From positions 2,294,501 through 2,358,500 of the forward strand of contig NZ_CP071007.1 in assembly GCF_018417635.1 (NCBI RefSeq): a stretch of 64,000 nt of DNA. The letters run 5' to 3'. The notes beneath the pieces are model-generated. The model was not told where the DNA came from. It was given only the letters and a program-made list of their open reading frames with translations, and did no database searches. The position numbers and the translations under genes were made by a program. Shown here piece by piece: positions 1-64,000 of this stretch. Every line of letters begins with the position of its first letter. Within the stretch, counting starts at the first letter, position 1. Origin of the DNA: Pseudomonas sp. SORT22 (GTDB lineage: Bacteria > Pseudomonadota > Gammaproteobacteria > Pseudomonadales > Pseudomonadaceae).

Positions 1-1
1 C

Positions 2-196
2 GGCATGTGGCTTGTCGTCATGGTGCTTGGCGCGTGCATGTTACTAACCCTTTCCACCTATGGTCCCCGCACGCCCATGCCACTTTTTACCCTAGCGCTG
101 TTGGCACCTTTGCTGGCTCTGCTTTTGTTCAACAGCGAGCGCCACCGCGAGATGCGACGGCGGCTGATGAGGTTGCGGCAGAGGGAAAACCGATGA
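2..196 (+). CDS. C-terminal end of a small membrane protein (5' truncated by window)
   Basis: The open frame runs in from the left edge and stops with TGA at 194-196, so only the end of the protein is visible. What remains is two hydrophobic stretches, the second ending in LLLFNSERHREMRRRLMRL, a basic, probably cytoplasmic tail. The same ending (hydrophobic helix, then F/Y-N-S and an R-rich helix) closes the next two proteins, so this is a third member of the same local family. The ATG at 5 lies inside a membrane segment and is probably internal. No function is known to me for this family. Confidence 0.6.
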   Translation, partial: GMWLVVMVLGACMLLTLSTYGPRTPMPLFTLALLAPLLALLLFNSERHREMRRRLMRLRQRENR

Positions 197-239
197 AGAG
201 ACGAGTCCGTTTAGCAGGTCTGGCAAGGAGAGCGACCCT

Positions 240-677
240 GTGCTAGATCTAGCGCAATTGCCGGCCTTCATACGGCGCTACTACCCCACGCTGTGGAGCG
301 GATTTTTCCTAGCAGTCATATCTCTCACCAGCGCATCCATCCGCGCAGGTGAGACCATCTTCGTAGGCAACCCCGCCGAGCCCGGATACATCGTCGCTTT
401 TATCATGCTGGGATCATTCACCCTCGGCATCGGCCAATTCGCTGTAATACGCGGCTACTCATCCGGAAACCGTGCAGTAGTCGGGCTGTTGCTCGTTTGT
501 CTGATTGCCGGCGTGCTGACCTATCCCTTTGCTCACGATGCACTCCTGGCAGTGGCTTCAGTAATTGCCCCCTTGTTGGCGCTGTTGGCGTATAACAGCC
601 GCCGTTATCGAGAAATGAGCAAAACCCTGTCGGATATCCGGCGCAATCACTTAAATCCTGTGTCTGGCAACCGATAA
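240..677 (+). CDS. Small integral membrane protein of a local tandem family
   Basis: A 145-residue protein starting at GTG 240, with AAGGAG at about 226-231 as ribosome site. Order of parts: a short amphipathic start with FIRRYYP, then four hydrophobic segments (about residues 18-36, 50-70, 78-97, 103-118), then a basic tail with YNSRRYREM. Both the FIRRYYP start and the YNSRRYREM end recur in the neighbours at 2-196 and 708-1574. No enzymatic motif is visible. The 40-base gap to the previous gene suggests co-transcription. Probably inner membrane; function unknown. Confidence 0.75.
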   Translation: MLDLAQLPAFIRRYYPTLWSGFFLAVISLTSASIRAGETIFVGNPAEPGYIVAFIMLGSFTLGIGQFAVIRGYSSGNRAVVGLLLVCLIAGVLTYPFAHDALLAVASVIAPLLALLAYNSRRYREMSKTLSDIRRNHLNPVSGNR

Positions 678-707
678 AATCGAACCCTCACCCTCAAAGG
701 TTCACGG

Positions 708-1574
708 ATGAATCACCAAGAACAAATCAACGCCTGCCTGCGCCGCAATTTCCCGCTGCTGACTTTAAGCTGGTTGCTGTCAGTTGCTTCCCTCATGAGC
801 CTGATGCTGGTGATTAACGGCGCACACTCTCTGAGCGCCATGAGTTCATCCGACATCCTGCGCGGCGTGAAGAACGGCGTGGTTATCCCGACCCTGCTGC
901 ACCTCTTGCTGGTGTGGGGGAGCACGCGGTTGATCTGGTGGTTGGTGGCACTGCTGGTGTGCTGCTTGCTGGTCGCTTTGGGGATGTATGCCCAGCGTCC
1001 ACCTGGGCTGGTTTGTTACCTGGCGCTTTTCTGTCCCCTGGCCGGCCTGCTGGTGTTCAACAGCCAGGGCTATCGGCGGCTATATGCAAGGTTTGTCGAG
1101 ATCAGCAAGGCTCCGCGGGCCAAGCGCTTGCCGGGGCAGCCTGTGGATGTGTTGCGGTATCCGGGGATGGCGGCGTTTTTAAGGCGCTACATGGGCCGAT
1201 CTTTCGCCGCGTTTTTCTTGACCATGGCCTCTATTGCGCTGGCAACGGTGCAGCTGGAGTACGCCTACTTTGCCGGGCATCTCGAGAACATGGGGTATGT
1301 GCTGATTGTGATTTTGCTCGGGGCGGCGGTGTGTGGCGTAGGCGCTGGTCTGATCGCTAACGGTTTTGCCTGGGGGGTATGGTGTCTCGTTGCGGTTGCG
1401 GTGACGAGTCTGCTGATGGCCATCGCCAGTTTGGGAGCCGGTCTCCATCTGTTTTTTTCCGCGACGTCGATTGCACTGCCTGCGGTGGCGCTGGTTTTGT
1501 TGAGCAGTCACCACCATCGGCAGTTTTGTAAGCGTTTTGCTGTGGTTATGCGGTTGCGTAAGGCTGGTCGGTAA
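708..1574 (+). CDS. Two-unit membrane protein, fused duplicate of the tandem family
   Basis: A 288-residue membrane protein made of two copies of the roughly 140-residue unit seen in the gene before it. Unit 1 begins with CLRRNFP and ends near residue 130 with LLVFNSQGYRRLY. Unit 2 begins near residue 158 with FLRRYMG and ends with LLSSHHHRQFCKRF. Each unit has about four hydrophobic segments. It lies 30 bases after the previous stop, in the same direction, so the three genes probably form one transcript. The duplication is seen in the protein; the role is unknown. Confidence 0.75.
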   Translation: MNHQEQINACLRRNFPLLTLSWLLSVASLMSLMLVINGAHSLSAMSSSDILRGVKNGVVIPTLLHLLLVWGSTRLIWWLVALLVCCLLVALGMYAQRPPGLVCYLALFCPLAGLLVFNSQGYRRLYARFVEISKAPRAKRLPGQPVDVLRYPGMAAFLRRYMGRSFAAFFLTMASIALATVQLEYAYFAGHLENMGYVLIVILLGAAVCGVGAGLIANGFAWGVWCLVAVAVTSLLMAIASLGAGLHLFFSATSIALPAVALVLLSSHHHRQFCKRFAVVMRLRKAGR

Positions 1575-1584
1575 TGTGCTGGCC

Positions 1585-1611
1585 TCATCGCGGGTCAAGC
1601 CCGCTCCCACA
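1585..1611 (+). repeat. REP palindrome (single copy)
   Basis: Contains atcgcgggtcaagcccgctc followed by ccaca, the core of the P. putida-type REP element. The same core recurs near 3640, 31330, 31380, 43150 and 46376. It lies between convergent genes, the usual place for REPs, and may act as a transcript end for the membrane-protein genes. Confidence 0.7.
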
Positions 1612-1651
1612 CGGTTCGGCGATGCTGGTGGCGGCTGCGCCCGCCTGATCG

Positions 1652-2989
1652 TCAGCGCATCTGGAACAACTCCTGATGGAAGTCTTTCGGCTTCAGCCCA
1701 TGGGCTACCAGGTCGTCACGCAGGGCCTGGCCAAAGTCGGCAGGGCCGCAGTACCAGAAGCTCGCCTGCTGCCAGTCGGCAATTTCCTTGCGCAGGCGTT
1801 CGCCACTGAGCCGGCCATTTTGGCCAGACACACACAGGTGCAAACGCACGCCGGCCGCGGCCGCGTCGGCGCGCAGGTTGTCGATGGCGTCGGCAGCATC
1901 CGCGCCGCACGGGTGGAACAGGTCGATACTGTGTTGCCGGTCCGGCTCCAGCGCCAGTTGCTTGAGCCGGGCCACGAAGGGGGTGATGCCAATGCCGGCC
2001 CCAATCCAGACCTGCCGGGGCTTTTGGTCTTCGAAGGTGAAGCAGCCGTACGGGCCTTCCACTGTCACCGGGTCGCCTTCTTTCAGCCGCGTTGGCAGCC
2101 GGCGGGTGTGGTCGCCCAGGCCTTTGGTGATAAAGCGCAGTTGCGCCGCTTGCGGGTCCCAGGCCGAGGCGATGGTGTACGGGTGCGGCCCCTCCGACTC
2201 GGACGAGGTCACAAAAGCAAACTGGCCAGCCTGGTGCCCGGGCCAGCCCGCTTGCAGGGCGATGTGGGTTTCCAGCAGGTTCGCCTGCGGGTAGTGGATC
2301 AGGGTCTGGATCTGGCCCTGGACCTTGCGCTGCTTGCCGATGCGCTTGAACAGTGCCTGGAGCGCTGCCAGCGTGCCGCCGACCAGCAGCAGTGCGGTGA
2401 CGATGCCGATGGGTTGCAGCCAGTAGTCGAACTTGAGCAGCACCACGGTGTGGAACACCAGCACCAGATAGAGCGCCGCCAGCACCGTGTGGGTCTTGGC
2501 AAACCAGTGGTACGGGAAGCGCTTGACCAGGGCCAGGATGATCAGCACGCCGATGGCGTAGAACGCCCATTCCCCCAGGGTTTCAGCCAGGCCGCGCTGG
2601 CTGCGCAGCGCCTGCTCGATCGCGCCGAGTTCCGGCGCCGCGCCGCCGCCCTTGGCCGGCTTGACCAGCCAACCCCAGCCGACCGCCCACTTGGTGCCCT
2701 TGGCCCAGACCCAGTGCACGCTGGCGAATATCAGGGCGCTGATGCCGAGCCATTTGTGCAGCCGGTACATTTTGTCGAGCCCGCCCAACAGCGGTTCCGG
2801 GCGGCGCGGGCGCACGGCCAGCATCATCGCCACGCTCATGGCGGCGATGGCGATGACGCCGGTGTATTGCACCAGCACTGAACGTAGCGAGAAGTAAGTC
2901 AGTGGGGTGGGCACAAAGGTATCTGCCAGTGCCCATAGCAGGGTCAAGCCGATGAACAACGACCACAACACTATCTTGATGCGCTTCAA
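1652..2989 (-). CDS. Ferric-reductase-like flavocytochrome
   Basis: A 445-residue inner-membrane oxidoreductase. The first 220 residues hold about six membrane helices, with heme-ligand type His residues in YRLHKWLG, FASVHWVW, AKTHTVL and VFHTVVL, as in the ferric reductase-like transmembrane domain. Then come an FAD domain (HPYTIAS, near residue 275) and an NAD(P)H domain (GAGIGITPF, near residue 332; WYCGP near 420). The family moves electrons from NAD(P)H through FAD to heme and an acceptor across the membrane; the acceptor here is unknown. It is a single-gene unit. A perfect Anr/FNR box lies 88 bases upstream, suggesting induction at low oxygen. Confidence 0.85.
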   Translation of the reverse strand: MKRIKIVLWSLFIGLTLLWALADTFVPTPLTYFSLRSVLVQYTGVIAIAAMSVAMMLAVRPRRPEPLLGGLDKMYRLHKWLGISALIFASVHWVWAKGTKWAVGWGWLVKPAKGGGAAPELGAIEQALRSQRGLAETLGEWAFYAIGVLIILALVKRFPYHWFAKTHTVLAALYLVLVFHTVVLLKFDYWLQPIGIVTALLLVGGTLAALQALFKRIGKQRKVQGQIQTLIHYPQANLLETHIALQAGWPGHQAGQFAFVTSSESEGPHPYTIASAWDPQAAQLRFITKGLGDHTRRLPTRLKEGDPVTVEGPYGCFTFEDQKPRQVWIGAGIGITPFVARLKQLALEPDRQHSIDLFHPCGADAADAIDNLRADAAAAGVRLHLCVSGQNGRLSGERLRKEIADWQQASFWYCGPADFGQALRDDLVAHGLKPKDFHQELFQMR

Positions 2990-3076
2990 CTCTACTCTCC
3001 ACCGTGAATGGTGTAGACATTCTCGGCATTAAACGGGCAGTTGCGGGCATCTGTTGATAGGTTAACTGGTTAAATA

Positions 3077-3090
3077 TTGATATAGATCAA
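3077..3090 (-). promoter_or_regulatory. Anr/FNR box
   Basis: TTGAT-atag-ATCAA matches the FNR/Anr consensus TTGAT-N4-ATCAA in all ten fixed bases. It sits in the 293-base gap between the flavocytochrome gene (start 2989, minus strand) and the Cys-rich gene (start 3283, plus strand). On the minus strand a weak -10, TATCAA, at 3055-3060 is spaced roughly as in an FNR-activated promoter, so control of the flavocytochrome is more likely than of the plus-strand gene. I see no other gene in this gap. Confidence 0.7.
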
Positions 3091-3282
3091 TCGGTTAGCG
3101 ATTAAAGTGAGATTTTCCGCTGGACTTTGCTGTGAACGTTACTCATTACGCCTTTAGCGGATCGCCACCGGGTTGATAGTCGACGGGGACAATCAGCTTT
3201 GCCCTGGGAGCACGGATGGCCGGGTTTTGCTGAGCTATGGCAACGCTGATAGCATTCGGCCATATTCTACGGAGGGAATGCT

Positions 3283-3615
3283 GTGGCACGTTGTTTTTAC
3301 GGGCGGCTAGGGTTGGCCCTGGTACTGGTGTTGGCGGCGTCCACGGCGTTGGCGGGCAACACGCCTTGCTCCGGGCGCAAGGGGGGGATTGCTGGATGTG
3401 ATGGCGATCTGTTTTTGTGTAATGACGGGTCGATCAGTGCTTCTAAGAAAAGTTGCTCGGCGACCATGGGTGGCAGGGCGGCTCGGCCCGCGCTACAGCC
3501 GTTGCGCGGGGCAAGTGAGGGCTGTGGCTGTGGGACCGGGAGCTTCTGCACGGGGCCGCGGGGTGGGGTGTACTGCCTGACGCCCAGTGGCAAGAAGAGT
3601 TATCGGCGGCGGTGA
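3283..3615 (+). CDS. Small secreted Cys-rich protein with GPRGG-Y motif
   Basis: A 110-residue protein starting at GTG 3283 with GGAGGG about 8 bases upstream. Residues 1-24 form a clear Sec signal peptide ending in ALAG. The mature part has eight Cys in two groups of four: TPC, AGC, FLC, KSC, then EGCGC, SFC, VYC. The first half has [19 protein letters not shown]. The second ends in [18 protein letters not shown], which resembles the short GPRGG-x-Y motif of so-called basic adaptor domains. The even Cys count suggests four disulfides in the periplasm or outside. No function is known to me. Confidence 0.7.
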
Positions 3616-3636
3616 GATCGTGCATTGGCTGCTGGT

Positions 3637-3682
3637 CTCATCGCGGGTCAAGTCGAGTCGTCGCACCGCCGCTCCCACAGGG
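3637..3682 (+). repeat. Interrupted REP element
   Basis: Begins as a normal REP (ctcatcgcgggtcaag) and ends as one (gctcccacaggg), but about 15-18 unrelated bases (tcgagtcgtcgcac and neighbours) separate the two halves. Other copies in the window run straight through. It lies between convergent genes. Confidence 0.5.
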
Positions 3683-3687
3683 GAGCG

Positions 3688-5814
3688 CTACACCCGGAAC
3701 ATCTGCATCAACCCCTGCTGATGATTGGCCAGGCGGTTCAGCGCCTGGCTGATCTGCGCCGATTCTTGCGCCTGCCCCGACAGCGACTCGGTCACGTCGC
3801 GAATCCCCGCTACGTTGCGGTTCACTTCTTCGGCCACCGCGCTTTGCTCTTCGGCCGCCGAGGCGATCTGCAGGTTCATGTCGGTGATCACCGTCACCGC
3901 TTCGCCAATTCGCTGCAGCGCCGGTAGCGCCTGTTCGGCCTGGGCGACGCTGTCCTGGGCCTGGCGGTGGCTGCTGTGCATGGTGTCGACCACTTCGCGG
4001 GTGCCTTGTTGCAGGCCTTCGATCACCACGCGGATTTCGTCCACCGAGTCCTGGGTGCGTTTGGCCAGGTTGCGCACCTCATCGGCCACTACCGCAAAGC
4101 CGCGCCCGGCCTCGCCAGCGCGGGCCGCTTCGATGGCGGCGTTGAGGGCCAGCAGGTTGGTCTGCTCGGCGATGGCGCGGATCACTTCCAGCACCGAGCC
4201 GATCTGCTCGCTGCGGCTGGACAGTTGCTGGACTTCTTGCATGCCGGCGGTCATTTCATTGGCCAGGCGTTCGATCGCCTGGGTGGTGTTGCGGATCATG
4301 CTCAGGCCTTCGCGGCTGGCAAGGTCGGCGCCGCGCGCAGCTTCGGCGGCTTGCGCGGCGTTGCGGGCGACATCCTGGGCGGTGGCGCTCATTTCCTGGG
4401 AGGCGGTGGCCACCTGGTCGACTTCGCGGTATTGCTGCTGCATGCCGGCGCTGGTCTGGCTGGCAATCGCCGCCGATTGGTCGGCGGTGCTGCGCGCGTC
4501 CTGCACCGAGGCTTTGACGTCGGCAATCACCGGTTGCAGCTTATCGAGAAAGCGGTTGAACCAGTGGGTCAATTCGCCGAGTTCGTCCTTGTTGGCGTAG
4601 TCCAGGCGCCGGGTCAGGTCGCCTTCGCCGCTGGCGATGTCCTTGAGCATCGCCGCCACACTCAGGATCGGCCGGGTCACGCCACGGGCGGTCAGCCAGA
4701 TCACCACCAGGCCCACCAAGGCCGCCGCCAGGGCCATCAGCAGGCTGCTGAGGTTGGCACTGCTGTTGTGCGCATCCAGGCGCGCGTTGAGTTCAATCGC
4801 CGGCGCTTGCAGTACCTGTTCGGGCACTTCCAGCAGCACGCTCCACGGTTGTGCGCCGGGCACCGGGGCGAACGACTGGCTGACCTGCAGCACGCCGTTG
4901 TCGCTGAACTCAGCCGCCTTGCCGGCGTGCATCTGCGCGGCCACGGCGCTGGCCTGCTGGCCGAACACTTGCTCGAATTTCTTGCTTAGCTGCGCGGCAT
5001 CGCGGCTATGCCCTGCGAGCAAACCGGCGGGGCTGACGATGCTGACCTGGCCGTTGCCGTCGAACAGCTCCTTGCGCCCGTCCAGGCTCAGTTGCTGCAG
5101 GTTGTCGAGGCTGATGTCCAGGCCCATGACGCCGACGATCTTGCCGTCCTGCTTGAGCGGGAAGGCGATGCTGGTCATCAATGGCGTACGGTCGCCGACG
5201 CTGTCGAAGTACGGATCGACTACACAGGCTTCACCGGTTTCCAGCGGGCAGGTGAGCCAGCGGTTGTAGGCCGAGCCGTTGGCCGACAGGCTGGTGTCGG
5301 CAAGCATCGACTCGGGCATGGCTTCAGACTCCAGCTCGCCGGGCTTGGGCTGCGACCAGTACAGCGAGAAGCGTCCGTTCTCGTTGCTGCCGACCGCGGC
5401 CTGATCGCTGAAGGCGCTGTCCTTGCCGTCCAGGGCGTTGGGCAGGAACACCAGGTACAGGCCGAGCAGGTCGGGGTTCTTGCCCAAGGCCTTGCGGGTC
5501 TGTTCGGTCAGGTCGTGGCGCAGGTTGTCGTTGCCTTGGGCCTTCAAGAACATCACCAGTTGCGCGACGCCATCGCCATACAAATACGCATCGCGAAAGT
5601 AGCGCTGGATATTCGCCGCCTGCAGTTGGGCCGAGGTGTGCAGGCGCAGCCGTGCGTTGTGGTCGAGCATCTGCGTGTTGGCAGTGTTGACCAGCGCGGC
5701 GCTGCGGCTCGACTGCATCAGCGTGGCCGCCATCAGCACCACCACGATAGCCAGCAGGCACAGGCCGGCGAGCAAAGTGATCTTCCATTGAATCAGCAGG
5801 CGGCGCAGCAGCAT
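3688..5814 (-). CDS. Methyl-accepting chemotaxis protein, double-Cache sensor (McpU/TlpQ-like)
   Basis: A 708-residue chemoreceptor: a membrane helix at about 8-30, a periplasmic double-Cache domain to about 350 ([36 protein letters not shown] and [10 protein letters not shown] are typical), a second helix, a HAMP linker, and a signalling domain with the conserved hairpin [19 protein letters not shown]. Ligand binding changes CheA activity and so flagellar rotation. I chose the start at 5814 because AAGGA lies 7 bases upstream and an apparent terminator of the upstream gene covers 5853-5874; a frame from 5850 exists. The adjacent putrescine-type importer suggests a polyamine ligand, as for McpU of P. 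putida. That is inference. Confidence 0.9.
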
Positions 5815-5852
5815 GAGGGCGTCCTTGTTCTGTCGGGTTGTTGAATGCACAA

Positions 5853-5874
5853 AGCCCGTCAGTATCGACGGGCT
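5853..5874 (-). terminator. Hairpin after the PuuP-like permease
   Basis: Perfect 8-base arms agcccgtc and gacgggct around a 6-base loop, followed on the minus strand by TTTGTG. It lies 16 bases after the stop of the permease gene and before the chemoreceptor gene, both on the minus strand. The T run is short, so it may be leaky. Confidence 0.55.
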
Positions 5875-5889
5875 GTTTCCTACGGGCAG

Positions 5890-7278
5890 TTACTCGGCAA
5901 TGAAGCTGGGCGGTGCAACCCTGAAGGCTTTGGTCAGGTACGCCAGGTACAACACCCCCAGCGTCGCCCACACCCCGCCGAACAGCAGCGAGTGGCTGTC
6001 CAGGTCCAGCCAGAGGATGGCGATGATACAAAAGCCGATGGTCGGCACCACCAGGTACTTGAGCTTGTCCAGCCAGGTCTTGTTGCAGCCCTCGCGCAGG
6101 TAGCAGTGCACGATCACCGAGAGGTTGACGAAGCTGAAGGCCACCAGCGCGCCGAAGTTGATCACCGAGGTGGCGGTCACCAGGTCGAAGAAGATCGCCG
6201 ACAGCGAGATCAGCCCGACGATGGCGATGTTGATCACCGGGGTTTTCCATTTGCCGTGCAGGCGGCCGAAGTAGCGCCGCGGGATGACGTTGTCGCGGCC
6301 CATGACGTACAACAGGCGCGACACACTGGCTTGCGAAGCCAGGCCCGAGGCCAGGGTGTTGATGAAGGTGCAGCAGATGAAGATCGACTGGAACAGCTTG
6401 CCGCCGACATACAGGGCGATTTCCGGCAGGGCCGCTTCGTGGTCCTGGAACCGGTCCATGGTCGGGAAAAACGCCTGGATGTAGTAGGACACGACGATGA
6501 ACACCAGGCCGCCGATCAAAGCAATCAGGAAGATCGCCCGTGGGATGACTTTCTGCGCGTTCTCGGTTTCTTCCGACAGGGTGGTCACCGCATCGAAACC
6601 CAGGAACGAGAAGCAGAGGATGGTGGCGCCGGCGACCAGGGCGTTGAAGTGCGTGCCTTGATCGGCAAACGGCAGCAGGCTCCACGAAGTGCCGAGTCCT
6701 TCGCCGCTGTGCAGGCCGCGTATGGTGAGGTAGATGAACACGCCGATGATCAGCGCCTGGATGGCGACGAACAAGGTGTTGAAGTTGGCCACCAGGTTGA
6801 TGCTGCGCATGTTGATCAGGCTCATCACCGTGACGAAGCCCACCACCCAGACCCAGGCCGGCACCTCGGGGAACATCACCGACAGGTAGAGCTTGGCCAG
6901 CAGGGCGTTGACCATCGGCAGTAGCAGGTAATCGAGCAGCGACGACCAGCCGACCAGAAAGCCCACGTGTGGGTTGATTGCCCGGCGCGTGTAGGTATAG
7001 GCCGAACCAGACTCGGGAAAGCGCCGAACCAGCACGCCATAACTGACCGCGGTGAAGAGGATGCCCAGCAGCGCCAGCACGTAGGCGCTAGGCACATGCC
7101 CATTGGTGATGCCGGAGACGATGCCGAAGGTATCGAACACGGTCATCGGGGCGATGTAGGCCAGGCCAATGATGACCACCTGCCAGAGTTTCAGGGTCTT
7201 TTTGAAGTGTGCGTCCGCTGCGGAGTCGAGAACCGTTCCTGTGTTCTGCTGGTGTGCTGCACGCGAAGAGACTGGCAT
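5890..7278 (-). CDS. puuP: PuuP-like putrescine importer (APC superfamily)
   Basis: A 462-residue permease with about 12 membrane helices. Long stretches are near-identical to what I recall of E. coli Puu[64 protein letters not shown] and [13 protein letters not shown]. PuuP imports putrescine by proton symport at the inner membrane. The open frame extends to 7365, but that would start inside a promoter-like sequence, so I prefer ATG 7278 despite a weak ribosome site. It stands before a double-Cache chemoreceptor on the same strand, which fits joint polyamine sensing and uptake. Other amines remain possible. Confidence 0.8.
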
Positions 7279-7336
7279 GGATGGCGCTTGCCCGTAGGGT
7301 TTGAAATTATTTTTATGAAGGTGAGGCAGGGAGGGA

Positions 7337-7365
7337 AAATAAGAAGAGTGACAGAGGTGTGTCAA
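7337..7365 (-). promoter_or_regulatory. Sigma-70 promoter of the PuuP-like gene
   Basis: On the minus strand TTGACA (7360-7365), a 17-base spacer, then TTATTT (7337-7342), about 60 bases before the chosen start. The -35 is perfect and the -10 moderate. The surrounding 7279-7480 is clearly AT-richer than its neighbours. Confidence 0.55.
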
Positions 7366-7455
7366 TTAAATTTTCACAAAGTGTTTCGGGGTTGCGCCGG
7401 TTTTTTGCCGGGAATCTACTTTTTAAGGCTCTATTTCAATGATTTTTGCGAGGCG

Positions 7456-7477
7456 CGTCTGTTGATAAAAACAGACG
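7456..7477. repeat. Small inverted repeat upstream of the PuuP-like gene
   Basis: Perfect arms cgtctgtt and aacagacg (8 bases) with a 6-base loop. It lies between the strong hairpin at 7493-7526 and the permease promoter. It could be a regulator site or a second part of the terminator. Confidence 0.35.
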
Positions 7478-7492
7478 GTTTTACGTTGAGTA

Positions 7493-7526
7493 TTGCAGAT
7501 CACCGATTTTTATCGGTGATCTGCAA
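7493..7526 (-). terminator. Strong 15-bp hairpin after the MFS gene
   Basis: Perfect 15-base arms (ttgcagatcaccgat and its complement) around a TTTT loop, starting 10 bases after the stop of the minus-strand MFS gene. No long T run follows on either strand, so it may end transcription through Rho, protect the 3' end, or bind a protein. Confidence 0.5.
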
Positions 7527-7535
7527 GGCCATTAC

Positions 7536-8738
7536 TCAGGTAGTAGCAGCACTGAACTGCCCACGCTTGCCACGCCAAACCAGCCAGGCCAGCGGCAGGT
7601 GCACCAGCACCGCGGCGGCGACACCAGCCCAGGGCGTCAGAGCCAGCTGGCCGTGGGTCACCAGGTAGCTGCCGGCGGTTTCGCCCAGGGTGATGCCGAG
7701 GTTGAACGCCGAGATGTTCAGCCCCGAGGCGAAGTCGACGGCCTTGGGCGTGTAGCGCTCGGCGGTGCTGAGCATCCCGGCCTGAAAGCCCGGGGTCATG
7801 CCAAAGGCCAGCACGCCCCAGATGAACAGCACCACGACCATGGCCACTTGCGATTGCAACGACAACGCCAGCAGCACCATGATCCCGGCCAGCAGCACGA
7901 ACAGCAGGCGCAGGGCGCGCTGCCAGCCGAGTTTGTCGGCCAGGCGGCCACCGGCCAGGTTGCCGATCAGGGTGGCGATGCCGAACACCACCAGCAGGCT
8001 GCTGGCCGTGGAGGAAGAAAAACCGCTGATGTCGGTCAGAATCGGGGTGATGAAGGTGAAGGCCGCAAAGCTTGCGCCAAAGCCAAGAATGGTCACCAGC
8101 ATCATCGCCCAGATCGCCGGCTGGCCCAGCGCCGCCAGTTGCGTGCGGATGCTGCCGGCGTCACCGGCCTTGAGCGCCGGCAGCCACAACACTGTGGCCA
8201 GCAGTGCAACGGCGCTCAACCCGGCGACGGCGAAAAACGGCAGGCGCCAGCCCATGGCGTTGCCCAGAAAGCTGCCCAGCGGCACGCCAATGACCATGGC
8301 CAGGGTCAGCCCGGCAAACATGATCGCAATCGCCTTGCTGGCCTGGCCCTTGGGCGCGAGGCTTGCGGCCACGGTGGCGCCGATGGCGAAGAAGCTGCCG
8401 TGGGCCACGGCGGTGACAATCCGCCCGATCAGCAGCGTGGTGTAGTCGCTGGACAACGCCGACAGCAGATTGCCGCCAAGGAACACCGCCACCAGGGCGA
8501 ACAGCACCGGCTTGCGCGGCAAGCGGCCGAGCAGCAGGACGATAAACGGCGTGGCGATGGCCAGGGCCAGGGCATACAGGCCCACCAGGCCACCGGCAGT
8601 GGCCAGGGGTACGCCAAGGTCTGCGGAAATCGCTGGCAAAATGCCGACCACGATGAACTCGGCCACGCCAATGGCAAAGGCCGTCATGGCGAGTACGAAC
8701 ACCCCGGGATGGATGCGTGTAGAAGCGTTGGAAGTCAT
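7536..8738 (-). CDS. MFS efflux transporter (DHA1, AraJ/YdhP-like)
   Basis: A 400-residue major facilitator with about 12 helices. Family signs are FAIGVAEFIVVGILPAISAD in helix 1, GRLPRKPVL in the loop between helices 2 and 3, and the helix-5 motif LAMVIGVPLGSFLG. The group includes drug and sugar exporters; the substrate cannot be read. I chose ATG 8738 over a TTG eight codons upstream. It is divergent from the LysR gene at 8836 with under 100 bases between, so the LysR protein is its likely regulator. Confidence 0.85.
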   Translation of the reverse strand: MTSNASTRIHPGVFVLAMTAFAIGVAEFIVVGILPAISADLGVPLATAGGLVGLYALALAIATPFIVLLLGRLPRKPVLFALVAVFLGGNLLSALSSDYTTLLIGRIVTAVAHGSFFAIGATVAASLAPKGQASKAIAIMFAGLTLAMVIGVPLGSFLGNAMGWRLPFFAVAGLSAVALLATVLWLPALKAGDAGSIRTQLAALGQPAIWAMMLVTILGFGASFAAFTFITPILTDISGFSSSTASSLLVVFGIATLIGNLAGGRLADKLGWQRALRLLFVLLAGIMVLLALSLQSQVAMVVVLFIWGVLAFGMTPGFQAGMLSTAERYTPKAVDFASGLNISAFNLGITLGETAGSYLVTHGQLALTPWAGVAAAVLVHLPLAWLVWRGKRGQFSAATT

Positions 8739-8808
8739 GGGAAAACTCGCAAGTGGGATCAATGGCGCCCACGATACGAGTACAGGCTGCTGTGATGTAG
8801 ACTGGTGG

Positions 8809-8829
8809 AATTCAAATCATCTGTGAATT
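8809..8829. promoter_or_regulatory. Putative LysR operator
   Basis: Inverted repeat aattca-N9-tgaatt in the 97-base gap between the divergent MFS and LysR genes, ending 6 bases before the LysR start. The position and dyad fit an autoregulatory LysR site, though the spacing is not the textbook T-N11-A. Confidence 0.4.
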
Positions 8830-8835
8830 GAGTTC

Positions 8836-9759
8836 ATGTATAGCCGTATCAAGGACATCAACCGTTCCGGCGAGATGCAGGTGTTCAGCGAAGTGGTCGG
8901 CGCCGGGACCTTCTCCGAGGCGGCGCGGCGCCTGGACATGACCCCATCGGCAGTCAGCAAGCTGGTCGCGCGCCTGGAGCAACGCCTCGGCGCCCGGCTG
9001 TTGTTGCGCTCGACCCGGCGCCTGGAGCTGACTGCCGAAGGCGAGCGCTTCCATGCCGACAGCCTGCGCATTCTCGAGCAGATCGATAACGCCGAACGCG
9101 ATGTGGCCAATGCTTCACGGCCGAGCGGGCTGATTAACGTCAACAGTAATCTGCCGTTCGGTTTGCATTGCCTGCTGCCGCTGGTGCCGCAGTTTGTCGA
9201 GGCTTACCCGCAGATCATCCTCAACATCGAGCTGACCGATACCGTGGTCGATTTGCTTGAGCGACGGGCCGATGTCGCCATTCGTTCCGGGCCGATGAAG
9301 GCCTCGAGCCTGGTGCAGCGTCATCTGGGGCGCAGTCGCTTGCGCACTGTGGCGGCGCCGGCCTATCTGCAACGCATGGGCACGCCGCAAACGCCGGAGG
9401 ACTTGCTCCGGCACAACCGCCTGGGTTTTGGCTTTCATCGCCAGTCACAGGCGTGGGTGTATCGCGATGGGCAGGGGCAGCGGATTGAGGTGGAGCCTGA
9501 AGGCAACCTGCTGCTCAACGATGGCGAAAGCATGCGCCAGCTGGCCCTGGGCGGCGCGGGGATTGCGCGGCTGGCGGACTTTCATGTTGGCGCCGATATC
9601 GAGGCGGGGCGCCTGGTGCCGCTACTCGAAGCGTTTGAAAGCGCAGAGGTCGACACCCTGCACGCGCTGTTCTTCGGCCCCGGCCGACAATTGCCGCAGC
9701 GGGTGCGGGTGTTTATTGATTTTCTCGTGGAGAAGCTGGATTCGCGGTTTTTCCAGTGA
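8836..9759 (+). CDS. LysR-family transcriptional regulator
   Basis: A 307-residue LysR regulator. The winged helix-turn-helix covers about residues 14-72 (GTFSEAARRLDMTPSAVSKL, then LGARLLLRSTRRLELT) and a substrate-binding domain follows to about 300. LysR proteins commonly control a divergent gene in response to a small effector, and here the divergent MFS exporter is the obvious target. The effector is unknown. Confidence 0.88.
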   Translation: MYSRIKDINRSGEMQVFSEVVGAGTFSEAARRLDMTPSAVSKLVARLEQRLGARLLLRSTRRLELTAEGERFHADSLRILEQIDNAERDVANASRPSGLINVNSNLPFGLHCLLPLVPQFVEAYPQIILNIELTDTVVDLLERRADVAIRSGPMKASSLVQRHLGRSRLRTVAAPAYLQRMGTPQTPEDLLRHNRLGFGFHRQSQAWVYRDGQGQRIEVEPEGNLLLNDGESMRQLALGGAGIARLADFHVGADIEAGRLVPLLEAFESAEVDTLHALFFGPGRQLPQRVRVFIDFLVEKLDSRFFQ

Positions 9760-9783
9760 TCGACGGCAAAGCGGTAGCAGGCA

Positions 9784-11205
9784 TTACTGTCCGCGCCGCC
9801 CATGCTTGACCAGCAACTTCTCAAGCTTCTCCCACAACGCAGGCTCGGTACTGAACGCCACGTTGAAGCGCATCCACCCGGTCGCTTGTGAGTCGACCAT
9901 GAACAACTGCCCAGGGCCGAGCATGATGCCTTGCTCCAGGGCGTCGTCGACCAGCGCCGCGCTGTCGGCGATGGCCGGGTGGCGGGTCCACAGGTACATG
10001 CCTTCATCGCCTTCGATAAAGCGCTCGAAACCCAGCCGCGTGAGCTGTTCGCTGACCTGCTGCTGCGCATCGGCCAGGCGCTGGCGCAGGCGTTTGAGGT
10101 GCTTACGCCAGCGGCCGTCGGTGATGGCCGCGTACACCACCCGTTCCATCACCTGCGAGGTGGTCAGGCCCGAACGCATTTTCAGTTGCAGCAGTTGCTG
10201 CATCAGTTCGGGGTTGGCCAGCATGAAACCGACCCGCACATTCGGCGAGATGCTCTTCGAGTAACTGCCGACGTACACCACCTGCTGCAGGTGATCGAGG
10301 CTGGTCAGGCACGGCAGCGGCTCGTTGATCATGTCGGCGTAGAGGTTGTTTTCCACCAGGCGAAAGCCGTGGCGCGCAGCCAGTTGCAGCAGGCGGTGCA
10401 GTTGCGCCAGCGGCGTGCGCGAGGCGGTCGGGCTGTGCAGGTGCGGCTGGGTGAAGAACACCGTCGGCCGGTGGTGTTCGAGCAGCCGTTCGAGGTGGTC
10501 GAGGTCGTAGCCGTTGGGCGTGCGCGGTACGCCCAGAAGGGTCGCGCCCTGAAAGCGCAAAATGCTCATCAGGTTGGGGTAGCCGGGGTCGTCCACCAGC
10601 ACCACGTCGCCCGGGCGCACCAGGGTGCGCACGGCCAGGTCCAGGGCCTGGCTGGCGCCGTGGGTGAGCATCAGCTGGTTGGGGTTGGCGACGATGCGCA
10701 GGTCCTGTTGCAGGTTCTGCGCGGTGAGGGTACGCAGTTCCAGCAGGCCCATGGGGTCGCCGTAGCCGCTCAGTTCCAGCACGCTGCTGGCGACCTGGCG
10801 CATGCCCCGGCGCAGGCCGTCTTCGAACATCCAGTCGTTGGGCAGCCAGCCGCAGCCGGGCTTGAACGCAAGCTGGCGGCTTTCGAAGATTTGCTGCAGG
10901 TACCACTCGGAGTTGAATTCCGGCTTGCCCGGCGCCGGCTCACTGGCCTGGCTTTCGATCAGCTCGACGGCCGAGCGGTTGACGAAGAACCCGGCATTGC
11001 CGCGGCTGACCAGCAAACCTTGGGCGACCAGGCGGTCGTAGGCTTCGACCACGGTGAATGTACTGACCGAATAGGTGGCGGCGAAGGCCCGGATCGAGGG
11101 CACCTTGGCACCGGGTTTGAGGGTCTGGTTCTCGATCAACTCCCGCAGCCCGTTGATGATCTGGTTGACCAGCGGGGGCGATGCGTCGGGTCGTAATTCA
11201 AGCAT
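9784..11205 (-). CDS. MocR-type regulator: GntR winged helix plus PLP aminotransferase-like domain
   Basis: A 473-residue protein. Residues 1-75 are a GntR winged helix (LKPGAKVPSIRAFAATYSVS, TVVEAYDRLVAQG). Residues 100-470 are a fold-I aminotransferase-like domain with THGASQALDL, DDPGYPN, and the PLP-binding Lys at about 317 in YVGSYSKSISPNVRVGF. MocR proteins, such as GabR, use PLP-amine chemistry to sense an effector and control a neighbouring gene. It is divergent from a GabP-like permease across 445 bases, which makes GABA or a related amine a reasonable effector. That is inference. Confidence 0.88.
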   Translation of the reverse strand: MLELRPDASPPLVNQIINGLRELIENQTLKPGAKVPSIRAFAATYSVSTFTVVEAYDRLVAQGLLVSRGNAGFFVNRSAVELIESQASEPAPGKPEFNSEWYLQQIFESRQLAFKPGCGWLPNDWMFEDGLRRGMRQVASSVLELSGYGDPMGLLELRTLTAQNLQQDLRIVANPNQLMLTHGASQALDLAVRTLVRPGDVVLVDDPGYPNLMSILRFQGATLLGVPRTPNGYDLDHLERLLEHHRPTVFFTQPHLHSPTASRTPLAQLHRLLQLAARHGFRLVENNLYADMINEPLPCLTSLDHLQQVVYVGSYSKSISPNVRVGFMLANPELMQQLLQLKMRSGLTTSQVMERVVYAAITDGRWRKHLKRLRQRLADAQQQVSEQLTRLGFERFIEGDEGMYLWTRHPAIADSAALVDDALEQGIMLGPGQLFMVDSQATGWMRFNVAFSTEPALWEKLEKLLVKHGRRGQ

Positions 11206-11650
11206 GGGGAAGCTGTGCCTTCAGGTGTGCGTAACGCCGGGCGCCTGCAGGAAAACGCGGTGTACTGCATCGGCGGCCTGTACAGTGCAGTGGATTTTTC
11301 ATCGCGCTGTGCATGGCTCTATGTGTCGGACATTTTTACATTAGGGGTCTGTTATCGCTAGCTAAAGCACGTTGAAGCAGTATGAATAATCACAATGACA
11401 CACATGCTTTCACCCTTGGGCACCGCCCAACCGCTCCTTGCGCACAGGTGGCACTGACCCGCCATCGCGCCATTGCACCGTTCAATCCGACCAGAGGTAA
11501 TCCGCTGGCCCTGTGAGCAGCGTCGCCGACCCATGACTTGGGCCGGGCGATTGCGGCTGCCCGCACCTTTACCGATTCGAATGGGTGAGACCGCTGTAGC
11601 AGGCGGTGTCACGAGTTTCCTTGCATAAAAAGAACACGAGGTAGCTACTG
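11206..11650. promoter_or_regulatory. 445-base divergent control region of the MocR and GabP-like genes
   Basis: No convincing gene is present. The notable element is a direct repeat on the minus strand, TGCActGTACA and TGCAgTACA, covering about 11261-11289 on the plus strand, with centres roughly 20 bases apart. Direct repeats are typical MocR/GabR binding sites. The permease has a modest ribosome site (cgaggt, about 8 bases before ATG 11651). I could not place a convincing -35/-10 pair. Confidence 0.4.
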
Positions 11651-13069
11651 ATGGACGCAACATCCACATCCACTTCCACAGCGAAGGTGGAGCACGAGAG
11701 CAAGCTCAGCGCTTCGCTCAAGTCTCGCCACCTGACCATGATGTCGATCGCCGGGGTTATCGGCGGGGCATTGTTCGTCGGCTCCGGCAGTGTGATACAC
11801 AGCGCTGGCCCTGCGGCCATCCTGGCCTACCTGGCCGGCGGCATCCTGGTGGTGCTGATCATGCGCATGCTCGGTGAAATGGCGACTTCATCGCCCGACA
11901 CCGGCTCGTTCTCCACCTACGCCGAGCGCGCCATCGGCCGCTGGGCGGGCTTTACCATCGGCTGGTTGTACTGGTGGTTCTGGGTGATTTTGATGGCCTG
12001 GGAAGCCTACGTCGCCGGCAAGATTCTGCACGGCTGGTTCCCGTCGATCAGCGTCAACGTGTTCGTCCTGGCCACCACCCTGGTGCTGATCAGCGTCAAC
12101 TTCTTCAACGTCAAGCACTACGGCGAGTTCGAGTTCTGGTTCGCCTTGATAAAGGTGGTGGCGATCATCTGTTTCCTGGTGGTCTGCGGGTTGGCGGTAG
12201 TCAACCTGTGGCCCACCGGTGAAGTCCACGGCCTGAGCAACCTCACCGCCCAAGGCTTCATGCCCAACGGCATGGAGGCGGTGGTGGTGGCCATGCTCGG
12301 GGTGATGTTCGCCTTCCTCGGCGCCGAAATCGTCACCATCGCTGCCGCCGAGTCGAAGAACCCGTCCGAGCAGATCGTCAAGGCGACCAACTCGGTGGTC
12401 TGGCGGGTGTGCCTGTTCTACGTCGGCTCGATCTTCCTGATCGTCGCCCTGGTGCCGTGGAACGACCCGCTGATGGGCACCTCGGGTTACGGCTCGTACC
12501 GTCGTACCCTGGAGCTGCTGGGTATTCCGGGTGCGGAATTTGTGATGAACTTCGTGGTGCTGACTTCGGTAAGCAGCTGCCTGATCTCGGCGCACTACAC
12601 CGCCTCGCGCATGCTGTTCTCGCTGTCGACCCGTGGTGATGCGCCGTCGTTCTTCAAGATCACCCGTGCCGGTACCGGCGTGCCGGTGTTCTCGATCATC
12701 GGTTCGTGCTCGGTGGCGGTGTTCGTGGCCCTGATCAACTTCAGCGAAACCCTGCGCCCGAAAGACGTGCTCGACGTGCTGATGAACACCACCGGCATGA
12801 TCGCCTTGCTGGTGTACCTGGTGATCGCCTTCTCGCAACTGAAGATGCGCCGCAAGCTCGAAGCCGAGGGCAAGCCGATCCGCCTGAAAATGTGGCTGTT
12901 CCCGTGGCTGACCTACCTGGTGATCGTGTTCATCATCGGCTGCCTGGTAACCATGGCCTTTGTCCCGGACTACCAGGTGCTGGTGTTCTCCACCGGTGCG
13001 GCGGCGATTGTCGTGGCCCTGATGGGCGCGGTGTTGCACGTGCGGGCGGCGAAAAAAGCGCTGTCCTGA
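11651..13069 (+). CDS. gabP: GabP-like amino acid/GABA permease (APC family)
   Basis: A 472-residue APC permease with 12 predicted helices. It closely matches E. coli GabP as I recall it: LKSRHLTMMSIAGVIGGALF, PDTGSFSTYAERAIGRWAGF, TIGWLYWWFWV, NVKHYGEFEFWFALIKV, GAEIVTIAAAESKNP and TASRMLFSLSTRGDAP. The family imports GABA or related amino acids with protons. The N-terminus is longer and Thr/Ser-rich. It is transcribed away from a MocR regulator. GABA is the best guess; a related omega-amino acid is possible. Confidence 0.8.
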   Translation: MDATSTSTSTAKVEHESKLSASLKSRHLTMMSIAGVIGGALFVGSGSVIHSAGPAAILAYLAGGILVVLIMRMLGEMATSSPDTGSFSTYAERAIGRWAGFTIGWLYWWFWVILMAWEAYVAGKILHGWFPSISVNVFVLATTLVLISVNFFNVKHYGEFEFWFALIKVVAIICFLVVCGLAVVNLWPTGEVHGLSNLTAQGFMPNGMEAVVVAMLGVMFAFLGAEIVTIAAAESKNPSEQIVKATNSVVWRVCLFYVGSIFLIVALVPWNDPLMGTSGYGSYRRTLELLGIPGAEFVMNFVVLTSVSSCLISAHYTASRMLFSLSTRGDAPSFFKITRAGTGVPVFSIIGSCSVAVFVALINFSETLRPKDVLDVLMNTTGMIALLVYLVIAFSQLKMRRKLEAEGKPIRLKMWLFPWLTYLVIVFIIGCLVTMAFVPDYQVLVFSTGAAAIVVALMGAVLHVRAAKKALS

Positions 13070-13088
13070 AGCACCCGCGATTTGGCCC

Positions 13089-13982
13089 TCAAGTTACCCG
13101 CAAAATCTCCCCCACCAACCAGCCCAGCGCGCGGTCCTGCCCGCGCTGGGCCAGGTGCACCAGCTCAAGCTCGAACGCCTCCAGCGCAAACGGCAAGTCA
13201 TGCAGCTGCAACGGCAGCAGCGTGGCGAAGTGACGTGCCAGTTGCGTCGGCAGCACCACGCACAAGTCCGACGCCGCCACCAGGTGCGCCGCCTGCAGGT
13301 AGTTGGGCGTGGTGTAGACGATCTGCCGCGCCAGGCCTTGTTCCCCCAGCCATTGATCGACCATGCCGCGGGTCTGCCCGCCATGCACCCAGAGGTGGCG
13401 CAGACGCAGGAAGGTGTCCAGATCCAGTGCGCCGTTCACCAGCGGATGATCCTGGCGCAGGGCAATCTGCAAGGTCTCGTTGCGCCAGTGATGACGGGCA
13501 AAGCGCGCCGGAATTTCATCGAAGCGTCCCAGCACCAGGTCCAGCTGGCCACGGTCGAGGGCATCCACCGGCAGGCTTGGCGCCAGCGGGGCGATGTCCA
13601 GGCGCAGGTTCGGCGCGCGCTCCTGCAGGCGGCGCAGCAGGCCGGGCATGCACAGCTGTTCGACGAAGTCGGTCATGGCAATGCGAAAGGTCTGCCGGCT
13701 CAGGTGCGGGTCGAAGCTTTCACCGACATTCAGCGTTTGCTCGATCTGCTGCAGCGCCGAGCGGATCGGGCCTTCCAGGGCCAGGGCCTTGGGCGTCGGT
13801 TGCATGCGCCGGCCGATGCGCACCAGCAGCGGGTCGTCGAGCAGTTCGCGCAGGCGCGCCAGGGCGTTGCTCACCGTCGGCTGGCTGAGGGCCAGGCGCT
13901 CGGCGGCGCGCGAGACATTCTGCTCGCGCAGCAGCACGTCGAGGATGCGCAGCAGGTTGAGGTCGAAGGTGGATATATTCAT
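13089..13982 (-). CDS. LysR regulator of the adjacent acyl-CoA operon (PP_2046-like)
   Basis: A 297-residue LysR regulator: winged helix at about 6-64 (QNVSRAAERLALSQPTVSNA), then an effector domain. The reading frame stays open far upstream, antisense to the next gene, but only the part from ATG 13982 is LysR-like; another ATG at 14000 is possible. It is divergent from the five-gene operon at 14079-19908. In P. putida KT2440, the LysR gene PP_2046 lies beside an operon of the same composition and, as I recall, mutations in it raise expression during adaptation to 1,4-butanediol. Same role here is inferred from gene order. Confidence 0.85.
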   Translation of the reverse strand: MNISTFDLNLLRILDVLLREQNVSRAAERLALSQPTVSNALARLRELLDDPLLVRIGRRMQPTPKALALEGPIRSALQQIEQTLNVGESFDPHLSRQTFRIAMTDFVEQLCMPGLLRRLQERAPNLRLDIAPLAPSLPVDALDRGQLDLVLGRFDEIPARFARHHWRNETLQIALRQDHPLVNGALDLDTFLRLRHLWVHGGQTRGMVDQWLGEQGLARQIVYTTPNYLQAAHLVAASDLCVVLPTQLARHFATLLPLQLHDLPFALEAFELELVHLAQRGQDRALGWLVGEILRVT

Positions 13983-14005
13983 ATTGCAAATATCACACAT
14001 ATGAA
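13978..14005. promoter_or_regulatory. Putative LysR operator at the divergent promoter
   Basis: Inverted repeat ttcatat-N14-atatgaa with an inner dyad atatt-gca-aatat (13981-13993), in an AT-rich patch that overlaps the LysR start codon and lies about 75 bases before the operon start. The position fits autoregulation plus operon activation. Confidence 0.4.
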
Positions 14006-14078
14006 AATGAAATTTCTCAAATAGTAGGCAGCTGCTTAGGGTGTCGGCAATCCTTCTTTTCGACTTAGGGGTGCCGGT

Positions 14079-15317
14079 GTGAGCAACGACTTCGATGTGC
14101 AGCAGGCCGCAGTGATAGGGGCGGGGACCATGGGCCGGGGGATTGTCATCAGCCTGGCCAGTGCCGGCATTCCGGTGTTGTGGCTCGATGCCAGCGCACA
14201 GATGGTCAGCGCCGGCCTGAAGATGGCTGCCGACACCTGGGCCCATCAGGTGGTCAAGGGCCGTATCAGCCAGGCGCAGGCCGAACAGAACCTGGCGCGC
14301 ATTCGGCCGGTGGACGACTACGCAGCGCTGGCCGATGTCGACCTGGTGATCGAGGCGGTGTACGAGAACCTCGAGCTCAAGCAGGAAATCTTCCGCACCC
14401 TGGACCGCACCCTCAAGCCCGGCGCGATCCTCGCCAGCAACACCTCGGCGCTGGATATCGACGCCATTGTCGCCGTCACCCAGCGCCCGCAGCAGGTACT
14501 GGGCCTGCACTTTTTCAGCCCTGCGCACATCATGAAACTGCTGGAAATCGTTCGCGGCCAGCACACCTCGGCGGCCGTGCTCGAGCAGGCCAAAATCTTG
14601 GGCCAGCGCCTGGGCAAGATCGCCGTGGTGGCTGGCAACTGCCGCGGCTTTATCGGCAACCGCATGCTTAAAACCTATGCCGACGAGGCGCGCAAGATGC
14701 TCCTCGAAGGCGCGCTGCCCCACCAGGTCGATGGCGCCTTGCAGGCGTTCGGTTTTGCCATGGGCCCGTTTCGCATGTACGACGTGGTCGGTGTCGACCT
14801 TGAATGGCGCGCGCGCCAATTGGCCGGGCAGGGCATGGACAGCCCGCTGGTGCAGGTCGACAACGCCCTGTGCGAGCTCGGCCGCTTCGGTCAGAAGGCC
14901 GGCCGTGGTTACTACCAGTACGCCGAGGGCAGCCGCGAGGCCGAGCACGACCCAGAGGTCGATGCCCTGATCGAGCGTGTTTCTGCCGGCCTGGGCTATC
15001 GCCGCCGGCTGATCAGCGCCCCGGAAATCGTCGAGCGCAGCCTGCTGGCGCTGGTCAACGAAGGGGCGAAGATCCTCGAAGAGAACATTGCCGCCAACAG
15101 CCACGACATCGATCGGGTCTACCTCAATGGCTACGGCTTCCCGGCCGCGGTTGGCGGGCCGATGCGCTGGGCTGACAGCCAGGGCCTGGCCTCGATCCAG
15201 GAACGTCTGGAGCGCCTGCAGCGCATGCTGGGTGAACATTGGCGGCCAGCGCCGCTGATTGCCCGCTTGGTCGCCGCCGGCAAAGACTTTGCCGTTGTCC
15301 AGGAGGGCCGGGCATGA
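14079..15317 (+). CDS. 3-hydroxyacyl-CoA dehydrogenase
   Basis: A 412-residue NAD-dependent enzyme that oxidises (S)-3-hydroxyacyl-CoA to 3-ketoacyl-CoA. Residues 7-190 form the Rossmann domain (AAVIGAGTMGRGIV; LVIEAVYENLELK; SNTSALDI; HFFSPAHIMKLLEIV with the catalytic-region His; GNCRGFIGNRML). Two C-terminal 3HCDH domains follow (KAGRGYYQY; NGYGFPAAVGGPM). There is no crotonase domain, so it is a stand-alone dehydrogenase. It starts at GTG 14079 with TAGGGG upstream, and its stop overlaps the next start (ATGA at 15314). First gene of the operon, divergent from the LysR gene. Confidence 0.88.
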   Translation: MSNDFDVQQAAVIGAGTMGRGIVISLASAGIPVLWLDASAQMVSAGLKMAADTWAHQVVKGRISQAQAEQNLARIRPVDDYAALADVDLVIEAVYENLELKQEIFRTLDRTLKPGAILASNTSALDIDAIVAVTQRPQQVLGLHFFSPAHIMKLLEIVRGQHTSAAVLEQAKILGQRLGKIAVVAGNCRGFIGNRMLKTYADEARKMLLEGALPHQVDGALQAFGFAMGPFRMYDVVGVDLEWRARQLAGQGMDSPLVQVDNALCELGRFGQKAGRGYYQYAEGSREAEHDPEVDALIERVSAGLGYRRRLISAPEIVERSLLALVNEGAKILEENIAANSHDIDRVYLNGYGFPAAVGGPMRWADSQGLASIQERLERLQRMLGEHWRPAPLIARLVAAGKDFAVVQEGRA

Positions 15318-17077
15318 GCTATCAGGCACCGCTGCGCGATATGCGGTTCGTGCTGCACGAGCTGTTCGATGTCAGTGGCCATTGCCAGCAACTGGGCAAC
15401 GGCCTGGACCGCGAAACCATCGATGGTGTACTCGAGGAGGGCGCCCGTTTTGCCGCCGAAGTGGTCGCACCGCTGAACCGCAACAGTGACGAGCAGGGCT
15501 GCCGCTTACAGGACGGTCAGGTGACCACGCCCGATGGCTTTCGCCAGGCCTACAAACGCTACGTCGAGCAGGGCTGGGCGAGCATGACCGGGCCGCTGGA
15601 TTTCGGCGGCCAGGGTTTTCCACAAATGGTTTCGGCCAGTTTTCACGAGATGCTGATGGCCGCGTCGCTGTCTTTTCGCATCTACTCCGGGCTCACCGAA
15701 GGCACGGTGCTGGCGCTGGATCGCCATGGCAGCGCCGCGCTCAAGCAACGCTACCTGGCGCAACTGGTCAGCGGTGAATGGACCGGCACTATGTGCCTTA
15801 CCGAGCCCCAGGCCGGCACCGACCTGGCCCTGTTGCGTACCCGCGCCATGCCCCAGGCCGACGGCAGCTACCAGCTCAGTGGCAGCAAGATTTTCATCAG
15901 CGGCGGCGAGCAGGACCTGAGCGCCAACATCATCCACCTGGTGCTGGCGCGTTTGCCCGACGCACCGCCCGGGGTCAAGGGCATCAGCCTGTTCCTGGTG
16001 CCCAAGCGGCTGGTCAACGCCGACGGCACCCTCGGCGCGCGCAACGCTTTGAGTTGCGGCGCGCTGGAACACAAGATGGGCATCAAGGGCGCCTCCACCT
16101 GTGTGATGAACTTCGACGGCGCCAGCGGCTGGCTGGTGGGCGAGGCCAACCAGGGCCTGGCCTGCATGTTCACCATGATGAACGACGCACGCTTTCAGGT
16201 CGGCCTGCAGGGCCTGGGCATTGCCGAGGCGGCGTTCCAGGGCGGCCTGGTATATGCCCGCGAGCGCTTGCAGTCGCGGGCCATCGGCGGCGCCAAGGCG
16301 CCGAACAAAGCCGCCGACCCGATCATCGTCCACCCCGATGTTCGGCGCATGCTGCTGACCCAGAAAACCCTCAGCGAAGGCTGCCGCATGCTCGCCGCCT
16401 ACACCGCGCGCCAGCTCGATCTTGAACACCATTGCAGTGCTGCAAAACGTCGCGCCGCCTTGCTGATCCCGATCGTCAAAGCCTTCTTCACCGACTGCGG
16501 CCAGGAAGTCGCCAGCCTCGGCGTGCAGCTCTACGGCGGGCATGGCTTTATCCGCGAGTGGGGCATGGAGCAGTTGATGCGCGACAGCCGCATCACCCAG
16601 CTGTACGAGGGCACCAACGGCATCCAGGCCCTGGACCTGGTTCGCCGCAAGCTGCTCGGCGATGGCGGCAGTGAGCTCAATGCGCTGATCGATGAGCTGG
16701 CAACGCAGGTAAACCAGGCTACCCGTCAGGCGCAGATGGCCGAGCGGGTAGGGCAGTGCCTGCAGCAGTGGCGGGCGCTGGGCGAGTCGGTGTTGCAGGC
16801 CTGCCGCCACGACCCGGAAGAGATCGGCGCGGTGTCGGTGGATTTTCTCGCCTACTCGGCCTATGTGTTGTTGGCGGCCTTGTGGCTGCAAGCGGCAGAG
16901 CGCGCCAGCGCGGCCCTGGCGGCCGGTAGCAGCGAGGCGGCGTTCTACCAGGCCAAGCTGCAGGCGGCGGACTTTTACCTGCGCAGAGTCTTGCCCCGTG
17001 CTGGCGCCCACCGTGAAGCCTTGCTGGCCGGTGCTGGTTGCCTGATGAGCCTGCCGGAGTCCGATTTCGCTTTCTGA
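15314..17077 (+). CDS. Acyl-CoA dehydrogenase with extended C-terminus
   Basis: A 587-residue flavoenzyme that introduces the alpha-beta double bond into acyl-CoA and passes electrons to ETF. Recognisable parts: CLTEPQAGTDLALLRTRA (FAD/substrate), KIFISGGEQDL, NDARFQVGLQGLGIAEAAFQ, YGGHGFIREWGMEQLMRDSR, then YEGTNGIQALDLVRRKL with the usual catalytic Glu. A C-terminal helical extension makes it about 200 residues longer than short-chain enzymes. It starts at ATG 15314, overlapping the preceding stop; an earlier in-frame ATG at 15239 lies inside the previous gene. Second gene of the operon. Confidence 0.88.
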   Translation: MSYQAPLRDMRFVLHELFDVSGHCQQLGNGLDRETIDGVLEEGARFAAEVVAPLNRNSDEQGCRLQDGQVTTPDGFRQAYKRYVEQGWASMTGPLDFGGQGFPQMVSASFHEMLMAASLSFRIYSGLTEGTVLALDRHGSAALKQRYLAQLVSGEWTGTMCLTEPQAGTDLALLRTRAMPQADGSYQLSGSKIFISGGEQDLSANIIHLVLARLPDAPPGVKGISLFLVPKRLVNADGTLGARNALSCGALEHKMGIKGASTCVMNFDGASGWLVGEANQGLACMFTMMNDARFQVGLQGLGIAEAAFQGGLVYARERLQSRAIGGAKAPNKAADPIIVHPDVRRMLLTQKTLSEGCRMLAAYTARQLDLEHHCSAAKRRAALLIPIVKAFFTDCGQEVASLGVQLYGGHGFIREWGMEQLMRDSRITQLYEGTNGIQALDLVRRKLLGDGGSELNALIDELATQVNQATRQAQMAERVGQCLQQWRALGESVLQACRHDPEEIGAVSVDFLAYSAYVLLAALWLQAAERASAALAAGSSEAAFYQAKLQAADFYLRRVLPRAGAHREALLAGAGCLMSLPESDFAF

Positions 17078-17116
17078 TTTACCTGCGGGCATCACAACAA
17101 CAACGAGGGACGCCGC

Positions 17117-18280
17117 ATGCACTCATTCAGTTTTGCTACCACCGCGCAGATCCTCTGCGAAGCCGGCGCCGCCTTGCGCCTGGCCAGCCTGTGCCGCGAG
17201 CGGGGGGCGCGGGCGGTGTTGATCGTCACCGACCCGGGCATTGCCCGCCTGGGTTTGCTCGAGCCGCTGCTGCCCGCTTTTGCCCAGCACGGCCTGGCCG
17301 TAGAGGTGTTCGACCAGGTGCAGGCCGACCCGCCGCAAGCCTGTGTGCTGGAGGTGGTGTTGCAGGCGCGGGCGATGCACGCCGACCTGATCGTCGGCTT
17401 TGGCGGCGGCAGCTCCATGGACGTCGCCAAGCTGGTGGCGCTGCTGGCGCACCCGCAATGCCAGCAACTGCTCAGCGATATCTATGGCGTCGACCAGGCC
17501 CGTGGCCGGCGCTTGCCGTTGATCCAGGTACCGACCACCGCCGGCACCGGTTCGGAAGTCACCCCGATTGCCATCGTCACCACTGGCGAGCACAGCAAGA
17601 TGGGCGTGGTCTCCAACCTGTTGCTGCCCGATCTTGCGCTGCTCGACGCCGACCTGACCCTCGGCCTGCCGCCAGCCGTTACCGCTGCGACCGGCATCGA
17701 CGCCATGGTTCATGCCATCGAAGCCTACACCAGCAAGCTCAAGCGCAACCCGTTGTCCAACCTGCTGGCCCGCGAGGCGTTGAAGTTGCTGGCGGGCAAT
17801 CTTGACCAGGCGGTGCACAAGGGCAGCAACCGCGAGGCGCGCCAGGCCATGTTGCTGGGCGCGTGCCTGGCCGGTCAGGCGTTTGCCAACGCGCCGGTGG
17901 CGGCGGTGCATGCGCTGGCCTATCCGCTGGGCGGGCATTTTCATATCCCCCACGGGCTGTCCAACGCCCTGGTGCTGCCCCATGTGCTGCGCTTCAACGC
18001 TGAAGCGGCGGCGCCCCTGTATGCCGAGCTGGCGCCGCTGCTGCTGGGTGAGCGCCTGCGCGCCGGCGATGTGCACAGCCTCACCGCGCAGTTGATCGAT
18101 GAGCTGGCGGAACTGAGCCCGCGTTGCGGCCTGCCGAGCCGTTTGCGCGATGCCGGTGTGCCTGAGGGCAGCCTCGAACAGCTGGCCCGCGATGCCATGC
18201 AACAGCAACGCCTGCTGGTCAACAACCCGCGCGAGCTCAGTGAAGCCGATGCCCTGGCAATTTATCGGGAGGCGTTCTGA
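17117..18280 (+). CDS. Iron-containing alcohol dehydrogenase
   Basis: A 387-residue group III alcohol dehydrogenase. GFGGGSSMDVAK (about 94-105) is the nucleotide motif, PTTAGTGSEVTP the family signature, and GIDAMVHAIEAYTS plus VHALAYPLGGHFHIPHG supply the Asp and His metal ligands. It interconverts an alcohol or hydroxyacid and its aldehyde with NAD(P). It lies 39 bases after the acyl-CoA dehydrogenase gene and overlaps the thioesterase start by one base. In a C4-diol pathway it could oxidise a terminal hydroxyl. That is inference. Confidence 0.87.
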   Translation: MHSFSFATTAQILCEAGAALRLASLCRERGARAVLIVTDPGIARLGLLEPLLPAFAQHGLAVEVFDQVQADPPQACVLEVVLQARAMHADLIVGFGGGSSMDVAKLVALLAHPQCQQLLSDIYGVDQARGRRLPLIQVPTTAGTGSEVTPIAIVTTGEHSKMGVVSNLLLPDLALLDADLTLGLPPAVTAATGIDAMVHAIEAYTSKLKRNPLSNLLAREALKLLAGNLDQAVHKGSNREARQAMLLGACLAGQAFANAPVAAVHALAYPLGGHFHIPHGLSNALVLPHVLRFNAEAAAPLYAELAPLLLGERLRAGDVHSLTAQLIDELAELSPRCGLPSRLRDAGVPEGSLEQLARDAMQQQRLLVNNPRELSEADALAIYREAF

Positions 18281-18708
18281 TGGAGCAGCCCGGGCGCGAG
18301 GCCTTTAGCCACTTCCAGCCGATCACCACGCGCTGGCACGACAACGACGTCTATGGCCACGTCAACAACGTCGTTTACTACAGCTTTTTCGACAGCGCGG
18401 TGAACAGCTACCTGATCGAGCACGGCGGGTTGGATATTCACCAGGGTGAAGTGATCGCCTTGGTGGTCAATTCCAGCTGCGATTATTTCGCCTCAGTTGC
18501 CTTTCCCGAGCGCATCGAGGTCGGCCTGGCGGTGAGCAAGCTGGGCAACAGCTCGGTGCACTACCGCCTGGGCATTTTCAAGGCCGGGAAGCCGCAGGCC
18601 TGCGCAGTGGGGCGCTTTGTTCACGTATTTGTCGAGCGCGCCAGCAACCGCCCGCTAACCATCCCTGAACCCCTGCGGGCGGCATTGGGCCGTTTGCGTT
18701 GTGACTGA
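18280..18708 (+). CDS. Acyl-CoA thioesterase, 4HBT hotdog family
   Basis: A 142-residue single-hotdog protein. RWHDNDVYGHVNNVVYYSFF carries the catalytic-type Asp and is the hallmark of the 4-hydroxybenzoyl-CoA thioesterase/YbgC family; HYRLGIF and AVGRFVHVFV follow. It would hydrolyse an acyl-CoA to free CoA and acid in the cytoplasm. Its start shares a base with the previous stop (TGATG), which argues for coupled translation. The likely job is releasing stalled CoA intermediates. Chain length cannot be read. Confidence 0.85.
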   Translation: MEQPGREAFSHFQPITTRWHDNDVYGHVNNVVYYSFFDSAVNSYLIEHGGLDIHQGEVIALVVNSSCDYFASVAFPERIEVGLAVSKLGNSSVHYRLGIFKAGKPQACAVGRFVHVFVERASNRPLTIPEPLRAALGRLRCD

Positions 18709-18723
18709 CTGGAGTACATCGCC

Positions 18724-19908
18724 ATGCAAGACGCCGTAATTGTCTCAACCGCGCGCACGCCGATTGCCAAGGCTTTTCGCGGCGCCTTCAATGACTTCAA
18801 GGCTCCGTCGATGAGCGCCGTGGCCATTCGCGCGGCGGTCGAACGCGCCGCCATCGAGCCCGGCGAGATCGACGACCTGGTGCTGGGCACCGCCATGCAA
18901 AGCGGCACCGCTGCGACCAACCTGGCGCGCCTGTCGGTGCTGGCGGCGGGCTTGCCGCTGTCGGTCAGCGGCCAGACCATCGACCGCCAGTGCGCCTCGG
19001 GGCTGATGGCGATTTCGATTGCCGCCAAACAGATCATGGTCGACGGCATGCAGGTGGCGATCGGCGCCGGCCAGGAGCAGATCAGCCTGGTGCAGAACGC
19101 CCATATGCAGGCCGCAGCAGCCGAGCAGGACGCAAGCGTAGTGCGCATGGCCGAGCATGCCTACATGCCCATGCTGCTCACTGCCGAGCTCGTCGCCAAG
19201 CGCTACGGCATCAGCCGTGAAGCCCAGGATGCCTATAGCCTGCAATCCCAGCAGCGCACGGCAGCAGCCCAGGCAGCGGGGCTGTTTGCCGATGAGGTCG
19301 TGCCGGTCAGCGTGCGCAAGAAAGTCGTCGACAAGCTCAGCGGGGCGATCAGCTACCAGGACGTGCAGCTGACCCAGGATGAAGGCAACCGCCCGCAAAC
19401 CACCTTGGCGGGCCTGCAAAACCTGACGCCGGTGCGCGAAGGCGGCTGCATCACCGCCGGCAACGCCAGCCAGTTGTCTGACGGTGCCAGTGCCAGTGTG
19501 CTGATGAGCGGGACGCTGGCGGCGCGTAGCGGGGTCAGGCCACTGGGCCTGTATCGCGGCATCGCCGTGGCCGGCCTGGCCCCCGAGGAGATGGGCATCG
19601 GCCCGGTGCTGGCGATCCCCAAGTTGCTGCGTCAGCACGGTTTGCGCGTCGATGACATCGGCCTGTGGGAAATCAACGAAGCCTTCGCCTGCCAGGTGCT
19701 GTATTGCGCGCAAATCCTGGGCATCGACCCGGCGCGGCTCAACGTCAATGGTGGCGCCATCGCCATCGGCCACCCCTACGGCATGAGTGGCGCACGCATG
19801 GTCGGCCATGCCTTGCTCGAAGGCCGGCGCCGTGGCGTCAAGTACGTGGTGGTGAGCATGTGCGTGGGCGGCGGCATGGGCGCCGCCGGCTTGTTCGAAG
19901 TGCTCTGA
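18724..19908 (+). CDS. Acetyl-CoA acetyltransferase / thiolase
   Basis: A 394-residue thiolase. Cys90 in [13 protein letters not shown] is the acyl-accepting residue, [11 protein letters not shown] and [11 protein letters not shown] hold the active-site His, and [13 protein letters not shown] the second Cys. It cleaves 3-ketoacyl-CoA with CoA to acetyl-CoA and a shortened acyl-CoA, or runs in reverse with short chains. It is the last gene of the operon, 15 bases after the thioesterase, and ends beside the convergent AraC gene. With the dehydrogenases it completes a beta-oxidation set that lacks only a hydratase. Confidence 0.88.
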
Positions 19909-19913
19909 AACCC

Positions 19914-20924
19914 TCAGCGCCCGCGATAGGCCCCGGGCGCGCAGGCGAACCAGCGCAGGCAGGCGCGGTGAAAACTCTGCACGTCGCTGTAGCCGAGCTG
20001 GTCGGCGATCTGCACCAGCTCCAGCTCACTGCCGTGCAGCAGGTCTTCGGCGCGGTAGCGGCGGTATTCGTCCAGTAGCTCGGTATAACTCCAGCCCAGT
20101 GCTTTCAGGCGCCGGGCCGCGGTGCGTTCGAGCAGGTGCTGGTGGCTGCAGAATGTCGCCCAGCGCTCGCTGTCGGCAAGGCTCACGGCCAGGTGGTCGC
20201 TGGCCAGTTCCAGCAGGGTCGGCTGGCTGTTGCGCTGGGTTTGTTGCAGCAGCTCCACCAGCAACTGTTCCAGTGCCTGGTTGCCCGGCGTCAGCGCCTG
20301 TTCGAACACCTCTGGGTCAAGGCCGATGCTATGTTCGGCGTGGCCCCAGCTCACCGCCGTGCGCCAGGCGTGCGGATGCACGCGGGTGTCGGCCGGCGCC
20401 GGGTGGGCCAGCTCGATGGCGATGATCGGGTCCTGCTCCAGGCCGCTGGCCAGCAGTTTGCGGCGCAGCAGGCTGCACAGGCTGGTGAGCATGTAATCGG
20501 TGATCGGTGCTGTGGCCTTGAGGCTGCCGCAGTCCTGCAGGCGCAGGCTGACCTGGCCATTTTTACGCTCGATGCGGGCACGGAAATGGCCGTTGAAAAA
20601 CGGAAAGTACTCGACAAAGTAGGCGCAGGCGCTGTCCAGCGAGGCGGCGACATCGAACAGGTAGGTCAGGCCGTTGGTGGCGGTGGAAACAAAACGCCGG
20701 CCGGCGGCCAGGCCGATAAAGGGGTCGTGGCTTTCGCTCAGGGCCAGGGTCCAGAAGCGCCGCGACAGCAGCAACGGCACGCGCAGGAACGGCGTGCGCA
20801 ACTCGAACAGGCTGCGGCGAAACACTGCCTCGATCAGCGTTTGGCTCACCCCGCGTTGCTGCAGTTCCTCGATGGCTGGCAGCAGGGTCGGGGCGTAGAA
20901 GGCATTGGGCGGCACGGGCTTCAT
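19914..20924 (-). CDS. AraC-family regulator with arabinose-binding-like N-terminal domain
   Basis: A 336-residue regulator. The first 230 residues resemble the N-terminal domain found in OruR/ArgR-like AraC proteins. The C-terminal 100 residues hold both helix-turn-helix units: the first in CSHQHLLERTAARRLKALGW, the second in VQIADQLGYSDVQSFHRACL. Its start overlaps the stop of the upstream LysR gene by four bases, so the two regulators are co-transcribed. It converges on the acyl-CoA operon. The target is unknown. Confidence 0.83.
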   Translation of the reverse strand: MKPVPPNAFYAPTLLPAIEELQQRGVSQTLIEAVFRRSLFELRTPFLRVPLLLSRRFWTLALSESHDPFIGLAAGRRFVSTATNGLTYLFDVAASLDSACAYFVEYFPFFNGHFRARIERKNGQVSLRLQDCGSLKATAPITDYMLTSLCSLLRRKLLASGLEQDPIIAIELAHPAPADTRVHPHAWRTAVSWGHAEHSIGLDPEVFEQALTPGNQALEQLLVELLQQTQRNSQPTLLELASDHLAVSLADSERWATFCSHQHLLERTAARRLKALGWSYTELLDEYRRYRAEDLLHGSELELVQIADQLGYSDVQSFHRACLRWFACAPGAYRGR

Positions 20925-21841
20925 GAGCGGCTCACCAGCAATTGTTGATCGACACTGAGGATAGCCGCGATCATCGCCTGCGCCGCGGGCGTCAGGCTGT
21001 CGCCGGCGCGGCTGACGATGCCGTACTGCAGCTGCAGGTCAGGGTCGTTGGCATCCACATCGACGAAGCTCAGCAGCTGGATCTCACCGGCCTCGACCCG
21101 TTCGTGCAGGGCTTCGGCGGTGGCCAGGCCAATGGCGTCCGAGCGCATCACCACCCGGCGAATGGCATCGAACTGCGCACATTCGACGCTGGTGACAAAG
21201 TCTTGGGTACCCTGGGCGCGGGCGAGGATCTTGCGGATCATCGGCGGGATGCGCGTGCCGGCGATCGGGTAGTCGAGCAGGGCCCTGAGGGTGAGCCCGG
21301 CGCGCGCGGCCAGCGGGTGCCCGGCCCGGCAGAAAAACCGCCCGCGCCGTGGCCGCAGCGCCTGCACCTGGTAGCGCGGGTCGTCCTTGAAGTAGCGCGA
21401 GTCGGCCACCAGGAACTCGATCTGCTGCTCCTTGAGCCAGCTGCCCAGTTGCTCCCAGTCGCCCTGGTGAAAGCGCGCGCGCACCAGCGGGTGGTCGTGA
21501 ATGAACTGCGCCAGCGCCTCGGGCACCAGCAACTGGGCCGGGTAGGGGCCGCTGCCGAAACTCAGCTCGCCGCCTTCCAGGCCGTTGTATTGCAGCAGCT
21601 CGTTGTGCAGGCTCTGGCTGCTGGCCAGCAGGCGCCGGGCGTGTTGCAGCACCAGTTGGCCCTGGCCGGTCAGGCGAAATTCACGGCTGCCACGCTCGAC
21701 CAGGGCGCAATCCAGATCGCGTTCCAGGGTCTGGATGCTGCGGCTGAAGGCCGGCTGGCTAAGGTTGACGGCATCGGCAGCGCGCACGAACCCGCGATAA
21801 TCGGCCAGGGCCACGAAGTGGCGAAGTTGTCGAAGGTCCAT
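20921..21841 (-). CDS. LysR-family transcriptional regulator
   Basis: A LysR protein of 306-307 residues with the winged helix at the start (LRQLRHFVALADYRGFVRAA, NLSQPAFSRSIQTLE) and an effector-binding domain. Two ATGs adjoin (21844 and 21841); AAGGGG upstream is better spaced for the second. It is translationally coupled to the AraC gene downstream and divergent from the short AraC-like gene at 21939 across about 95 bases. A LysR-AraC pair in one operon is unusual. Targets are not evident. Confidence 0.85.
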   Translation of the reverse strand: MDLRQLRHFVALADYRGFVRAADAVNLSQPAFSRSIQTLERDLDCALVERGSREFRLTGQGQLVLQHARRLLASSQSLHNELLQYNGLEGGELSFGSGPYPAQLLVPEALAQFIHDHPLVRARFHQGDWEQLGSWLKEQQIEFLVADSRYFKDDPRYQVQALRPRRGRFFCRAGHPLAARAGLTLRALLDYPIAGTRIPPMIRKILARAQGTQDFVTSVECAQFDAIRRVVMRSDAIGLATAEALHERVEAGEIQLLSFVDVDANDPDLQLQYGIVSRAGDSLTPAAQAMIAAILSVDQQLLVSRS

Positions 21842-21938
21842 CATGCGCCCCTTGCATGCTACGGATACTTTTTATGCATTTGATCGATAGTGTAGCCGCT
21901 GGCATAACTCAGGGCCTGATCATTTTGCGTGACCTGCC

Positions 21939-22775
21939 ATGCTTGCTTCGCCCTATGTCTGCGCCGCCTTGACCCGCACCCTGGTCGCTCATGCCCAGGG
22001 CTGCGGGCTGCCTGTGAACCTGCTGTTGCAACGGGCCGGCATGGAGCCTGCGCAGTTGCACGGGCAAAGCCGGATAGGGGCGGCGCAGGTCGAGCAGCTG
22101 TTGCGCGAATGCGAGGCCGCTGGCGCCGGTCATGAGTTCGGTTGCGAGCTGGTCCCGGGCATGGCCACCCATTCGCTGCAGGGGTTGAACATCCTGCTCG
22201 ACTCGGCCGCCACCGTCGGCGACAGCCTTGAGTGTTTTATCCGCTACCTGCCACTGGTGACCAACTGCCTGCTGGTCAGCCTGGAGGCGTCGAGCCTGCA
22301 CCTGCGCCGCTATCAGCAGCAACCCCATCACTACATGCTCGACGCCGTGGTACTGAGCCTGGTGCGCAACATCGCCCGACGCGCCGGGCGCATGCCGGCG
22401 CAGGTGTTCACTCAGGTCAGCGTGCTACCGCAGCAGGCGGCAGGACGCTGGTTGCAGGGCTGGGGCGTGGCGGTGGTCAGTGGCCCATGGTTGAGCCTGC
22501 AACTGGCGCCGGGCGCGCTCGAACTGGCGTTGCCCGGTGCCAATGCTTTTCTGCACCAGGGCATGCTGCGCCAGTGGCAAGGCGCGGGCCTGGCCGAGGT
22601 ACGCGAAGACAGCCTGCACCTGGCTCGCCACTGGCTGGCGGCGGGCGACCAGCCCATCGAGCGAATTGCCGAACGCCTCGGCTACCGCCAGCCGAGCAAT
22701 TTCATCCGGGCCTTTCGCAAGCAGTTCGGGGTCACGCCCAAGCAGTTTCGCCTGAGCGGATTGCAACCGGCCTAG
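21939..22775 (+). CDS. AraC-like regulator lacking the first helix-turn-helix
   Basis: A 278-residue protein, about 50 residues shorter than typical members. Residues 1-205 match the arabinose-binding-like N-terminal domain. The C-terminus has the helix joining the two DNA-binding units (VREDSLHLARHWL) and the second unit (QPIERIAERLGYRQPSNFIR, then FRKQFGVTPKQFR), but the first unit, expected near residue 215, is absent. The frame is intact, so this looks like an in-frame deletion. It may bind DNA weakly, as a dimer, or not at all. It precedes the DUF1302/DUF1329 genes and may regulate them. Confidence 0.75.
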   Translation: MLASPYVCAALTRTLVAHAQGCGLPVNLLLQRAGMEPAQLHGQSRIGAAQVEQLLRECEAAGAGHEFGCELVPGMATHSLQGLNILLDSAATVGDSLECFIRYLPLVTNCLLVSLEASSLHLRRYQQQPHHYMLDAVVLSLVRNIARRAGRMPAQVFTQVSVLPQQAAGRWLQGWGVAVVSGPWLSLQLAPGALELALPGANAFLHQGMLRQWQGAGLAEVREDSLHLARHWLAAGDQPIERIAERLGYRQPSNFIRAFRKQFGVTPKQFRLSGLQPA

Positions 22776-22884
22776 GGGCATTTTTCGCAACGCCTTGATG
22801 ATCGTTTTTTGTCGTGCGCCGCTTGCGTGTGGCGGCGGGCGCTTGGGCATCTTGATCGGGCTTGATCCCTATTGGAGCTCGATA

Positions 22885-24666
22885 ATGACAACAACAAGCT
22901 CAACCCCATCACCTTTGCTGCTGACCTTGTTGGCGGCCTGCGCAGTACCGGCACAGGCCGCCAGTTTCGACATCATTGAAGACTGGAGTTTCACCACCCG
23001 CAGCACCTTGAGCCTGGGCAGCAGCTGGTCGACCCAGAGCCCCGACCGCCACCTGATGACCCGCGCCAATGCCCTGCAGGCCCAGGGCGTGAACGCCGAT
23101 GGCACGGGCGTGAGTGCCGACGACAACCGCCTGAACTTCAAGAAGGGCGACCCGATCTCGCAAACCTTCAAGGGCCTGACCGATTTCAGCCTCGACGGCC
23201 AGGGCCAGGGCGCCTTTGTGCGCCTGAAGTACTGGTACGACCATGCCTATGAAACCGGCGACGGCCGCTTCAAGGATTTCGACGACAGCGGCTGGGATGA
23301 CCTGGCCAGGTTCCAGGGCCTGCAAGTGCTCGACGCCTACCTGTGGAAAGACTTCGAGCTGGCCGGTCATCCGCTGAGTTTCAAGCTTGGCAAGCAGGTG
23401 CTGTCGTGGGGTGAGGCGCTGCTGATCCAGAACGGTATCAACGTCATCAACCCGCTGGACATCACCGCCTTCAACCGCCCCGGGGTCGAGATCAAGGAAG
23501 GCCAGCTGCCGGTGGAGATGCTCTCGTTCAGCTTCGGCGTATCTGACACTCTCAACCTTGAAGGTTTCTACCAGTACAACTGGCGCCCCAGCGTGCTCGA
23601 TGGCTGCGGTACCTTCTTTGCCGGCAGCGATGTCATCCAGCCGGGCTGCGGGCCGCTGTACCTGGGCCAGGTGCTCACTGACCAGCAGATGCAGGCCAGC
23701 GGCCTGTACGCCAGTGCGCGTGGCAACGAGTCGCCGTCCGACAACGGCCAGTTCGGTTTTGCCCTGCGCCAGATGCTGCCGGTGCTCAATGATGCCGAGG
23801 CGGCGCTGTACTTCATCAACTACCACTCGCGCCTGCCGTACCTGACCCTCGATGCGCGCAACACCGCGCTGCCAGGGAATTTTCCCGGGGGCGGGCAGGG
23901 GCCTTCGTACGCTGCGGCCTTCCCCGAGAACATCCGCCTGTACGGGCTGAGCATCAACGGCGTCGAGCCCAACAGCGGCATATCGCTGGCGGCCGAACTC
24001 AGTTATCGGCCGAACATGCCGCTGAGTTTCAACGCCCCGGATGTCACCACCGCGGTGGTCTCCGGAGCGGCCGGCAACTCGTGGGTGCAGTTGCCCGAGG
24101 GCTTCAACATCCGCGCTGGCGATCGCCTGGATGGCTGGGAACGCAAAGGCGTGTGGCAACTGACCAGCTCGGCGACCCAGGCCATCGACAACGTGCTCGG
24201 CGCCACCCGCCTGAGCCTGTTCGGTGAAGTCGGCGTGGTGCATATCGACGGCCTCGGTGACGAGCGCCTGGGCCGCAATGCCGCCTTTGGCCGCAGCGCG
24301 CCGCGCAACGGCAGCACCTGCAACAGCGTCGCCTCTGGAGTGACCAACCGCTACTGCACCGACAAGGGCTTTGCCACCGACTGGTCCTGGGGCTATCGCC
24401 TGCGTGCCAGCCTTGAATACAGCGATGTGTTGCCCGGCGTGAACCTGATTCCGGCGGTCAACTGGCGCCATGACGTCGAGGGCTATTCCTACGACCCGCT
24501 CGGGCCGTTCCAGGAAGGCCAGCAGGCCCTGGGCCTGAGTCTTACCGCCAACTACCTCAACGATTACAGCGTGGAGCTGGCTTACAACAGCTTCTTCGGT
24601 TCCAACCACTACAGCACCCTTGATGACCGTGATTTTGCCTCGGTCAGCTTCAAGGTCGATTTCTAA
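22885..24666 (+). CDS. DUF1302 outer-membrane-type protein
   Basis: A 593-residue exported protein. Start ATG 22885 has GGAG upstream; residues 1-28 form a signal peptide (LLLTLLAACAVPAQAA). The mature chain is rich in alternating aromatic/polar strands, as in beta-barrels, with DUF1302 hallmarks such as DWSFTTRSTLSLGSSW, NFKKGDPISQTFKG, GKQVLSWGEALLIQNGIN and a final aromatic (SFKVDF). DUF1302 genes usually sit beside DUF1329 genes, as here, 14 bases apart. The pair is often found near hydrophobic-substrate catabolism or export genes; the exact role is not established. Confidence 0.82.
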   Translation: MTTTSSTPSPLLLTLLAACAVPAQAASFDIIEDWSFTTRSTLSLGSSWSTQSPDRHLMTRANALQAQGVNADGTGVSADDNRLNFKKGDPISQTFKGLTDFSLDGQGQGAFVRLKYWYDHAYETGDGRFKDFDDSGWDDLARFQGLQVLDAYLWKDFELAGHPLSFKLGKQVLSWGEALLIQNGINVINPLDITAFNRPGVEIKEGQLPVEMLSFSFGVSDTLNLEGFYQYNWRPSVLDGCGTFFAGSDVIQPGCGPLYLGQVLTDQQMQASGLYASARGNESPSDNGQFGFALRQMLPVLNDAEAALYFINYHSRLPYLTLDARNTALPGNFPGGGQGPSYAAAFPENIRLYGLSINGVEPNSGISLAAELSYRPNMPLSFNAPDVTTAVVSGAAGNSWVQLPEGFNIRAGDRLDGWERKGVWQLTSSATQAIDNVLGATRLSLFGEVGVVHIDGLGDERLGRNAAFGRSAPRNGSTCNSVASGVTNRYCTDKGFATDWSWGYRLRASLEYSDVLPGVNLIPAVNWRHDVEGYSYDPLGPFQEGQQALGLSLTANYLNDYSVELAYNSFFGSNHYSTLDDRDFASVSFKVDF

Positions 24667-24680
24667 GGAGAACAATAAAA

Positions 24681-26018
24681 ATGCGTATCTATCCCCTGTT
24701 GTTGGCCCTGACCTGCGTCAGCGCCCTGGCCCAGGCCAAGAGCACAGACCTCGGCCCGTTGGACAAGACCCTCACACCCATGGGCTCGGAGCGCGCCGGC
24801 AATGCCGACGGCAGCATCCCGGCCTGGACCGGCGGCCTCGACAAAACCGCCGGCAGCCTCGATGGCAACGGCGGCTACAGTGACCCGTTCGCCAGTGAAA
24901 AGCCGCTGTTCACCATCACCGCGCAAAACCTCGGGCAGTACCAGAGTGCGCTCAGCCCCGGCCAGATAACGATGTTCAAGCGCTACCCGGGCAGCTACCA
25001 GATGCCGGTGTACCCGACCCATCGCAGTGCGCGCTTGCCCGCTGCGATACTTGCCGACAGCCGCAGCAACGCCAGCAAGACCACTCTCGCCGATGGCGGC
25101 AACGGCCTGCACGACTACACACGCGGTATTCCATTCCTGCTGCCGACCGAAGGCATGGAGGTGATGTGGAACCACATGACCCGCTGGCGTGGTGGCAGCT
25201 TTGAGCGCTTCAGCAGTATTGCCCTGGTGCGTGAGAACGGTGCGGTCAGCTATATCCGCGCGCAGTCGCTGGTAAGTTTTGCCCAAGCGGTCACCGGCCT
25301 TGAACCCAACGCCAATGTGCTGTTCATGTTCAAGAGCCGGGTGCTGGAGCCGGCGCGCCTGGCCGGCGAGACCGTGCTGGTGCACGAACCGCTCGACCAG
25401 GTCGTCGAGCCGCGTGCGGCCTGGCAATACCTGCCGGCGCAACGGCGAGTGCGACGGGCGCCGATGCTGGCTTATGACAACAGCGCGCGCTACAGCAACG
25501 GCCTGATCACCGCCGACAATATCGATGGCTTCAATGGCGCGCCGGACCGCTTTGACTGGAAGCTGATCGGCAAGCAGGAGTTGTACATTCCCTACAACAG
25601 CTATCGCCTGGGCAGCCGCGCCGTGAGGCTTGATGAACTGGTCAAGCCCAACCACATCAACCCGGCCTATACCCGCTATGAAAAGCATCGGGTCTGGGTG
25701 GTCGAAGCCACGCTCAAGCCCGGTGCCCGGCATATCTACAGCAAGCGCAGGTTTTATCTGGACGAAGACAGCTGGCAGATCGCCCAGGTGGATCAGTACG
25801 ACAGCCGCGGCGAGTTGTGGCGCAGCTCGGAGCTGCATGCGATCCAGCACTATGATCACGACTTTACCTACAACGTGCTGGAGACTTCGTACGACCTGAT
25901 CTCCGGGCGTTATTACGCCGGTGGCTTGAGCAACGAAGAGAAGGCGCCGATGCGCGTAGGGTTTACTGCCAGGACTGACGATTACACCCCTTCGCAATTG
26001 CGTCGCTGGGCCAAGTAG
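24681..26018 (+). CDS. DUF1329 periplasmic/envelope protein
   Basis: A 445-residue exported protein with signal peptide 1-19 (LLLALTCVSALAQAK). DUF1329 features include LDKTLTPMGSERAGNADGSI, PAWTGGL, and the C-terminal HHF-like region KHRVWVVEATLKPGARHIYS, then FYLDEDSWQIAQVDQYDSRG. The fold is thought to resemble the lipid-binding LolA/LolB fold, so a role in handling a hydrophobic molecule with the DUF1302 partner is plausible. AAGGAG lies just before the start. It ends the two-gene operon before a REP region. Confidence 0.82.
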   Translation: MRIYPLLLALTCVSALAQAKSTDLGPLDKTLTPMGSERAGNADGSIPAWTGGLDKTAGSLDGNGGYSDPFASEKPLFTITAQNLGQYQSALSPGQITMFKRYPGSYQMPVYPTHRSARLPAAILADSRSNASKTTLADGGNGLHDYTRGIPFLLPTEGMEVMWNHMTRWRGGSFERFSSIALVRENGAVSYIRAQSLVSFAQAVTGLEPNANVLFMFKSRVLEPARLAGETVLVHEPLDQVVEPRAAWQYLPAQRRVRRAPMLAYDNSARYSNGLITADNIDGFNGAPDRFDWKLIGKQELYIPYNSYRLGSRAVRLDELVKPNHINPAYTRYEKHRVWVVEATLKPGARHIYSKRRFYLDEDSWQIAQVDQYDSRGELWRSSELHAIQHYDHDFTYNVLETSYDLISGRYYAGGLSNEEKAPMRVGFTARTDDYTPSQLRRWAK

Positions 26019-26114
26019 CACACGAGCCCTGCGGGCTCGATCGCCGGCAGGCCGGCTTCCACAGGTGCGGTGTACTCAGACCTGTGGTAGCTGGCTTGCC
26101 AGCGATGAGGGCCC
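26019..26114. repeat. REP-like pair and terminator hairpin
   Basis: Starts with a 7-base hairpin cgagccc-tgc-gggctcg (26023-26039), then two inverted, diverged REP copies (gccggcaggccggcttccac and ctggcttgccagcgatgag) joined by a spacer with acaggtgcgg/acctgtgg. It lies between convergent genes and probably ends both transcripts. Confidence 0.6.
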
Positions 26115-28091
26115 TCAAGGCGTAACGATATTGAACTGCGGGCTGAAGCTGTCGAGGGTGCCCAGCAGTTCGGCGATTTTCTTGCCGTTGCCTTCGACCT
26201 TGATCAGGCCTTTTTGCATCGCCGTCGGGAAGTCCAGTTGCTTGAGGCTGATCTGTTCAAGGGTCGCCTTGTTCATGCTCAAGCTGGCATCGGCCTTGGG
26301 GTTCAGGCCCGCGCGGTGGGTCAGCACGCCATTGCGCAAGGTCAGGTTGTAGGCCTGGTCCGGGTCGGTAAAGCTCCAGTTCAGGTTCAGGTCATGGCCC
26401 ACCGCCTTGTCGACATCGACGCGCACCGCCATGTAGTCGAAGAACATGTCCGCGGTCAGCGCCCGCACCATGTCCACCGACACCGAACTGCCCGCCTGGC
26501 TCGGCGGGCCATCGCGCAGTTCCATGGCACCGGTCAGGTACATGTTGCGCCAGGTGGCGTTCTCGCTCTGGTAACCGAGCTGTTCCAGCGCTTGCGCCTG
26601 AGTGCTGCGCGCCTGGGCGTTGTCGGGCTCGGCAAACAGCAGCTGGTTGCCCAGTTGCACCGCCCAGCGATACTCGCCCTTGTCCATCGCCGCATGCACC
26701 TTGGCCAGCACCGCCTCGCCGCCGCCCATGGCCTGGACATAGTGCCGGGCGCTCTCGACCGGCGGCAGCGGGTTGAGGTTGGCCGGGTTGCCGTCGTAAA
26801 AACCCATGTAGCGCTGGTACACCGCCCGCGCGTTGAAGCTCAGCGAGCCGTAGTAGCCACGGGCGTACCACTTGTTCGCCAGCTCCCCGGGCAGGGTCTG
26901 CATGTTCTGCGCGATTTCCATCGGCGTCAGGCCCTGGTTGAGCAAGTGCAAGGTGCGGTCGTTGAGGAAGGCATACATGTCGCGCTGGTCGGCGATCAGC
27001 GTACGCACTTGCTCTACGCCCCAGGTCGGCCAGTTGTGCTGGCCGAACAGCACCTCGGTCTTGTCGCCGTAACGGCTCAGGCTGGCGTCCAGGTACTGCG
27101 ACCAGGCCTTGGCGTCACGTACCTGGGCGCCGCGCGGGGTGAGAATGTTGTGCAGGGTCTGCACCGCGTTTTCGGCAATGCCCAGGGCCTTGAACTGCGG
27201 CAGGTACAGGTTCATTTCCGCTGGCGCTTCGGTGCCCGGGGTCAGCTGGAACTCCAGTTCGATACCGGCCACGGTGCGGGTCTCGTAGGGCTTGCTGATC
27301 AGCTCGGTGGGTTCGATCAGGGTGATGGTGCCACCGGTGGTCAAGCCCTTGCCGATCCCGGTGTCGACCTGGCCCTGGGGCCCGCGCGGCAGGTACAGGC
27401 CGAACTGGTACTGGGCGCGCCGGCTCATGGCGTTGCCGGCATAGACGTTCTCGCTCATCACGTGTTCCATGAAGCCGCTGGGGGCGAACACCTTGACCTT
27501 GCCGGCCTTGACGTCGGCCTCGTCGATGACCCCGCGCACGCCGCCAAAATGGTCGGTGTGGCTGTGGCTGTAGATCACCGCCACCACCGGTTTTTGCGGG
27601 CGGTTCTGGTAGTACAGCTGCAGCGCGGCGCGGGCGGTTTCGGCGGTGGTCAGCGGGTCGATGATGATCAGCCCGTCGTCGCCTTCGATGATCGTCATGT
27701 TGGCCAGGTCCAGGCCGCGCACCTGGTACAAACGTGGCGCGACCTCGAACAAGCCGGCATGGGCGTTGAGCTGTGCCAGGCGCCAGAGGCTGGGGTTGAC
27801 GCTGTCGGGGCTGTCTTGGGCGGCGAGAAATTTGTAGTCCTCAAGGCTCCATACCGGCTTGCCGGCGGCATCGCTGATCTTGCCGGTGAACGGCGCAACC
27901 AGGCCACGGGTAGCGGCCTGGTAGTCGGCGCGGTCGGCAAACGGCAGTTGGCTCAGCACTGCGGCATTGCTGCTGCGCGTCGGTTCGCTGGCGCTGGCCG
28001 GGGCCTGGGCGGCGTGCAGGGGCTGGCTCAGGCACCACGCTGTGATCAGGCAGGCCAGGCGGGTACGTGGGTGCAGGGTTGGGAAGGGCAT
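26115..28091 (-). CDS. sdsA1: SdsA1-like secreted alkylsulfatase
   Basis: A 658-residue metallo-beta-lactamase-fold sulfatase, the length I recall for P. aeruginosa SdsA1. A signal peptide covers 1-28. The Zn site includes HSHTDH at 176-181, and later NLYLPQFKALGIAENA and FGQHNWPTWG are typical. The C-terminal 125 residues form an SCP2-like domain (LTADMFFDYMAVRVD). Such enzymes cleave primary alkyl sulfates such as SDS to sulfate and alcohol in the periplasm or outside. Start ATG 28091 has GGAG upstream. No SdsB1-type LysR gene adjoins it. Confidence 0.85.
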   Translation of the reverse strand: MPFPTLHPRTRLACLITAWCLSQPLHAAQAPASASEPTRSSNAAVLSQLPFADRADYQAATRGLVAPFTGKISDAAGKPVWSLEDYKFLAAQDSPDSVNPSLWRLAQLNAHAGLFEVAPRLYQVRGLDLANMTIIEGDDGLIIIDPLTTAETARAALQLYYQNRPQKPVVAVIYSHSHTDHFGGVRGVIDEADVKAGKVKVFAPSGFMEHVMSENVYAGNAMSRRAQYQFGLYLPRGPQGQVDTGIGKGLTTGGTITLIEPTELISKPYETRTVAGIELEFQLTPGTEAPAEMNLYLPQFKALGIAENAVQTLHNILTPRGAQVRDAKAWSQYLDASLSRYGDKTEVLFGQHNWPTWGVEQVRTLIADQRDMYAFLNDRTLHLLNQGLTPMEIAQNMQTLPGELANKWYARGYYGSLSFNARAVYQRYMGFYDGNPANLNPLPPVESARHYVQAMGGGEAVLAKVHAAMDKGEYRWAVQLGNQLLFAEPDNAQARSTQAQALEQLGYQSENATWRNMYLTGAMELRDGPPSQAGSSVSVDMVRALTADMFFDYMAVRVDVDKAVGHDLNLNWSFTDPDQAYNLTLRNGVLTHRAGLNPKADASLSMNKATLEQISLKQLDFPTAMQKGLIKVEGNGKKIAELLGTLDSFSPQFNIVTP

Positions 28092-28193
28092 GGCAACTCC
28101 ATTTTTTGTCGTTATGGCACACCCTTTCGAGCCTAAGGCTCGGGTGCGGGCCGCCAACAAGCCGCGGACGACAAAAACCATGCAGGGCGCTGT

Positions 28194-28808
28194 TCAGGGC
28201 GCTGAGCCACCCTGGCGCTCGGCCACCGCGCGCAAGGTGCGCAAGGACACGCTGGGGGCATCGAGGACGAACTGGTTGGCCAGCCACGAGGGAATGTCGC
28301 CGGCCGGATCGGCCTGCAGTTGGTAGGTCACTTCGGTGAGTTGCTCGCCCTTGGGCACGAAGGTCCACAGGCCCTGGAGCTGGCGCACGCGGATCTGCCC
28401 CGGCACATGCTTGACCATGCCCGGCACGGCCTTGATGCGCCGTACCAGGCTGCCGTCGTCGCGGCGCTCGCTCTGCACCTGGATGACCATGTCGCGGGTG
28501 CTGGCCGGCCAGGGCAGGGCGGTGGTCAGGTAGACCCAGGTGCTGTCGCCCTCGACCTTGAGCAGGCGCATGTCGGCGCAGCCGTACAGCCATTTGCAGG
28601 CAACCCGCAGGTTTTCCTGCAGCTCGCTCAAGGTCGACACGCTGGCCTTGATCAACGCCACGCCGCGAAACTGCTGGTAGGGCGAACCCGGCACCTCGCT
28701 GAGGTACACCTGGATGCCGTCTTCATCCTGCGCCAGGTGCCACTGTTCAGTGGCGCTGGCGCCGCTGCTGAGGGCCAGCAACAGGCACAAGACAAGGCGA
28801 AGGCGCAT
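28194..28808 (-). CDS. START-domain lipid-binding exported protein
   Basis: A 204-residue protein with a signal peptide (residues 1-19, LLLALSSGASA) and one START/Bet v1-like domain (WHLAQDEDGIQVYLSEVPGS, RDMVIQVQSERRDDGSL, LQGLWTFVPKG, GDIPSWLANQFVLDAPSVSL). START domains hold lipids or other hydrophobic ligands in a deep pocket. It is periplasmic by its signal. It lies upstream of the alkylsulfatase on the same strand, 102 bases away, which suits a role with amphiphilic substrates. That link is inferred. Confidence 0.8.
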   Translation of the reverse strand: MRLRLVLCLLLALSSGASATEQWHLAQDEDGIQVYLSEVPGSPYQQFRGVALIKASVSTLSELQENLRVACKWLYGCADMRLLKVEGDSTWVYLTTALPWPASTRDMVIQVQSERRDDGSLVRRIKAVPGMVKHVPGQIRVRQLQGLWTFVPKGEQLTEVTYQLQADPAGDIPSWLANQFVLDAPSVSLRTLRAVAERQGGSAP

Positions 28809-28856
28809 GAACAGGCTCCAGCGGTTGGGCGACTGTTCAGAGCATAGTGCCTGGGA

Positions 28857-30218
28857 TCAGATCTGGACGAGCCGGCCCTTGTGTTCGGCCTGCAAACGGT
28901 CACCGCGGCCGAACAGCTTGTGGCGCAAGGTTCCGTCTTCATATGCCGTGCGATAACGGCCGCGGCGTTGCAGCTCGGGCACCACCTGCTCGACCACCGC
29001 GTGCAGGTCGTCGGGCATTACCGCATAGGTGAGGTTGAAACCGTCGATACCGGTGTGGTCGAGCCAGTCTTCCAGTTGATCGGCAATCTCTGACGCTGAA
29101 CCGAGCAACACCGGGCCGCGGCCGCCGAGGCTGACGAACTCGGCCGCTTCGCGCACGGTCCAGCGCCGGTTCGGGTCGGCCTTGGTGAACACCGCCAGGG
29201 CAGTGCGGCCGGCGTCGTTGTCGATGTACTCGATCAACGCGTCGGGGTCGACCCCTGCGAAGTCGATGCCGGTCCAGCCCGACAGCAGGGTCAGCGCCGC
29301 CTCGACGTCCACGTACTGGCGGTACTCCTGCAGCCTGGCCTCGGCCGCCTGGCGACTGTCGGCGACGATCAGCAGCGCCTGGGCGTAGATCAGCACGTCC
29401 TGTTCAGGCCGGCCGGCGTCGCGGGTGGCCTTGCGGATGCCTTCTACATAGCCGCTCAGCGCCGCCTGGGTCGGCGCACTGATAAACACGCATTCGGCAT
29501 GGTCGGCGGCAAAGCGCAGGCCGCGCGGCGAGGCGCCGGCCTGGAACAGCACCGGCGTGCGCTGCGGCGAAGGCTGGCTCAGGTGAATGCCGGGCACCTG
29601 GAAGTGCGCGCCCTGGTGGTTGATCGGGTGCACCCGGGCCGGGTCGAGGAACTGGCCGCTGGCGCGGTCCTGCAACACGGCATCGTCGTCCCAGCTTTTT
29701 TCCCAGAGCTTGTACAGCACCTGCAGGTATTCCTCGGCCAGCTCGTAGCGCTCGTCGTGGCCCAGTTGCCGCGCCAGGCCGAGGTTGCGTGCGGCGCTGT
29801 CGAGGTAACCGGTGACGATGTTCCAGCCCACCCGCCCGGCGCTCAGGTGATCGAGCGTGGACATGCGCCGGGCGAAGGGGTACGGGTGCTCGTAGGTCAG
29901 CGAAAAGGTGATGCCAAAGCCCAGGTGTTCGGTGACCCCGGCCATGGCCGGGACGATCAGCAGCGGGTCGTTGACCGGTACCTGCACGCCGCCGCGCAGG
30001 GCGCCGTCGGCGCTGCCCTGGTAGACGTCATAGATACCCAGCACATCGGCAATGAACAGCGCATCGAACAGCCCGCGTTCGAGCAGGCGGGCGAGGTCGG
30101 TCCAGTAACCCAGGCGATTGAAATCGACGCTGGTGTTGCGCGGATGGCGCCACAGCCCGGGGGACTGGTGGGTGGCGGCGTTCATGCTGAAAGCGTTGAA
30201 GCGGATGGTCTTGGACAT
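28857..30218 (-). CDS. FMNH2-dependent monooxygenase, NtaA/SnaA/DszA family
   Basis: A 453-residue luciferase-like monooxygenase. Family signs: FDALFIADVLGIYDVY, SLTYEHPYPFARRMSTLDHLS, GRVGWNIVTGYLDSAARNLG, VLFQAGASPRGLRFAADHAE and DGFNLTYAVMPDD. The family uses reduced FMN from a separate reductase to cleave C-N or C-S bonds (nitrilotriacetate, dibenzothiophene sulfone, dimethylsulfone products). No flavin reductase lies beside it. Ten bases after the sulfonate-type binding-protein gene, so co-transcribed; this favours an organosulfur substrate. Confidence 0.85.
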   Translation of the reverse strand: MSKTIRFNAFSMNAATHQSPGLWRHPRNTSVDFNRLGYWTDLARLLERGLFDALFIADVLGIYDVYQGSADGALRGGVQVPVNDPLLIVPAMAGVTEHLGFGITFSLTYEHPYPFARRMSTLDHLSAGRVGWNIVTGYLDSAARNLGLARQLGHDERYELAEEYLQVLYKLWEKSWDDDAVLQDRASGQFLDPARVHPINHQGAHFQVPGIHLSQPSPQRTPVLFQAGASPRGLRFAADHAECVFISAPTQAALSGYVEGIRKATRDAGRPEQDVLIYAQALLIVADSRQAAEARLQEYRQYVDVEAALTLLSGWTGIDFAGVDPDALIEYIDNDAGRTALAVFTKADPNRRWTVREAAEFVSLGGRGPVLLGSASEIADQLEDWLDHTGIDGFNLTYAVMPDDLHAVVEQVVPELQRRGRYRTAYEDGTLRHKLFGRGDRLQAEHKGRLVQI

Positions 30219-30227
30219 GGTCTGTAC

Positions 30228-31208
30228 TCAGGGCAGGACCGACACCGGGTAGACCGCATCGGCCACCTTCAGCGCTTTGGGGATCAGGCCCAGGCCCTGG
30301 AAGGTGTCGGCAAGCTTCTGCTGCTCGGCGGTGATTTTTGCGTCAATGGCCACGGCGTTGTAGTTGCGCCGCTCGCTGGCCACCTGCAGCACATCGGCGC
30401 CGATACCCAGTTGCGGTGCCAGCAGGGCAGCGACTTCGTCGGGCTTCTGGTTGGCCCAGTTGCTGACCTTGGCCAGTTCGCTGAAGAAGGTCTTCAGCAG
30501 CGCGCGGTTGTCGTCGGCAAAGGCCGCCGAGGACAGGTAGAAGGTGCGGTTGTTGGACAGCCCGCTGCCGTCGCGCAGGTTCTTCAGGCCCGGTTGTTGT
30601 TCGGCGGCGGCGAGGAACGGGTCCCACAGGGTCACGGCCTGGACGCTGCCGGACTGCAGTGCGGCCACGGCGTCGGCGGCATTGTTGACGTAGGCCGGGG
30701 TGATGTCCTTGTAGCTCAGGCCGGCATCCTGCAGGGCCACGGCCAGCAGGTACTGGGCGTTCCAGCCGCGACCGGTGGCCACGCGCTGGCCCTTGAGGGC
30801 GGCGACGTTGGCGATGTGGTCCTGGTCGCGCACCACCAGGCCGATGCCCTTGGGGTAGGGCTGCTCGGCGGCCAGGTACACCACCGGCTTGCCGGCAGCC
30901 TGGGCAAATACCGAGGGTGCATCGGCGGCATGGCCAAGGTCGATGGCGCCGGTGCTCAGCGCTTCAAGCAACTGCGGGCCGGCGGCGAATTCGTACCAGC
31001 TGACTTTCACCCCTTGTGGCTCCAGGGCTTTTTCCAGGGCGCCGCTGCCTTTGAGGATGTTGATGCTGTTGAACTTCTGGTAGCCGATGCGCAAGGTCTT
31101 GCTCGCTTCGGCATGGGCCAGCGGGGCGGGCAGGATCAGCGCCGCCAGGGCGGCAAACAGGCCGCCGGTGAGCAGGCGACGCAGAGGGGAATGGGGCGTG
31201 TGCGACAT
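30228..31208 (-). CDS. Aliphatic-sulfonate-type ABC substrate-binding protein (SsuA-like)
   Basis: A 326-residue periplasmic binding protein. Start ATG 31208 has GGAG 7 bases upstream; a signal peptide ends near ALILPAPLAHAEA. The mature start TLRIGYQKFNSINILKGSGA and the segments EFAAGPQLLEALSTGAIDLG and ATGRGWNAQYLLA are typical of SsuA/TauA proteins. It would deliver a sulfonate or similar compound to a membrane transporter. The permease and ATPase genes are not present nearby, so it must borrow one encoded elsewhere. First gene of a two-gene operon with the monooxygenase. Confidence 0.82.
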   Translation of the reverse strand: MSHTPHSPLRRLLTGGLFAALAALILPAPLAHAEASKTLRIGYQKFNSINILKGSGALEKALEPQGVKVSWYEFAAGPQLLEALSTGAIDLGHAADAPSVFAQAAGKPVVYLAAEQPYPKGIGLVVRDQDHIANVAALKGQRVATGRGWNAQYLLAVALQDAGLSYKDITPAYVNNAADAVAALQSGSVQAVTLWDPFLAAAEQQPGLKNLRDGSGLSNNRTFYLSSAAFADDNRALLKTFFSELAKVSNWANQKPDEVAALLAPQLGIGADVLQVASERRNYNAVAIDAKITAEQQKLADTFQGLGLIPKALKVADAVYPVSVLP

Positions 31209-31247
31209 GGGCGGACTCCTGGGATTCAAGGGCAAGGCATGCCCGAA

Positions 31248-31276
31248 AATATAAGGAGCCCGCGCAGGCCCTTCAA
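31248..31276 (-). promoter_or_regulatory. Sigma-70 promoter of the SsuA-like/monooxygenase operon
   Basis: On the minus strand TTGAAG (31271-31276), 17-base spacer, TATATT (31248-31253), about 40 bases before the start codon. AT-rich sequence (31277-31325) directly upstream could hold a CysB-type activator site. Confidence 0.5.
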
Positions 31277-31328
31277 TTTGTTTATTCCAAATTGTTAGAT
31301 TGTTTTGTTATTTTTATATCCTTTTATT

Positions 31329-31405
31329 CCTGTGGGAGCGGGCTTGCCCCGCGATTGCGATATGACTGACAGACCGCTATCGCGGGGCAAGCCCGCTCCT
31401 ACAGG
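31329..31405. repeat. Inverted REP pair (BIME-like)
   Basis: Two 27-base REP copies face each other: 31329-31355 and 31379-31405, identical at 26 of 27 positions when inverted, with a 23-base spacer. It is the most perfect pair in the window. It ends 2 bases before the stop codon region of aaaA. Confidence 0.8.
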
Positions 31406-31406
31406 G

Positions 31407-33350
31407 TTAAAATTGCCATTGCACGCCCAGGGAATAGCCAGCCTGATTACCTTCGCTATGGGCAAAGCGGCTGTTGACCTCGGCAAACACCCCCAACTGC
31501 TCGGTGAACATCAACTGTGCGCCCACTTGCGCGCGACCAAAGTTCTTGTCGACGCTGCCCATGTCCGCTACCCGCACACGGCCGTCGGCATTGCTGGTGA
31601 GGTCGATCTGGTCCAGGCGGCCATCGGCCAGTTCGCGTACCCAGCGCACGCTGGCGTAGGGTTGCAGGGCCATGTTCGCCCCCAGGCCGACGCTGCCATG
31701 CAGGCGCCAGCCGAGGCTGGCTTCGAGGGCGTCGTAGTTCTGCTTTTCGTAGCCCAGGGCAGTGCGCAGGGCCTGGTCTTCGTGGAAGTCATCGATGCGG
31801 TAGTGCATGTAGTCCAGGCCCGCCACCGGGCCGGTCTTCAAGGCGCCGAAGCTGAAGTCGTAGCCGCCGTCGAGCCGCGCGCCCCAGAACCACGCCGAGG
31901 TGTCGCCGGACAGGCGCTGGTCGAGCAGCACCGGGCCGTTGCTGGCCTGGATGTACACCGAGCGCTTGGTATCAAAGCTTGTATGCCCGGCGCTCAGCTC
32001 GCCGGCCAGCCATTGCGGGCCGCCGTCGTTGAGCAGGGCAAACAGCCCGGCCTGCCAGGCGTCGCCTTCGATGCGCCCGCCGTGGTCGAGGGCGTCGCGG
32101 CTGCGCTGGAAGCTCAGGCTGGCACCGACAGTCAGGGCGTCATTGAGACGGTAATCGCCAACGCCATAAACGCCCACGCGTTTCGACTCGGGGTTGCCCG
32201 GCGCATCGAAACCGCTGTCTGGCGAAACTTCGCCTTCGACACCCACTTCACCATCAAAGCTGCCGACCGCCCGTGTGGCGTCCAGCAGGCTCAGCCAGCG
32301 GCGGTCATGCAGGCGGGTCAGGGCCTGGTGCTGGCGTTGCAACTGGTCTTCCATCTGCCGCGCCATAGCGCCGCCGGAGGCGGTAGAGGCGAGCAGGTCG
32401 GCGTTGGTCAGTTCCAGCACCAGGCGTGTCAGCAACCGCGAGAAGTCGCTCAGGCGCTGGTCGATGCGCTGCTGGCCGAAGGCGTTGGTCAGCACTTGCT
32501 GGTTGTCTTCAGCCGGGTCGTGCCAGGTCGAGCCGCCGGGGATCGCCGGGTTGTCGGTCTGCTCGTAGCCGTCCAGTTCACCCAGCTCCCAATTGGTGGC
32601 CTCGATGAACAGCACCGGCACGTTGAGGCTGTTGAAGCTTTCGCCGTCGCTGCAGCAGCCGGTGCCGGCCGGGTATTCGGGGTTCAGGCCGGGGTTGGTG
32701 AACAGCGCGATGTTCATCTCCTGGGCGATGCGCAGCAACTGGTCGCGGTAGGCGCCCAGGGCCGGGTTGGCGATGCTGTTGCTGGCGGCGTGGGCGTACA
32801 TCTTGTCGCCGGTGATCAGGCTGTCGAGGTTGATCATGCCCAACAGGTTGGCGCGCTGGCTGTCGCTCAATGATGCGACATAGGCGCGCGAACCGCGCAG
32901 GCCTTCTTCTTCGGCACCAAAACCGACCACTTCCAGGCCGTTCTCCAGGGCCACGCCGCCCAGGTTGCGGGCGATCTCGGTGAGCACGGCGGCGCCCGAG
33001 GCGTTGTCGTCCAGGCCTTGCAGGGTTGGGCGGCCGAAGTAGGTGTCGTAGTGGGCGCCGAGCACCACGTAGGTGCTGTTCTGGCCCGCGGCGGAGGCGA
33101 TGACGTTCTGCGAACTGCGGTTGCCGGCCCAGGTGAAGTCCTGGCGGCGGGTCTGGTAGCCGAAGCCCAGTTGCGTTTGCATCAGGGCGGTAGCACCTTC
33201 GAAACTGGCGGTACCGCGGTAACGTCCGGGGTAGTCGTTGATCAGACGGTCCAGGGTCTGCCCGGCATATTGCCCATATTCATAGGCGCTGGCGCCGGAG
33301 GACAACATTGCACAACCCAGGCTTACAGCGACTGCTAACGGTTTGAACAC
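31407..33350 (-). CDS. aaaA: Arginine-specific aminopeptidase autotransporter AaaA
   Basis: A 647-residue surface protease. A signal peptide covers 1-22. The M28 peptidase domain follows: GAHYDT (His100, Asp102), GLDDNASG (Asp114), AEEEG (Glu147-149), NLDS (Asp176) and a late His at 277 (STWHDPAEDN) give the two-zinc site. Residues about 385-647 are an autotransporter beta-barrel ending in VQWQF. The order and length match P. aeruginosa AaaA (PA0328) as I recall it, which removes N-terminal Arg from peptides at the cell surface. The start is GTG 33350 with AAGGA upstream. A TetR gene lies upstream on the same strand. Confidence 0.88.
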   Translation of the reverse strand: MFKPLAVAVSLGCAMLSSGASAYEYGQYAGQTLDRLINDYPGRYRGTASFEGATALMQTQLGFGYQTRRQDFTWAGNRSSQNVIASAAGQNSTYVVLGAHYDTYFGRPTLQGLDDNASGAAVLTEIARNLGGVALENGLEVVGFGAEEEGLRGSRAYVASLSDSQRANLLGMINLDSLITGDKMYAHAASNSIANPALGAYRDQLLRIAQEMNIALFTNPGLNPEYPAGTGCCSDGESFNSLNVPVLFIEATNWELGELDGYEQTDNPAIPGGSTWHDPAEDNQQVLTNAFGQQRIDQRLSDFSRLLTRLVLELTNADLLASTASGGAMARQMEDQLQRQHQALTRLHDRRWLSLLDATRAVGSFDGEVGVEGEVSPDSGFDAPGNPESKRVGVYGVGDYRLNDALTVGASLSFQRSRDALDHGGRIEGDAWQAGLFALLNDGGPQWLAGELSAGHTSFDTKRSVYIQASNGPVLLDQRLSGDTSAWFWGARLDGGYDFSFGALKTGPVAGLDYMHYRIDDFHEDQALRTALGYEKQNYDALEASLGWRLHGSVGLGANMALQPYASVRWVRELADGRLDQIDLTSNADGRVRVADMGSVDKNFGRAQVGAQLMFTEQLGVFAEVNSRFAHSEGNQAGYSLGVQWQF

Positions 33351-33458
33351 GGCACTTTTCCTTATGTGTCGTTACGAAAGGCGCATCATAGGATGCGTCG
33401 CCTCGCAGTAAGCAGGATGTGTACCGTTTTGTGACTGATGTAGGAAATTTATCCGGTT

Positions 33459-34142
33459 TTAGGCGTTTATCACTCCACGCAGCAACAGTTGCGTGAGGGT
33501 CTGCGCGCCCGCTTCCAGCTCGCTCTCGTTGATCTTGCCGACACCGCCGGCCATCAGTTGCGAGCCGAAATTAGCGTAGGCCAGGGTGGTTGCCCACAGG
33601 CTGATCAGCAGGTGCTGCGGGTCGAGCGCCGCCAACTGGCCACGGGCAATCCACTGGCGCAGGCAATCGAGGCTGCGCTCGACCTCACCCTGCAGATGTT
33701 CGATATGGCTGCCAGGCAACTGCCGCGCGCCGTGCAGCAATTCAGCCGCCAGCACTTTCGCCGCCCAGGGCTGCTTGCGGATCAGCCGCAGGTTGGCGCG
33801 GATCATGCCGCCCAGGGCGGGGCCGGGTTCGCTGTCGGGCTGCAGCAGGGCGAAAGCCTGCAGGTAGGGCACGGCGACCATCTCCAGCACCTGCTGGTAG
33901 AGGTTCTGCTTGGAGCTGAAGTAGTAGTTGATATTGGCCTTGGGCAGCCCGCTCGAGCGCGCCACATCGCCAATGGTGGTGGCGGCGAAGCCCTTGCAGG
34001 CAAAGCTTCTGGCCGCCTCGCGCAGGATCCGCGCACGGTTGCGCCGCCCGGTACTGTTGGGCTTGATCGGTGCCGGGCTGGCCGGCTCGTAGACCTCGAG
34101 GTGCGAAGGGTCAGGGGCGCCCGGGTAACTTGACTGGTCCAT
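33459..34142 (-). CDS. TetR-family regulator
   Basis: A 227-residue regulator. After a variable 30-residue start, the helix-turn-helix spans about 32-78 (RILREAARSFACKGFAATTI, GLPKANINYYFSSKQNLY), and a helical C-terminal domain of the kind seen in RutR-like proteins follows. Start ATG 34142; a TTG eight codons upstream is unlikely. It lies between aaaA and glcG on the same strand and may govern aaaA, its own gene, or both. An AT-rich near-palindrome precedes it. Confidence 0.82.
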   Translation of the reverse strand: MDQSSYPGAPDPSHLEVYEPASPAPIKPNSTGRRNRARILREAARSFACKGFAATTIGDVARSSGLPKANINYYFSSKQNLYQQVLEMVAVPYLQAFALLQPDSEPGPALGGMIRANLRLIRKQPWAAKVLAAELLHGARQLPGSHIEHLQGEVERSLDCLRQWIARGQLAALDPQHLLISLWATTLAYANFGSQLMAGGVGKINESELEAGAQTLTQLLLRGVINA

Positions 34143-34161
34143 CTGCGGCCTGCTGATCGCG

Positions 34162-34189
34162 TACAATTTTCGTAATATACAAAATTATA
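34162..34189. promoter_or_regulatory. Putative TetR operator
   Basis: Near-perfect inverted repeat tacaatttt-N10-aaaattata (8 of 9 pairs), 20 bases before the TetR start, in a strikingly AT-rich patch that also offers -10-like TATATT. The site fits autorepression. Confidence 0.45.
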
Positions 34190-34248
34190 TAGCGATAGGC
34201 GCAGGCTTTCCCAGTCAGGCGACCGTGGCGAAAAAAAACGAGGGGGTT

Positions 34249-34668
34249 TTAGCTGCCCAGGGTCGCCAGCAACGCGGCGATCGCCACCTTGGCCACCTGC
34301 GCATCCTGCTCCGACCTGACCCCGGAAACACCCACCGCGCCGATCACCTGACCGTCCACCCGCAGCGGCACGCCGCCTTCGAGGGTGGCGTTGAGCACCG
34401 GCACCGAGAGAAAGGCCGTGCGCCCGCCGTTGATGATGTCTTCATAGACCTTGCTGTCCTTGCGCCCCAGAGCCGCGGTGCGGGCTTTTTCCTGGGCGAT
34501 GTAGGCGCTGATCGGCGGGCAGCCGTCCAGGCGTTCGAGGGCCAGCGGGTGGCCGCCGTCATCGACCACGGCGATGCTCACCGGCCACTGGTTGGCCTGG
34601 GCTTCGACGCGGGCGGCGGCAAGCAGTTGCGCGACTTCGTGTTGGGTCAGTACGGCCTTGCTGAGCAT
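34249..34668 (-). CDS. glcG: GlcG/HbpS-type heme-binding-family protein
   Basis: A 139-residue single-domain protein of the GlcG/HbpS family (SIAVVDDGGHPLALERLDG, ARTAALGRKDSKVYEDIING, GGVPLRVDGQVIGAVGVSG). In E. coli and many pseudomonads glcG directly follows glcDEF; its exact function is unsettled. Here it lies on the same strand as glcDEF but about 2.2 kb beyond glcF, with four unrelated genes between. It begins a divergent arrangement with the SCO gene. A second family member elsewhere is possible. Confidence 0.75.
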   Translation of the reverse strand: MLSKAVLTQHEVAQLLAAARVEAQANQWPVSIAVVDDGGHPLALERLDGCPPISAYIAQEKARTAALGRKDSKVYEDIINGGRTAFLSVPVLNATLEGGVPLRVDGQVIGAVGVSGVRSEQDAQVAKVAIAALLATLGS

Positions 34669-34898
34669 GGGGAGGGCTCCACGAGTGAGAGGCGAGCAGG
34701 ATGCGTCATTATTACCGTAGACGTTGCCGGATGTTTCTTGTCACTGCCTGCGACAACAGGCCGCACCCCGTAATTACTGGGATACAGACGTACGGGGCGC
34801 TGCGCGCTGGAACCTGCGTCCGCCACCATGACAAAATGCGAAGGTTTCTCGACATGCCCTCTATCCAGGGGCTGGCACCTTCCCGAAAGGATGGTTAC

Positions 34899-35510
34899 AT
34901 GACTGATTTACTGACCCGGCGCCAGGTTGTTGCCGGGATCAGCCTGCTGGGCCTCGGCGCCCTTGCAGGTTGCGACCCCCGTTCCGGTGGCGCGCTGGAC
35001 TTCAAGTACGGCAAGGACATGAGCAACAAGATCCTCGGCCGTTCGTTCAAGCTCAAGGATACCCAAGGCAACGTCCGTACCCTCTCGAGTTTCTGGGGTT
35101 CGATGCCGATGGTGTTCTTCGGTTTCACCCAGTGCCCGGCGGTGTGCCCGACCACCCTGGCGCGCGCGGTGCAGATCAAGAAGCTGATGGGCCGCGATGC
35201 AGGCTTTTTGCAGGTGGTGTTCATCAGCCTCGACCCCGAGCGCGATACCCCCGAGGTGCTCGACGCCTACGTCAAGGCCTTCGACCCCTCGTTCGTGGCG
35301 TTGTCCGGCACCCTCGAAGAAACCGCGGCAGCCGCCCGCGAGTTCGGTGTGTTCTACGAGAAGGTGCCAGCAGGCGATACCTATACCATCTCGCACACCT
35401 CGACCAGCTACGTCTTCGATTCCCGCGGCCAACTGCGCCTGGGCCTGTCCCATTCGCTCAATGCAAAAGAGTGCGCAGAAGACCTGCTCACTGTCATGGA
35501 GGTGTGTTAA
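34899..35510 (+). CDS. SCO1/SenC-type copper/thiol lipoprotein
   Basis: A 203-residue SCO-family protein. Residues 1-25 form a signal with a lipobox-like LAGC (Cys25), so it is probably membrane-anchored. The thioredoxin-like fold carries CPAVC (Cys79, Cys83) and His166 in TISHTSTSY, the classic Cu-binding set. SCO proteins deliver copper to, or keep reduced, the CuA site of cytochrome c oxidase. AAAGGA lies before ATG 34899. Its stop overlaps the PCuAC start (TAATG), so the two are coupled. Confidence 0.88.
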   Translation: MTDLLTRRQVVAGISLLGLGALAGCDPRSGGALDFKYGKDMSNKILGRSFKLKDTQGNVRTLSSFWGSMPMVFFGFTQCPAVCPTTLARAVQIKKLMGRDAGFLQVVFISLDPERDTPEVLDAYVKAFDPSFVALSGTLEETAAAAREFGVFYEKVPAGDTYTISHTSTSYVFDSRGQLRLGLSHSLNAKECAEDLLTVMEVC

Positions 35511-35992
35511 TGCTTCGCAACCCTGTCAAACGTACCCTGGCCGCGCTGGCCCTGATCGGCCTGGCCCTGCCGGCCATGGCCGAAACCACTGTCAGCGACG
35601 CCTGGGCGCGTGCTACCGTGCCCAACCAGAAGTCCAGCGGTGCTTTCATGACCCTCACCGCCAGCACCGACAGCAAGCTGCTCAGCGTCGCTTCGCCGGT
35701 GGCCAGGACCGTGCAGGTGCACCAGATGACCATGGAAAACGACGTGATGAAAATGGGCGAGGTCGACAGCCTGGCGCTGCCGGCCGGCAAGGCGGTGAGC
35801 CTTGACCCCAACGGTTATCACGTGATGCTCATGGACCTCAACCAGCAACTCAAGGAAGGCGAGCACGTGCCGCTGACCCTGGTGGTCGAGGATGCCAAGG
35901 GCGTCAAGCAGACCATCGAAGTGAAAGCGCCGGTGCGGGCGTTGAATGCGCAAGTCATGCATGGGCATGATCACCAGCCTATGCAGCACTGA
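35510..35992 (+). CDS. Periplasmic copper chaperone PCu(A)C
   Basis: A 160-residue protein with signal peptide 1-24 (ending AMAE). It matches the family's Cu(I) motif H-X10-M-X21-H-X-M exactly: His71, Met82, His104, Met106. The C-terminus adds an HGHDHQPMQH tail, probably extra copper binding. PCu(A)C hands Cu(I) to the CuA centre of cytochrome oxidase with SCO proteins, and here it is translationally coupled to one. Confidence 0.9.
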   Translation: MLRNPVKRTLAALALIGLALPAMAETTVSDAWARATVPNQKSSGAFMTLTASTDSKLLSVASPVARTVQVHQMTMENDVMKMGEVDSLALPAGKAVSLDPNGYHVMLMDLNQQLKEGEHVPLTLVVEDAKGVKQTIEVKAPVRALNAQVMHGHDHQPMQH

Positions 35993-35996
35993 TAGA

Positions 35997-36068
35997 GGGC
36001 TGCTGCGCAGCCCATCGCTGGCAAGCCAGTTCCACAGTTCGGTGGATGCTGGCTTGACCCGCGATCGT
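35997..36068. repeat. REP element pair with hairpin
   Basis: gggctgc-tgc-gcagccc hairpin (35997-36013), then catcgctggcaagccagttccaca and, inverted, a diverged copy ctggcttgacccgcgatcg. It lies between the convergent PCuAC and cytochrome b561 genes and probably ends the PCuAC transcript. Confidence 0.6.
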
Positions 36069-36069
36069 T

Positions 36070-36597
36070 TCAGCGCCGCCGGCGCCTGCCGGTGACCATC
36101 GACAGCGGCAGGTTCTCCCTCAGCCGCCAGCTCTCGAACAGCGCCGCCGCAATGTGCAGGCACACCAGCGCCAACAGGGCATCGGCCATCAACTCGTGAA
36201 TATCGCGCAGGCCGTCGTCGCCCCAGAAGTAGTAGATCTCTTCCATCATGAAGCCGCTGACGCCAAGGCCGGCCATCAGCAGCAACATCAGCACCATCAC
36301 CAGCGCGCCCAACGGCGAATGGCCGAGGCGGTGGTAGTCTTGGCCGCTGAACAGGGCCTGCAAGTGCCACTTCAAGCGCGTGGGCGTTGGCCAGAAGTGC
36401 GCCCAGCGCGCCGCCGGGCTGCCGACAAAGCCCCAGACACTGCGCAGCAGTACGATCGTCAGGCCGTAATAGCCCAGCCAGCGGTGCCAGCCATCGCCTT
36501 CTTCGGTGAGAAAATAGCCGCCGACAAACACCACCACCAGCGACCAGTGGCACACGCGCACCAGTGGGTCCCAGAGGCGCAGGCTATCGTCGCTCAC
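36070..36597 (-). CDS. Cytochrome b561-family membrane protein
   Basis: A 175-residue inner-membrane di-heme-type cytochrome with four helices. His pairs lie in VCHWSL (about residue 17), GWHRWLGYYG (about 38), RDIHELMADA and VCLHIAAALF, the expected ligand positions. It passes electrons between quinones or flavins and periplasmic partners. The start is GTG 36597, directly after the PepSY gene stop, so the two form an operon. The pair is common near other redox genes. Confidence 0.82.
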   Translation of the reverse strand: MSDDSLRLWDPLVRVCHWSLVVVFVGGYFLTEEGDGWHRWLGYYGLTIVLLRSVWGFVGSPAARWAHFWPTPTRLKWHLQALFSGQDYHRLGHSPLGALVMVLMLLLMAGLGVSGFMMEEIYYFWGDDGLRDIHELMADALLALVCLHIAAALFESWRLRENLPLSMVTGRRRRR

Positions 36598-36598
36598 C

Positions 36599-36862
36599 TC
36601 AGTCGATCTCTTCCTTGACCTTCTTGCCGGTGACCGGGTCGAAGTAGATCTCGACTTTTTTACCGTCTTTGTTCTTGCCGTAGATCTCGTAGCAATTGCC
36701 CTTGGTGACCTTGAACTCCTTGATCTCGTAGCCCTGCTTTTTCAGTTCTTCCTGAAAGTTGTTCTGGTCCTGCCATTGGTTCTTTTCAGCAGTGCTGCAT
36801 TCGGTCTTGGCCAGGACGGCGGGGCTGATGACCAGCAGTGAGACAAGCAGAAGATGACGCAT
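36599..36862 (-). CDS. Small PepSY-domain periplasmic protein
   Basis: An 87-residue protein with signal peptide (residues 1-18, LLLVSLLVISPAVLA). The mature part is a single PepSY-like domain: LKKQGYEIKEFKVTKGNCYE and DGKKVEIYFDPVTGKKVKEE. Two Cys (ECS and NCY) may form a disulfide. It is upstream of, and overlaps in operon with, the cytochrome b561 gene, a pairing seen in many proteobacteria. Function unproven. Confidence 0.8.
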   Translation of the reverse strand: MRHLLLVSLLVISPAVLAKTECSTAEKNQWQDQNNFQEELKKQGYEIKEFKVTKGNCYEIYGKNKDGKKVEIYFDPVTGKKVKEEID

Positions 36863-36903
36863 GACGAGTCCTCGGGTTGTCGAACAGGGGTGCCCGTTTG
36901 AGC

Positions 36904-38139
36904 TTATGCCAGGCTTGGCGACTTCGCTAGCGCCTCGTCCACCAGCTCGATCCAGTGCCGCACCGGGGTGCGCCCGGCGCCATCGAGGTGGGTCTGGCAG
37001 CCGATATTGGCGCTGACGATGACATCCGGCCGGCCGCTTTCCAGGGCATCGAGCTTGTTGTCGCGCAGTTGCCTGGCCAGTTGCGGCTGGGTCAGCGAAT
37101 AGGTGCCCGCCGAGCCGCAGCACAGGTGGCCGTCGGGCACATTGCTGAGGTTGAAACCCAGGCGCTTGAGCAGGGCCTCGACGCTGCCGCCAAGCTTCTG
37201 CGCATGCTGCAGGCTGCACGGGCAATGCACTGCCAGCAGCTGGCCGCTGTGGCAGGTCAGTTTATCCAGGGGCTCGGCCGCGACGACCTCGACCAGGTCC
37301 CTGGCCAGTTCGCTGACCCGCCGGGCTTTGCTTGCGTACTGCGCATCGCCGTGCAGCAGCTTGGCGTAGTCCTTGACGAAGGCGCCGCAACCGCTGGCGG
37401 TTTGCACGATGGCTTCGGCGCCGGCCTCGATGGCCGGCCACCACGCGTCGATGTTGTGCCGGGCGCGTTCAAGGCCACGGGCTTGGGCATCGAGGTGATA
37501 GTCGACGGCGCCACAGCAGCCGGCTTGGGGCGTGGCGGTAACGCTGATACCCAGGCGATCGAGCACCCGCGCCGTGGCGGCGTTGGTGTTGGGCGACAGG
37601 CCCGGTTGCACGCAGCCTTCAAGCAGCAGCACCCGCCGCTCATGGTGCGCTTGCGGGCGCGCCTGGGCCGTGGCTGGCGAGCGCGGCAGCTTGCCCTTGA
37701 GCGCTGCCGGCAGCAGGCTGTCGACGCTGCGCCCCAGTTGCACCAGGCGCTTGAACGCTGTCGGGTGGCTGGCCAGGTTACGCAGGCCGCTGCGCAAGGC
37801 CCGCTGCAGCGGCGGGCGGGCCACCGCCTGGTCGACCACGGCGCGGCCGATGTCCAGCAGGTTGTGGTAATCGACCCCGGACGGGCAGGTGGTTTCGCAG
37901 TTGCGGCACGACAGGCAGCGGTCCAGGTGCAGTTGGGTCTTGGCGCTGGCCGGCTGGCCTTCGAGCACCTGCTTGATCAGGTAGATGCGCCCGCGCGGGC
38001 CGTCCAGTTCGTCGCCGAGCAATTGATAGGTCGGGCAGGTGGCGTTGCAAAAGCCGCAGTGCACGCAACTGCGCAGGATGCGCTCGGCCTCTTCGGCGCG
38101 GGCCAGACGTTTGGCGGCATCGCTCAGGGTGGTTTGCAT
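36904..38139 (-). CDS. glcF: Glycolate oxidase iron-sulfur subunit GlcF
   Basis: A 411-residue subunit with two 4Fe-4S motifs near the start (CVHCGFCNATCP at about 26-37, CLSCRNCETTCP near 75-86) and CCG-type motifs later (GCCGAVDYH, VHCPCSLQHAQKLGG, LCCGSAGTYSL). It carries electrons from the flavin subunits of glycolate dehydrogenase to the quinone pool at the inner membrane. It follows glcE by 3 bases. Most of its family neighbours, including glcG, are expected right after it but are displaced here. Confidence 0.92.
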   Translation of the reverse strand: MQTTLSDAAKRLARAEEAERILRSCVHCGFCNATCPTYQLLGDELDGPRGRIYLIKQVLEGQPASAKTQLHLDRCLSCRNCETTCPSGVDYHNLLDIGRAVVDQAVARPPLQRALRSGLRNLASHPTAFKRLVQLGRSVDSLLPAALKGKLPRSPATAQARPQAHHERRVLLLEGCVQPGLSPNTNAATARVLDRLGISVTATPQAGCCGAVDYHLDAQARGLERARHNIDAWWPAIEAGAEAIVQTASGCGAFVKDYAKLLHGDAQYASKARRVSELARDLVEVVAAEPLDKLTCHSGQLLAVHCPCSLQHAQKLGGSVEALLKRLGFNLSNVPDGHLCCGSAGTYSLTQPQLARQLRDNKLDALESGRPDVIVSANIGCQTHLDGAGRTPVRHWIELVDEALAKSPSLA

Positions 38140-38142
38140 GGC

Positions 38143-39198
38143 TCAGATCTCCGCGTACATCCGCCCGGGGTTGAAGATCCCTTGCGGGTCGAGGCGCTGC
38201 TTGAGTTGTTGGTGATAGCGCAGCAAGGCCGCGGGTAGCGGCTGGAACGGGCTGTCGCTGGCGCTGTAGCAGGTGGCATGGCCGCCCAGTCGGCTTGCAG
38301 CCGCGCGAATGGCCTCGGCCGGGGCCTCGGACTTGAGCCAGCGCTGGGCACCGGCCCAGTCCAGCAGTTGCTCGCCGGGCAGCTCCAGCAGCGGGCTGTG
38401 GTTGGGCAAGGATATGCGCCACAGCGGGCGCGGGTCGGCGAAAAACCCCAGACGCTGGTGGTTCAGGTCTTGCCACCAGCAAGCCTTGAAGCGCTCGCCG
38501 CCGAGCCGGTCGCGGGCGGCCTTGACCGAACCTTCACCGCCTTCAAGGCGCAGGCGCAACACCGTGCCGTCATGGCAGGCGGCGCTGATCGGCAGCGGTT
38601 GCTGGCCCCATTGCGCCAGTTTCAGCAGGGCTTGCTGCGGGTCGAGCTGCAGGGCGATGTGCGCGTCGCAGCGCGGCTTGGGCAGTACTTTGAGCGACAC
38701 CTCGCTGATCAGCCCCAGGCAGCCGAAGCTGCCGGCCATCAGCCGCGACAGGTCGTAGCCGGCGACGTTCTTCATCACCTCGCCGCCAAAACGCAGGTGC
38801 AGGCCCAGGCCGCTGATCACCCGGATGCCGAGCACGTAGTCGCGAACCGAGCCGGCCCAGGGCCGGCGCGGCCCCGACAGCCCGGCAGCGAGCATGCCGC
38901 CGAGGGTGGCGCCGTCGTCACTGTGCGGCGGCTCGCAGGGCAGCATCTGCCCGGCGGCCTCAAGCGTCGCTGCCAACTCGCTCAGCGGCGTGCCGGCGCG
39001 GGCGGTGATCACCAGCTCCGTCGGGTCGTAGTTGACGATGCCGCGGTGCTCGCGGGTATCGAGCTCGATCCCGGCTACCGGGCGGCCGAGATAAGCCTTG
39101 CTGGCGCCGCCTCGAATGCGCAAGGGCGTGCCCTCGGCGCGGGCCTGGTTGACCTGTTCGAGCAGCGCCTGACTGGCATCGTTGTTGTGCGCCAGCAT
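38143..39198 (-). CDS. glcE: Glycolate oxidase FAD-binding subunit GlcE
   Basis: A 351-residue FAD-binding subunit. The PCMH-type FAD domain shows LRIRGGASKAYLG, VITARAGTPLSELAATLEAA, CEPPHSDDGATLGGMLAAGL and GGEVMKNVAGYDLSRLMAGS. The C-terminus ends in DPQGIFNPGRMY. The start ATG 39198 overlaps the glcD stop by one base (TGATG). With GlcD and GlcF it oxidises glycolate to glyoxylate. Confidence 0.92.
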   Translation of the reverse strand: MLAHNNDASQALLEQVNQARAEGTPLRIRGGASKAYLGRPVAGIELDTREHRGIVNYDPTELVITARAGTPLSELAATLEAAGQMLPCEPPHSDDGATLGGMLAAGLSGPRRPWAGSVRDYVLGIRVISGLGLHLRFGGEVMKNVAGYDLSRLMAGSFGCLGLISEVSLKVLPKPRCDAHIALQLDPQQALLKLAQWGQQPLPISAACHDGTVLRLRLEGGEGSVKAARDRLGGERFKACWWQDLNHQRLGFFADPRPLWRISLPNHSPLLELPGEQLLDWAGAQRWLKSEAPAEAIRAAASRLGGHATCYSASDSPFQPLPAALLRYHQQLKQRLDPQGIFNPGRMYAEI

Positions 39199-40697
39199 CA
39201 GAAACGCTCCAGCTCGGGGAAGGGCAGTTGCCCGGCGTGTACATGCATGGCGCCAAACTCGGCGCAGCGCTGCAGGGTCGGGATGTTCTTGCCGGGGTTG
39301 AGCAAGCGATGGGGGTCGAAGGCGGCCTTGACTGCGTGGAACAGGGTCAGCTCGTCGCTGCTGAACTGCGCGCACATCTGGTTGATCTTCTCGCGGCCGA
39401 CGCCATGCTCGCCGGTGATGCTGCCGCCGACACTCACGCACAGTTCGAGAATCTCGCCGCCAAAGGCTTCGGCGCGCTCCAGCTCGCCGGGCTGGTTGGC
39501 GTCGAAGAGGATCAGCGGGTGCATGTTGCCGTCGCCGGCATGAAAGACGTTGGCCACCCGCAGATCGTATTTATGCGATAGCACGGCGATGCGTTGCAGC
39601 ACATGGGGCAACTCGCGGCGTGGGATGGTGCCGTCCATGCAGTAATAATCGGCTGAAATTCGCCCGACCGCCGGAAAGGCGTTCTTGCGCCCGGCCCAGA
39701 ACTTCACCCGCTCCACCTCGTCACGGGCCTGGCGTACTTCGCTGGCACCGGCCTGTTCGAACAGGGTACGTACCCGCTCGCAATCGTCGTGCACATCGGC
39801 TTCGACGCCATCCAGCTCGCACAGCAGAATCGCCTCGGCGTCGACCGGGTAGCCGGCATGAATGAAGTCTTCAGCGGCGCGGATCGCCAGGTTGTCCATC
39901 ATCTCCAGGCCACCGGGAATGATCCCGGCAGCGATGATGTCGCCAACCGCGCGCCCGGCTTTTTCCACCGAGTCGAAAGCCGCCAGCAGCACCTTGGCCA
40001 CCTGCGGCCTGGGCAGCAGCTTGACCGTTACTTCGGTGATGATCCCGAGCATGCCTTCGGAACCGGTGAACAGCGCCAGCAGGTCAAAGCCCGGGGCATC
40101 GAGGCTGTCGGCGCCGAGGGTCAGGCATTCGCCTTCAACGGTAAGGATCTCGACCTTGAGCAGGTTGTGCACGGTCAGGCCATATTTCAGGCAGTGCACG
40201 CCGCCGGCATTTTCGGCGACGTTGCCACCGATCGAGCAGGCGATCTGCGACGACGGGTCAGGTGCGTAGTACAGCTCATAAGGCGCGGCGGCCTGGGAGA
40301 TCGCCAGGTTGCGCACCCCCGGCTGCACCCGCGCGGTGCGCGCGGCGGGGTCAATGGCGAGGATCTTGTTGAAGCGCGCCATCACCAGCAGCACGCCTTT
40401 TTCCAGGGGCAGGGCGCCGCCCGACAGGCCAGTGCCGGCGCCACGGGCGACCACCGGCACCTTGCGGGCAAAACACAGCCTGAGGATGCCTTGCACCTGC
40501 TCGAGGGTATGCGGCAGCAACACCAGCAGCGGCAGTGTGCGGTAGGCCGAGAGGCCATCGCATTCGTAAGGCTTGAGGTCTTCCTCGGCGTGGAGGATAT
40601 CGAGATCGGGCAGTTGTGCCTGCAAGGCCTGCAGCAGCGCCTGTTTGTCGACGGCGGGCAGGGCACCATCGACGTTTTCGTCGTAAAGGATATTCAT
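39198..40697 (-). CDS. glcD: Glycolate oxidase FAD subunit GlcD
   Basis: A 499-residue flavoprotein, near collinear with E. coli GlcD as I recall it: YECDGLSAYRTLPLLVLLP, RGAGTGLSGGALPLEKG, YAPDPSSQIACSIGGNVAEN, GSEGMLGIITEVTVKLLPRP, NVFHAGDGNMHPLILFD and GEHGVGREKINQMC. It holds the glycolate-oxidising FAD. I chose ATG 40697 because the E. coli protein begins there; the frame is open further. It is the first gene of glcDEF. The usual divergent GntR-type glcC regulator is not next to it. Confidence 0.92.
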   Translation of the reverse strand: MNILYDENVDGALPAVDKQALLQALQAQLPDLDILHAEEDLKPYECDGLSAYRTLPLLVLLPHTLEQVQGILRLCFARKVPVVARGAGTGLSGGALPLEKGVLLVMARFNKILAIDPAARTARVQPGVRNLAISQAAAPYELYYAPDPSSQIACSIGGNVAENAGGVHCLKYGLTVHNLLKVEILTVEGECLTLGADSLDAPGFDLLALFTGSEGMLGIITEVTVKLLPRPQVAKVLLAAFDSVEKAGRAVGDIIAAGIIPGGLEMMDNLAIRAAEDFIHAGYPVDAEAILLCELDGVEADVHDDCERVRTLFEQAGASEVRQARDEVERVKFWAGRKNAFPAVGRISADYYCMDGTIPRRELPHVLQRIAVLSHKYDLRVANVFHAGDGNMHPLILFDANQPGELERAEAFGGEILELCVSVGGSITGEHGVGREKINQMCAQFSSDELTLFHAVKAAFDPHRLLNPGKNIPTLQRCAEFGAMHVHAGQLPFPELERF

Positions 40698-40830
40698 TGA
40701 CAGCCAGTCACCGGAATGTGCCAGAAGTTGCTGGAAATCGTAGACGATAAACAGCACCTGGCACTGGCGACCCAGGCTCTTGGGCGATTGACCTCACGCG
40801 TGTCGCGCACCCGCCACCCGCCTTTGCGGG

Positions 40831-41055
40831 CTAGCGGAAACGCGGCAGCGGGCGTTCGACGCTCAGCGAGGTGAGGGTTTTTCTGACCAGCTGATCATCG
40901 GCTTCGACGGCCTTGAGGGTGTCGCGGATCTTGCCGGCCACCGGCACATCGCCCTGGCGGTCGATCCAGTCGGCAATCTCCTTGCACGCCGAAGCGAGCC
41001 GGGCCTGGCGCTGGTTGATCAGGTTAAGGGCTGTGGTGATCTCTTTATCGGACAT
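40831..41055 (-). CDS. Small conserved helical protein
   Basis: A 74-residue cytoplasmic protein, predicted mostly helical (ITTALNLINQRQARLASACK, GKIRDTLKAVEADDQLVRKT). Start ATG 41055 has GGAGGA 7 bases upstream, a strong ribosome site, so it is probably real. No membrane segment or known domain is visible. It lies between the NADAR gene and glcD on the same strand. Function unknown. Confidence 0.65.
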   Translation of the reverse strand: MSDKEITTALNLINQRQARLASACKEIADWIDRQGDVPVAGKIRDTLKAVEADDQLVRKTLTSLSVERPLPRFR

Positions 41056-41117
41056 GAGGGAATCCTCCATCTGCGCGAATAAAGTGTAGCAGCGCAGAAA
41101 AATCCTGCGCTGGGCCC

Positions 41118-41693
41118 TCAGCCAGCCAGGCGCTCGCGCACGCGCATCAGCGCATAACCGAGCAGGTTCAGCCCTTGCCACTGGCGTGGATCGGCTGCTT
41201 GCGCGGCCTTGGCGTCCAGGCCGATGCCCCAGATGCTGTCCAGCGGGCTGGCCTCGACCAGCACCTGGCCGGCGGTAGAGAGTAGAAATGTGCGCAGCCC
41301 CGGGTTCTGTTCGAACTTGAGCAGGTTGGCCTGCTCGACGATCGCCGAGCGCTCGGCCACCCAGGCGGCGTCATCGTAGCCGGCGACTTCGCGGCCCAGC
41401 TTCTTGGCCTCGGCCGGCGTGCGCGCGGCGAGAATTTTCGCCAACGTTGCCTGGTCGTCGAACAGCCGCGCCTTGCCGGCCATCATGTAGTGCTCGGCGC
41501 TGGGGTAGTGGAGGCCTTGCTCTTTGAAGCCGGCCTCGAACCACTGGCTGAAGCAGCTTTTGTCCGGCTTGCCCTCGACCTTTTGCCGGTGGCCCCAGAA
41601 GTACAGGTACTGCGGCGCCAGGCCCTGGTCGATAGCGGCGATCAGGCTGTCATTGTCGAGGATGTTGGCCAAAGCCTGGGAGGGTTGCGACAT
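41118..41693 (-). CDS. NADAR-family protein (YbiA-like)
   Basis: A 191-residue protein with the NADAR fold: YFWGHRQ, FSQWFEAGF, YPSAEHYMMAGKARLF, NLLKFEQNPGLRTFLLSTAG and DSIWGIGL are the conserved blocks. Family members are N-glycosidases acting on riboflavin-pathway intermediates or, as reported, removing ADP-ribose from guanine bases. An ATG eleven codons upstream (41726) has a GGAAG and is an alternative start. No toxin gene adjoins it, so a housekeeping role is more likely than an antitoxin role. Confidence 0.8.
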   Translation of the reverse strand: MSQPSQALANILDNDSLIAAIDQGLAPQYLYFWGHRQKVEGKPDKSCFSQWFEAGFKEQGLHYPSAEHYMMAGKARLFDDQATLAKILAARTPAEAKKLGREVAGYDDAAWVAERSAIVEQANLLKFEQNPGLRTFLLSTAGQVLVEASPLDSIWGIGLDAKAAQAADPRQWQGLNLLGYALMRVRERLAG

Positions 41694-41919
41694 AGCGGGG
41701 AGTCTTCCATGAACGAATCGGGCCATGGTACTCCACGCCTGCGCGGTTGTGACAGCTTCGGTGCTGACGTACTATCCTTGCCAGCAAGCGATACCCCGCA
41801 TACTTATAAATCTTTCCTCAGCGCACACGCTTCACTCAGGCCCGACCGGCATGAGTGTCTGGCGCTGGGCGCGTTTTCGTTCCCGGCAATCGCAAACGAC
41901 TCGGAGCAAGGCTTTACTC

Positions 41920-43092
41920 ATGAATACATCCGTGGATGCGCGAACCGGCAGTTGGCTGAGTGTCATCGCCCTGGCCCTGGCGGCCTTCATTTTCAACACC
42001 ACTGAATTCGTCCCGGTGGCGCTGCTCAGCGACATCGGCCGCAGCTTCGACATGTCCACCGCCCAGGTCGGCCTGATGCTGACCATCTATGCCTGGGTGG
42101 TGGCCCTGGCCTCGCTGCCGATGATGCTGCTGACCCGCAATATCGAGCGGCGCAAGTTGCTGATCATCGTCTTTGCCTTGTTCATCCTCAGCCATTTGCT
42201 TTCGGGGGTGGCGCAGAGCTTTGGCATGCTGCTGGTCAGCCGTATCGGCATCGCCCTGGCCCATGCGGTGTTCTGGGCCATTACTGCCTCGCTGGCAGTG
42301 CGCGTAGCGCCGCCGGGGCAACAGGCCAAGGCCCTGGGGCTGCTGGCAACCGGTACCACCCTGGCGATGGTCATGGGCATTCCGCTGGGGCGGGTGGTGG
42401 GCGAGGCCCTGGGTTGGCGCACCACCTTCCTGGCGATTGCCGGGGTGGCCTTGGCAACCTTGTTGTGCCTGGTCAAATCGCTGCCGCTGCTGCCGAGCCA
42501 GAACTCCGGCTCGTTGCGCAGCGTACCGGTGCTGTTCAAGCGCCCGGCGCTGGTCACCGTGTATGTGCTGGTGGCGCTGGTGATTGCCGCGCAGTTCACT
42601 GCCTACAGTTACATCGAGCCGTTTGCCCTGAACGTCGCGCAGATCGGCGGCGAACTGACCACCGTGCTGCTGTTGCTGTTTGGCGGCGCCGGGGTGTTCG
42701 GTTCGGTGCTGTTCAGCCGCTACAGCGAGCGATTCCCGCAGGGCTTTCTGATCGGCGCGATCGCCATGCTGGCGACCTGTCTGCTGCTGTTGCTGCCGTT
42801 GGCCGGCGACTTCAGCCTGCTGGGTACCTTGAGCGTGTTCTGGGGTGTGTCGATCATGTGCTTCAGCCTGGCGTTGCAGTCCAAGGTGCTGATCCTCGCC
42901 TCGGACGCCACCGACGTGGCCATGGCCATGTTCTCTGGCATCTACAACATCGGCATTGGTGCCGGGGCGCTGATCGGCAGCCTGGTCAGCGTGCACATGG
43001 GCCTGGGTAACATCGGCTATGTCGGCGGATCGCTGGCCCTGGCGGGGTTGCTGTTGTGCGGGGTGACGACCTACAGGTTTGCTCGCGCCTAG
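41920..43092 (+). CDS. MFS sugar-efflux-type transporter (SotB-like)
   Basis: A 390-residue major facilitator with 12 helices. [51 protein letters not shown] text (here [20 protein letters not shown]) and [20 protein letters not shown] mark the SotB/YdeA group, which exports sugars such as arabinose or IPTG. Start ATG 41920 is preceded by AAGG at about 9 bases; the open frame goes further upstream into non-coding sequence. It is divergent from the NADAR gene. Substrate unknown. Confidence 0.85.
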
Positions 43093-43173
43093 GGGCTGCT
43101 TTGCAGCCCATCGCCGGCAAGCCAGCTCCCACACGGACTGCGCAAAACCTGTGGGAGCGGGCTTGCCCCGCGA
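43093..43173. repeat. REP pair
   Basis: ggggctgctttgcagccc hairpin plus catcgccggcaagccagctccc (43093-43131), then an inverted REP gtgggagcgggcttgccccgcgat (43151-43174) which overlaps the stop codon of the following minus-strand gene by one base. It lies between convergent genes and likely ends both transcripts. Confidence 0.75.
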
Positions 43174-43509
43174 TCAATCGCGAATCTTCAGCAGCCCATC
43201 GCAGCCCAGGCAACGCACCTTTTTCAGCTTGCGCACTTCGCTGAAGCCGACCCGGCGTGACAGCGCGGTGCCAACCTCATCCTTGTACAAGTGCATCATC
43301 GCTGCGTTGCACAGTGGGCAGCGCACCAGCATCGACAATGGAAAGGTCAGGCAGCCAAGGCCCAGAACCACCAGGATAATGGTGGTGCCCAGGCTTTTCG
43401 GCATCCAGTCGAACAGGGTCAGCACCATCAGCGGCGCGCCGATATAGATGATGAAGTCATTGATGTAGATATTCAGAAACGCCACGCGGCGGTAGTCGAG
43501 CTGGGGCAT
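43174..43509 (-). CDS. Membrane protein with C-terminal zinc-ribbon-like Cys pairs
   Basis: A 111-residue protein. Two hydrophobic helices (about 12-32 and 42-62) are followed by a cytoplasmic tail with CPLC and CLGC, spaced about 34 residues apart, which could bind one zinc ion. It ends in KIRD. The stop is embedded in a REP copy. It lies one base after the lipoprotein gene, so they are probably co-transcribed. No function recognised. Confidence 0.65.
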   Translation of the reverse strand: MPQLDYRRVAFLNIYINDFIIYIGAPLMVLTLFDWMPKSLGTTIILVVLGLGCLTFPLSMLVRCPLCNAAMMHLYKDEVGTALSRRVGFSEVRKLKKVRCLGCDGLLKIRD

Positions 43510-43510
43510 T

Positions 43511-43840
43511 TCAGTTCATCGAGTCATAGGGCAGCAGGGCGGTGTCGACCACCATGTCCGCCGGCAGGGTGACAATGGCAGCCACCGGGCAGACGATGGT
43601 CACCCAGCAGAAGATCGTTGAATAACCTTCGTAGCCGCTGGCGCCGATCGTGGTCAGTAACTGGACGTTGGCCTGGGTGCCTTTGTAGTAGTCGCCGCTG
43701 CCGTAGCTGTTGGAGCCGCGCGCAAGAAAAGTGCCGCAACTGGCCAGGAACAGGGTCGAGGCCAGGAGCAAAGAGGTGAGGATTCTGATGATGCCATTCC
43801 TTAGCAGATAGAGAGGCGAAACCTGCGCGCATTCTCGCAC
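43511..43840 (-). CDS. YceK/YidQ-type outer-membrane lipoprotein (start uncertain)
   Basis: The frame encodes IIRILTSLLLASTLFLASC, a lipoprotein signal with lipobox LASC, then GTFLARGSNSYGSGDYYKGT and SIFCWVTIVCPVAAIVTLP-like text (STIFCWVTIVCPVAAIVTLP) and DMVVDTALLPYD, the YceK/YidQ pattern. No ATG is in frame at the expected place: the codons 5-8 bases after AAGGA are ATC ATC (43792-43787). In-frame GTG 43840 gives a 109-residue product with an acceptable n-region; TTG 43771 would lose the positive charge. I list the GTG form. Confidence 0.6.
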   Translation of the reverse strand: MRECAQVSPLYLLRNGIIRILTSLLLASTLFLASCGTFLARGSNSYGSGDYYKGTQANVQLLTTIGASGYEGYSTIFCWVTIVCPVAAIVTLPADMVVDTALLPYDSMN

Positions 43841-43847
43841 AACAGCG

Positions 43848-45371
43848 CTAGTATCCGCGCATCCCGCGTGCACTGAAGTACTCTTCGAGCACCTCTGGCC
43901 CGGCGCCGACCTGGGCCAGCGCGACGTAGCTGTCCGGGCGCAGCAGGTACACGCCGTCCCGCTGCAAGCCGGCCGCCTCGTGGGCATCGCACCATTCGAA
44001 CACTTCCAGCGGCATGCCGCGGTCGCTGCACCAGGCCACCAGGCTGCCGCTGGCCGCACCATACACCTGAACCTGCCAGCGCATCCGCGCCAGCCCGGCA
44101 AAGTTGTCGTGGGCGCCGTCGCTGACCCACGGCAGGCGCTCGCCACCATGTACCTGGCCGGCGCTGCCGACGCTCAGGGGCATGTCGCGGTAGTTCAGGG
44201 TGATTTGCGAAGCGGTGCGGAACAAAAACGTCCGCGCAGCTTTGAGCGCCGCCACCCGCGGCAGCAGCACGGGGGCCAGGCGGGTGCGCAGCAGGGCGGC
44301 CAGGCGGCCGTCGGCGGTGATGAAGTTGAACACCTGGTCGGTGGTCGCCACCAGCCGCTGGGCAAAAGCACTGCGCTCGATTTCGTAGGTTTCGAGCAGG
44401 GCCTCGGTGGCGCTGCCTTGCAACACCGCCGCCAGTTTCCACGCCAGGTTGATGGCATCGCCGATGCCAGTGTTCATGCCCTGGCCACCGGCCGGGCTGT
44501 GTACGTGGGCGGCGTCGCCAAGCAGGAAGGCGCGCTGGTGGCCAAACTGCTCGGCCACCCGGTGGTGCACGCGGTAGGTAGAGAACCAGTTGACCTGATG
44601 GATCTCGACCTTCAGGTGCTCCATGGCGCGCTGGCTGACATCCTCGAAACGCAGGTCGCGGGGGTGTTCGGCACGCGCGTCGCGCACCGTGCCGATCAAC
44701 CGCGCGCGGCCGCTGCCGGCCAGTGGGAATACGGCGAGAAAGTCGGCCTCGTCGAGGTCGACGTGCAGCTCGCCATTGAACGCCGGCCCCGCGCCATCGA
44801 CATCGGCGACATAAAACACCTGCTCGTAAGTGCCGCCGGGAAAGCCGATGCCCAGGACCTTGCGCACCGTCGAGCGGGCGCCGTCGCAACCGGCGATGTA
44901 ATCGGCTTGGCAGACTTCCTCGACGCCGTCGGCATGGCGCAGGCGGGCGGTGACACCTTCGGCGTCCTGGCTGAAGCCGAGCAGCTCGGTTTGCCGTTCG
45001 ACGGCCACCGCAAAGCGCTGCAGGCGCTCGATCAGCAGTTGCTCGTGCTGGTCCTGCGGGTAGATATGCAGGAACGGGTAGGGCGTAAGTTCGGCGCCAA
45101 TGCTGTTGAACGGCAGCCGCGCGGCGGTTTCGCCCTTGACCCACAGGTTGGCCGCCGGCACCTGGTGGCCCTGGGCGAGGACTGCCTCGGTCAGGTCCAG
45201 CTGGCGGTACAGCTCCAGGGTCCGCGCCTGCACCGCCAGGGCCCGGGAGGTGGTGCCGGGGCCGCTGGTCCTGTCGATGATCCGCACCTTGATGCCCAGC
45301 TTGCTCAGCCACAGCGCCAGCACGAGCCCGGTGGGGCCGGCGCCGATAATCAGTACGTCACAGCGGTTCAT
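43848..45371 (-). CDS. FAD-dependent aromatic-type monooxygenase (PheA/MhpA-like)
   Basis: A 507-residue single-component flavin hydroxylase. IIGAGPTGLVLAL (about 8-20) binds FAD, the mid-chain AGCDGARSTVRKVLGI is the DG motif, and FLLGDAAHVHSPAGGQGMNT closes the FAD site. The C-terminal 130 residues are a thioredoxin-like domain found in phenol-type hydroxylases. It would use NAD(P)H and O2 to hydroxylate an aromatic ring; the substrate is unknown. It is upstream of the lipoprotein gene and 12 bases after the LysE gene. Confidence 0.83.
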   Translation of the reverse strand: MNRCDVLIIGAGPTGLVLALWLSKLGIKVRIIDRTSGPGTTSRALAVQARTLELYRQLDLTEAVLAQGHQVPAANLWVKGETAARLPFNSIGAELTPYPFLHIYPQDQHEQLLIERLQRFAVAVERQTELLGFSQDAEGVTARLRHADGVEEVCQADYIAGCDGARSTVRKVLGIGFPGGTYEQVFYVADVDGAGPAFNGELHVDLDEADFLAVFPLAGSGRARLIGTVRDARAEHPRDLRFEDVSQRAMEHLKVEIHQVNWFSTYRVHHRVAEQFGHQRAFLLGDAAHVHSPAGGQGMNTGIGDAINLAWKLAAVLQGSATEALLETYEIERSAFAQRLVATTDQVFNFITADGRLAALLRTRLAPVLLPRVAALKAARTFLFRTASQITLNYRDMPLSVGSAGQVHGGERLPWVSDGAHDNFAGLARMRWQVQVYGAASGSLVAWCSDRGMPLEVFEWCDAHEAAGLQRDGVYLLRPDSYVALAQVGAGPEVLEEYFSARGMRGY

Positions 45372-45383
45372 CGCAGGCGCTCC

Positions 45384-45998
45384 TCAGCGCTGGGCGAACG
45401 CCAGGTTCAGGCCCAGGCCGGCAAAAGAGGCAGCAAAACTGCGGCGCAGCCAGTTCTGAACCCGCGGCGATTCAATCACCGCGCGACGGAACAGGTTGGC
45501 CAGCAGGCCATACAGCACAAATACCACGAAGGTCATGAGCATGAACACTGCGCTCAGGCTGAGCATCTGCCCGCTCACCGAGCCCGCCTCGGCGCTGATG
45601 AACTGCGGCAGGAACGCCAGGAAGAAAATCGTCAGTTTCGGGTTGAGGATGTTCAGCAGGCAGGCCCGCAGGATCAGGCTGCCAGCGCTACCCACCGCGC
45701 TGTTGCTGTCGACGGCGAAGGCCGAGCGGTCGCGCCAGGTGGCGTAGGCCAGGTACAGCAGGTAGGCGACGCCGGCGAACTTCAGGCCCTGGAAGGCCAG
45801 GGCACTGGTGTGCAGGATCGCCGACAGGCCGAGGATCGAGGCCAGCAGGTGCGGGACGATCCCCGCCGTACAGCCCAGCGCGGTGTAGAGGCTGGCGCGC
45901 TTGCCGGCCACCAGGGCGGTGGAGATGGTCAGGATCACGCCGCTGCCGGGAATCAGCACGACGATCAATGAGGTAATGAGAAAATCCAGGCTCGGCAT
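45384..45998 (-). CDS. LysE/RhtB-family amino acid exporter
   Basis: A 204-residue exporter with about six helices. IPGSGVILTISTALVAGKRA in helix 1 and the following loop, and LLNILNPKLTIFFLAFLPQF, are the family signatures. It exports amino acids or homoserine-type metabolites. Start ATG 45998 has GGAGCC about 9 bases upstream; an ATG five codons earlier is possible. It heads the unit with the FAD monooxygenase gene, 12 bases apart. Confidence 0.83.
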   Translation of the reverse strand: MPSLDFLITSLIVVLIPGSGVILTISTALVAGKRASLYTALGCTAGIVPHLLASILGLSAILHTSALAFQGLKFAGVAYLLYLAYATWRDRSAFAVDSNSAVGSAGSLILRACLLNILNPKLTIFFLAFLPQFISAEAGSVSGQMLSLSAVFMLMTFVVFVLYGLLANLFRRAVIESPRVQNWLRRSFAASFAGLGLNLAFAQR

Positions 45999-46116
45999 CG
46001 CGACAGGCTCCATCTCGTCTAGGTTGGCTGCAAGCATGTCTACAGACGTCAACCGTTCAGATCAAGTGTAAGAGCCCTGGCAGCTTTTGCTAGTCAGTCG
46101 TCGGCGCATGGCCTGG

Positions 46117-46344
46117 CTACTCGGCCTTGCCACGCACGATGCGCCCGACCTTGATTTCGTCGGCGTAGGCCTTGAGCTTGTCGGAGTCTTTGTACAGGCG
46201 ATTCATCAGGTGCAGCACGGCAACCACGTCGACGCCGTCGATGCGCTCGGCCAGCTTGCTGATTTCACCGGCGGTGCGTTCCAGGTTGCCGGCGACGGCC
46301 TTGAGGTCGCGCTTGAGTTCGGCGGAAGATTTCTTGATGCCCAT
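46117..46344 (-). CDS. Small charged helical protein of unknown function
   Basis: A 75-residue protein with high Lys/Arg and Asp/Glu content (SSAELKRDLKAVAGNLERTA, LYKDSDKLKAYADEIKVGRI), predicted almost wholly helical. The start ATG 46344 is preceded by CGGAA. It follows fdhE after a REP-like hairpin on the same strand. No domain recognised; it could be a small conserved Pseudomonas protein. In other pseudomonads selA/selB often follow fdhE; they are not here. Confidence 0.6.
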   Translation of the reverse strand: MGIKKSSAELKRDLKAVAGNLERTAGEISKLAERIDGVDVVAVLHLMNRLYKDSDKLKAYADEIKVGRIVRGKAE

Positions 46345-46375
46345 GGGGGTTCCGGGTGTGGGGTGAAAAGGGGGC

Positions 46376-46397
46376 ATCGCGGGGCTTGCCCCGCGAT
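46376..46397 (-). terminator. REP-type hairpin after fdhE
   Basis: Perfect 10-base arms atcgcggggc/gccccgcgat around TT. It starts 8 bases after the fdhE stop and is followed on the minus strand by CCCCCTTTTC. It is the core of the local REP family acting where a terminator is expected. Confidence 0.6.
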
Positions 46398-46404
46398 AGC
46401 TTTA

Positions 46405-47316
46405 TCAGCCGGGAAACAGAAACGGGCTGACACCACTGCGCCCATAACCCTCGCGCTCCACTTCGGCGTCCAGCGCCAGGGAAGCGAGGTCATCGGCCAG
46501 CACTTCCTGGTCGCGGTCCTTTTCCGGGTACAGCACTTTCAGGTAGCTGTGGCAGTCGTTGCAGCTCTCGGCCTTGATCGCCGCATCCTGACGCTCCAGC
46601 GACCAGTAGTCGAGGGCGCCGGTGGCTTCGCAGTTGCTGCATTTTACCCGAACCATGTGCCAGCGGCTCTCGCACAAACTGCAATGCAGGTAACGCAGGC
46701 CGGCCTGGGCGCCGTTCATGATCACGCTGGCCACCGGCGCGCTGGCGCACACCGGGCAGTGCTGGCGCTGTTCGCCCAGCGAGGCCCTGGCCGAAGCCGG
46801 CAGGGCATGGGCCAGCTGGGTGAAGTACAGCGACAGCGCGCTCCAGAGAAACAGCGCCTGGCCGCTGTCGACCTGCTCGTAGCTACCGGCCAGCAGGGCG
46901 CTGGCGCGCTCTTCCAGTTGCACCGGCGAGTAGCCGCGCAAGGCATCGAGGGTGCTGCGCACCGCTGGCGTGGCGTCGCCGTACAGTGCCTCGATCAAGG
47001 CGCCGAGCAGTTGCTGCCAGTAAGCGTCGCGCGGGTACTCTGCGCTTGCCAGCGGCGCCCGGCCAGCGTCCAGGCGCGCCGCCAACCCGGCCGCCAGCGC
47101 TTCAGGCAGCGCCAGGGTGGCAAGCAGTTGCTGCTGAGCCTCGGCGATACCGGCACAAAACCCCAGGTAATCGCCCATGGCGTGGCCGTCGGCCAGCTGG
47201 CGCAGGCGCGCCGCGCGTTTTGAGTAACGGTCCTTGAGCGACGGCAGCAGTACCGCGACGATCTCGTTGACGCCACCGCTGGGCGTCTGCACCGGGGTCA
47301 TCTGGATGCTGCTCAT
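46405..47316 (-). CDS. fdhE: Formate dehydrogenase accessory protein FdhE
   Basis: A 303-residue cytoplasmic assembly factor. Four CxxC pairs in the C-terminal half (CPVC, CSLC, CSNC, CNDC) form the rubredoxin-like metal site that FdhE uses when maturing the alpha and beta subunits. The start overlaps the fdnI stop by four bases (ATGA). Last gene of the formate dehydrogenase operon before a hairpin. Confidence 0.9.
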   Translation of the reverse strand: MSSIQMTPVQTPSGGVNEIVAVLLPSLKDRYSKRAARLRQLADGHAMGDYLGFCAGIAEAQQQLLATLALPEALAAGLAARLDAGRAPLASAEYPRDAYWQQLLGALIEALYGDATPAVRSTLDALRGYSPVQLEERASALLAGSYEQVDSGQALFLWSALSLYFTQLAHALPASARASLGEQRQHCPVCASAPVASVIMNGAQAGLRYLHCSLCESRWHMVRVKCSNCEATGALDYWSLERQDAAIKAESCNDCHSYLKVLYPEKDRDQEVLADDLASLALDAEVEREGYGRSGVSPFLFPG

Positions 47317-47960
47317 TTGTCGCTCCCGGCTTTGCCTTGCTTGCTGTTCAGCTGGCGGTACCAGCGGTCGTGGTGGGTCTTGGCCCAGCTGCGGCTGACG
47401 TAGCCGGTGAGCATGCCGCGGATCGAACCCTTGACCCAGAATGCCAGGTAGGCATGGCCGATGATCAGCAGAATCAGGCTGATGCCGGCCAGTGCATGTA
47501 CCAGCAAGCCGATGCGGATGGTCGGGATACTGAACAGCGGCGCGAAGTACGGCCGCCAGATCACCACGCCACTGAGCAGCAACAGGCTGATCAGGGCCAT
47601 GATGCCCCAGAACAGAATCTTCTGCCCGGCGTTGTATTTGCCGATGTTCAGCGCCGGCTCATGCTTGCCGGCCAGCACTTGCTTGACGTTCTTGAACCAC
47701 TGCAGGTCTTCGCGTTCCGGCAGGTTGTAGCGCACGAAGCGCACGAACAGAAACATCAGCAGCAAAAACACCACCACGCCGAAAAACGGGTGGAGGATGC
47801 GCGCCAGCTGCGGGGTGCCGAACACCGCGTTGAGGCCGTTGAGCGAGGGGAAGAACCACGACAGCCCCGACAGCGCCACGGCGAAGAAGCAGATCACCAT
47901 GAACCAGTGGCTGGCGCGCTCGATGAAGCGCGTTCGCAGGATCAGTTTGTCCTTGTTCAT
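47313..47960 (-). CDS. fdnI: Formate dehydrogenase gamma subunit, cytochrome b556
   Basis: A 215-residue inner-membrane cytochrome with four helices. His ligands lie in [33 protein letters not shown] and [14 protein letters not shown]. It accepts electrons from the beta subunit and reduces the quinone pool. It overlaps fdnH and fdhE by four bases each, consistent with a tightly coupled operon. Confidence 0.9.
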
Positions 47961-48853
47961 GCGTGGGTATCCTCTTCGATCTTCTGGTCCTGTTCATCGA
48001 CCTCGTTGGGGCCGACGCCGATGTAATGGAACAGGGTGCCGGCCAGGGTGGCGAAGAACGCCGCCGCGGCCACCGGTTTCATCCAGCCTTTCCAGCCCTG
48101 GATGGCGTTGCTGATGCGCGGGTCGGTGGGCAGCTTGTGGTACAGCTGCGGCTTGTCGGCATGCTGCAGCACGTAGACCACGTGGGTGCCGCCAACGCCT
48201 TGCGGGTCGTAGATGCCGGCCCCGGCAAAGCCGCGGCCCTGCAGCTCGGTGACCCGTTCGCTGGCTTGGTGCAGCATGTCTTGCTTGCTGCCGAAGTTGA
48301 TTGCCCCGGTGGGGCAGGTCTTGACGCAGGCCGGCTCCTGGCCGACCGACACGCGGTCGACGCACAGCGTGCACTTGTAGGCCTTGTTGTCCTTCTTGCT
48401 GATGCGCGGCACATCGAACGGGCAGCCGGCGATGCAGTAGCCGCAACCGATGCAGTGCTCGGACTGGAAGTCGACGATGCCGTTGGCGTACTGGATGATC
48501 GCTCCCGGTTGCGGGCAGGCTTTCAGGCAGCCGGGGTCGGCGCAGTGCATGCAGCCGTCCTTGCGGATCAGCCACTCGAGCTTGCCGCTTTCATCTTCGA
48601 CTTCATCGAAACGCATCAGCGTCCAGGTTTCGGCCGACAGGTCGGCCGGGTTGTCGTACACGCCAACGTTGTGGCCGACCTCGTCACGCAGGTCGTTCCA
48701 CTCGTTGCAGGCCACCTGGCAGGCTTTGCAGCCGATGCAGATGCTCACGTCGATCAGCTTGGCCACTTCGGCCTGGTGATCGCGGGTGTGCGGCGCCGGG
48801 GTCAGCACGTTGGTGGCTGAGCGGCGGACGATGTCTTGGGATTGCATGGACAT
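47957..48853 (-). CDS. fdnH: Formate dehydrogenase beta subunit, four 4Fe-4S clusters
   Basis: A 298-residue electron-transfer subunit. Four clusters are supplied by [46 protein letters not shown] and [23 protein letters not shown]-terminal membrane helix ([17 protein letters not shown]) anchors it. It passes electrons from the Mo/W centre to cytochrome b556. Start ATG 48853 or, two codons later, 48847. It follows fdnG by 11 bases. Confidence 0.92.
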
Positions 48854-48864
48854 GGTATTCGCCC

Positions 48865-51800
48865 TCAGACCTTTTCAATGTTCACGAGAAACGCCTTGTA
48901 CTCCGGCGTGTGGGTGTTCGACTCGCCGATGCCCGGGGTCAGGGTGTTGGCCAGGAAGCCCTTGCGCGTGCTGCCTTCGTAACCCCAGTGGCAAGGAATG
49001 CCGATGGTGTCGACATCCTGGCCATCGACGGCCAGGCGGCGGATGCGCTTGGTCACCACGGCCTTGGCCTTGATGTAGCCACGCTTGGTGCTAACCTTGA
49101 CCAGGTCGCCCTGAACGATGCCCTTGTCGGCGGCGAGCTTCTCGCCGATCTCGATGAACTGCTCGGGCTGGACGATGGCGTTCAACCGCGCGTGCTTGGT
49201 CCAGTGGCGGAACAGCTCGGTGATCGAGTAGGTGGTCGCCACGTAGGGGAACTCTTCGCGCTTGCCCATGCGCTGGCGGTCGCTTTCGTACAGTCGCGCG
49301 GTCGGGCTGTAGGTCACGTTCGGGTGCAGCGGGTTGCTCGCCAGCGGGCTTTCGGTCGGCTCGTAGTGCTCGGGGAACGGCCCGTCGTTCATGGCGCCGA
49401 CCGAGAACAGCCGGCCCAGGCCTTCGGGCAGCATGATGAACGGGTTGACCTTGCCACCGGGGGCGGCGCTGACGGCGAAGTCGGGCACGTCGACGCCGCT
49501 CCAGCGCACACCGTCCCAGCCGATCAGCTTGCGTTTCGGATCCCACGGCTTGCCCTGCGGGTCGGCCGAGGCGCGGTTGTAGAGGATGCGCCGGTTCTGC
49601 GGCCAGGCCCAGGCCCAGCCCGGGGTGCAACCCAGGCCGCTGTCGGCGTTGTCGCGGCGGGCCATCTGGTTGCCCTGTTCGGTCCAGGAGCCGGCGAAGA
49701 TCCAGTTGAAGCACTGGGTCGTGCCGTCGTCACGCAACTGCGAAAAGTCGCTGAGCAACTGGCCCTTGCGCAAAATCAGCTTGCCTTGCTCGTCGTGCAG
49801 GTCGGCCAGGGCGCGGCCGTTGGACTCCTTGGCCACTTCCTCGGGCTTGGGGTCCAGCGGGTCGGCGTAGTCCCAGGCCATGTTGAGGATCGGTGCCGGG
49901 TTGGCGCCGCCTTCCTTTTCGTACAGCTCGCGGATCTTCAGGAACAGGTGGCCGAGGATCTTGCCATCGTGCCAGGCCTCGCCCGGAGGCGCCGCGCCGG
50001 CCCAGTGCCACTGCAGCCAGCGCCCGGAGTTGACGATCGAGCCGTCTTCCTCGGCAAAGCACGAGGAGGGCAGGCGGAACACTTCGGTCTGGATCGCCGC
50101 GGTGTCGACGTCATGCTGCTCGCCGTGGTTCTGCCAGAAGCTCGAGGTCTCGGTGGCCAGCGGGTCGATGATCACCAGGAACTTGAGCTTGGCCAGCGCT
50201 GCCTGGGCCTTGTTCTTGTCGGGGAAGGCCGCCACCGGGTTGAAGCCCTGGGCGATGTAGCCGTTGACCTTGCCTTCGTACATGCGGTTGCTGAAATTGA
50301 GCACGTCGTAGCTGTCGTCCCACTTGGGCAGCCAATCGAAGCCCCAGTCGTTGTCTTTGGTGGCCTTGTCGCCCCAAAGGCTTTTCATCAGGCTGACGAA
50401 GAATTTCGGCGTGTGTTTGTAGTAGTTGACCTGATCCTCCAGCAGCGCCACCGGCGTCACCTGCTTGAGGTAGGTGGCCATGTCGGTCTGCTCGTCGGAC
50501 GGCAGGTTCATGTAGCCAGGCAGGCGCAGCGACAGCAGGCCCAGGTCGGTGTAGCCCTGGATGTTGGAGTGGCCGCGCAGGGCGTTGACGCCACCACCGG
50601 CCATGCCGATGTTGCCCAAAAGCAGCTGGATCATGCCCGAGCCGCGGATCATCTGCGCGCCGTTGGTGTGGTGGGTCCAGCCCAGGGCGTAGAGGAAGGT
50701 CGCGGTCTTGTCCGGGGCGCTGGTTTCGCCAAGGATCGCGCAGATCTTCAGGAAGTCGTCCTTGGGCGTGCCGCAGACGTTGGTGACCATCTGCGGGGTG
50801 TAGCGGCTGACGTGGGCCTTGAGCAGGTTCCACACGCAGCGCGGGTGCTGCAGGGTCAGGTCGCGCTTGGCGTAGCCCTTGCTGTCGAGCTCGTAGGTCC
50901 AGGAGCTGCGGTCGTAGCTGCGCTTGTTGGCGTCGTAGCCGCTGAACAGGCCGTCGTCGAAATGGTAGTCCTCGCGCACGATCAGGCTGGCGTTGGTGTA
51001 GTGGCGTACGTATTCGTGCTGGATCTTGTCGTGGCTGATCAGGTAGTTGACCACGCCCATCAGGAAGGTCACGTCGGAGCCTGCGCGGATCGGCGAGTAG
51101 ATGTCGGCCACCGCGGCGCTGCGGTTGAAGCGCGGGTCGACGACGATGACCTTGGCGCCGTTGCGGATCTTCGCCTCGATCACCCACTTGAAGCCCACCG
51201 GGTGCGCCTCGGCGGGGTTGCCGCCCATGATCAGCACAACGTTGGCGTTCTTGATGTCGACCCAGTTGTTGGTCATGGCGCCACGGCCAAAGGTCGGCGC
51301 CAGGGCCGAAACCGTCGGCGCGTGGCAGACCCGCGCCTGGCTGTCGGTGCCGAGAATGCCCAGGGCACGGGTGAAGCGCTGGTCGAGCGAGCCGGTTTCG
51401 CTGCTGGCCGCCGACGAGCAGAGCATGCCGGTGCTGAGCCAGCGGTTGACCGTGGTGCCCTTGGCGTTCTTCTCGATGAAGTTGGCGTCGCGGTCGTCCT
51501 TCAGCAGCCGGGCGATGCGCTCGATAGCGTGGTCCCAGCTGATGCGTTGCCATTTGTCCGAGCCCGGTGCGCGGTATTCGGGGTAGAGCAGGCGCTGTTC
51601 GCTGTGCACATAGTCGACCAGGCCGGCGCCTTTAGGGCACAGCGAGCCACGGCTGACCGGATGATCAGGGTCGCCTTCGATATGGAAGATCCGCGCCTTG
51701 GCGTTCTTGGCGCCGTCGCCGAGGCTGTACATGAGAATCCCGCAACCGACCGAGCAATAGGTGCAGTTGTTACGGGTTTCCTTGGCGCGCAGCAGCTTGT

Positions 51801-51915
51801 ACTGGCGCGACTGGGTCGCCTGGGCCACGCCCGGGGCAAAGCCCAGGCTTGCACAGGTGGCGGTGGCGACGCCGGCGGTACACAGCTTGAAAAACTGTCG
51901 TCTGCCAAGTCCCAT
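48865..51915 (-). CDS. fdnG: Formate dehydrogenase alpha subunit, Cys-type at the Sec position
   Basis: A 1016-residue molybdopterin enzyme. The Tat signal GRRQFFK leads the chain, [14 protein letters not shown] with a later Cys binds a 4Fe-4S cluster, and the bis-MGD domains fill the rest. At residue 197 (51325-51327), in [20 protein letters not shown], the codon is TGC, where E. coli FdnG has selenocysteine (RVUHGPTV). The frame is uninterrupted by TGA. It oxidises formate to CO2 in the periplasm. TGAGGAGA lies before the start. First gene of fdnGHI-fdhE. Confidence 0.92.
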
Positions 51916-52102
51916 GGGTATCTCCTCATTCTTATCGGCTGCACAAAGCTGCGGGCATAGGCATGCCCGGCAACAAGGCGTCGCAAGCGCAGTTGGCTGG
52001 GGTGTCGAAGCACGGTGTGTCGCAGGTCCCTGTCTGGCGCAGGGTTTTAAGCGGACGTATGCGCGCTAGTGTATTCCCGTACGGAATGTGGGACTAATCG
52101 AC

Positions 52103-52135
52103 CTTGTTGATAGGTCTATCGACAGGATCTATCAA
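52103..52135 (+). promoter_or_regulatory. Putative enhancer site for a sigma-54 activator
   Basis: Three GATAG/CTATC half-sites in 33 bases: cttgttgatag (52103-52113), ctatcgacagg (52116-52126) and ctatcaa (52129-52135). The first and second form an imperfect 11-base-arm dyad with a 2-base centre; the first and third form a perfect TTGATAG/CTATCAA pair. The centre lies about 140 bases before the sigma-54 promoter, the usual distance for NtrC- or SfnR-type activators. Confidence 0.5.
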
Positions 52136-52255
52136 GGCCTGGGCCATGATCAACTGTTCGCCAGGCAACAGCAGTTGGACAGATACCCGCAATTCGAACA
52201 ATTGTTTAAACCGTTGAAACCGCTCAAACCCAAGGATTTCAAGGGATTTTGTGGT

Positions 52256-52271
52256 TGGCACGGACGCTGCA
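52256..52271 (+). promoter_or_regulatory. Sigma-54 promoter of the TonB/ABC/monooxygenase operon
   Basis: TGGCACG-gacg-CTGCA matches the consensus TGGCACG-N4-TTGCA at all but one position, with the required GG-N10-GC spacing. It is about 70 bases before the TTG start of the TonB receptor gene. Confidence 0.7.
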
Positions 52272-52341
52272 ACAGCTCCCTTCGAGATTGACTATACCAA
52301 TAGAAACTCGCCTATTTTTTAATCAGGTGGGGAGCAAGACC

Positions 52342-54501
52342 TTGAATTTCGTGCCTCGGGCAACATCCGTTTTATCCAAATCTTCGACCAAAGTAGTAGG
52401 CAAGGACTGGAAGCTGGCCAGCGTCGGCGCCGCCCTGTTGAGCCTGGCGCCGCTGGCCCAGGCCGAAGACGCCACACAGACTGAAAAACGCCTGGAGACG
52501 GTTACCGTCCAGGCCGCCAAAGCCACCCCGGTAGAAGCGGCGCAGGCGCAACTGGACGAGATCCCCGGCGGTACCGGGCTGGTCCAGCAGGCCGAGGTGG
52601 AGAAGGGCCGCTCAGCCACCCTCGAAGACACCCTGGCCTATCAGCCGGGGGTGTATGCGCAGGCGGCCGGCGGCAACGATGCGATCAAGATTTCCATTCG
52701 CGGCTCGGGCGCCAACACATCGCCTGGCTACTTTCGCGAAGGCACCAAGTTTCTCTTCGACGGCCTGGCCCTGACTGGCGCCGGTGGCACGCCCTACGAG
52801 CTGCTCGACACCCAGGGCCTGAGCTACACCGAGGTACTGCGCGGTGCCAACGCCTTCGAATACGGCGCCTTGTCGCTGGGCGGGGCGATCAACTTCGTTA
52901 CCAACTCCGGCCTCACTGCGCCGGGCAACCGCATCAAGGTCGAAGGCGGCAGTTTCGGCTGGCAGAAGCAGACCCTCAGCACCGGTGGCGTGGCTGGCAA
53001 TGCCGACTACTTCATCAGTGTCGACAACTCCAAGCGCGACGGTTACCAGGACTTCACCTTCACCAAGGCCAAGGGCGTGGTGAGCAACTTCGGCTACCGC
53101 TTCAACCCCAAGCTGGAAACCCGCCTGTACATCCGCTACCGCGAGGAATACCACGAAAACTCCGGGGCCCTGACCCTGGCGCAACTGAAGAAGAACTCCT
53201 CGCAAACCAACCCCAGCACCCGCGCCACCCGCGGCGACTCGACCAAGGAAGGCTCGACCTGGGTCGGCAGCAAGACCACCTACACCTTCGATGACGATTC
53301 GACCCTGGTGGCCGGGCTGGTCTATCACAACTACCCGCAGATCCTCAGCAAGAAGAGCACGGTCAACCCCAACTACTGGGACTGGCGCGACATCAACTAC
53401 TCGCTCAAGTACACCCGCAGCGACCAGCTGTTTGGCCTGCCGAGCACCACCACGGTCGGCTGGAGCAGCACCCAGCACATCCGCTCCGGGGTGCGCACCT
53501 ACAGCGGCGACAAGGACCTGGGCCGGTTGCAGAAGCAGGTCGAGTACGACGGCTCGTTCGACCATGTGTTCTCGCTGGGCAACGACCTCGGCCTGACCGA
53601 CAACCTGTACCTGTCCACGGGCCTCTCGGCCATTGAGGTCAAGCGCAATGTCGATGTCAATTTCAGCGACCGGCCCAACACCAGCGGCATCCCCAGCCAC
53701 TATCGCTATCAGCAATGGAAACTGGCGCCACGGCTCGGCCTGCGTTACTACCTGACCCCGGACGTGCAGGTGTTCGGCAACGTCAGCCGCTCGATCGACC
53801 CGCCCAGCTCCTGGTCCAGTTCCGGCTCGGGGGTGACCACCAACTTCGCCAAGACCCTGGTGCCACAAAGCGCCAACACGGTTGAACTGGGGATTCGCGG
53901 GCGTTCGGAGATTTTCGACGGCAGCCTGACCCTGTACAAATCGTGGATCAAGGACGAGCTGCTCAACGTCGAAATCCTCCCGGCCACCAACACTTCGGCT
54001 GCCGTGGTCTCGACCTCCAACGCCAGCCCGACCATCCACCAGGGCATCGAGGCGGGGCTGACCACCAAGCTCTGGCAACGCGATAACGGCGATGTGCTGA
54101 GCTGGCGCCAGGCCTACACCCTCAACGACTTTCACTACCGCAACGACCCGCTGTTCAGCAAGAACGAGCTGCCGGGCCTGCCCAAGCACATCTACCAGGG
54201 CGAGCTGTTCTACCAGTACGCCAACGGCTTTTACGCCGGGATCAACGTGCGCTCGGCATCGAGCACGGCGGTGGACTACGCCAACAGCTTCTACGCGCCG
54301 TCTTACACCCTGTGGGGCGCACGCTTGGGCTATGACGCGCCGAACAAGACCTGGCAGGTGTACCTGGACCTGAAGAACCTCACCGACAAGGACTACGTCA
54401 CCGCCCTGGTGCCCAGCTACGACGCCAAGGGCCAGGACACCGCCTCGCTGTACCCGGGTGACGGCTTCGGCGCCTACACCGGGATTGCCTACAACTTTTG
54501 A
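52342..54501 (+). CDS. TonB-dependent outer-membrane receptor
   Basis: A 719-residue receptor. I take TTG 52342 as start because GGGGAG lies 7 bases upstream; the frame is open further. A signal peptide ends at LAPLAQAED. The plug domain (LEDTLAYQPGVYAQAAGG, SIRGSGANTSPGYFREGTKF, TEVLRGANAFEYGALSLGGA) is followed by a 22-strand-type barrel ending in Phe (GIAYNF). It imports a scarce ligand through the outer membrane with TonB energy. The next genes are an ABC importer and flavin monooxygenases, so the ligand is probably an organosulfur or organonitrogen compound rather than a siderophore. Inferred. Confidence 0.85.
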   Translation: MNFVPRATSVLSKSSTKVVGKDWKLASVGAALLSLAPLAQAEDATQTEKRLETVTVQAAKATPVEAAQAQLDEIPGGTGLVQQAEVEKGRSATLEDTLAYQPGVYAQAAGGNDAIKISIRGSGANTSPGYFREGTKFLFDGLALTGAGGTPYELLDTQGLSYTEVLRGANAFEYGALSLGGAINFVTNSGLTAPGNRIKVEGGSFGWQKQTLSTGGVAGNADYFISVDNSKRDGYQDFTFTKAKGVVSNFGYRFNPKLETRLYIRYREEYHENSGALTLAQLKKNSSQTNPSTRATRGDSTKEGSTWVGSKTTYTFDDDSTLVAGLVYHNYPQILSKKSTVNPNYWDWRDINYSLKYTRSDQLFGLPSTTTVGWSSTQHIRSGVRTYSGDKDLGRLQKQVEYDGSFDHVFSLGNDLGLTDNLYLSTGLSAIEVKRNVDVNFSDRPNTSGIPSHYRYQQWKLAPRLGLRYYLTPDVQVFGNVSRSIDPPSSWSSSGSGVTTNFAKTLVPQSANTVELGIRGRSEIFDGSLTLYKSWIKDELLNVEILPATNTSAAVVSTSNASPTIHQGIEAGLTTKLWQRDNGDVLSWRQAYTLNDFHYRNDPLFSKNELPGLPKHIYQGELFYQYANGFYAGINVRSASSTAVDYANSFYAPSYTLWGARLGYDAPNKTWQVYLDLKNLTDKDYVTALVPSYDAKGQDTASLYPGDGFGAYTGIAYNF

Positions 54502-54545
54502 GCCAGGGGCGGGTGCCGTTCGCGCGGCACCTGCAGGAGAACCGC

Positions 54546-56261
54546 ATGAGAGTAATCGCAAGGCTGGGCGCGCCCGCCGTGCTTGGCGCGCTGCTGGCCC
54601 TGGGCGCCTGCAAGCCGGTGGAGCAATCGCCGGGGCAGGGCAGCAGTGGCATCGACGGCACGCTGCACAACGGCACCCTCAGCTATGGCGCGCAGGACTA
54701 TTACGAGGCCGCCCCGGGCAAGCCCGGTGGCACCCTGCGGGTGTCGACGGCCTCCGACACCACGACGCTGGACGTGCATTCGATTTCCCACGGCAATGTG
54801 CAGTGGCTGGGGCGCATTCTGTTCGACTGCCTGCTGTACCAGGACGAGCAGGGCAATATCTCGCCGTGGCTGGCCAAGTCCTGGGAGATCTCCGACGACG
54901 GCAAGACCTACACCTTTCACCTGCGCGACGACGTGACCTTCAGCGATGGCGAGAAATTCAACGCCCGTGCCGTGCAGGTCAACCTTGAACACATGCGCGA
55001 CCCGGCGACCAAGTCGCCGCTGGCCGCTGCCTACATCGCCCCATATGTCGACGGGCGCATCGTCGATGAGTACACCTTCGAAGCGCACTTGCGCGAGCCG
55101 TATTCGCCGTTCCTCGATGTGCTGGCGCAGTCGTGGCTGAGCATGATCTCGCCCCGGCAGATCCTCGAAGCGCCGAAGACCATCGCCGAGCACCCGATTG
55201 GCTCCGGGCCCTTCGTGCTGGAAAGCTACACCCGCGACCAGGGCGCCAACTTCGTCAAGCGCAAGGGCTACAACTGGGCGCCCGCAGTCACCCGCCACCA
55301 GGGCGAGGCCTACCTCGATCGCCTGGAGCTGAGCATCGTCCCCGAGCCGATGATCCGCTTCAGTACCCTGGAAGCCGGCCAGTCGGACTTCACCGTCGAC
55401 GCCCCGACCCAGAACGCCCGGGCTATCCGTGACAACCCGGACTTGCAGATGCGCAGCCGCATTCGCAAGGCCAACCCGTTTCGCAGCCTGACCTTCAACG
55501 TCGAGCGCTTTCCCTTCGACGACGTGCAGGTGCGCCGCGCCGTGGCCAAGGCCATCGACCGCGACGGCCTGGCCTGGATCACCGGTTTTGGCGAGTACCT
55601 GGCCAAGGGTGATTTTCTTGCCGCCAACACCCGCTACTACGACCCGGCATTCAAGGATGTACTGGCCTATGACGTCGCCGAGGCCAACCGCATTCTCGAC
55701 CAGGCCGGCTGGAGTGAGCGCGACGCCGAGGGTTACCGGGTCAAGAACGGCCAGCGCCTGGCCGCGCACCTGCTGACCTACGAAACCGCGGCCTACCCGA
55801 GCAGCATCGCCGTGGCCATCCAGGCCGACCTGAAGAAGATCGGCCTCAAGATCGACATCGACCTGCTGCCCCTGGCCCAGGTCACCCAGCGCCGTTACGC
55901 CAGTGATTTCCAGCTGATCGGCGGCGGTTACTGGCACACCAACACCCCCGATGGCCTGTACATCCTCTATCACAGCCAGGCAATCAGCACCGCCAAGCTG
56001 ATCGGCCAAAACGCCGGGCGCTTTCGCGATGCCGAGCTCGACCGGGTGCTCAGCGCAGCGCGGCAGACTACCGACCCGGTGGCGCTGAACGACCTCTACC
56101 GCATTGCCCAGCAGCGCCTGGCGCAGACCATCCCGGCGGTGCCGGTGTTCGAGAGCCATGTGCTGCTGGCCTACCGCAAGCAGGTCAAGGGGCTGATTTT
56201 CGACACTTCGCACAACACCCCGTTTTTCACCAGTGTCTGGCTCGACCCGGAGGGCAAATGA
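54546..56261 (+). CDS. Peptide/nickel-type ABC substrate-binding lipoprotein
   Basis: A 571-residue family-5 binding protein. Start ATG 54546 has AGGAGA upstream; the signal ends in LLALGACKP, a lipobox (LGAC). The mature chain shows GGTLRVSTASDTTTLDVHSI, WLAKSWEISDDGKTYTFHLR, HPIGSGPFVLESYTR and DVQVRRAVAKAIDRDGLAWI. Its stop overlaps the permease start. With 56258-63514 it forms a complete DppABCDF-like importer. The ligand is unknown. Confidence 0.87.
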   Translation: MRVIARLGAPAVLGALLALGACKPVEQSPGQGSSGIDGTLHNGTLSYGAQDYYEAAPGKPGGTLRVSTASDTTTLDVHSISHGNVQWLGRILFDCLLYQDEQGNISPWLAKSWEISDDGKTYTFHLRDDVTFSDGEKFNARAVQVNLEHMRDPATKSPLAAAYIAPYVDGRIVDEYTFEAHLREPYSPFLDVLAQSWLSMISPRQILEAPKTIAEHPIGSGPFVLESYTRDQGANFVKRKGYNWAPAVTRHQGEAYLDRLELSIVPEPMIRFSTLEAGQSDFTVDAPTQNARAIRDNPDLQMRSRIRKANPFRSLTFNVERFPFDDVQVRRAVAKAIDRDGLAWITGFGEYLAKGDFLAANTRYYDPAFKDVLAYDVAEANRILDQAGWSERDAEGYRVKNGQRLAAHLLTYETAAYPSSIAVAIQADLKKIGLKIDIDLLPLAQVTQRRYASDFQLIGGGYWHTNTPDGLYILYHSQAISTAKLIGQNAGRFRDAELDRVLSAARQTTDPVALNDLYRIAQQRLAQTIPAVPVFESHVLLAYRKQVKGLIFDTSHNTPFFTSVWLDPEGK

Positions 56262-57190
56262 CTAGCTTGCAACGATTGGCCTGGCGCCTGCTGGCCGGCA
56301 TCGGCGTGCTTTGGGGCGCGGCGACCCTGACTTTCCTGGCCATCAACCTCAGCGCCGGCGACCCGGCCCTGGCGATTCTCGGCGGCCCCGACGCCATGCC
56401 CAGCGCCGAGCTGATTGCCCAGGTGCGCGCCGAATACGGCCTCGACCAGCCGTTGTGGGTGCAGTACGGGCAGTACCTGGCGCGCCTGGCCCAGGGCGAT
56501 CTGGGCGAGTCGTACCGTTTGCGCATCCCGGTGCTGCAGGTGATCGGCAGCCAGCTGGGCGCCACCGTGCAGCTGTCGCTGGCCGCCGCCTTGCTGTCGA
56601 TTGTGCTGGCGGTGAGCTGCGCGGTGCTCACCGCCAACCGGCCGCGCTGGGTGCGCTCGCTGGTGTCCGGCACTGAACTGGTGCTGTCGTCGGCGCCGTC
56701 GTTCGTGATCGGCATCGTGCTGTTGCTGGTGTTTTCGTTCGGCTGGCACCTGCTGCCGCCATCCGGTTCCAACAGCTGGCAGGCGCTGATTCTGCCGAGC
56801 CTGGCCCTGGCCCTGCCGATTGCCGCGGTGCTGACCCAGGTTCTGCGCCAGGAGCTGGAAGACATCCTCGAACAGCCGTTTATCGCCATGGCCCGCGCCC
56901 GCGGCATGTCCGAGACCGGCGTGCGCCTCAAGCATGCCTTGCGCCATGCCCTGGTGCCGCTGGTGACGTTGTCGGGCTTTGTTTTCGCCAGCTTGCTGGG
57001 CGGTGCGGTGATCATCGAAATGCTCTTCGCCCGCCAGGGCATCGGCCGCTTGATGCTCGACGCCGCAGTCACCAAGGACATGCCCTTGCTGCTGGGCATC
57101 ACCCTGCTGGCGGCGGCGATTTATGTGCTCGTCAACTTTCTCGTCGACCTGATCAACCACTGGGTCGACCCGCGCAGCAAAAGCCTATGA
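56258..57190 (+). CDS. ABC permease, DppB-like
   Basis: A 310-residue inner-membrane permease of the dipeptide/nickel family: six helices, DLGESYRL near residue 80, and the ATPase-docking EAA-like motif in MARARGMSETGVRLKHALRH. GGAVIIEMLFARQGIGRLML closes the family pattern. It begins 4 bases inside the binding-protein gene. Its partner permease lies about 3.8 kb downstream, after three oxidoreductase genes, an unusual separation. Confidence 0.87.
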   Translation: MTSLQRLAWRLLAGIGVLWGAATLTFLAINLSAGDPALAILGGPDAMPSAELIAQVRAEYGLDQPLWVQYGQYLARLAQGDLGESYRLRIPVLQVIGSQLGATVQLSLAAALLSIVLAVSCAVLTANRPRWVRSLVSGTELVLSSAPSFVIGIVLLLVFSFGWHLLPPSGSNSWQALILPSLALALPIAAVLTQVLRQELEDILEQPFIAMARARGMSETGVRLKHALRHALVPLVTLSGFVFASLLGGAVIIEMLFARQGIGRLMLDAAVTKDMPLLLGITLLAAAIYVLVNFLVDLINHWVDPRSKSL

Positions 57191-57212
57191 ACCCGAATTT
57201 CAAGGACCAGCC

Positions 57213-58496
57213 ATGAGTGCCCATGAACTGCCAACAGCCCTGGCTGCGAACTACGCAGGCCAGGACTACGTTAACCTGCAGGCGCGTTTTGCCCCGGTGT
57301 TTGCCCGCATTGCCGAAGGTGCGGTCGAGCGCGAGCAGCAGCGCACCCTGGCCCATGAGCCGGTGGCCTGGCTACGCGAAGCCGGCTTTGGCGCCCTGCG
57401 CGTGCCCCAGGCATTGAACGGCGCCCAGGCCAGCCTGCCGGTGCTGTTTCGCCTGCTGATCGACCTGGCCGAAGCCGACTCCAACCTGCCGCAAATCTTT
57501 CGCGCCCACTTCGGTTTTGTCGAAGGCCGGCTGTCCAGTGGCGATGCCGCTTCGCAACAGCACTGGCTGGCCAAGGTGGCGGCGGGGCAGTTGTGGGGCG
57601 CGGCCATGGCCGAACGCACCGACACCACCGGCAATTCGGTGCGCCTGCGCGCTGCCGACCCGCAGGCGCCCGAGGCCGGCTGGCTGCTGCACGGTGAGAA
57701 GTACTACTGCACTGGCGCCATCTATGCCGACTGGGTGGCGGCGGTGGCCATGCTCGACGAGGATTTTGTCAGCGTGGTGGTGCCGACCACGGCGCCAGGG
57801 GTCAGCCTGGAAGATGACTGGGACGGTTTCGGCCAGCGCCTGAGCGGCAGCGGCACTACCCGTTTTGCCAATGTCGCGGTGCCGCCGCAGCAGGTGCTGC
57901 GGCGCTTCAAGCCCGGCGAGCTGCGCGCCGAATCCTACCTGTCGGCCTTCTACCAGCTGTACCACCTGGCGACCCTGGCCGGTATCGCCCGCGCCGCGCA
58001 GCGCGATGCCGTGGCCTTCGTCCAGGGCCGCACCCGCGCCTTTGGCGTGCCGGGCCAGTCCAGCCCCAAGGACGACCCGCTGGTGCAGCGGGTGATCGGT
58101 CGTCTGTCGAGCCTGGCCTATGCCGCCCAGGCCCTGGTGCTGGATGTCGCCCAGGTGCTGCAGACCGTGCATGAAGCCGAGCTCGACGGTTCGATTGGCG
58201 AGGAGCACTACGTCGAGGCCGACATTCGCACCTACCAGGCCCAGCAGATCGTTCTCGAGCAGGTGCTCGAAGCCACCACCTTGCTGTTTGAAGTCGGCGG
58301 CGCCTCGGCCACCAGCCAGGCCCGGCGCCTCGACCGGCATTGGCGCAATGCCCGCACCCTGGCCTCGCACAACCCGGCGATCTACCGCGAGCGGGCGCTG
58401 GGCAATTACTACCTCAACGGCATCAGCCCTGGTGCCGCCTGGCGCCAGTTGCACGCCCAGGACAACGCCGCCCGCGATGAAGCCAGCGCGGTCTGA
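57213..58496 (+). CDS. Acyl-CoA-dehydrogenase-fold flavin monooxygenase (DszC/SfnB-like)
   Basis: A 427-residue protein of the acyl-CoA dehydrogenase fold. It lacks the usual catalytic Glu loop and instead has the C-terminal HWRNARTLASHNPAIYRERA block typical of DszC-like S-oxygenases and SfnB. Earlier blocks are AEADSNLPQIFRAHFGFVEG, GAAMAERTDTTGNSVRLRA, GEKYYCTGAIYADW and RLSGSGTTRFANVAVP. Such enzymes use FMNH2 and O2 to oxidise a sulfur or nitrogen atom. A second member starts at 63541. Confidence 0.83.
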   Translation: MSAHELPTALAANYAGQDYVNLQARFAPVFARIAEGAVEREQQRTLAHEPVAWLREAGFGALRVPQALNGAQASLPVLFRLLIDLAEADSNLPQIFRAHFGFVEGRLSSGDAASQQHWLAKVAAGQLWGAAMAERTDTTGNSVRLRAADPQAPEAGWLLHGEKYYCTGAIYADWVAAVAMLDEDFVSVVVPTTAPGVSLEDDWDGFGQRLSGSGTTRFANVAVPPQQVLRRFKPGELRAESYLSAFYQLYHLATLAGIARAAQRDAVAFVQGRTRAFGVPGQSSPKDDPLVQRVIGRLSSLAYAAQALVLDVAQVLQTVHEAELDGSIGEEHYVEADIRTYQAQQIVLEQVLEATTLLFEVGGASATSQARRLDRHWRNARTLASHNPAIYRERALGNYYLNGISPGAAWRQLHAQDNAARDEASAV

Positions 58497-58515
58497 CCCC
58501 ACTCAAGGAGTTGCC

Positions 58516-59859
58516 ATGAGCCAGCCTGCAAAACACATGAGCATCGGCATGAACATCCTCGGTTTCGGCGCCCACTCCGGTGCCTGGCGCCAGGCCGAGG
58601 TGCCGGCCAATGCCTATCTCGATCACCAGTACTACAGCAACATCGCGCGCATCGCCGAACGCGGCAAGCTCGATGCGATCTTCCTCGCCGACGGCCCGGC
58701 GCTGATCGGCGATGTTGGCCAGCATCCGGCCGGGCGCCTGGAACCTACCGTGCTGCTCACCGCCGTGGCCCTGGCCACCCGCCATATCGGCGTGATCGCC
58801 ACCGCTTCGAGCAGCTATAACGACCCGTATAACCTGGCCCGGCGCTTCAGTTCGCTGGACCATATCAGCGGCGGCCGCGCGGCCTGGAACGTGGTCACCA
58901 ATGCCGGTGATGCCGCCGCGCAAAACTTCGGCCTGGCCGGTGCGCCGCGGCACGTCGACCGTTATGCCCGGGCCGATGAGTTCATCGATGTCACCCTCAA
59001 ATTGTGGGACAGCTGGGAAGATGACGCGGTGATCGGCGATGCCCGCCGTGGGCGTTTTGCCGACCCGGCCAAGGTGCATGCCATCGACTTTGTCGGCGAG
59101 CACTTCTCGGTCAAGGGCCCGCTCAACCTGCCGCGCTCGCCCCAGGGTCGGCCGGTGCTGGTGCAGGCCGGGTCTTCCGAAGGCGGCAAGGCCCTCGGCT
59201 CGCGCTATGCCGATGCGATCTTCACCACCCAGACCACCCTGGTCGACGGCCAGGCGTTCTATCAGGAAATGAAACAGCGCGCCCGCCAGTGGGGGCGCAA
59301 CCCCGAGCACCTGAAAATCATGCCGGGGCTGTCGACGGTAATCGGCAGCAGCGAGGCCGAGGCCCAGGCGCGTTTCGACGAGCTCAACGCCTGGTACGGC
59401 GAAGAAGGGCTGATCAACCAGGTGGCGGCGCGGGTGGGCCTGGCGGTCAGCGAGCTGCAGCTGGATGCGCCGTTGCCCTGGGAGCGGATTGGCCCGGTGG
59501 CGGATTTCGAGCGCGGCTCCCACGGTTTTCTCGAAGCTCAGTTGAACCTGGCGCGGCGCGAGAACCTGACCATCCGCGAACTGTCGCGGCGCATCCTGGT
59601 CGGCCACCGGCTGATCGTCGGCACCCCGGAACAGGTCGCCGACAGCCTCGAGCACTGGTTCCGTGCCGGCGCTGCCGATGGCTTCAACATCATGCCGGAC
59701 ATGTTCCCCTCCGGCGTCGAGGTGTTCGTCGACCAGGTGGTGCCGCTGCTGCAAAAACGCGGGGTGTTCCGCCATGAGTACCAGGGCAGCACCTTGCGCG
59801 AGCACCTGGGCCTGCCGTACCCGGCCAGCCAGTACCAGCGCGCCGCCGAAGCGGTTTGA
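58516..59859 (+). CDS. FMNH2-dependent monooxygenase, NtaA/DszA family
   Basis: A 447-residue luciferase-like monooxygenase starting at ATG 58516 with AAGGAG upstream. Signs: GKLDAIFLADGPALIGD, ASSSYNDPYNLARRFSSLDH, ISGGRAAWNVVTNAGDAAAQ, VLVQAGSSEGGKALGSRYAD and DGFNIMPDMFPSG. It would cleave a C-S or C-N bond with FMNH2. It follows the DszC-like gene by 19 bases, as dszA and dszC sit together in desulfurisation operons. It is a paralogue of the protein at 28857-30218. No flavin reductase is in view. Confidence 0.85.
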   Translation: MSQPAKHMSIGMNILGFGAHSGAWRQAEVPANAYLDHQYYSNIARIAERGKLDAIFLADGPALIGDVGQHPAGRLEPTVLLTAVALATRHIGVIATASSSYNDPYNLARRFSSLDHISGGRAAWNVVTNAGDAAAQNFGLAGAPRHVDRYARADEFIDVTLKLWDSWEDDAVIGDARRGRFADPAKVHAIDFVGEHFSVKGPLNLPRSPQGRPVLVQAGSSEGGKALGSRYADAIFTTQTTLVDGQAFYQEMKQRARQWGRNPEHLKIMPGLSTVIGSSEAEAQARFDELNAWYGEEGLINQVAARVGLAVSELQLDAPLPWERIGPVADFERGSHGFLEAQLNLARRENLTIRELSRRILVGHRLIVGTPEQVADSLEHWFRAGAADGFNIMPDMFPSGVEVFVDQVVPLLQKRGVFRHEYQGSTLREHLGLPYPASQYQRAAEAV

Positions 59860-59886
59860 GCTTTTTACTTTCGATACGGAGCGAGC

Positions 59887-60942
59887 ATGATCAAACGTAG
59901 ATTGGGCCACAGCGACATTCAGGTCAGCGTGCTGGGGCTGGGCAGCATGACCTGGGGCCACCAGAACAGCGAAAGCGATGCCCACCGCCAGCTCGACGCG
60001 GCGCTGGCCGCTGGTATCAACCTGATCGATACCGCCGAGATGTACCCAACGCCGACCCATGGCGAAACCTGGGGCAGCACCGAGCGCTTCATCGGCAGCT
60101 GGCTGGCGAACAGCGGGCGGCGTTCCGAGGTGGTGCTGGCCAGCAAGATCATCGGCCCGGCACGCCAGCCGGGGGCCGGCGCGCATATCCGTGAGGGGCT
60201 TACACGCCACGACCGGGCCAATATCGTCGCCGCCCTGGACGGCAGCCTCAAGCGCCTGCAAACCGATTACCTGGACCTCTACCAACTGCACTGGCCAGAC
60301 CGCACCACCAATATTTTTGGCCAGCGCGAATACCCCTATGTCGAGGATGACCGCGAAACCGTGAGCATCGCCGAGACCTTGCAGGTGCTGGCCGATCAGG
60401 TCGCCGCCGGCAAGATCCGCCATATCGGCGTGTCCAACGAAACCCCGTGGGGCGTGGCCGAGTTTTTGCGCCAGGCGCGTGAGCAGAACCTGCCGCGCAT
60501 CGTCAGCATCCAGAACCCCTATAGCCTGCTCAACCGCCTGTACGAGGGCGGCCTGTCGGAGTTCAGCCAGCGCGACAACATCGGCTTGCTGGCCTATTCG
60601 CCGCTGGCCTTCGGCGCCCTGACCGGAAAGTACCTCAACGGCGCCTTGCCGCAGGGCTCGCGGCTGTCGTCGGTGTACCGCACCTTCAACCGCTACGACA
60701 GCCCCGGCGCTCATCAGGCCATCGCTGCCTATGTGGCGCTGGCGCAGGAGCTTTCGATCAGCCCGGCGCAACTGGCCCTGGCCTATGTGCTCAACAAGCC
60801 GTTTGTCAGCAGCGCACTGACCGGGCAGACCAGCCTGGCGCAACTGGCCGACAACCTCGGCGCATTGCAGGTGAAGCTGGGTAGCGAAGCCTTGGCGCGC
60901 ATCGAGCAGATCCACCGGCAGATCCCTAACCCGGCTCCCTAA
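59887..60942 (+). CDS. Aldo-keto reductase (Tas/YajO-like)
   Basis: A 351-residue NADPH-dependent reductase. The catalytic tetrad is visible: Asp48 and Tyr53 (LIDTAEMYP), Lys87 (LASKIIG) and His135 (YQLHWPDR). GLGSMTWGHQN at the start and HIGVSNETPWGVAEF are typical of the Tas group. It could reduce an aldehyde or ketone released by the monooxygenases. It lies 27 bases after the NtaA-like gene and 23 before the second permease. Confidence 0.85.
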   Translation: MIKRRLGHSDIQVSVLGLGSMTWGHQNSESDAHRQLDAALAAGINLIDTAEMYPTPTHGETWGSTERFIGSWLANSGRRSEVVLASKIIGPARQPGAGAHIREGLTRHDRANIVAALDGSLKRLQTDYLDLYQLHWPDRTTNIFGQREYPYVEDDRETVSIAETLQVLADQVAAGKIRHIGVSNETPWGVAEFLRQAREQNLPRIVSIQNPYSLLNRLYEGGLSEFSQRDNIGLLAYSPLAFGALTGKYLNGALPQGSRLSSVYRTFNRYDSPGAHQAIAAYVALAQELSISPAQLALAYVLNKPFVSSALTGQTSLAQLADNLGALQVKLGSEALARIEQIHRQIPNPAP

Positions 60943-60965
60943 CGTTCAGTTCATGGAGGTGCCCG

Positions 60966-61856
60966 ATGGCGCCGATCAATTCAACGGCAGCGGTGCTGCC
61001 GGTCAGCGGCCTGATCCCGGCCCCGGCGCGTTTTGCCAGGCGCCGGCCACTGGCGGTACGCCCGGGTCTGGTGCTGGCGGCGCTGTTCGTCGTCTTTTTG
61101 CTGCTGGCAGCGCTGCAGCCAGGCTGGCTGGTGGCCGCCGACCCGCTTGATGCCAACGCCCGCCAGGCGTTCCAGCCACCGGCTAGCCTGCACTGGCTGG
61201 GCACTGACGAGAACGGCCGCGACATCCTCGCGCGGCTGGTCTACGCGGTGCGCCCGTCGCTGGTACTGGGCCTGAGTGCCACGGCGCTGGGATTGCTGCT
61301 GGGCACCGTGCTGGGGCTGCTGGCCGGCCTCGGCCCACGGCTGGTCGACGGCGCGGTGATGCGCCTGGTCGATGTGCTGCTGGCCTTTCCCGACCTGTTG
61401 CTGGCGCTGGTGATCATCACCTTTTTTGGCCAGGGCGCGCTCAACACCATCATCGCCGTGGGCATCGCCAGCGTGCCGCGCTATGCGCGCCTGGTGCGGG
61501 CGCAAACCCTGGTGGTGCGCAATGCCGGCTACGTCGAGGCGGCCACGACCCTGGGCCTGCCACGACGGCAGGTGATCTGGCGGCACGTGCTGCCCAATGC
61601 GATCAAACCGATTTTGATTCTCGCCACCATCGGCATCGGCAGCACCATCGTTGCCGGCGCCGCCCTGAGCTTTCTTGGCTTTGGCGCGCCACCGCCGCAG
61701 CCGGAATGGGGCGGCATGCTCGCCATCGGCCGCAACTACCTGGCCAACGCCTGGTGGCTGGTGGCCTGGCCGGCCCTGGCCATCACCCTCACCGTGGTTT
61801 CGATCACCGCCATCGGCCGCGAACTGCTGCGCCGCAACGAAGGTAAACGCCTATGA
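60966..61856 (+). CDS. ABC permease, DppC-like
   Basis: A 296-residue permease. A long cytoplasmic N-terminus leads to six helices with LGTDENGRDILARLVYAVRP, the DppC signature near residue 78, and the docking motif in VEAATTLGLPRRQVIWRHVL. GAALSFLGFGAPPPQPEWGG is also typical. Its stop overlaps the ATPase start by four bases. It pairs with the DppB-like permease at 56258. Confidence 0.87.
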   Translation: MAPINSTAAVLPVSGLIPAPARFARRRPLAVRPGLVLAALFVVFLLLAALQPGWLVAADPLDANARQAFQPPASLHWLGTDENGRDILARLVYAVRPSLVLGLSATALGLLLGTVLGLLAGLGPRLVDGAVMRLVDVLLAFPDLLLALVIITFFGQGALNTIIAVGIASVPRYARLVRAQTLVVRNAGYVEAATTLGLPRRQVIWRHVLPNAIKPILILATIGIGSTIVAGAALSFLGFGAPPPQPEWGGMLAIGRNYLANAWWLVAWPALAITLTVVSITAIGRELLRRNEGKRL

Positions 61857-63514
61857 ACGCTGTTCTTCAACACCCCGCGCCGCTGGTCGAGGTCAGCGAC
61901 TTGCAGGTGCGCTTCGGCCAGGGCGTGCCGGTGCTCAAGGGCATCAGCTTCACCGTGCAGCAGGGCGAATGCCTGGCGCTGGTGGGCGAGTCGGGCTCGG
62001 GCAAGAGCGTCACTTCGCGCACCCTGGCCGGGCTCACCGGAGCCCATGCGCAGTTGCAGGCCAGCCGCCTGGCCTTTGCCGGGCAGGACCTGCGCCAGTT
62101 CGACGAGCGCGCCTGGCGCCGGGTGCGCGGTGCGCAAATCGGCTTTGTCATGCAAGACGCCCTGGGCTCGCTCGACCCCCTGCGCCCGGTCGGCAAGGAG
62201 ATTGCCGAGCCGCTGCAACTGCACAGCGCGCTGAACCGCGAGCAGCGTCAGGCGCGGGTGCTGGAACTGCTGCGCGCGGTCGGCGTGCCGGAACCTGAGC
62301 TGCGCGCCCGCCAGTACCCCTGGCAGCTCTCCGGCGGCTTGCGCCAACGGGCGCTGATCGCCTCGGCGATTGCCTGCAACCCGCGCCTGCTGATTGCCGA
62401 CGAGCCGACCACGGCGCTGGATGCCACGGTGCAGGCCCAGGTCTTGAGCCTGCTCGAATCCCTGCGCGGCGACAGCACGGCGATGCTGATTGTCAGCCAC
62501 GACCTGGCGGTGGTCTCGCGCCTGGCCAACCGCGTGGCAGTGATGCACAACGGCGTGATCGTCGAGCAGGGTAGTGTCGAGGCGGTGCTGCAAGACCCGC
62601 AGCACCCCTACACCCAGTACCTGCTCAAGGCCGGTGCCGCCGTGCATTTTCGCCGGCCGCAGGCAGCAAAACTTGCGGCCGTGGCGCCGCCGGTGGTGGA
62701 AACCAGCGCGCCGCTGTTGCAGGTGCAGCAACTGAGCAAGGCCTTCAAGGGCCCGGACGGCGCCTTGCGCACCGTGGTCGACAAGGTTTCGCTGCAGCTG
62801 CACAAGGGCCGCACCTTAGGCATTGTCGGCGAGTCGGGCTCGGGCAAGACCACCCTGACCCGGATGATCCTCGGCCTGGAAACCCCCGACAGCGGCGCGA
62901 TCCAGATCAAGGGCCGGCCCTGGCTGCAACTCGATGACCAGGAGAAACGCGCGCTTCGCCGCAGCATCCAGGTGGTGTTCCAGGACCCGCTGAGCTCCTT
63001 CGACCCGCGCTACACCGTGCAGCGGGTGTTGTACGAGGCGCTGCAAGTAGCCGGGCACCTGCGCGCGCAGTGGCGCCCGCAGGCCGTCGAGTTGCTCACC
63101 CTGGTGCGCCTTGACGAAAGCCTGCTGGAGCGGCGCCCGATCGAGCTGTCGGGCGGCCAGCGGCAACGCATCGCCATTGCCCGCGCCCTGGCCGCGCAGC
63201 CGCAGATCCTGGTGTGCGACGAGCCGGTGTCGGCGCTGGATGTGTCGGTGCAGGCGCAGATCCTCGAACTGCTCGACGACCTAAAACAGCGCCTGGGCCT
63301 GGCCTGCCTGTTCATCTCCCACGACCTGGGGGTGATCAACCACGTCAGCGACCAGGTGCTGGTGATGAAAGACGGCGTGGCGGTGGAAAGCGGCGCCGTG
63401 CGCGATGTTTTCGACCGTCCGCAACACCCCTATACCCGTGCCTTGCTTGACGCCATTCCACACCTGGAAAGCGGTCGCAAGGTCAGTTTCGAATTTCTCC
63501 GCCTGGCGATCTGA
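61853..63514 (+). CDS. ABC ATPase, fused DppD-DppF-like
   Basis: A 553-residue protein with two complete ATPase modules. Module 1 has Walker A GESGSGKS (45-52), signature LSGGLRQR near 159 and Walker B LLIADEPTTALDA. Module 2 has Walker A GESGSGKTTLTR near 326, signature LSGGQRQRIAIARAL near 432 and ILVCDEPVSALDV. HPYTQYLLKA and HPYTRALLDAIP mark the oligopeptide-transport C-terminal tails. It powers the importer of this operon. Confidence 0.88.
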   Translation: MNAVLQHPAPLVEVSDLQVRFGQGVPVLKGISFTVQQGECLALVGESGSGKSVTSRTLAGLTGAHAQLQASRLAFAGQDLRQFDERAWRRVRGAQIGFVMQDALGSLDPLRPVGKEIAEPLQLHSALNREQRQARVLELLRAVGVPEPELRARQYPWQLSGGLRQRALIASAIACNPRLLIADEPTTALDATVQAQVLSLLESLRGDSTAMLIVSHDLAVVSRLANRVAVMHNGVIVEQGSVEAVLQDPQHPYTQYLLKAGAAVHFRRPQAAKLAAVAPPVVETSAPLLQVQQLSKAFKGPDGALRTVVDKVSLQLHKGRTLGIVGESGSGKTTLTRMILGLETPDSGAIQIKGRPWLQLDDQEKRALRRSIQVVFQDPLSSFDPRYTVQRVLYEALQVAGHLRAQWRPQAVELLTLVRLDESLLERRPIELSGGQRQRIAIARALAAQPQILVCDEPVSALDVSVQAQILELLDDLKQRLGLACLFISHDLGVINHVSDQVLVMKDGVAVESGAVRDVFDRPQHPYTRALLDAIPHLESGRKVSFEFLRLAI

Positions 63515-63540
63515 TCGCCTGATTTGCACAAGGAAAGTCC

Positions 63541-64000
63541 ATGCCTGGTTTATCCGCAGTCCCCCCGATTGAGCGTCGCAACCTCGACGATCTCAAAGGC
63601 AATACCGAAAACCTGCTGGCGCTGATTGCCGCCGGCGCCGCGCAACGTGAGCGCGAACGCCAGCTGCCCTATGAAGCGGTGCGCCAGATTGCCCAGGCCG
63701 GGCTCTACACCTGTCGCATCCCCGAGCAGTATGGCGGCCCGGGTGGCAGTGTCAGCGATGTGATCGGCCTGCTGCTGCGCATCGCCTCGGTGGACTCCAA
63801 CGTCGCCCAGGCGCTGCGCCCGGGCTTTGGTTTTATCGAAGGCTTGTTGTCGTCAACCGCCGACGGCGCCGAGGCCGAGCGCCAGCGCTGGTTCGCCCGT
63901 TACCTGCAAGGCGCGGTGCTGGGCAATGCCGGTTGGGAAGTGGGCGGCGCCAATGGCGCGATCAGTGCGCGCATCGTGCGTGACGGCGAGCATTACCGCG
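63541..64000 (+). CDS. SfnB/DszC-like flavoenzyme (3' truncated by window)
   Basis: The frame begins at ATG 63541 with AAGGAAA upstream and runs off the right edge after 153 codons. The visible part matches the N-terminus of acyl-CoA-dehydrogenase-fold monooxygenases: AAQRERERQLPYEAVRQIAQ, GLYTCRIPEQYGGPGGS, DVIGLLLRIASVDSNVAQAL and GNAGWEVGGANGAISARI. It resembles SfnB, linked to sulfur assimilation in P. putida, and is a distant paralogue of 57213-58496. The catalytic C-terminus is outside the window. Confidence 0.8.
   Translation, partial: MPGLSAVPPIERRNLDDLKGNTENLLALIAAGAAQRERERQLPYEAVRQIAQAGLYTCRIPEQYGGPGGSVSDVIGLLLRIASVDSNVAQALRPGFGFIEGLLSSTADGAEAERQRWFARYLQGAVLGNAGWEVGGANGAISARIVRDGEHYR

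What the first reader, a model, noticed from the sequence alone, without database searches (positions are those of the whole stretch)
52103..64000. Sigma-54-driven uptake and oxidation operon with unknown substrate
Nine collinear genes follow one good sigma-54 promoter: TonB receptor, binding lipoprotein, two permeases, fused ATPase, two DszC/SfnB-like flavoenzymes, a DszA/NtaA-like monooxygenase and an aldo-keto reductase. The set can carry a compound from outside the cell to oxidative C-S or C-N cleavage. Sulfur scavenging by SfnR is sigma-54-dependent in P. putida, which favours an organosulfur ligand. A TonB receptor coupled to a peptide-type importer and desulfurisation-type enzymes is not a pathway I know as described.
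Basis: partly seen in the sequence, partly recalled or inferred. Interest (0 to 1): 0.75.

Follow-up and report, generated by a model that had tools for sequence, protein, structure and literature searches.

The report
SfnR-type sulfur-scavenging uptake and oxidation operon
A soil-type Pseudomonas carries a ten-gene operon that appears to pull an unknown sulfur-containing compound through both cell membranes and cut the sulfur out of it, and its control DNA matches that of known sulfur-starvation genes, so the operon probably works when sulfate is scarce.

Summary
Nine collinear genes follow one strong sigma-54 site; the ninth runs past the window end and a tenth (MFS exporter) follows. The sulfur interpretation is now well supported, by computation only. 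The promoter carries an enhancer palindrome, ACTGTTCGCCAGGCAACAGC (motif ACTGTT-N8-AACAGT), 103 bp upstream of the -24 element. Defined by eye on relatives of this operon, the motif was then found at 24 of 27 scored promoters of sfnG, a known SfnR target. The strict enhancer+promoter pattern occurs 53 times in 59 Pseudomonas genomes (control 0), once in this genome: here. Of 32 sites whose downstream gene I looked at, 28 precede sulfur-type genes or receptors of this kind. The pattern tracks SfnR (30 of 39 genomes with SfnR-like protein, 2 of 20 without). A convergent msuC-sfnR-like pair lies just past the window. Importer, receptor and SfnB1 are conserved in nearly all of 43 long loci; LLM enzyme, AKR, SfnB2 and MFS vary. 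Best reading: SfnR-controlled, TonB-dependent import of an unknown organosulfur compound, S-oxidation, C-S cleavage. Ligand and reaction are inferred; nothing is shown at the bench. The sftP/ats sulfate-ester precedent makes it a new variant, not a new kind.

The parts
52153..52172 (+). enhancer palindrome (predicted SfnR-type UAS), ACTGTTCGCCAGGCAACAGC, 103 bp upstream of the -24 element
   Evidence: 11 of 12 half-site letters; 1 of 5000 dinucleotide shuffles reaches 11; same motif at sfnG promoters
52256..52271 (+). sigma-54 promoter (-24/-12), TGGCACGGACGCTGCA
   Evidence: one mismatch to the consensus; best site of the window and conserved in relatives
52342..54501 (+). TonB-dependent outer-membrane receptor, TTG start; TonB-box-like ETVTVQA (by eye)
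   Evidence: PF00593, PF07715; best NCBIfam hit PqqU 96.7 bits, cut-off 1200
54546..56261 (+). periplasmic binding lipoprotein, SBP_bac_5
   Evidence: PF00496 272 bits; lipobox LGAC by eye
56258..57190 (+). inner-membrane permease 1 (OppB/NikB-like)
   Evidence: PF00528
57213..58496 (+). SfnB1, acyl-CoA-dehydrogenase-fold (group D) flavin monooxygenase
   Evidence: TIGR04022 271.6 bits, below cut-off 430.9; motif RHWRNAR invariant in 47 aligned rows
58516..59859 (+). NtaA/DmoA-family FMNH2-dependent monooxygenase (LLM)
   Evidence: TIGR03860 526.4 bits, cut-off 279.7; best solved relatives 3sdo, YtnJ/MoxC, DszA
59887..60942 (+). aldo-keto reductase
   Evidence: PRK10625 442 bits, cut-off 415
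60966..61856 (+). inner-membrane permease 2 (OppC/NikC-like)
   Evidence: PF00528
61853..63514 (+). fused double ATPase of the importer
   Evidence: two ABC_tran stretches plus oligo_HPY
63541..64000 (+). SfnB2, second group D-like flavoenzyme, continues past the window (402 aa in all); MFS exporter, then convergent sfnR-like and msuC-like genes follow outside the window
   Evidence: TIGR04022 332.9 bits for the full protein; downstream genes

Best explanation
This is a sulfur-scavenging operon of the SfnR/sigma-54 regulon. Proposed sequence of events: when sulfate is scarce an SfnR-type enhancer-binding protein binds the palindrome and fires the sigma-54 promoter. The TonB receptor takes a dilute or bulky organosulfur compound across the outer membrane, the lipoprotein hands it to the peptide-type ABC importer, SfnB1 (and SfnB2) oxidises its sulfur with reduced flavin, and the NtaA/DmoA-family enzyme cuts the C-S bond. 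Cleavage would give a sulfur product for cysteine synthesis and an aldehyde or ketone that the aldo-keto reductase reduces; the MFS pump would remove leftovers. Shown here by sequence: gene order, families, promoter, enhancer motif, motif shared with sfnG/msuE/ssuA-type genes, neighbouring msuC-sfnR-like pair, conservation. Inferred: SfnR binding, direction of transport, substrate class, reaction order, roles of AKR and MFS. The ligand is unknown; a thioether or sulfoxide is my first guess.
For: (1) In 40 of 40 Pseudomonas loci with upstream DNA at least one receptor gene has a sigma-54 site scoring >=21.5; in 39 it is the cassette's own receptor, in L048 another one. (2) The palindrome, defined by eye on this operon's relatives, reaches >=10/12 at 24 of 27 scored sfnG promoters (28 loci; one gave no site), against 31 of 5400 dinucleotide shuffles. 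(3) Strict composite element: 53 sites in 32 of 59 genomes, 0 for the reversed pattern; one site in this genome, this promoter. In the 30 loci returned there are 32 sites: 11 sfnG, 7 receptors of this kind (this operon's own among them), 7 SsuA-family proteins, 2 SfnB-like, 1 msuE, 4 other or unclear. (4) Element present in 30 of 39 genomes with an SfnR-like protein, 2 of 20 without, Fisher 9.4e-7. (5) Next downstream pair: an MsuC-like enzyme (688.6 bits to 6u76) and a 366-aa activator without receiver domain. Cassettes also sit near sfnR-like genes in G003, G018 and G043. (6) Family precedents: group D enzymes oxidise DMS and DMSO in vitro (PMC13352529, section 22); CmoJ, a YxeK/DszA homologue, cleaves a sulfoxide C-S bond to aldehyde plus sulfenic acid (PMC10863075, part 1 of 3).
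Against: No expression or binding data. The LLM is missing in 8 of 43 and the AKR in 19 of 43 long non-actinobacterial loci, so neither is essential to whatever the core does. 14 of 47 scored receptor promoters have a palindrome below 10/12 and 4 below 9; of 9 scored promoters before the binding-protein gene only 3 reach 10. Of 9 such loci outside Pseudomonas, 8 have no sigma-54 site >=21.5 and the ninth, L054, only one 363 bp before another receptor. 9 of 39 genomes with an SfnR-like protein lack the strict element. Type I binding protein with SfnR-like protein is 7 of 7 but not significant (p=0.083; types I+II 10 of 10, p=0.012; relatedness not corrected), and in only 2 of those 7 (G000, G043) were the two seen close together. 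No flavin reductase in the operon. Several LLM relatives are named for C-N substrates (nitrilotriacetate, EDTA).
Confidence: 0.75

Rival explanations
1. Metallophore or chelate uptake: the receptor and NikA/CntA-like binding protein import a metal chelate or aminopolycarboxylate, and the monooxygenases cleave C-N bonds to release the metal or nitrogen.
For: TonB receptors usually carry chelates (general knowledge). The best NCBIfam score of the binding protein is NikA (217.5 bits) and CntA scores 158.9; LLM relatives include EDTA monooxygenase and an entry called nitrilotriacetate monooxygenase. An EDTA precedent with a peptide-type importer is recalled, not read.
Against: The enhancer and promoter are those of sulfur genes and the neighbours are msuC-sfnR-like. 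NikA score is far below its cut-off 393. The segment aligned to the PRPxxF stretch of NikA/CntA (whose Arg binds the chelate, recalled) reads QSWLSM in the window protein, with Q211 1.00, S212 0.98 and W213 0.91 conserved in 55 rows.
Confidence: 0.12
2. Sulfonate or sulfate-ester importer: a variant of the ssu or sft/ats systems in which the ligand is an aliphatic or aryl sulfonate or sulfate ester and SfnB-like enzymes are accessory.
For: Same element as ssuA-family genes; sftP shows a TonB receptor with sulfate-ester genes.
Against: The importer is SBP_bac_5/peptide type, not SsuA type; no sulfatase, SsuD or TauD model among the best hits of the ten genes; the LLM is NtaA/DmoA family (526 bits) with SsuD models at 43-45 bits, below their cut-offs.
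Confidence: 0.1
3. Cysteine-derivative salvage: a CmoOJ-like route for S-alkylcysteine or S-alkylated small peptides such as glutathione conjugates, with peptide-type import.
For: The LLM's best solved relatives include YtnJ/MoxC (341 bits), which I recall as CmoJ; the glutathione-binding GsiB model scores 155.2 bits on the binding protein; a GNAT acetyltransferase cluster has a member in 8 loci (Pfam-checked in L031), as an N-acetylation step would need.
Against: No GNAT or deacetylase in this operon; small amino acids would not be expected to need a TonB receptor; 3sdo (342 bits) and DszA (316 bits) score as high or nearly so; GsiB cut-off 594 is not met.
Confidence: 0.25
4. Chance assembly of unrelated genes: the enzymes merely lie behind an iron receptor operon.
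For: AKR, SfnB2 and MFS come and go between lineages.
Against: In 43 non-actinobacterial loci of >=19 kb: PermB and SfnB1 in 43, receptor in 41 at >=40% (the other two 39-40%), PermC and ATPase in 42, across gamma-, beta- and alphaproteobacteria.
Confidence: 0.02

Closest known systems
sftP-ats sulfate-ester system (atsACBR-sftR-atsK-sftP, Pseudomonas)
   Same: TonB-dependent receptor, ABC importer and an alkylsulfatase (AtsK, an oxygenase by recall) in one sulfur cluster (PMC3596284 passage).
   Different: Sulfonate-type importer, sulfatases instead of flavin monooxygenases, LysR regulator SftR instead of sigma-54.
DMS/DMSO2/methanesulfonate route (Dms, SfnG, MsuCDE, SfnR)
   Same: Group D oxidase plus LLM enzyme; sigma-54 and, on the motif evidence, the same enhancer.
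   Different: Here there is a receptor and a peptide-type importer, and the LLM is NtaA/DmoA family; no SfnG over cut-off in this genome (best 159 bits, cut-off 382.95).
CmoO/CmoJ S-alkylcysteine salvage (B. subtilis)
   Same: Sulfoxidation, then C-S cleavage by a DszA/YxeK homologue that yields an aldehyde (PMC10863075, part 1 of 3).
   Different: No receptor or importer in what I read; the acetylation and deacetylation steps have no counterpart in this operon.
DszC-DszA of the 4S pathway
   Same: An acyl-CoA-dehydrogenase-fold S-oxidase paired with an NtaA/DmoA-family C-S monooxygenase (pairing recalled).
   Different: SfnB1 scores 135.6 bits on the DszC model (cut-off 850); no DszB-type protein among the ten genes.
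TIGR04028 (SBP_KPN_01854) binding-protein family
   Same: Second-best NCBIfam hit of the binding protein, 211.7 bits.
   Different: Below its cut-off of 468.5; the model's entry gives no function.

Membership tests
SfnR/sigma-54 sulfur regulon | sigma-54 -24/-12 site at the operon | tested here: met
SfnR/sigma-54 sulfur regulon | same enhancer motif as the known target sfnG | tested here: met
   24 of 27 scored sfnG promoters and this one carry it
SfnR/sigma-54 sulfur regulon | SfnR-like activator present in the genome | tested here: met
   366-aa protein near the cassette and a 62% identical second one; called SfnR-like by size, domains and msuC neighbour, not by a curated model
SfnR/sigma-54 sulfur regulon | SfnR binds and induction on sulfate limitation | not testable with these tools
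   needs bench work
NtaA/DmoA family FMN monooxygenase (TIGR03860) | score above curated cut-off | tested here: met
   526.4 against 279.7
SfnB equivalog (TIGR04022) | score above curated cut-off | tested here: not met
   271.6 and 332.9 against 430.9; separate clades from this genome's canonical SfnB pair
DszC (NF043015) | score above curated cut-off | tested here: not met
   135.6 against 850
NikA nickel-binding protein (TIGR02294) | score above curated cut-off | tested here: not met
   217.5 against 393
NikA/CntA metallophore-binding protein | chelate-binding Arg in the PRPxxF stretch (recalled) | tested here: inconclusive
   QSWLSM in that stretch, but what the Arg does is from recall
PqqU receptor (NF041535) | score above curated cut-off | tested here: not met
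   96.7 against 1200
CmoJ | N-acetyl-S-alkylcysteine sulfoxide cleavage | not testable with these tools
   similarity to YtnJ/MoxC only
sftP/ats system | sulfatase or alkylsulfatase plus LysR regulator in the cluster | tested here: not met
   none among the ten genes

The most novel reading that the evidence does not exclude
A sulfur-piracy system: a TonB receptor captures a large or very dilute sulfur-bearing natural product made by plants or other microbes (for example a thioether or thiazoline metabolite), the cell cuts out only the sulfur by flavin-dependent S-oxidation and C-S cleavage, and the carbon skeleton is reduced and pumped out again. If so, outer-membrane active transport of organosulfur extends beyond sulfate esters.
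Probability: 0.3. Interest if true: 0.78.

Novelty: new variant of a known kind. Interest (0 to 1): 0.58.

Why it matters
It gives a receptor-importer-oxidase cassette, for which I found no description in the papers I could search, a likely regulator, a condition and a testable DNA element. The enhancer+promoter pattern had 53 matches and no control matches in 59 Pseudomonas genomes, so it can be used to look for further sulfur-scavenging genes. Finding the ligand would show which organosulfur compounds are worth TonB-dependent transport.

Tried and rejected
Considered and set aside: a metal-chelate importer, a sulfonate/sulfate-ester importer, chance gene neighbours (see rivals).

The exact CTGTT-N8-AACAG palindrome has 9 places in this genome; only the one at this promoter had a sigma-54 site of >=21 within 250 bp. 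The one at 33652, beside an acyl-CoA-dehydrogenase-like gene, first looked like a second target; it lies inside a predicted gene without such a site, so I dropped it. The canonical SfnB pair locus (L014) shows no sigma-54 site of 21 or more and is not evidence for the motif. L015 has divergent sigma-54 sites and two degenerate copies of the palindrome, seen by eye; not counted.

My automatic gene picker mis-started the activator gene (433 aa); the sequence gives 366 aa. It also missed genes in several loci, so presence counts use tblastn.

A structure prediction of the binding protein had not finished after 14 collecting calls; no structural result is used. P. donghuensis P482 RNA-seq: sfnR goes down with ssu, tau and cys genes under plant exudates, but the passages I saw do not name the cassette, and supplements could not be looked up (PMC10256816). 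Passages of PMC8557817, PMC7661421, PMC12892942, PMC12892962 and PMC8274868 were also seen; the passages shown do not describe this cassette.

On checking the draft I mended: the claim that no locus outside Pseudomonas has the sigma-54 site (L054 has one before another receptor), the L048 case, and the wording on closeness to sfnR.
Full report
What is there. The nine genes are as described, tightly packed and on one strand. The window is G000:C1:2294501-2358500 of a 5.8 Mb one-contig genome; its closest named relatives by binding protein are P. donghuensis and P. wadenswilerensis, 97%. Past the window end come the rest of SfnB2 (402 aa), a DHA2-type MFS transporter 1 nt later, and then, convergent, a sigma-54 activator and an MsuC-like enzyme.

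Conservation. A scan of one genome per species with the binding protein gave 60 loci: 9 actinobacterial and 51 others, proteobacterial by record title except L061, a MAG titled only 'bacterium'. In the 43 of these 51 that are at least 19 kb long: permease B and SfnB1 43, receptor 41 (the other two 39-40%), permease C and ATPase 42, LLM 35, AKR 24, SfnB2 17, MFS 12 (identity thresholds as set in the script; the binding protein was the bait). Seven of the 9 actinobacterial loci have LLM, SfnB2-like and AKR relatives at 31-52% identity, and none a receptor, as expected without an outer membrane. So the importer-oxidase unit is perhaps older than the receptor link, an inference. In a sample of 59 genomes of the genus a binding protein at >=68% is in 7; I saw the whole cassette in G000, G007 and G043 of these.

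Promoter and enhancer. At least one receptor gene in each of 40 Pseudomonas loci with upstream DNA has a sigma-54 site scoring >=21.5 of 24.5 (L045 lacks the region; in L048 it is not the cassette's own receptor). Outside Pseudomonas 8 of 9 loci have none and L054 has one before another receptor. In ten loci with a divergent receptor (L031-L038, L047, L050) both sides have such sites, though those before the binding-protein gene lie within 30 nt of the aligned start. Upstream regions share a palindrome, ACTGTT-N8-AACAGT, mostly 90-104 bp before the -24 element. Because I defined it by eye there, the cassette counts (33 of 47 scored receptor promoters >=10/12; 3 of 9 before the binding-protein gene) are circular. 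The independent test was sfnG: of 28 loci, 27 had a scorable promoter, 24 of these reach >=10/12 and 26 >=9/12; dinucleotide shuffles reach 10 in 31 of 5400 and 9 in 275. That SfnR activates sfnFG is the title of Endoh et al. 2005, seen only in reference lists.

Genus-wide. The strict composite pattern gives 53 sites in 32 of 59 genomes and none for the reversed control (53 is my sum of its rows). The 30 loci returned hold 32 sites: 11 sfnG, 7 receptors 47-100% like this one (this operon and a 97% relative among them), 7 SsuA family (all above cut-off), 2 SfnB-like, 1 msuE (above cut-off), 4 other or unclear: L164 weakly like sugar-binding proteins, L174 no family, L181 and L183 not identified. 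The other 21 sites were not classified. SfnR-like proteins (E<=1e-100) occur in 39 of 59 genomes; the element is in 30 of these and 2 of the other 20. Kinship between genomes is not corrected for.

Nearness to sfnR. In G000 and G043 the type I cassette and an sfnR-like gene lie within about 20 kb. In G007, G048 and G054 they are on different contigs (in G007 both at contig ends), in G032 and G052 far apart.

Type II cassettes. G003 and G018 have nearly the same SfnB1 (71-72%), a receptor (51-57%) and an AKR or second LLM, but a binding protein only 37-38% alike, near msuC-sfnR-like genes and behind the same element. G051 was counted as type II on its binding protein alone (39%). In the tree the type II SfnB1 rows fall inside the Pseudomonas type I clade (100/99), though their exact place is weakly supported (37 rows). 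The importer seems to have been exchanged while the oxidase stayed, so SfnB1 may be the heart of the pathway.

Enzymes. SfnB1 and SfnB2 carry the motif RHWRNAR (invariant in 47 SfnB1 rows, seen once in SfnB2). Acinetobacter baylyi group D enzymes Dms1-3 oxidise DMS and DMSO in vitro (PMC13352529: abstract, section 22 and passages read); that group D means this fold is recalled. The LLM's best solved relatives are 3sdo, YtnJ/MoxC and DszA. CmoJ, a homologue of YxeK and DszA, turns an alkylcysteine sulfoxide into an aldehyde and a sulfenic acid (PMC10863075, part 1 of 3 read); that YtnJ is CmoJ I recall. An aldehyde product would explain the AKR. In Gordonia an acyl-CoA dehydrogenase and an NtaA/DmoA-family enzyme with adjacent accession numbers (QGP87979.1, QGP87980.1) rise on dibenzothiophene (PMC11852219, passages). 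In P. aeruginosa sulfur starvation raises SfnG over 2,800-fold and also SfnR1/MsuCDE (PMC12581299, passage).

What is not settled. The ligand, the reaction, whether the nearby SfnR-like protein or its 62% paralogue acts here, and what the MFS does. The operon has no flavin reductase; an FMN_red protein lies at about 430.6 kb of G000.

In print. I found no paper on this cassette in searches of one open-access library; of most hits I saw only the listing, and subscription papers are mostly not in it, so this is weak evidence of absence.

Noticed in passing
window 26118-31208, minus strand: Another sulfur-type cluster in the same window: an SsuA-family binding protein (179 bits, cut-off 163.5), an NtaA/DmoA-family monooxygenase (555 bits) and a protein (661 aa tested) with weak metallo-beta-lactamase-fold matches.
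   Followed up: partly
L015 (G000:C1:3402000-3420000): A further locus with an SBP_bac_5-type protein, SsuD-like monooxygenase and SfnB-like enzyme around divergent sigma-54 sites, with two degenerate copies of the palindrome seen by eye.
   Followed up: partly
L031, L034, L036, L037, L041, L043, L044, L050: A GNAT acetyltransferase cluster with a member in each of these loci; Pfam-confirmed for L031 only, where it directly follows the second LLM gene.
   Followed up: partly
L019, L040, L041, L073 against the MFS-bearing loci: An ABC exporter-type protein (607 aa in L040, Pfam-checked) follows the importer ATPase where others have the MFS pump, as if the two replaced each other; L057 and L062 have relatives elsewhere in the locus.
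   Followed up: no
window 47957-51915, minus strand: Divergent genes for a 1016-aa and a 298-aa iron-sulfur-type protein that look like formate dehydrogenase (by eye); the cluster was seen upstream of the cassette in L016, L017, L018, L029, L030 and G007.
   Followed up: no
window 52112-52129: A further imperfect palindrome, GTTGATAGGTCTATCGAC, seen by eye only in the closest relatives; its role is unknown.
   Followed up: no
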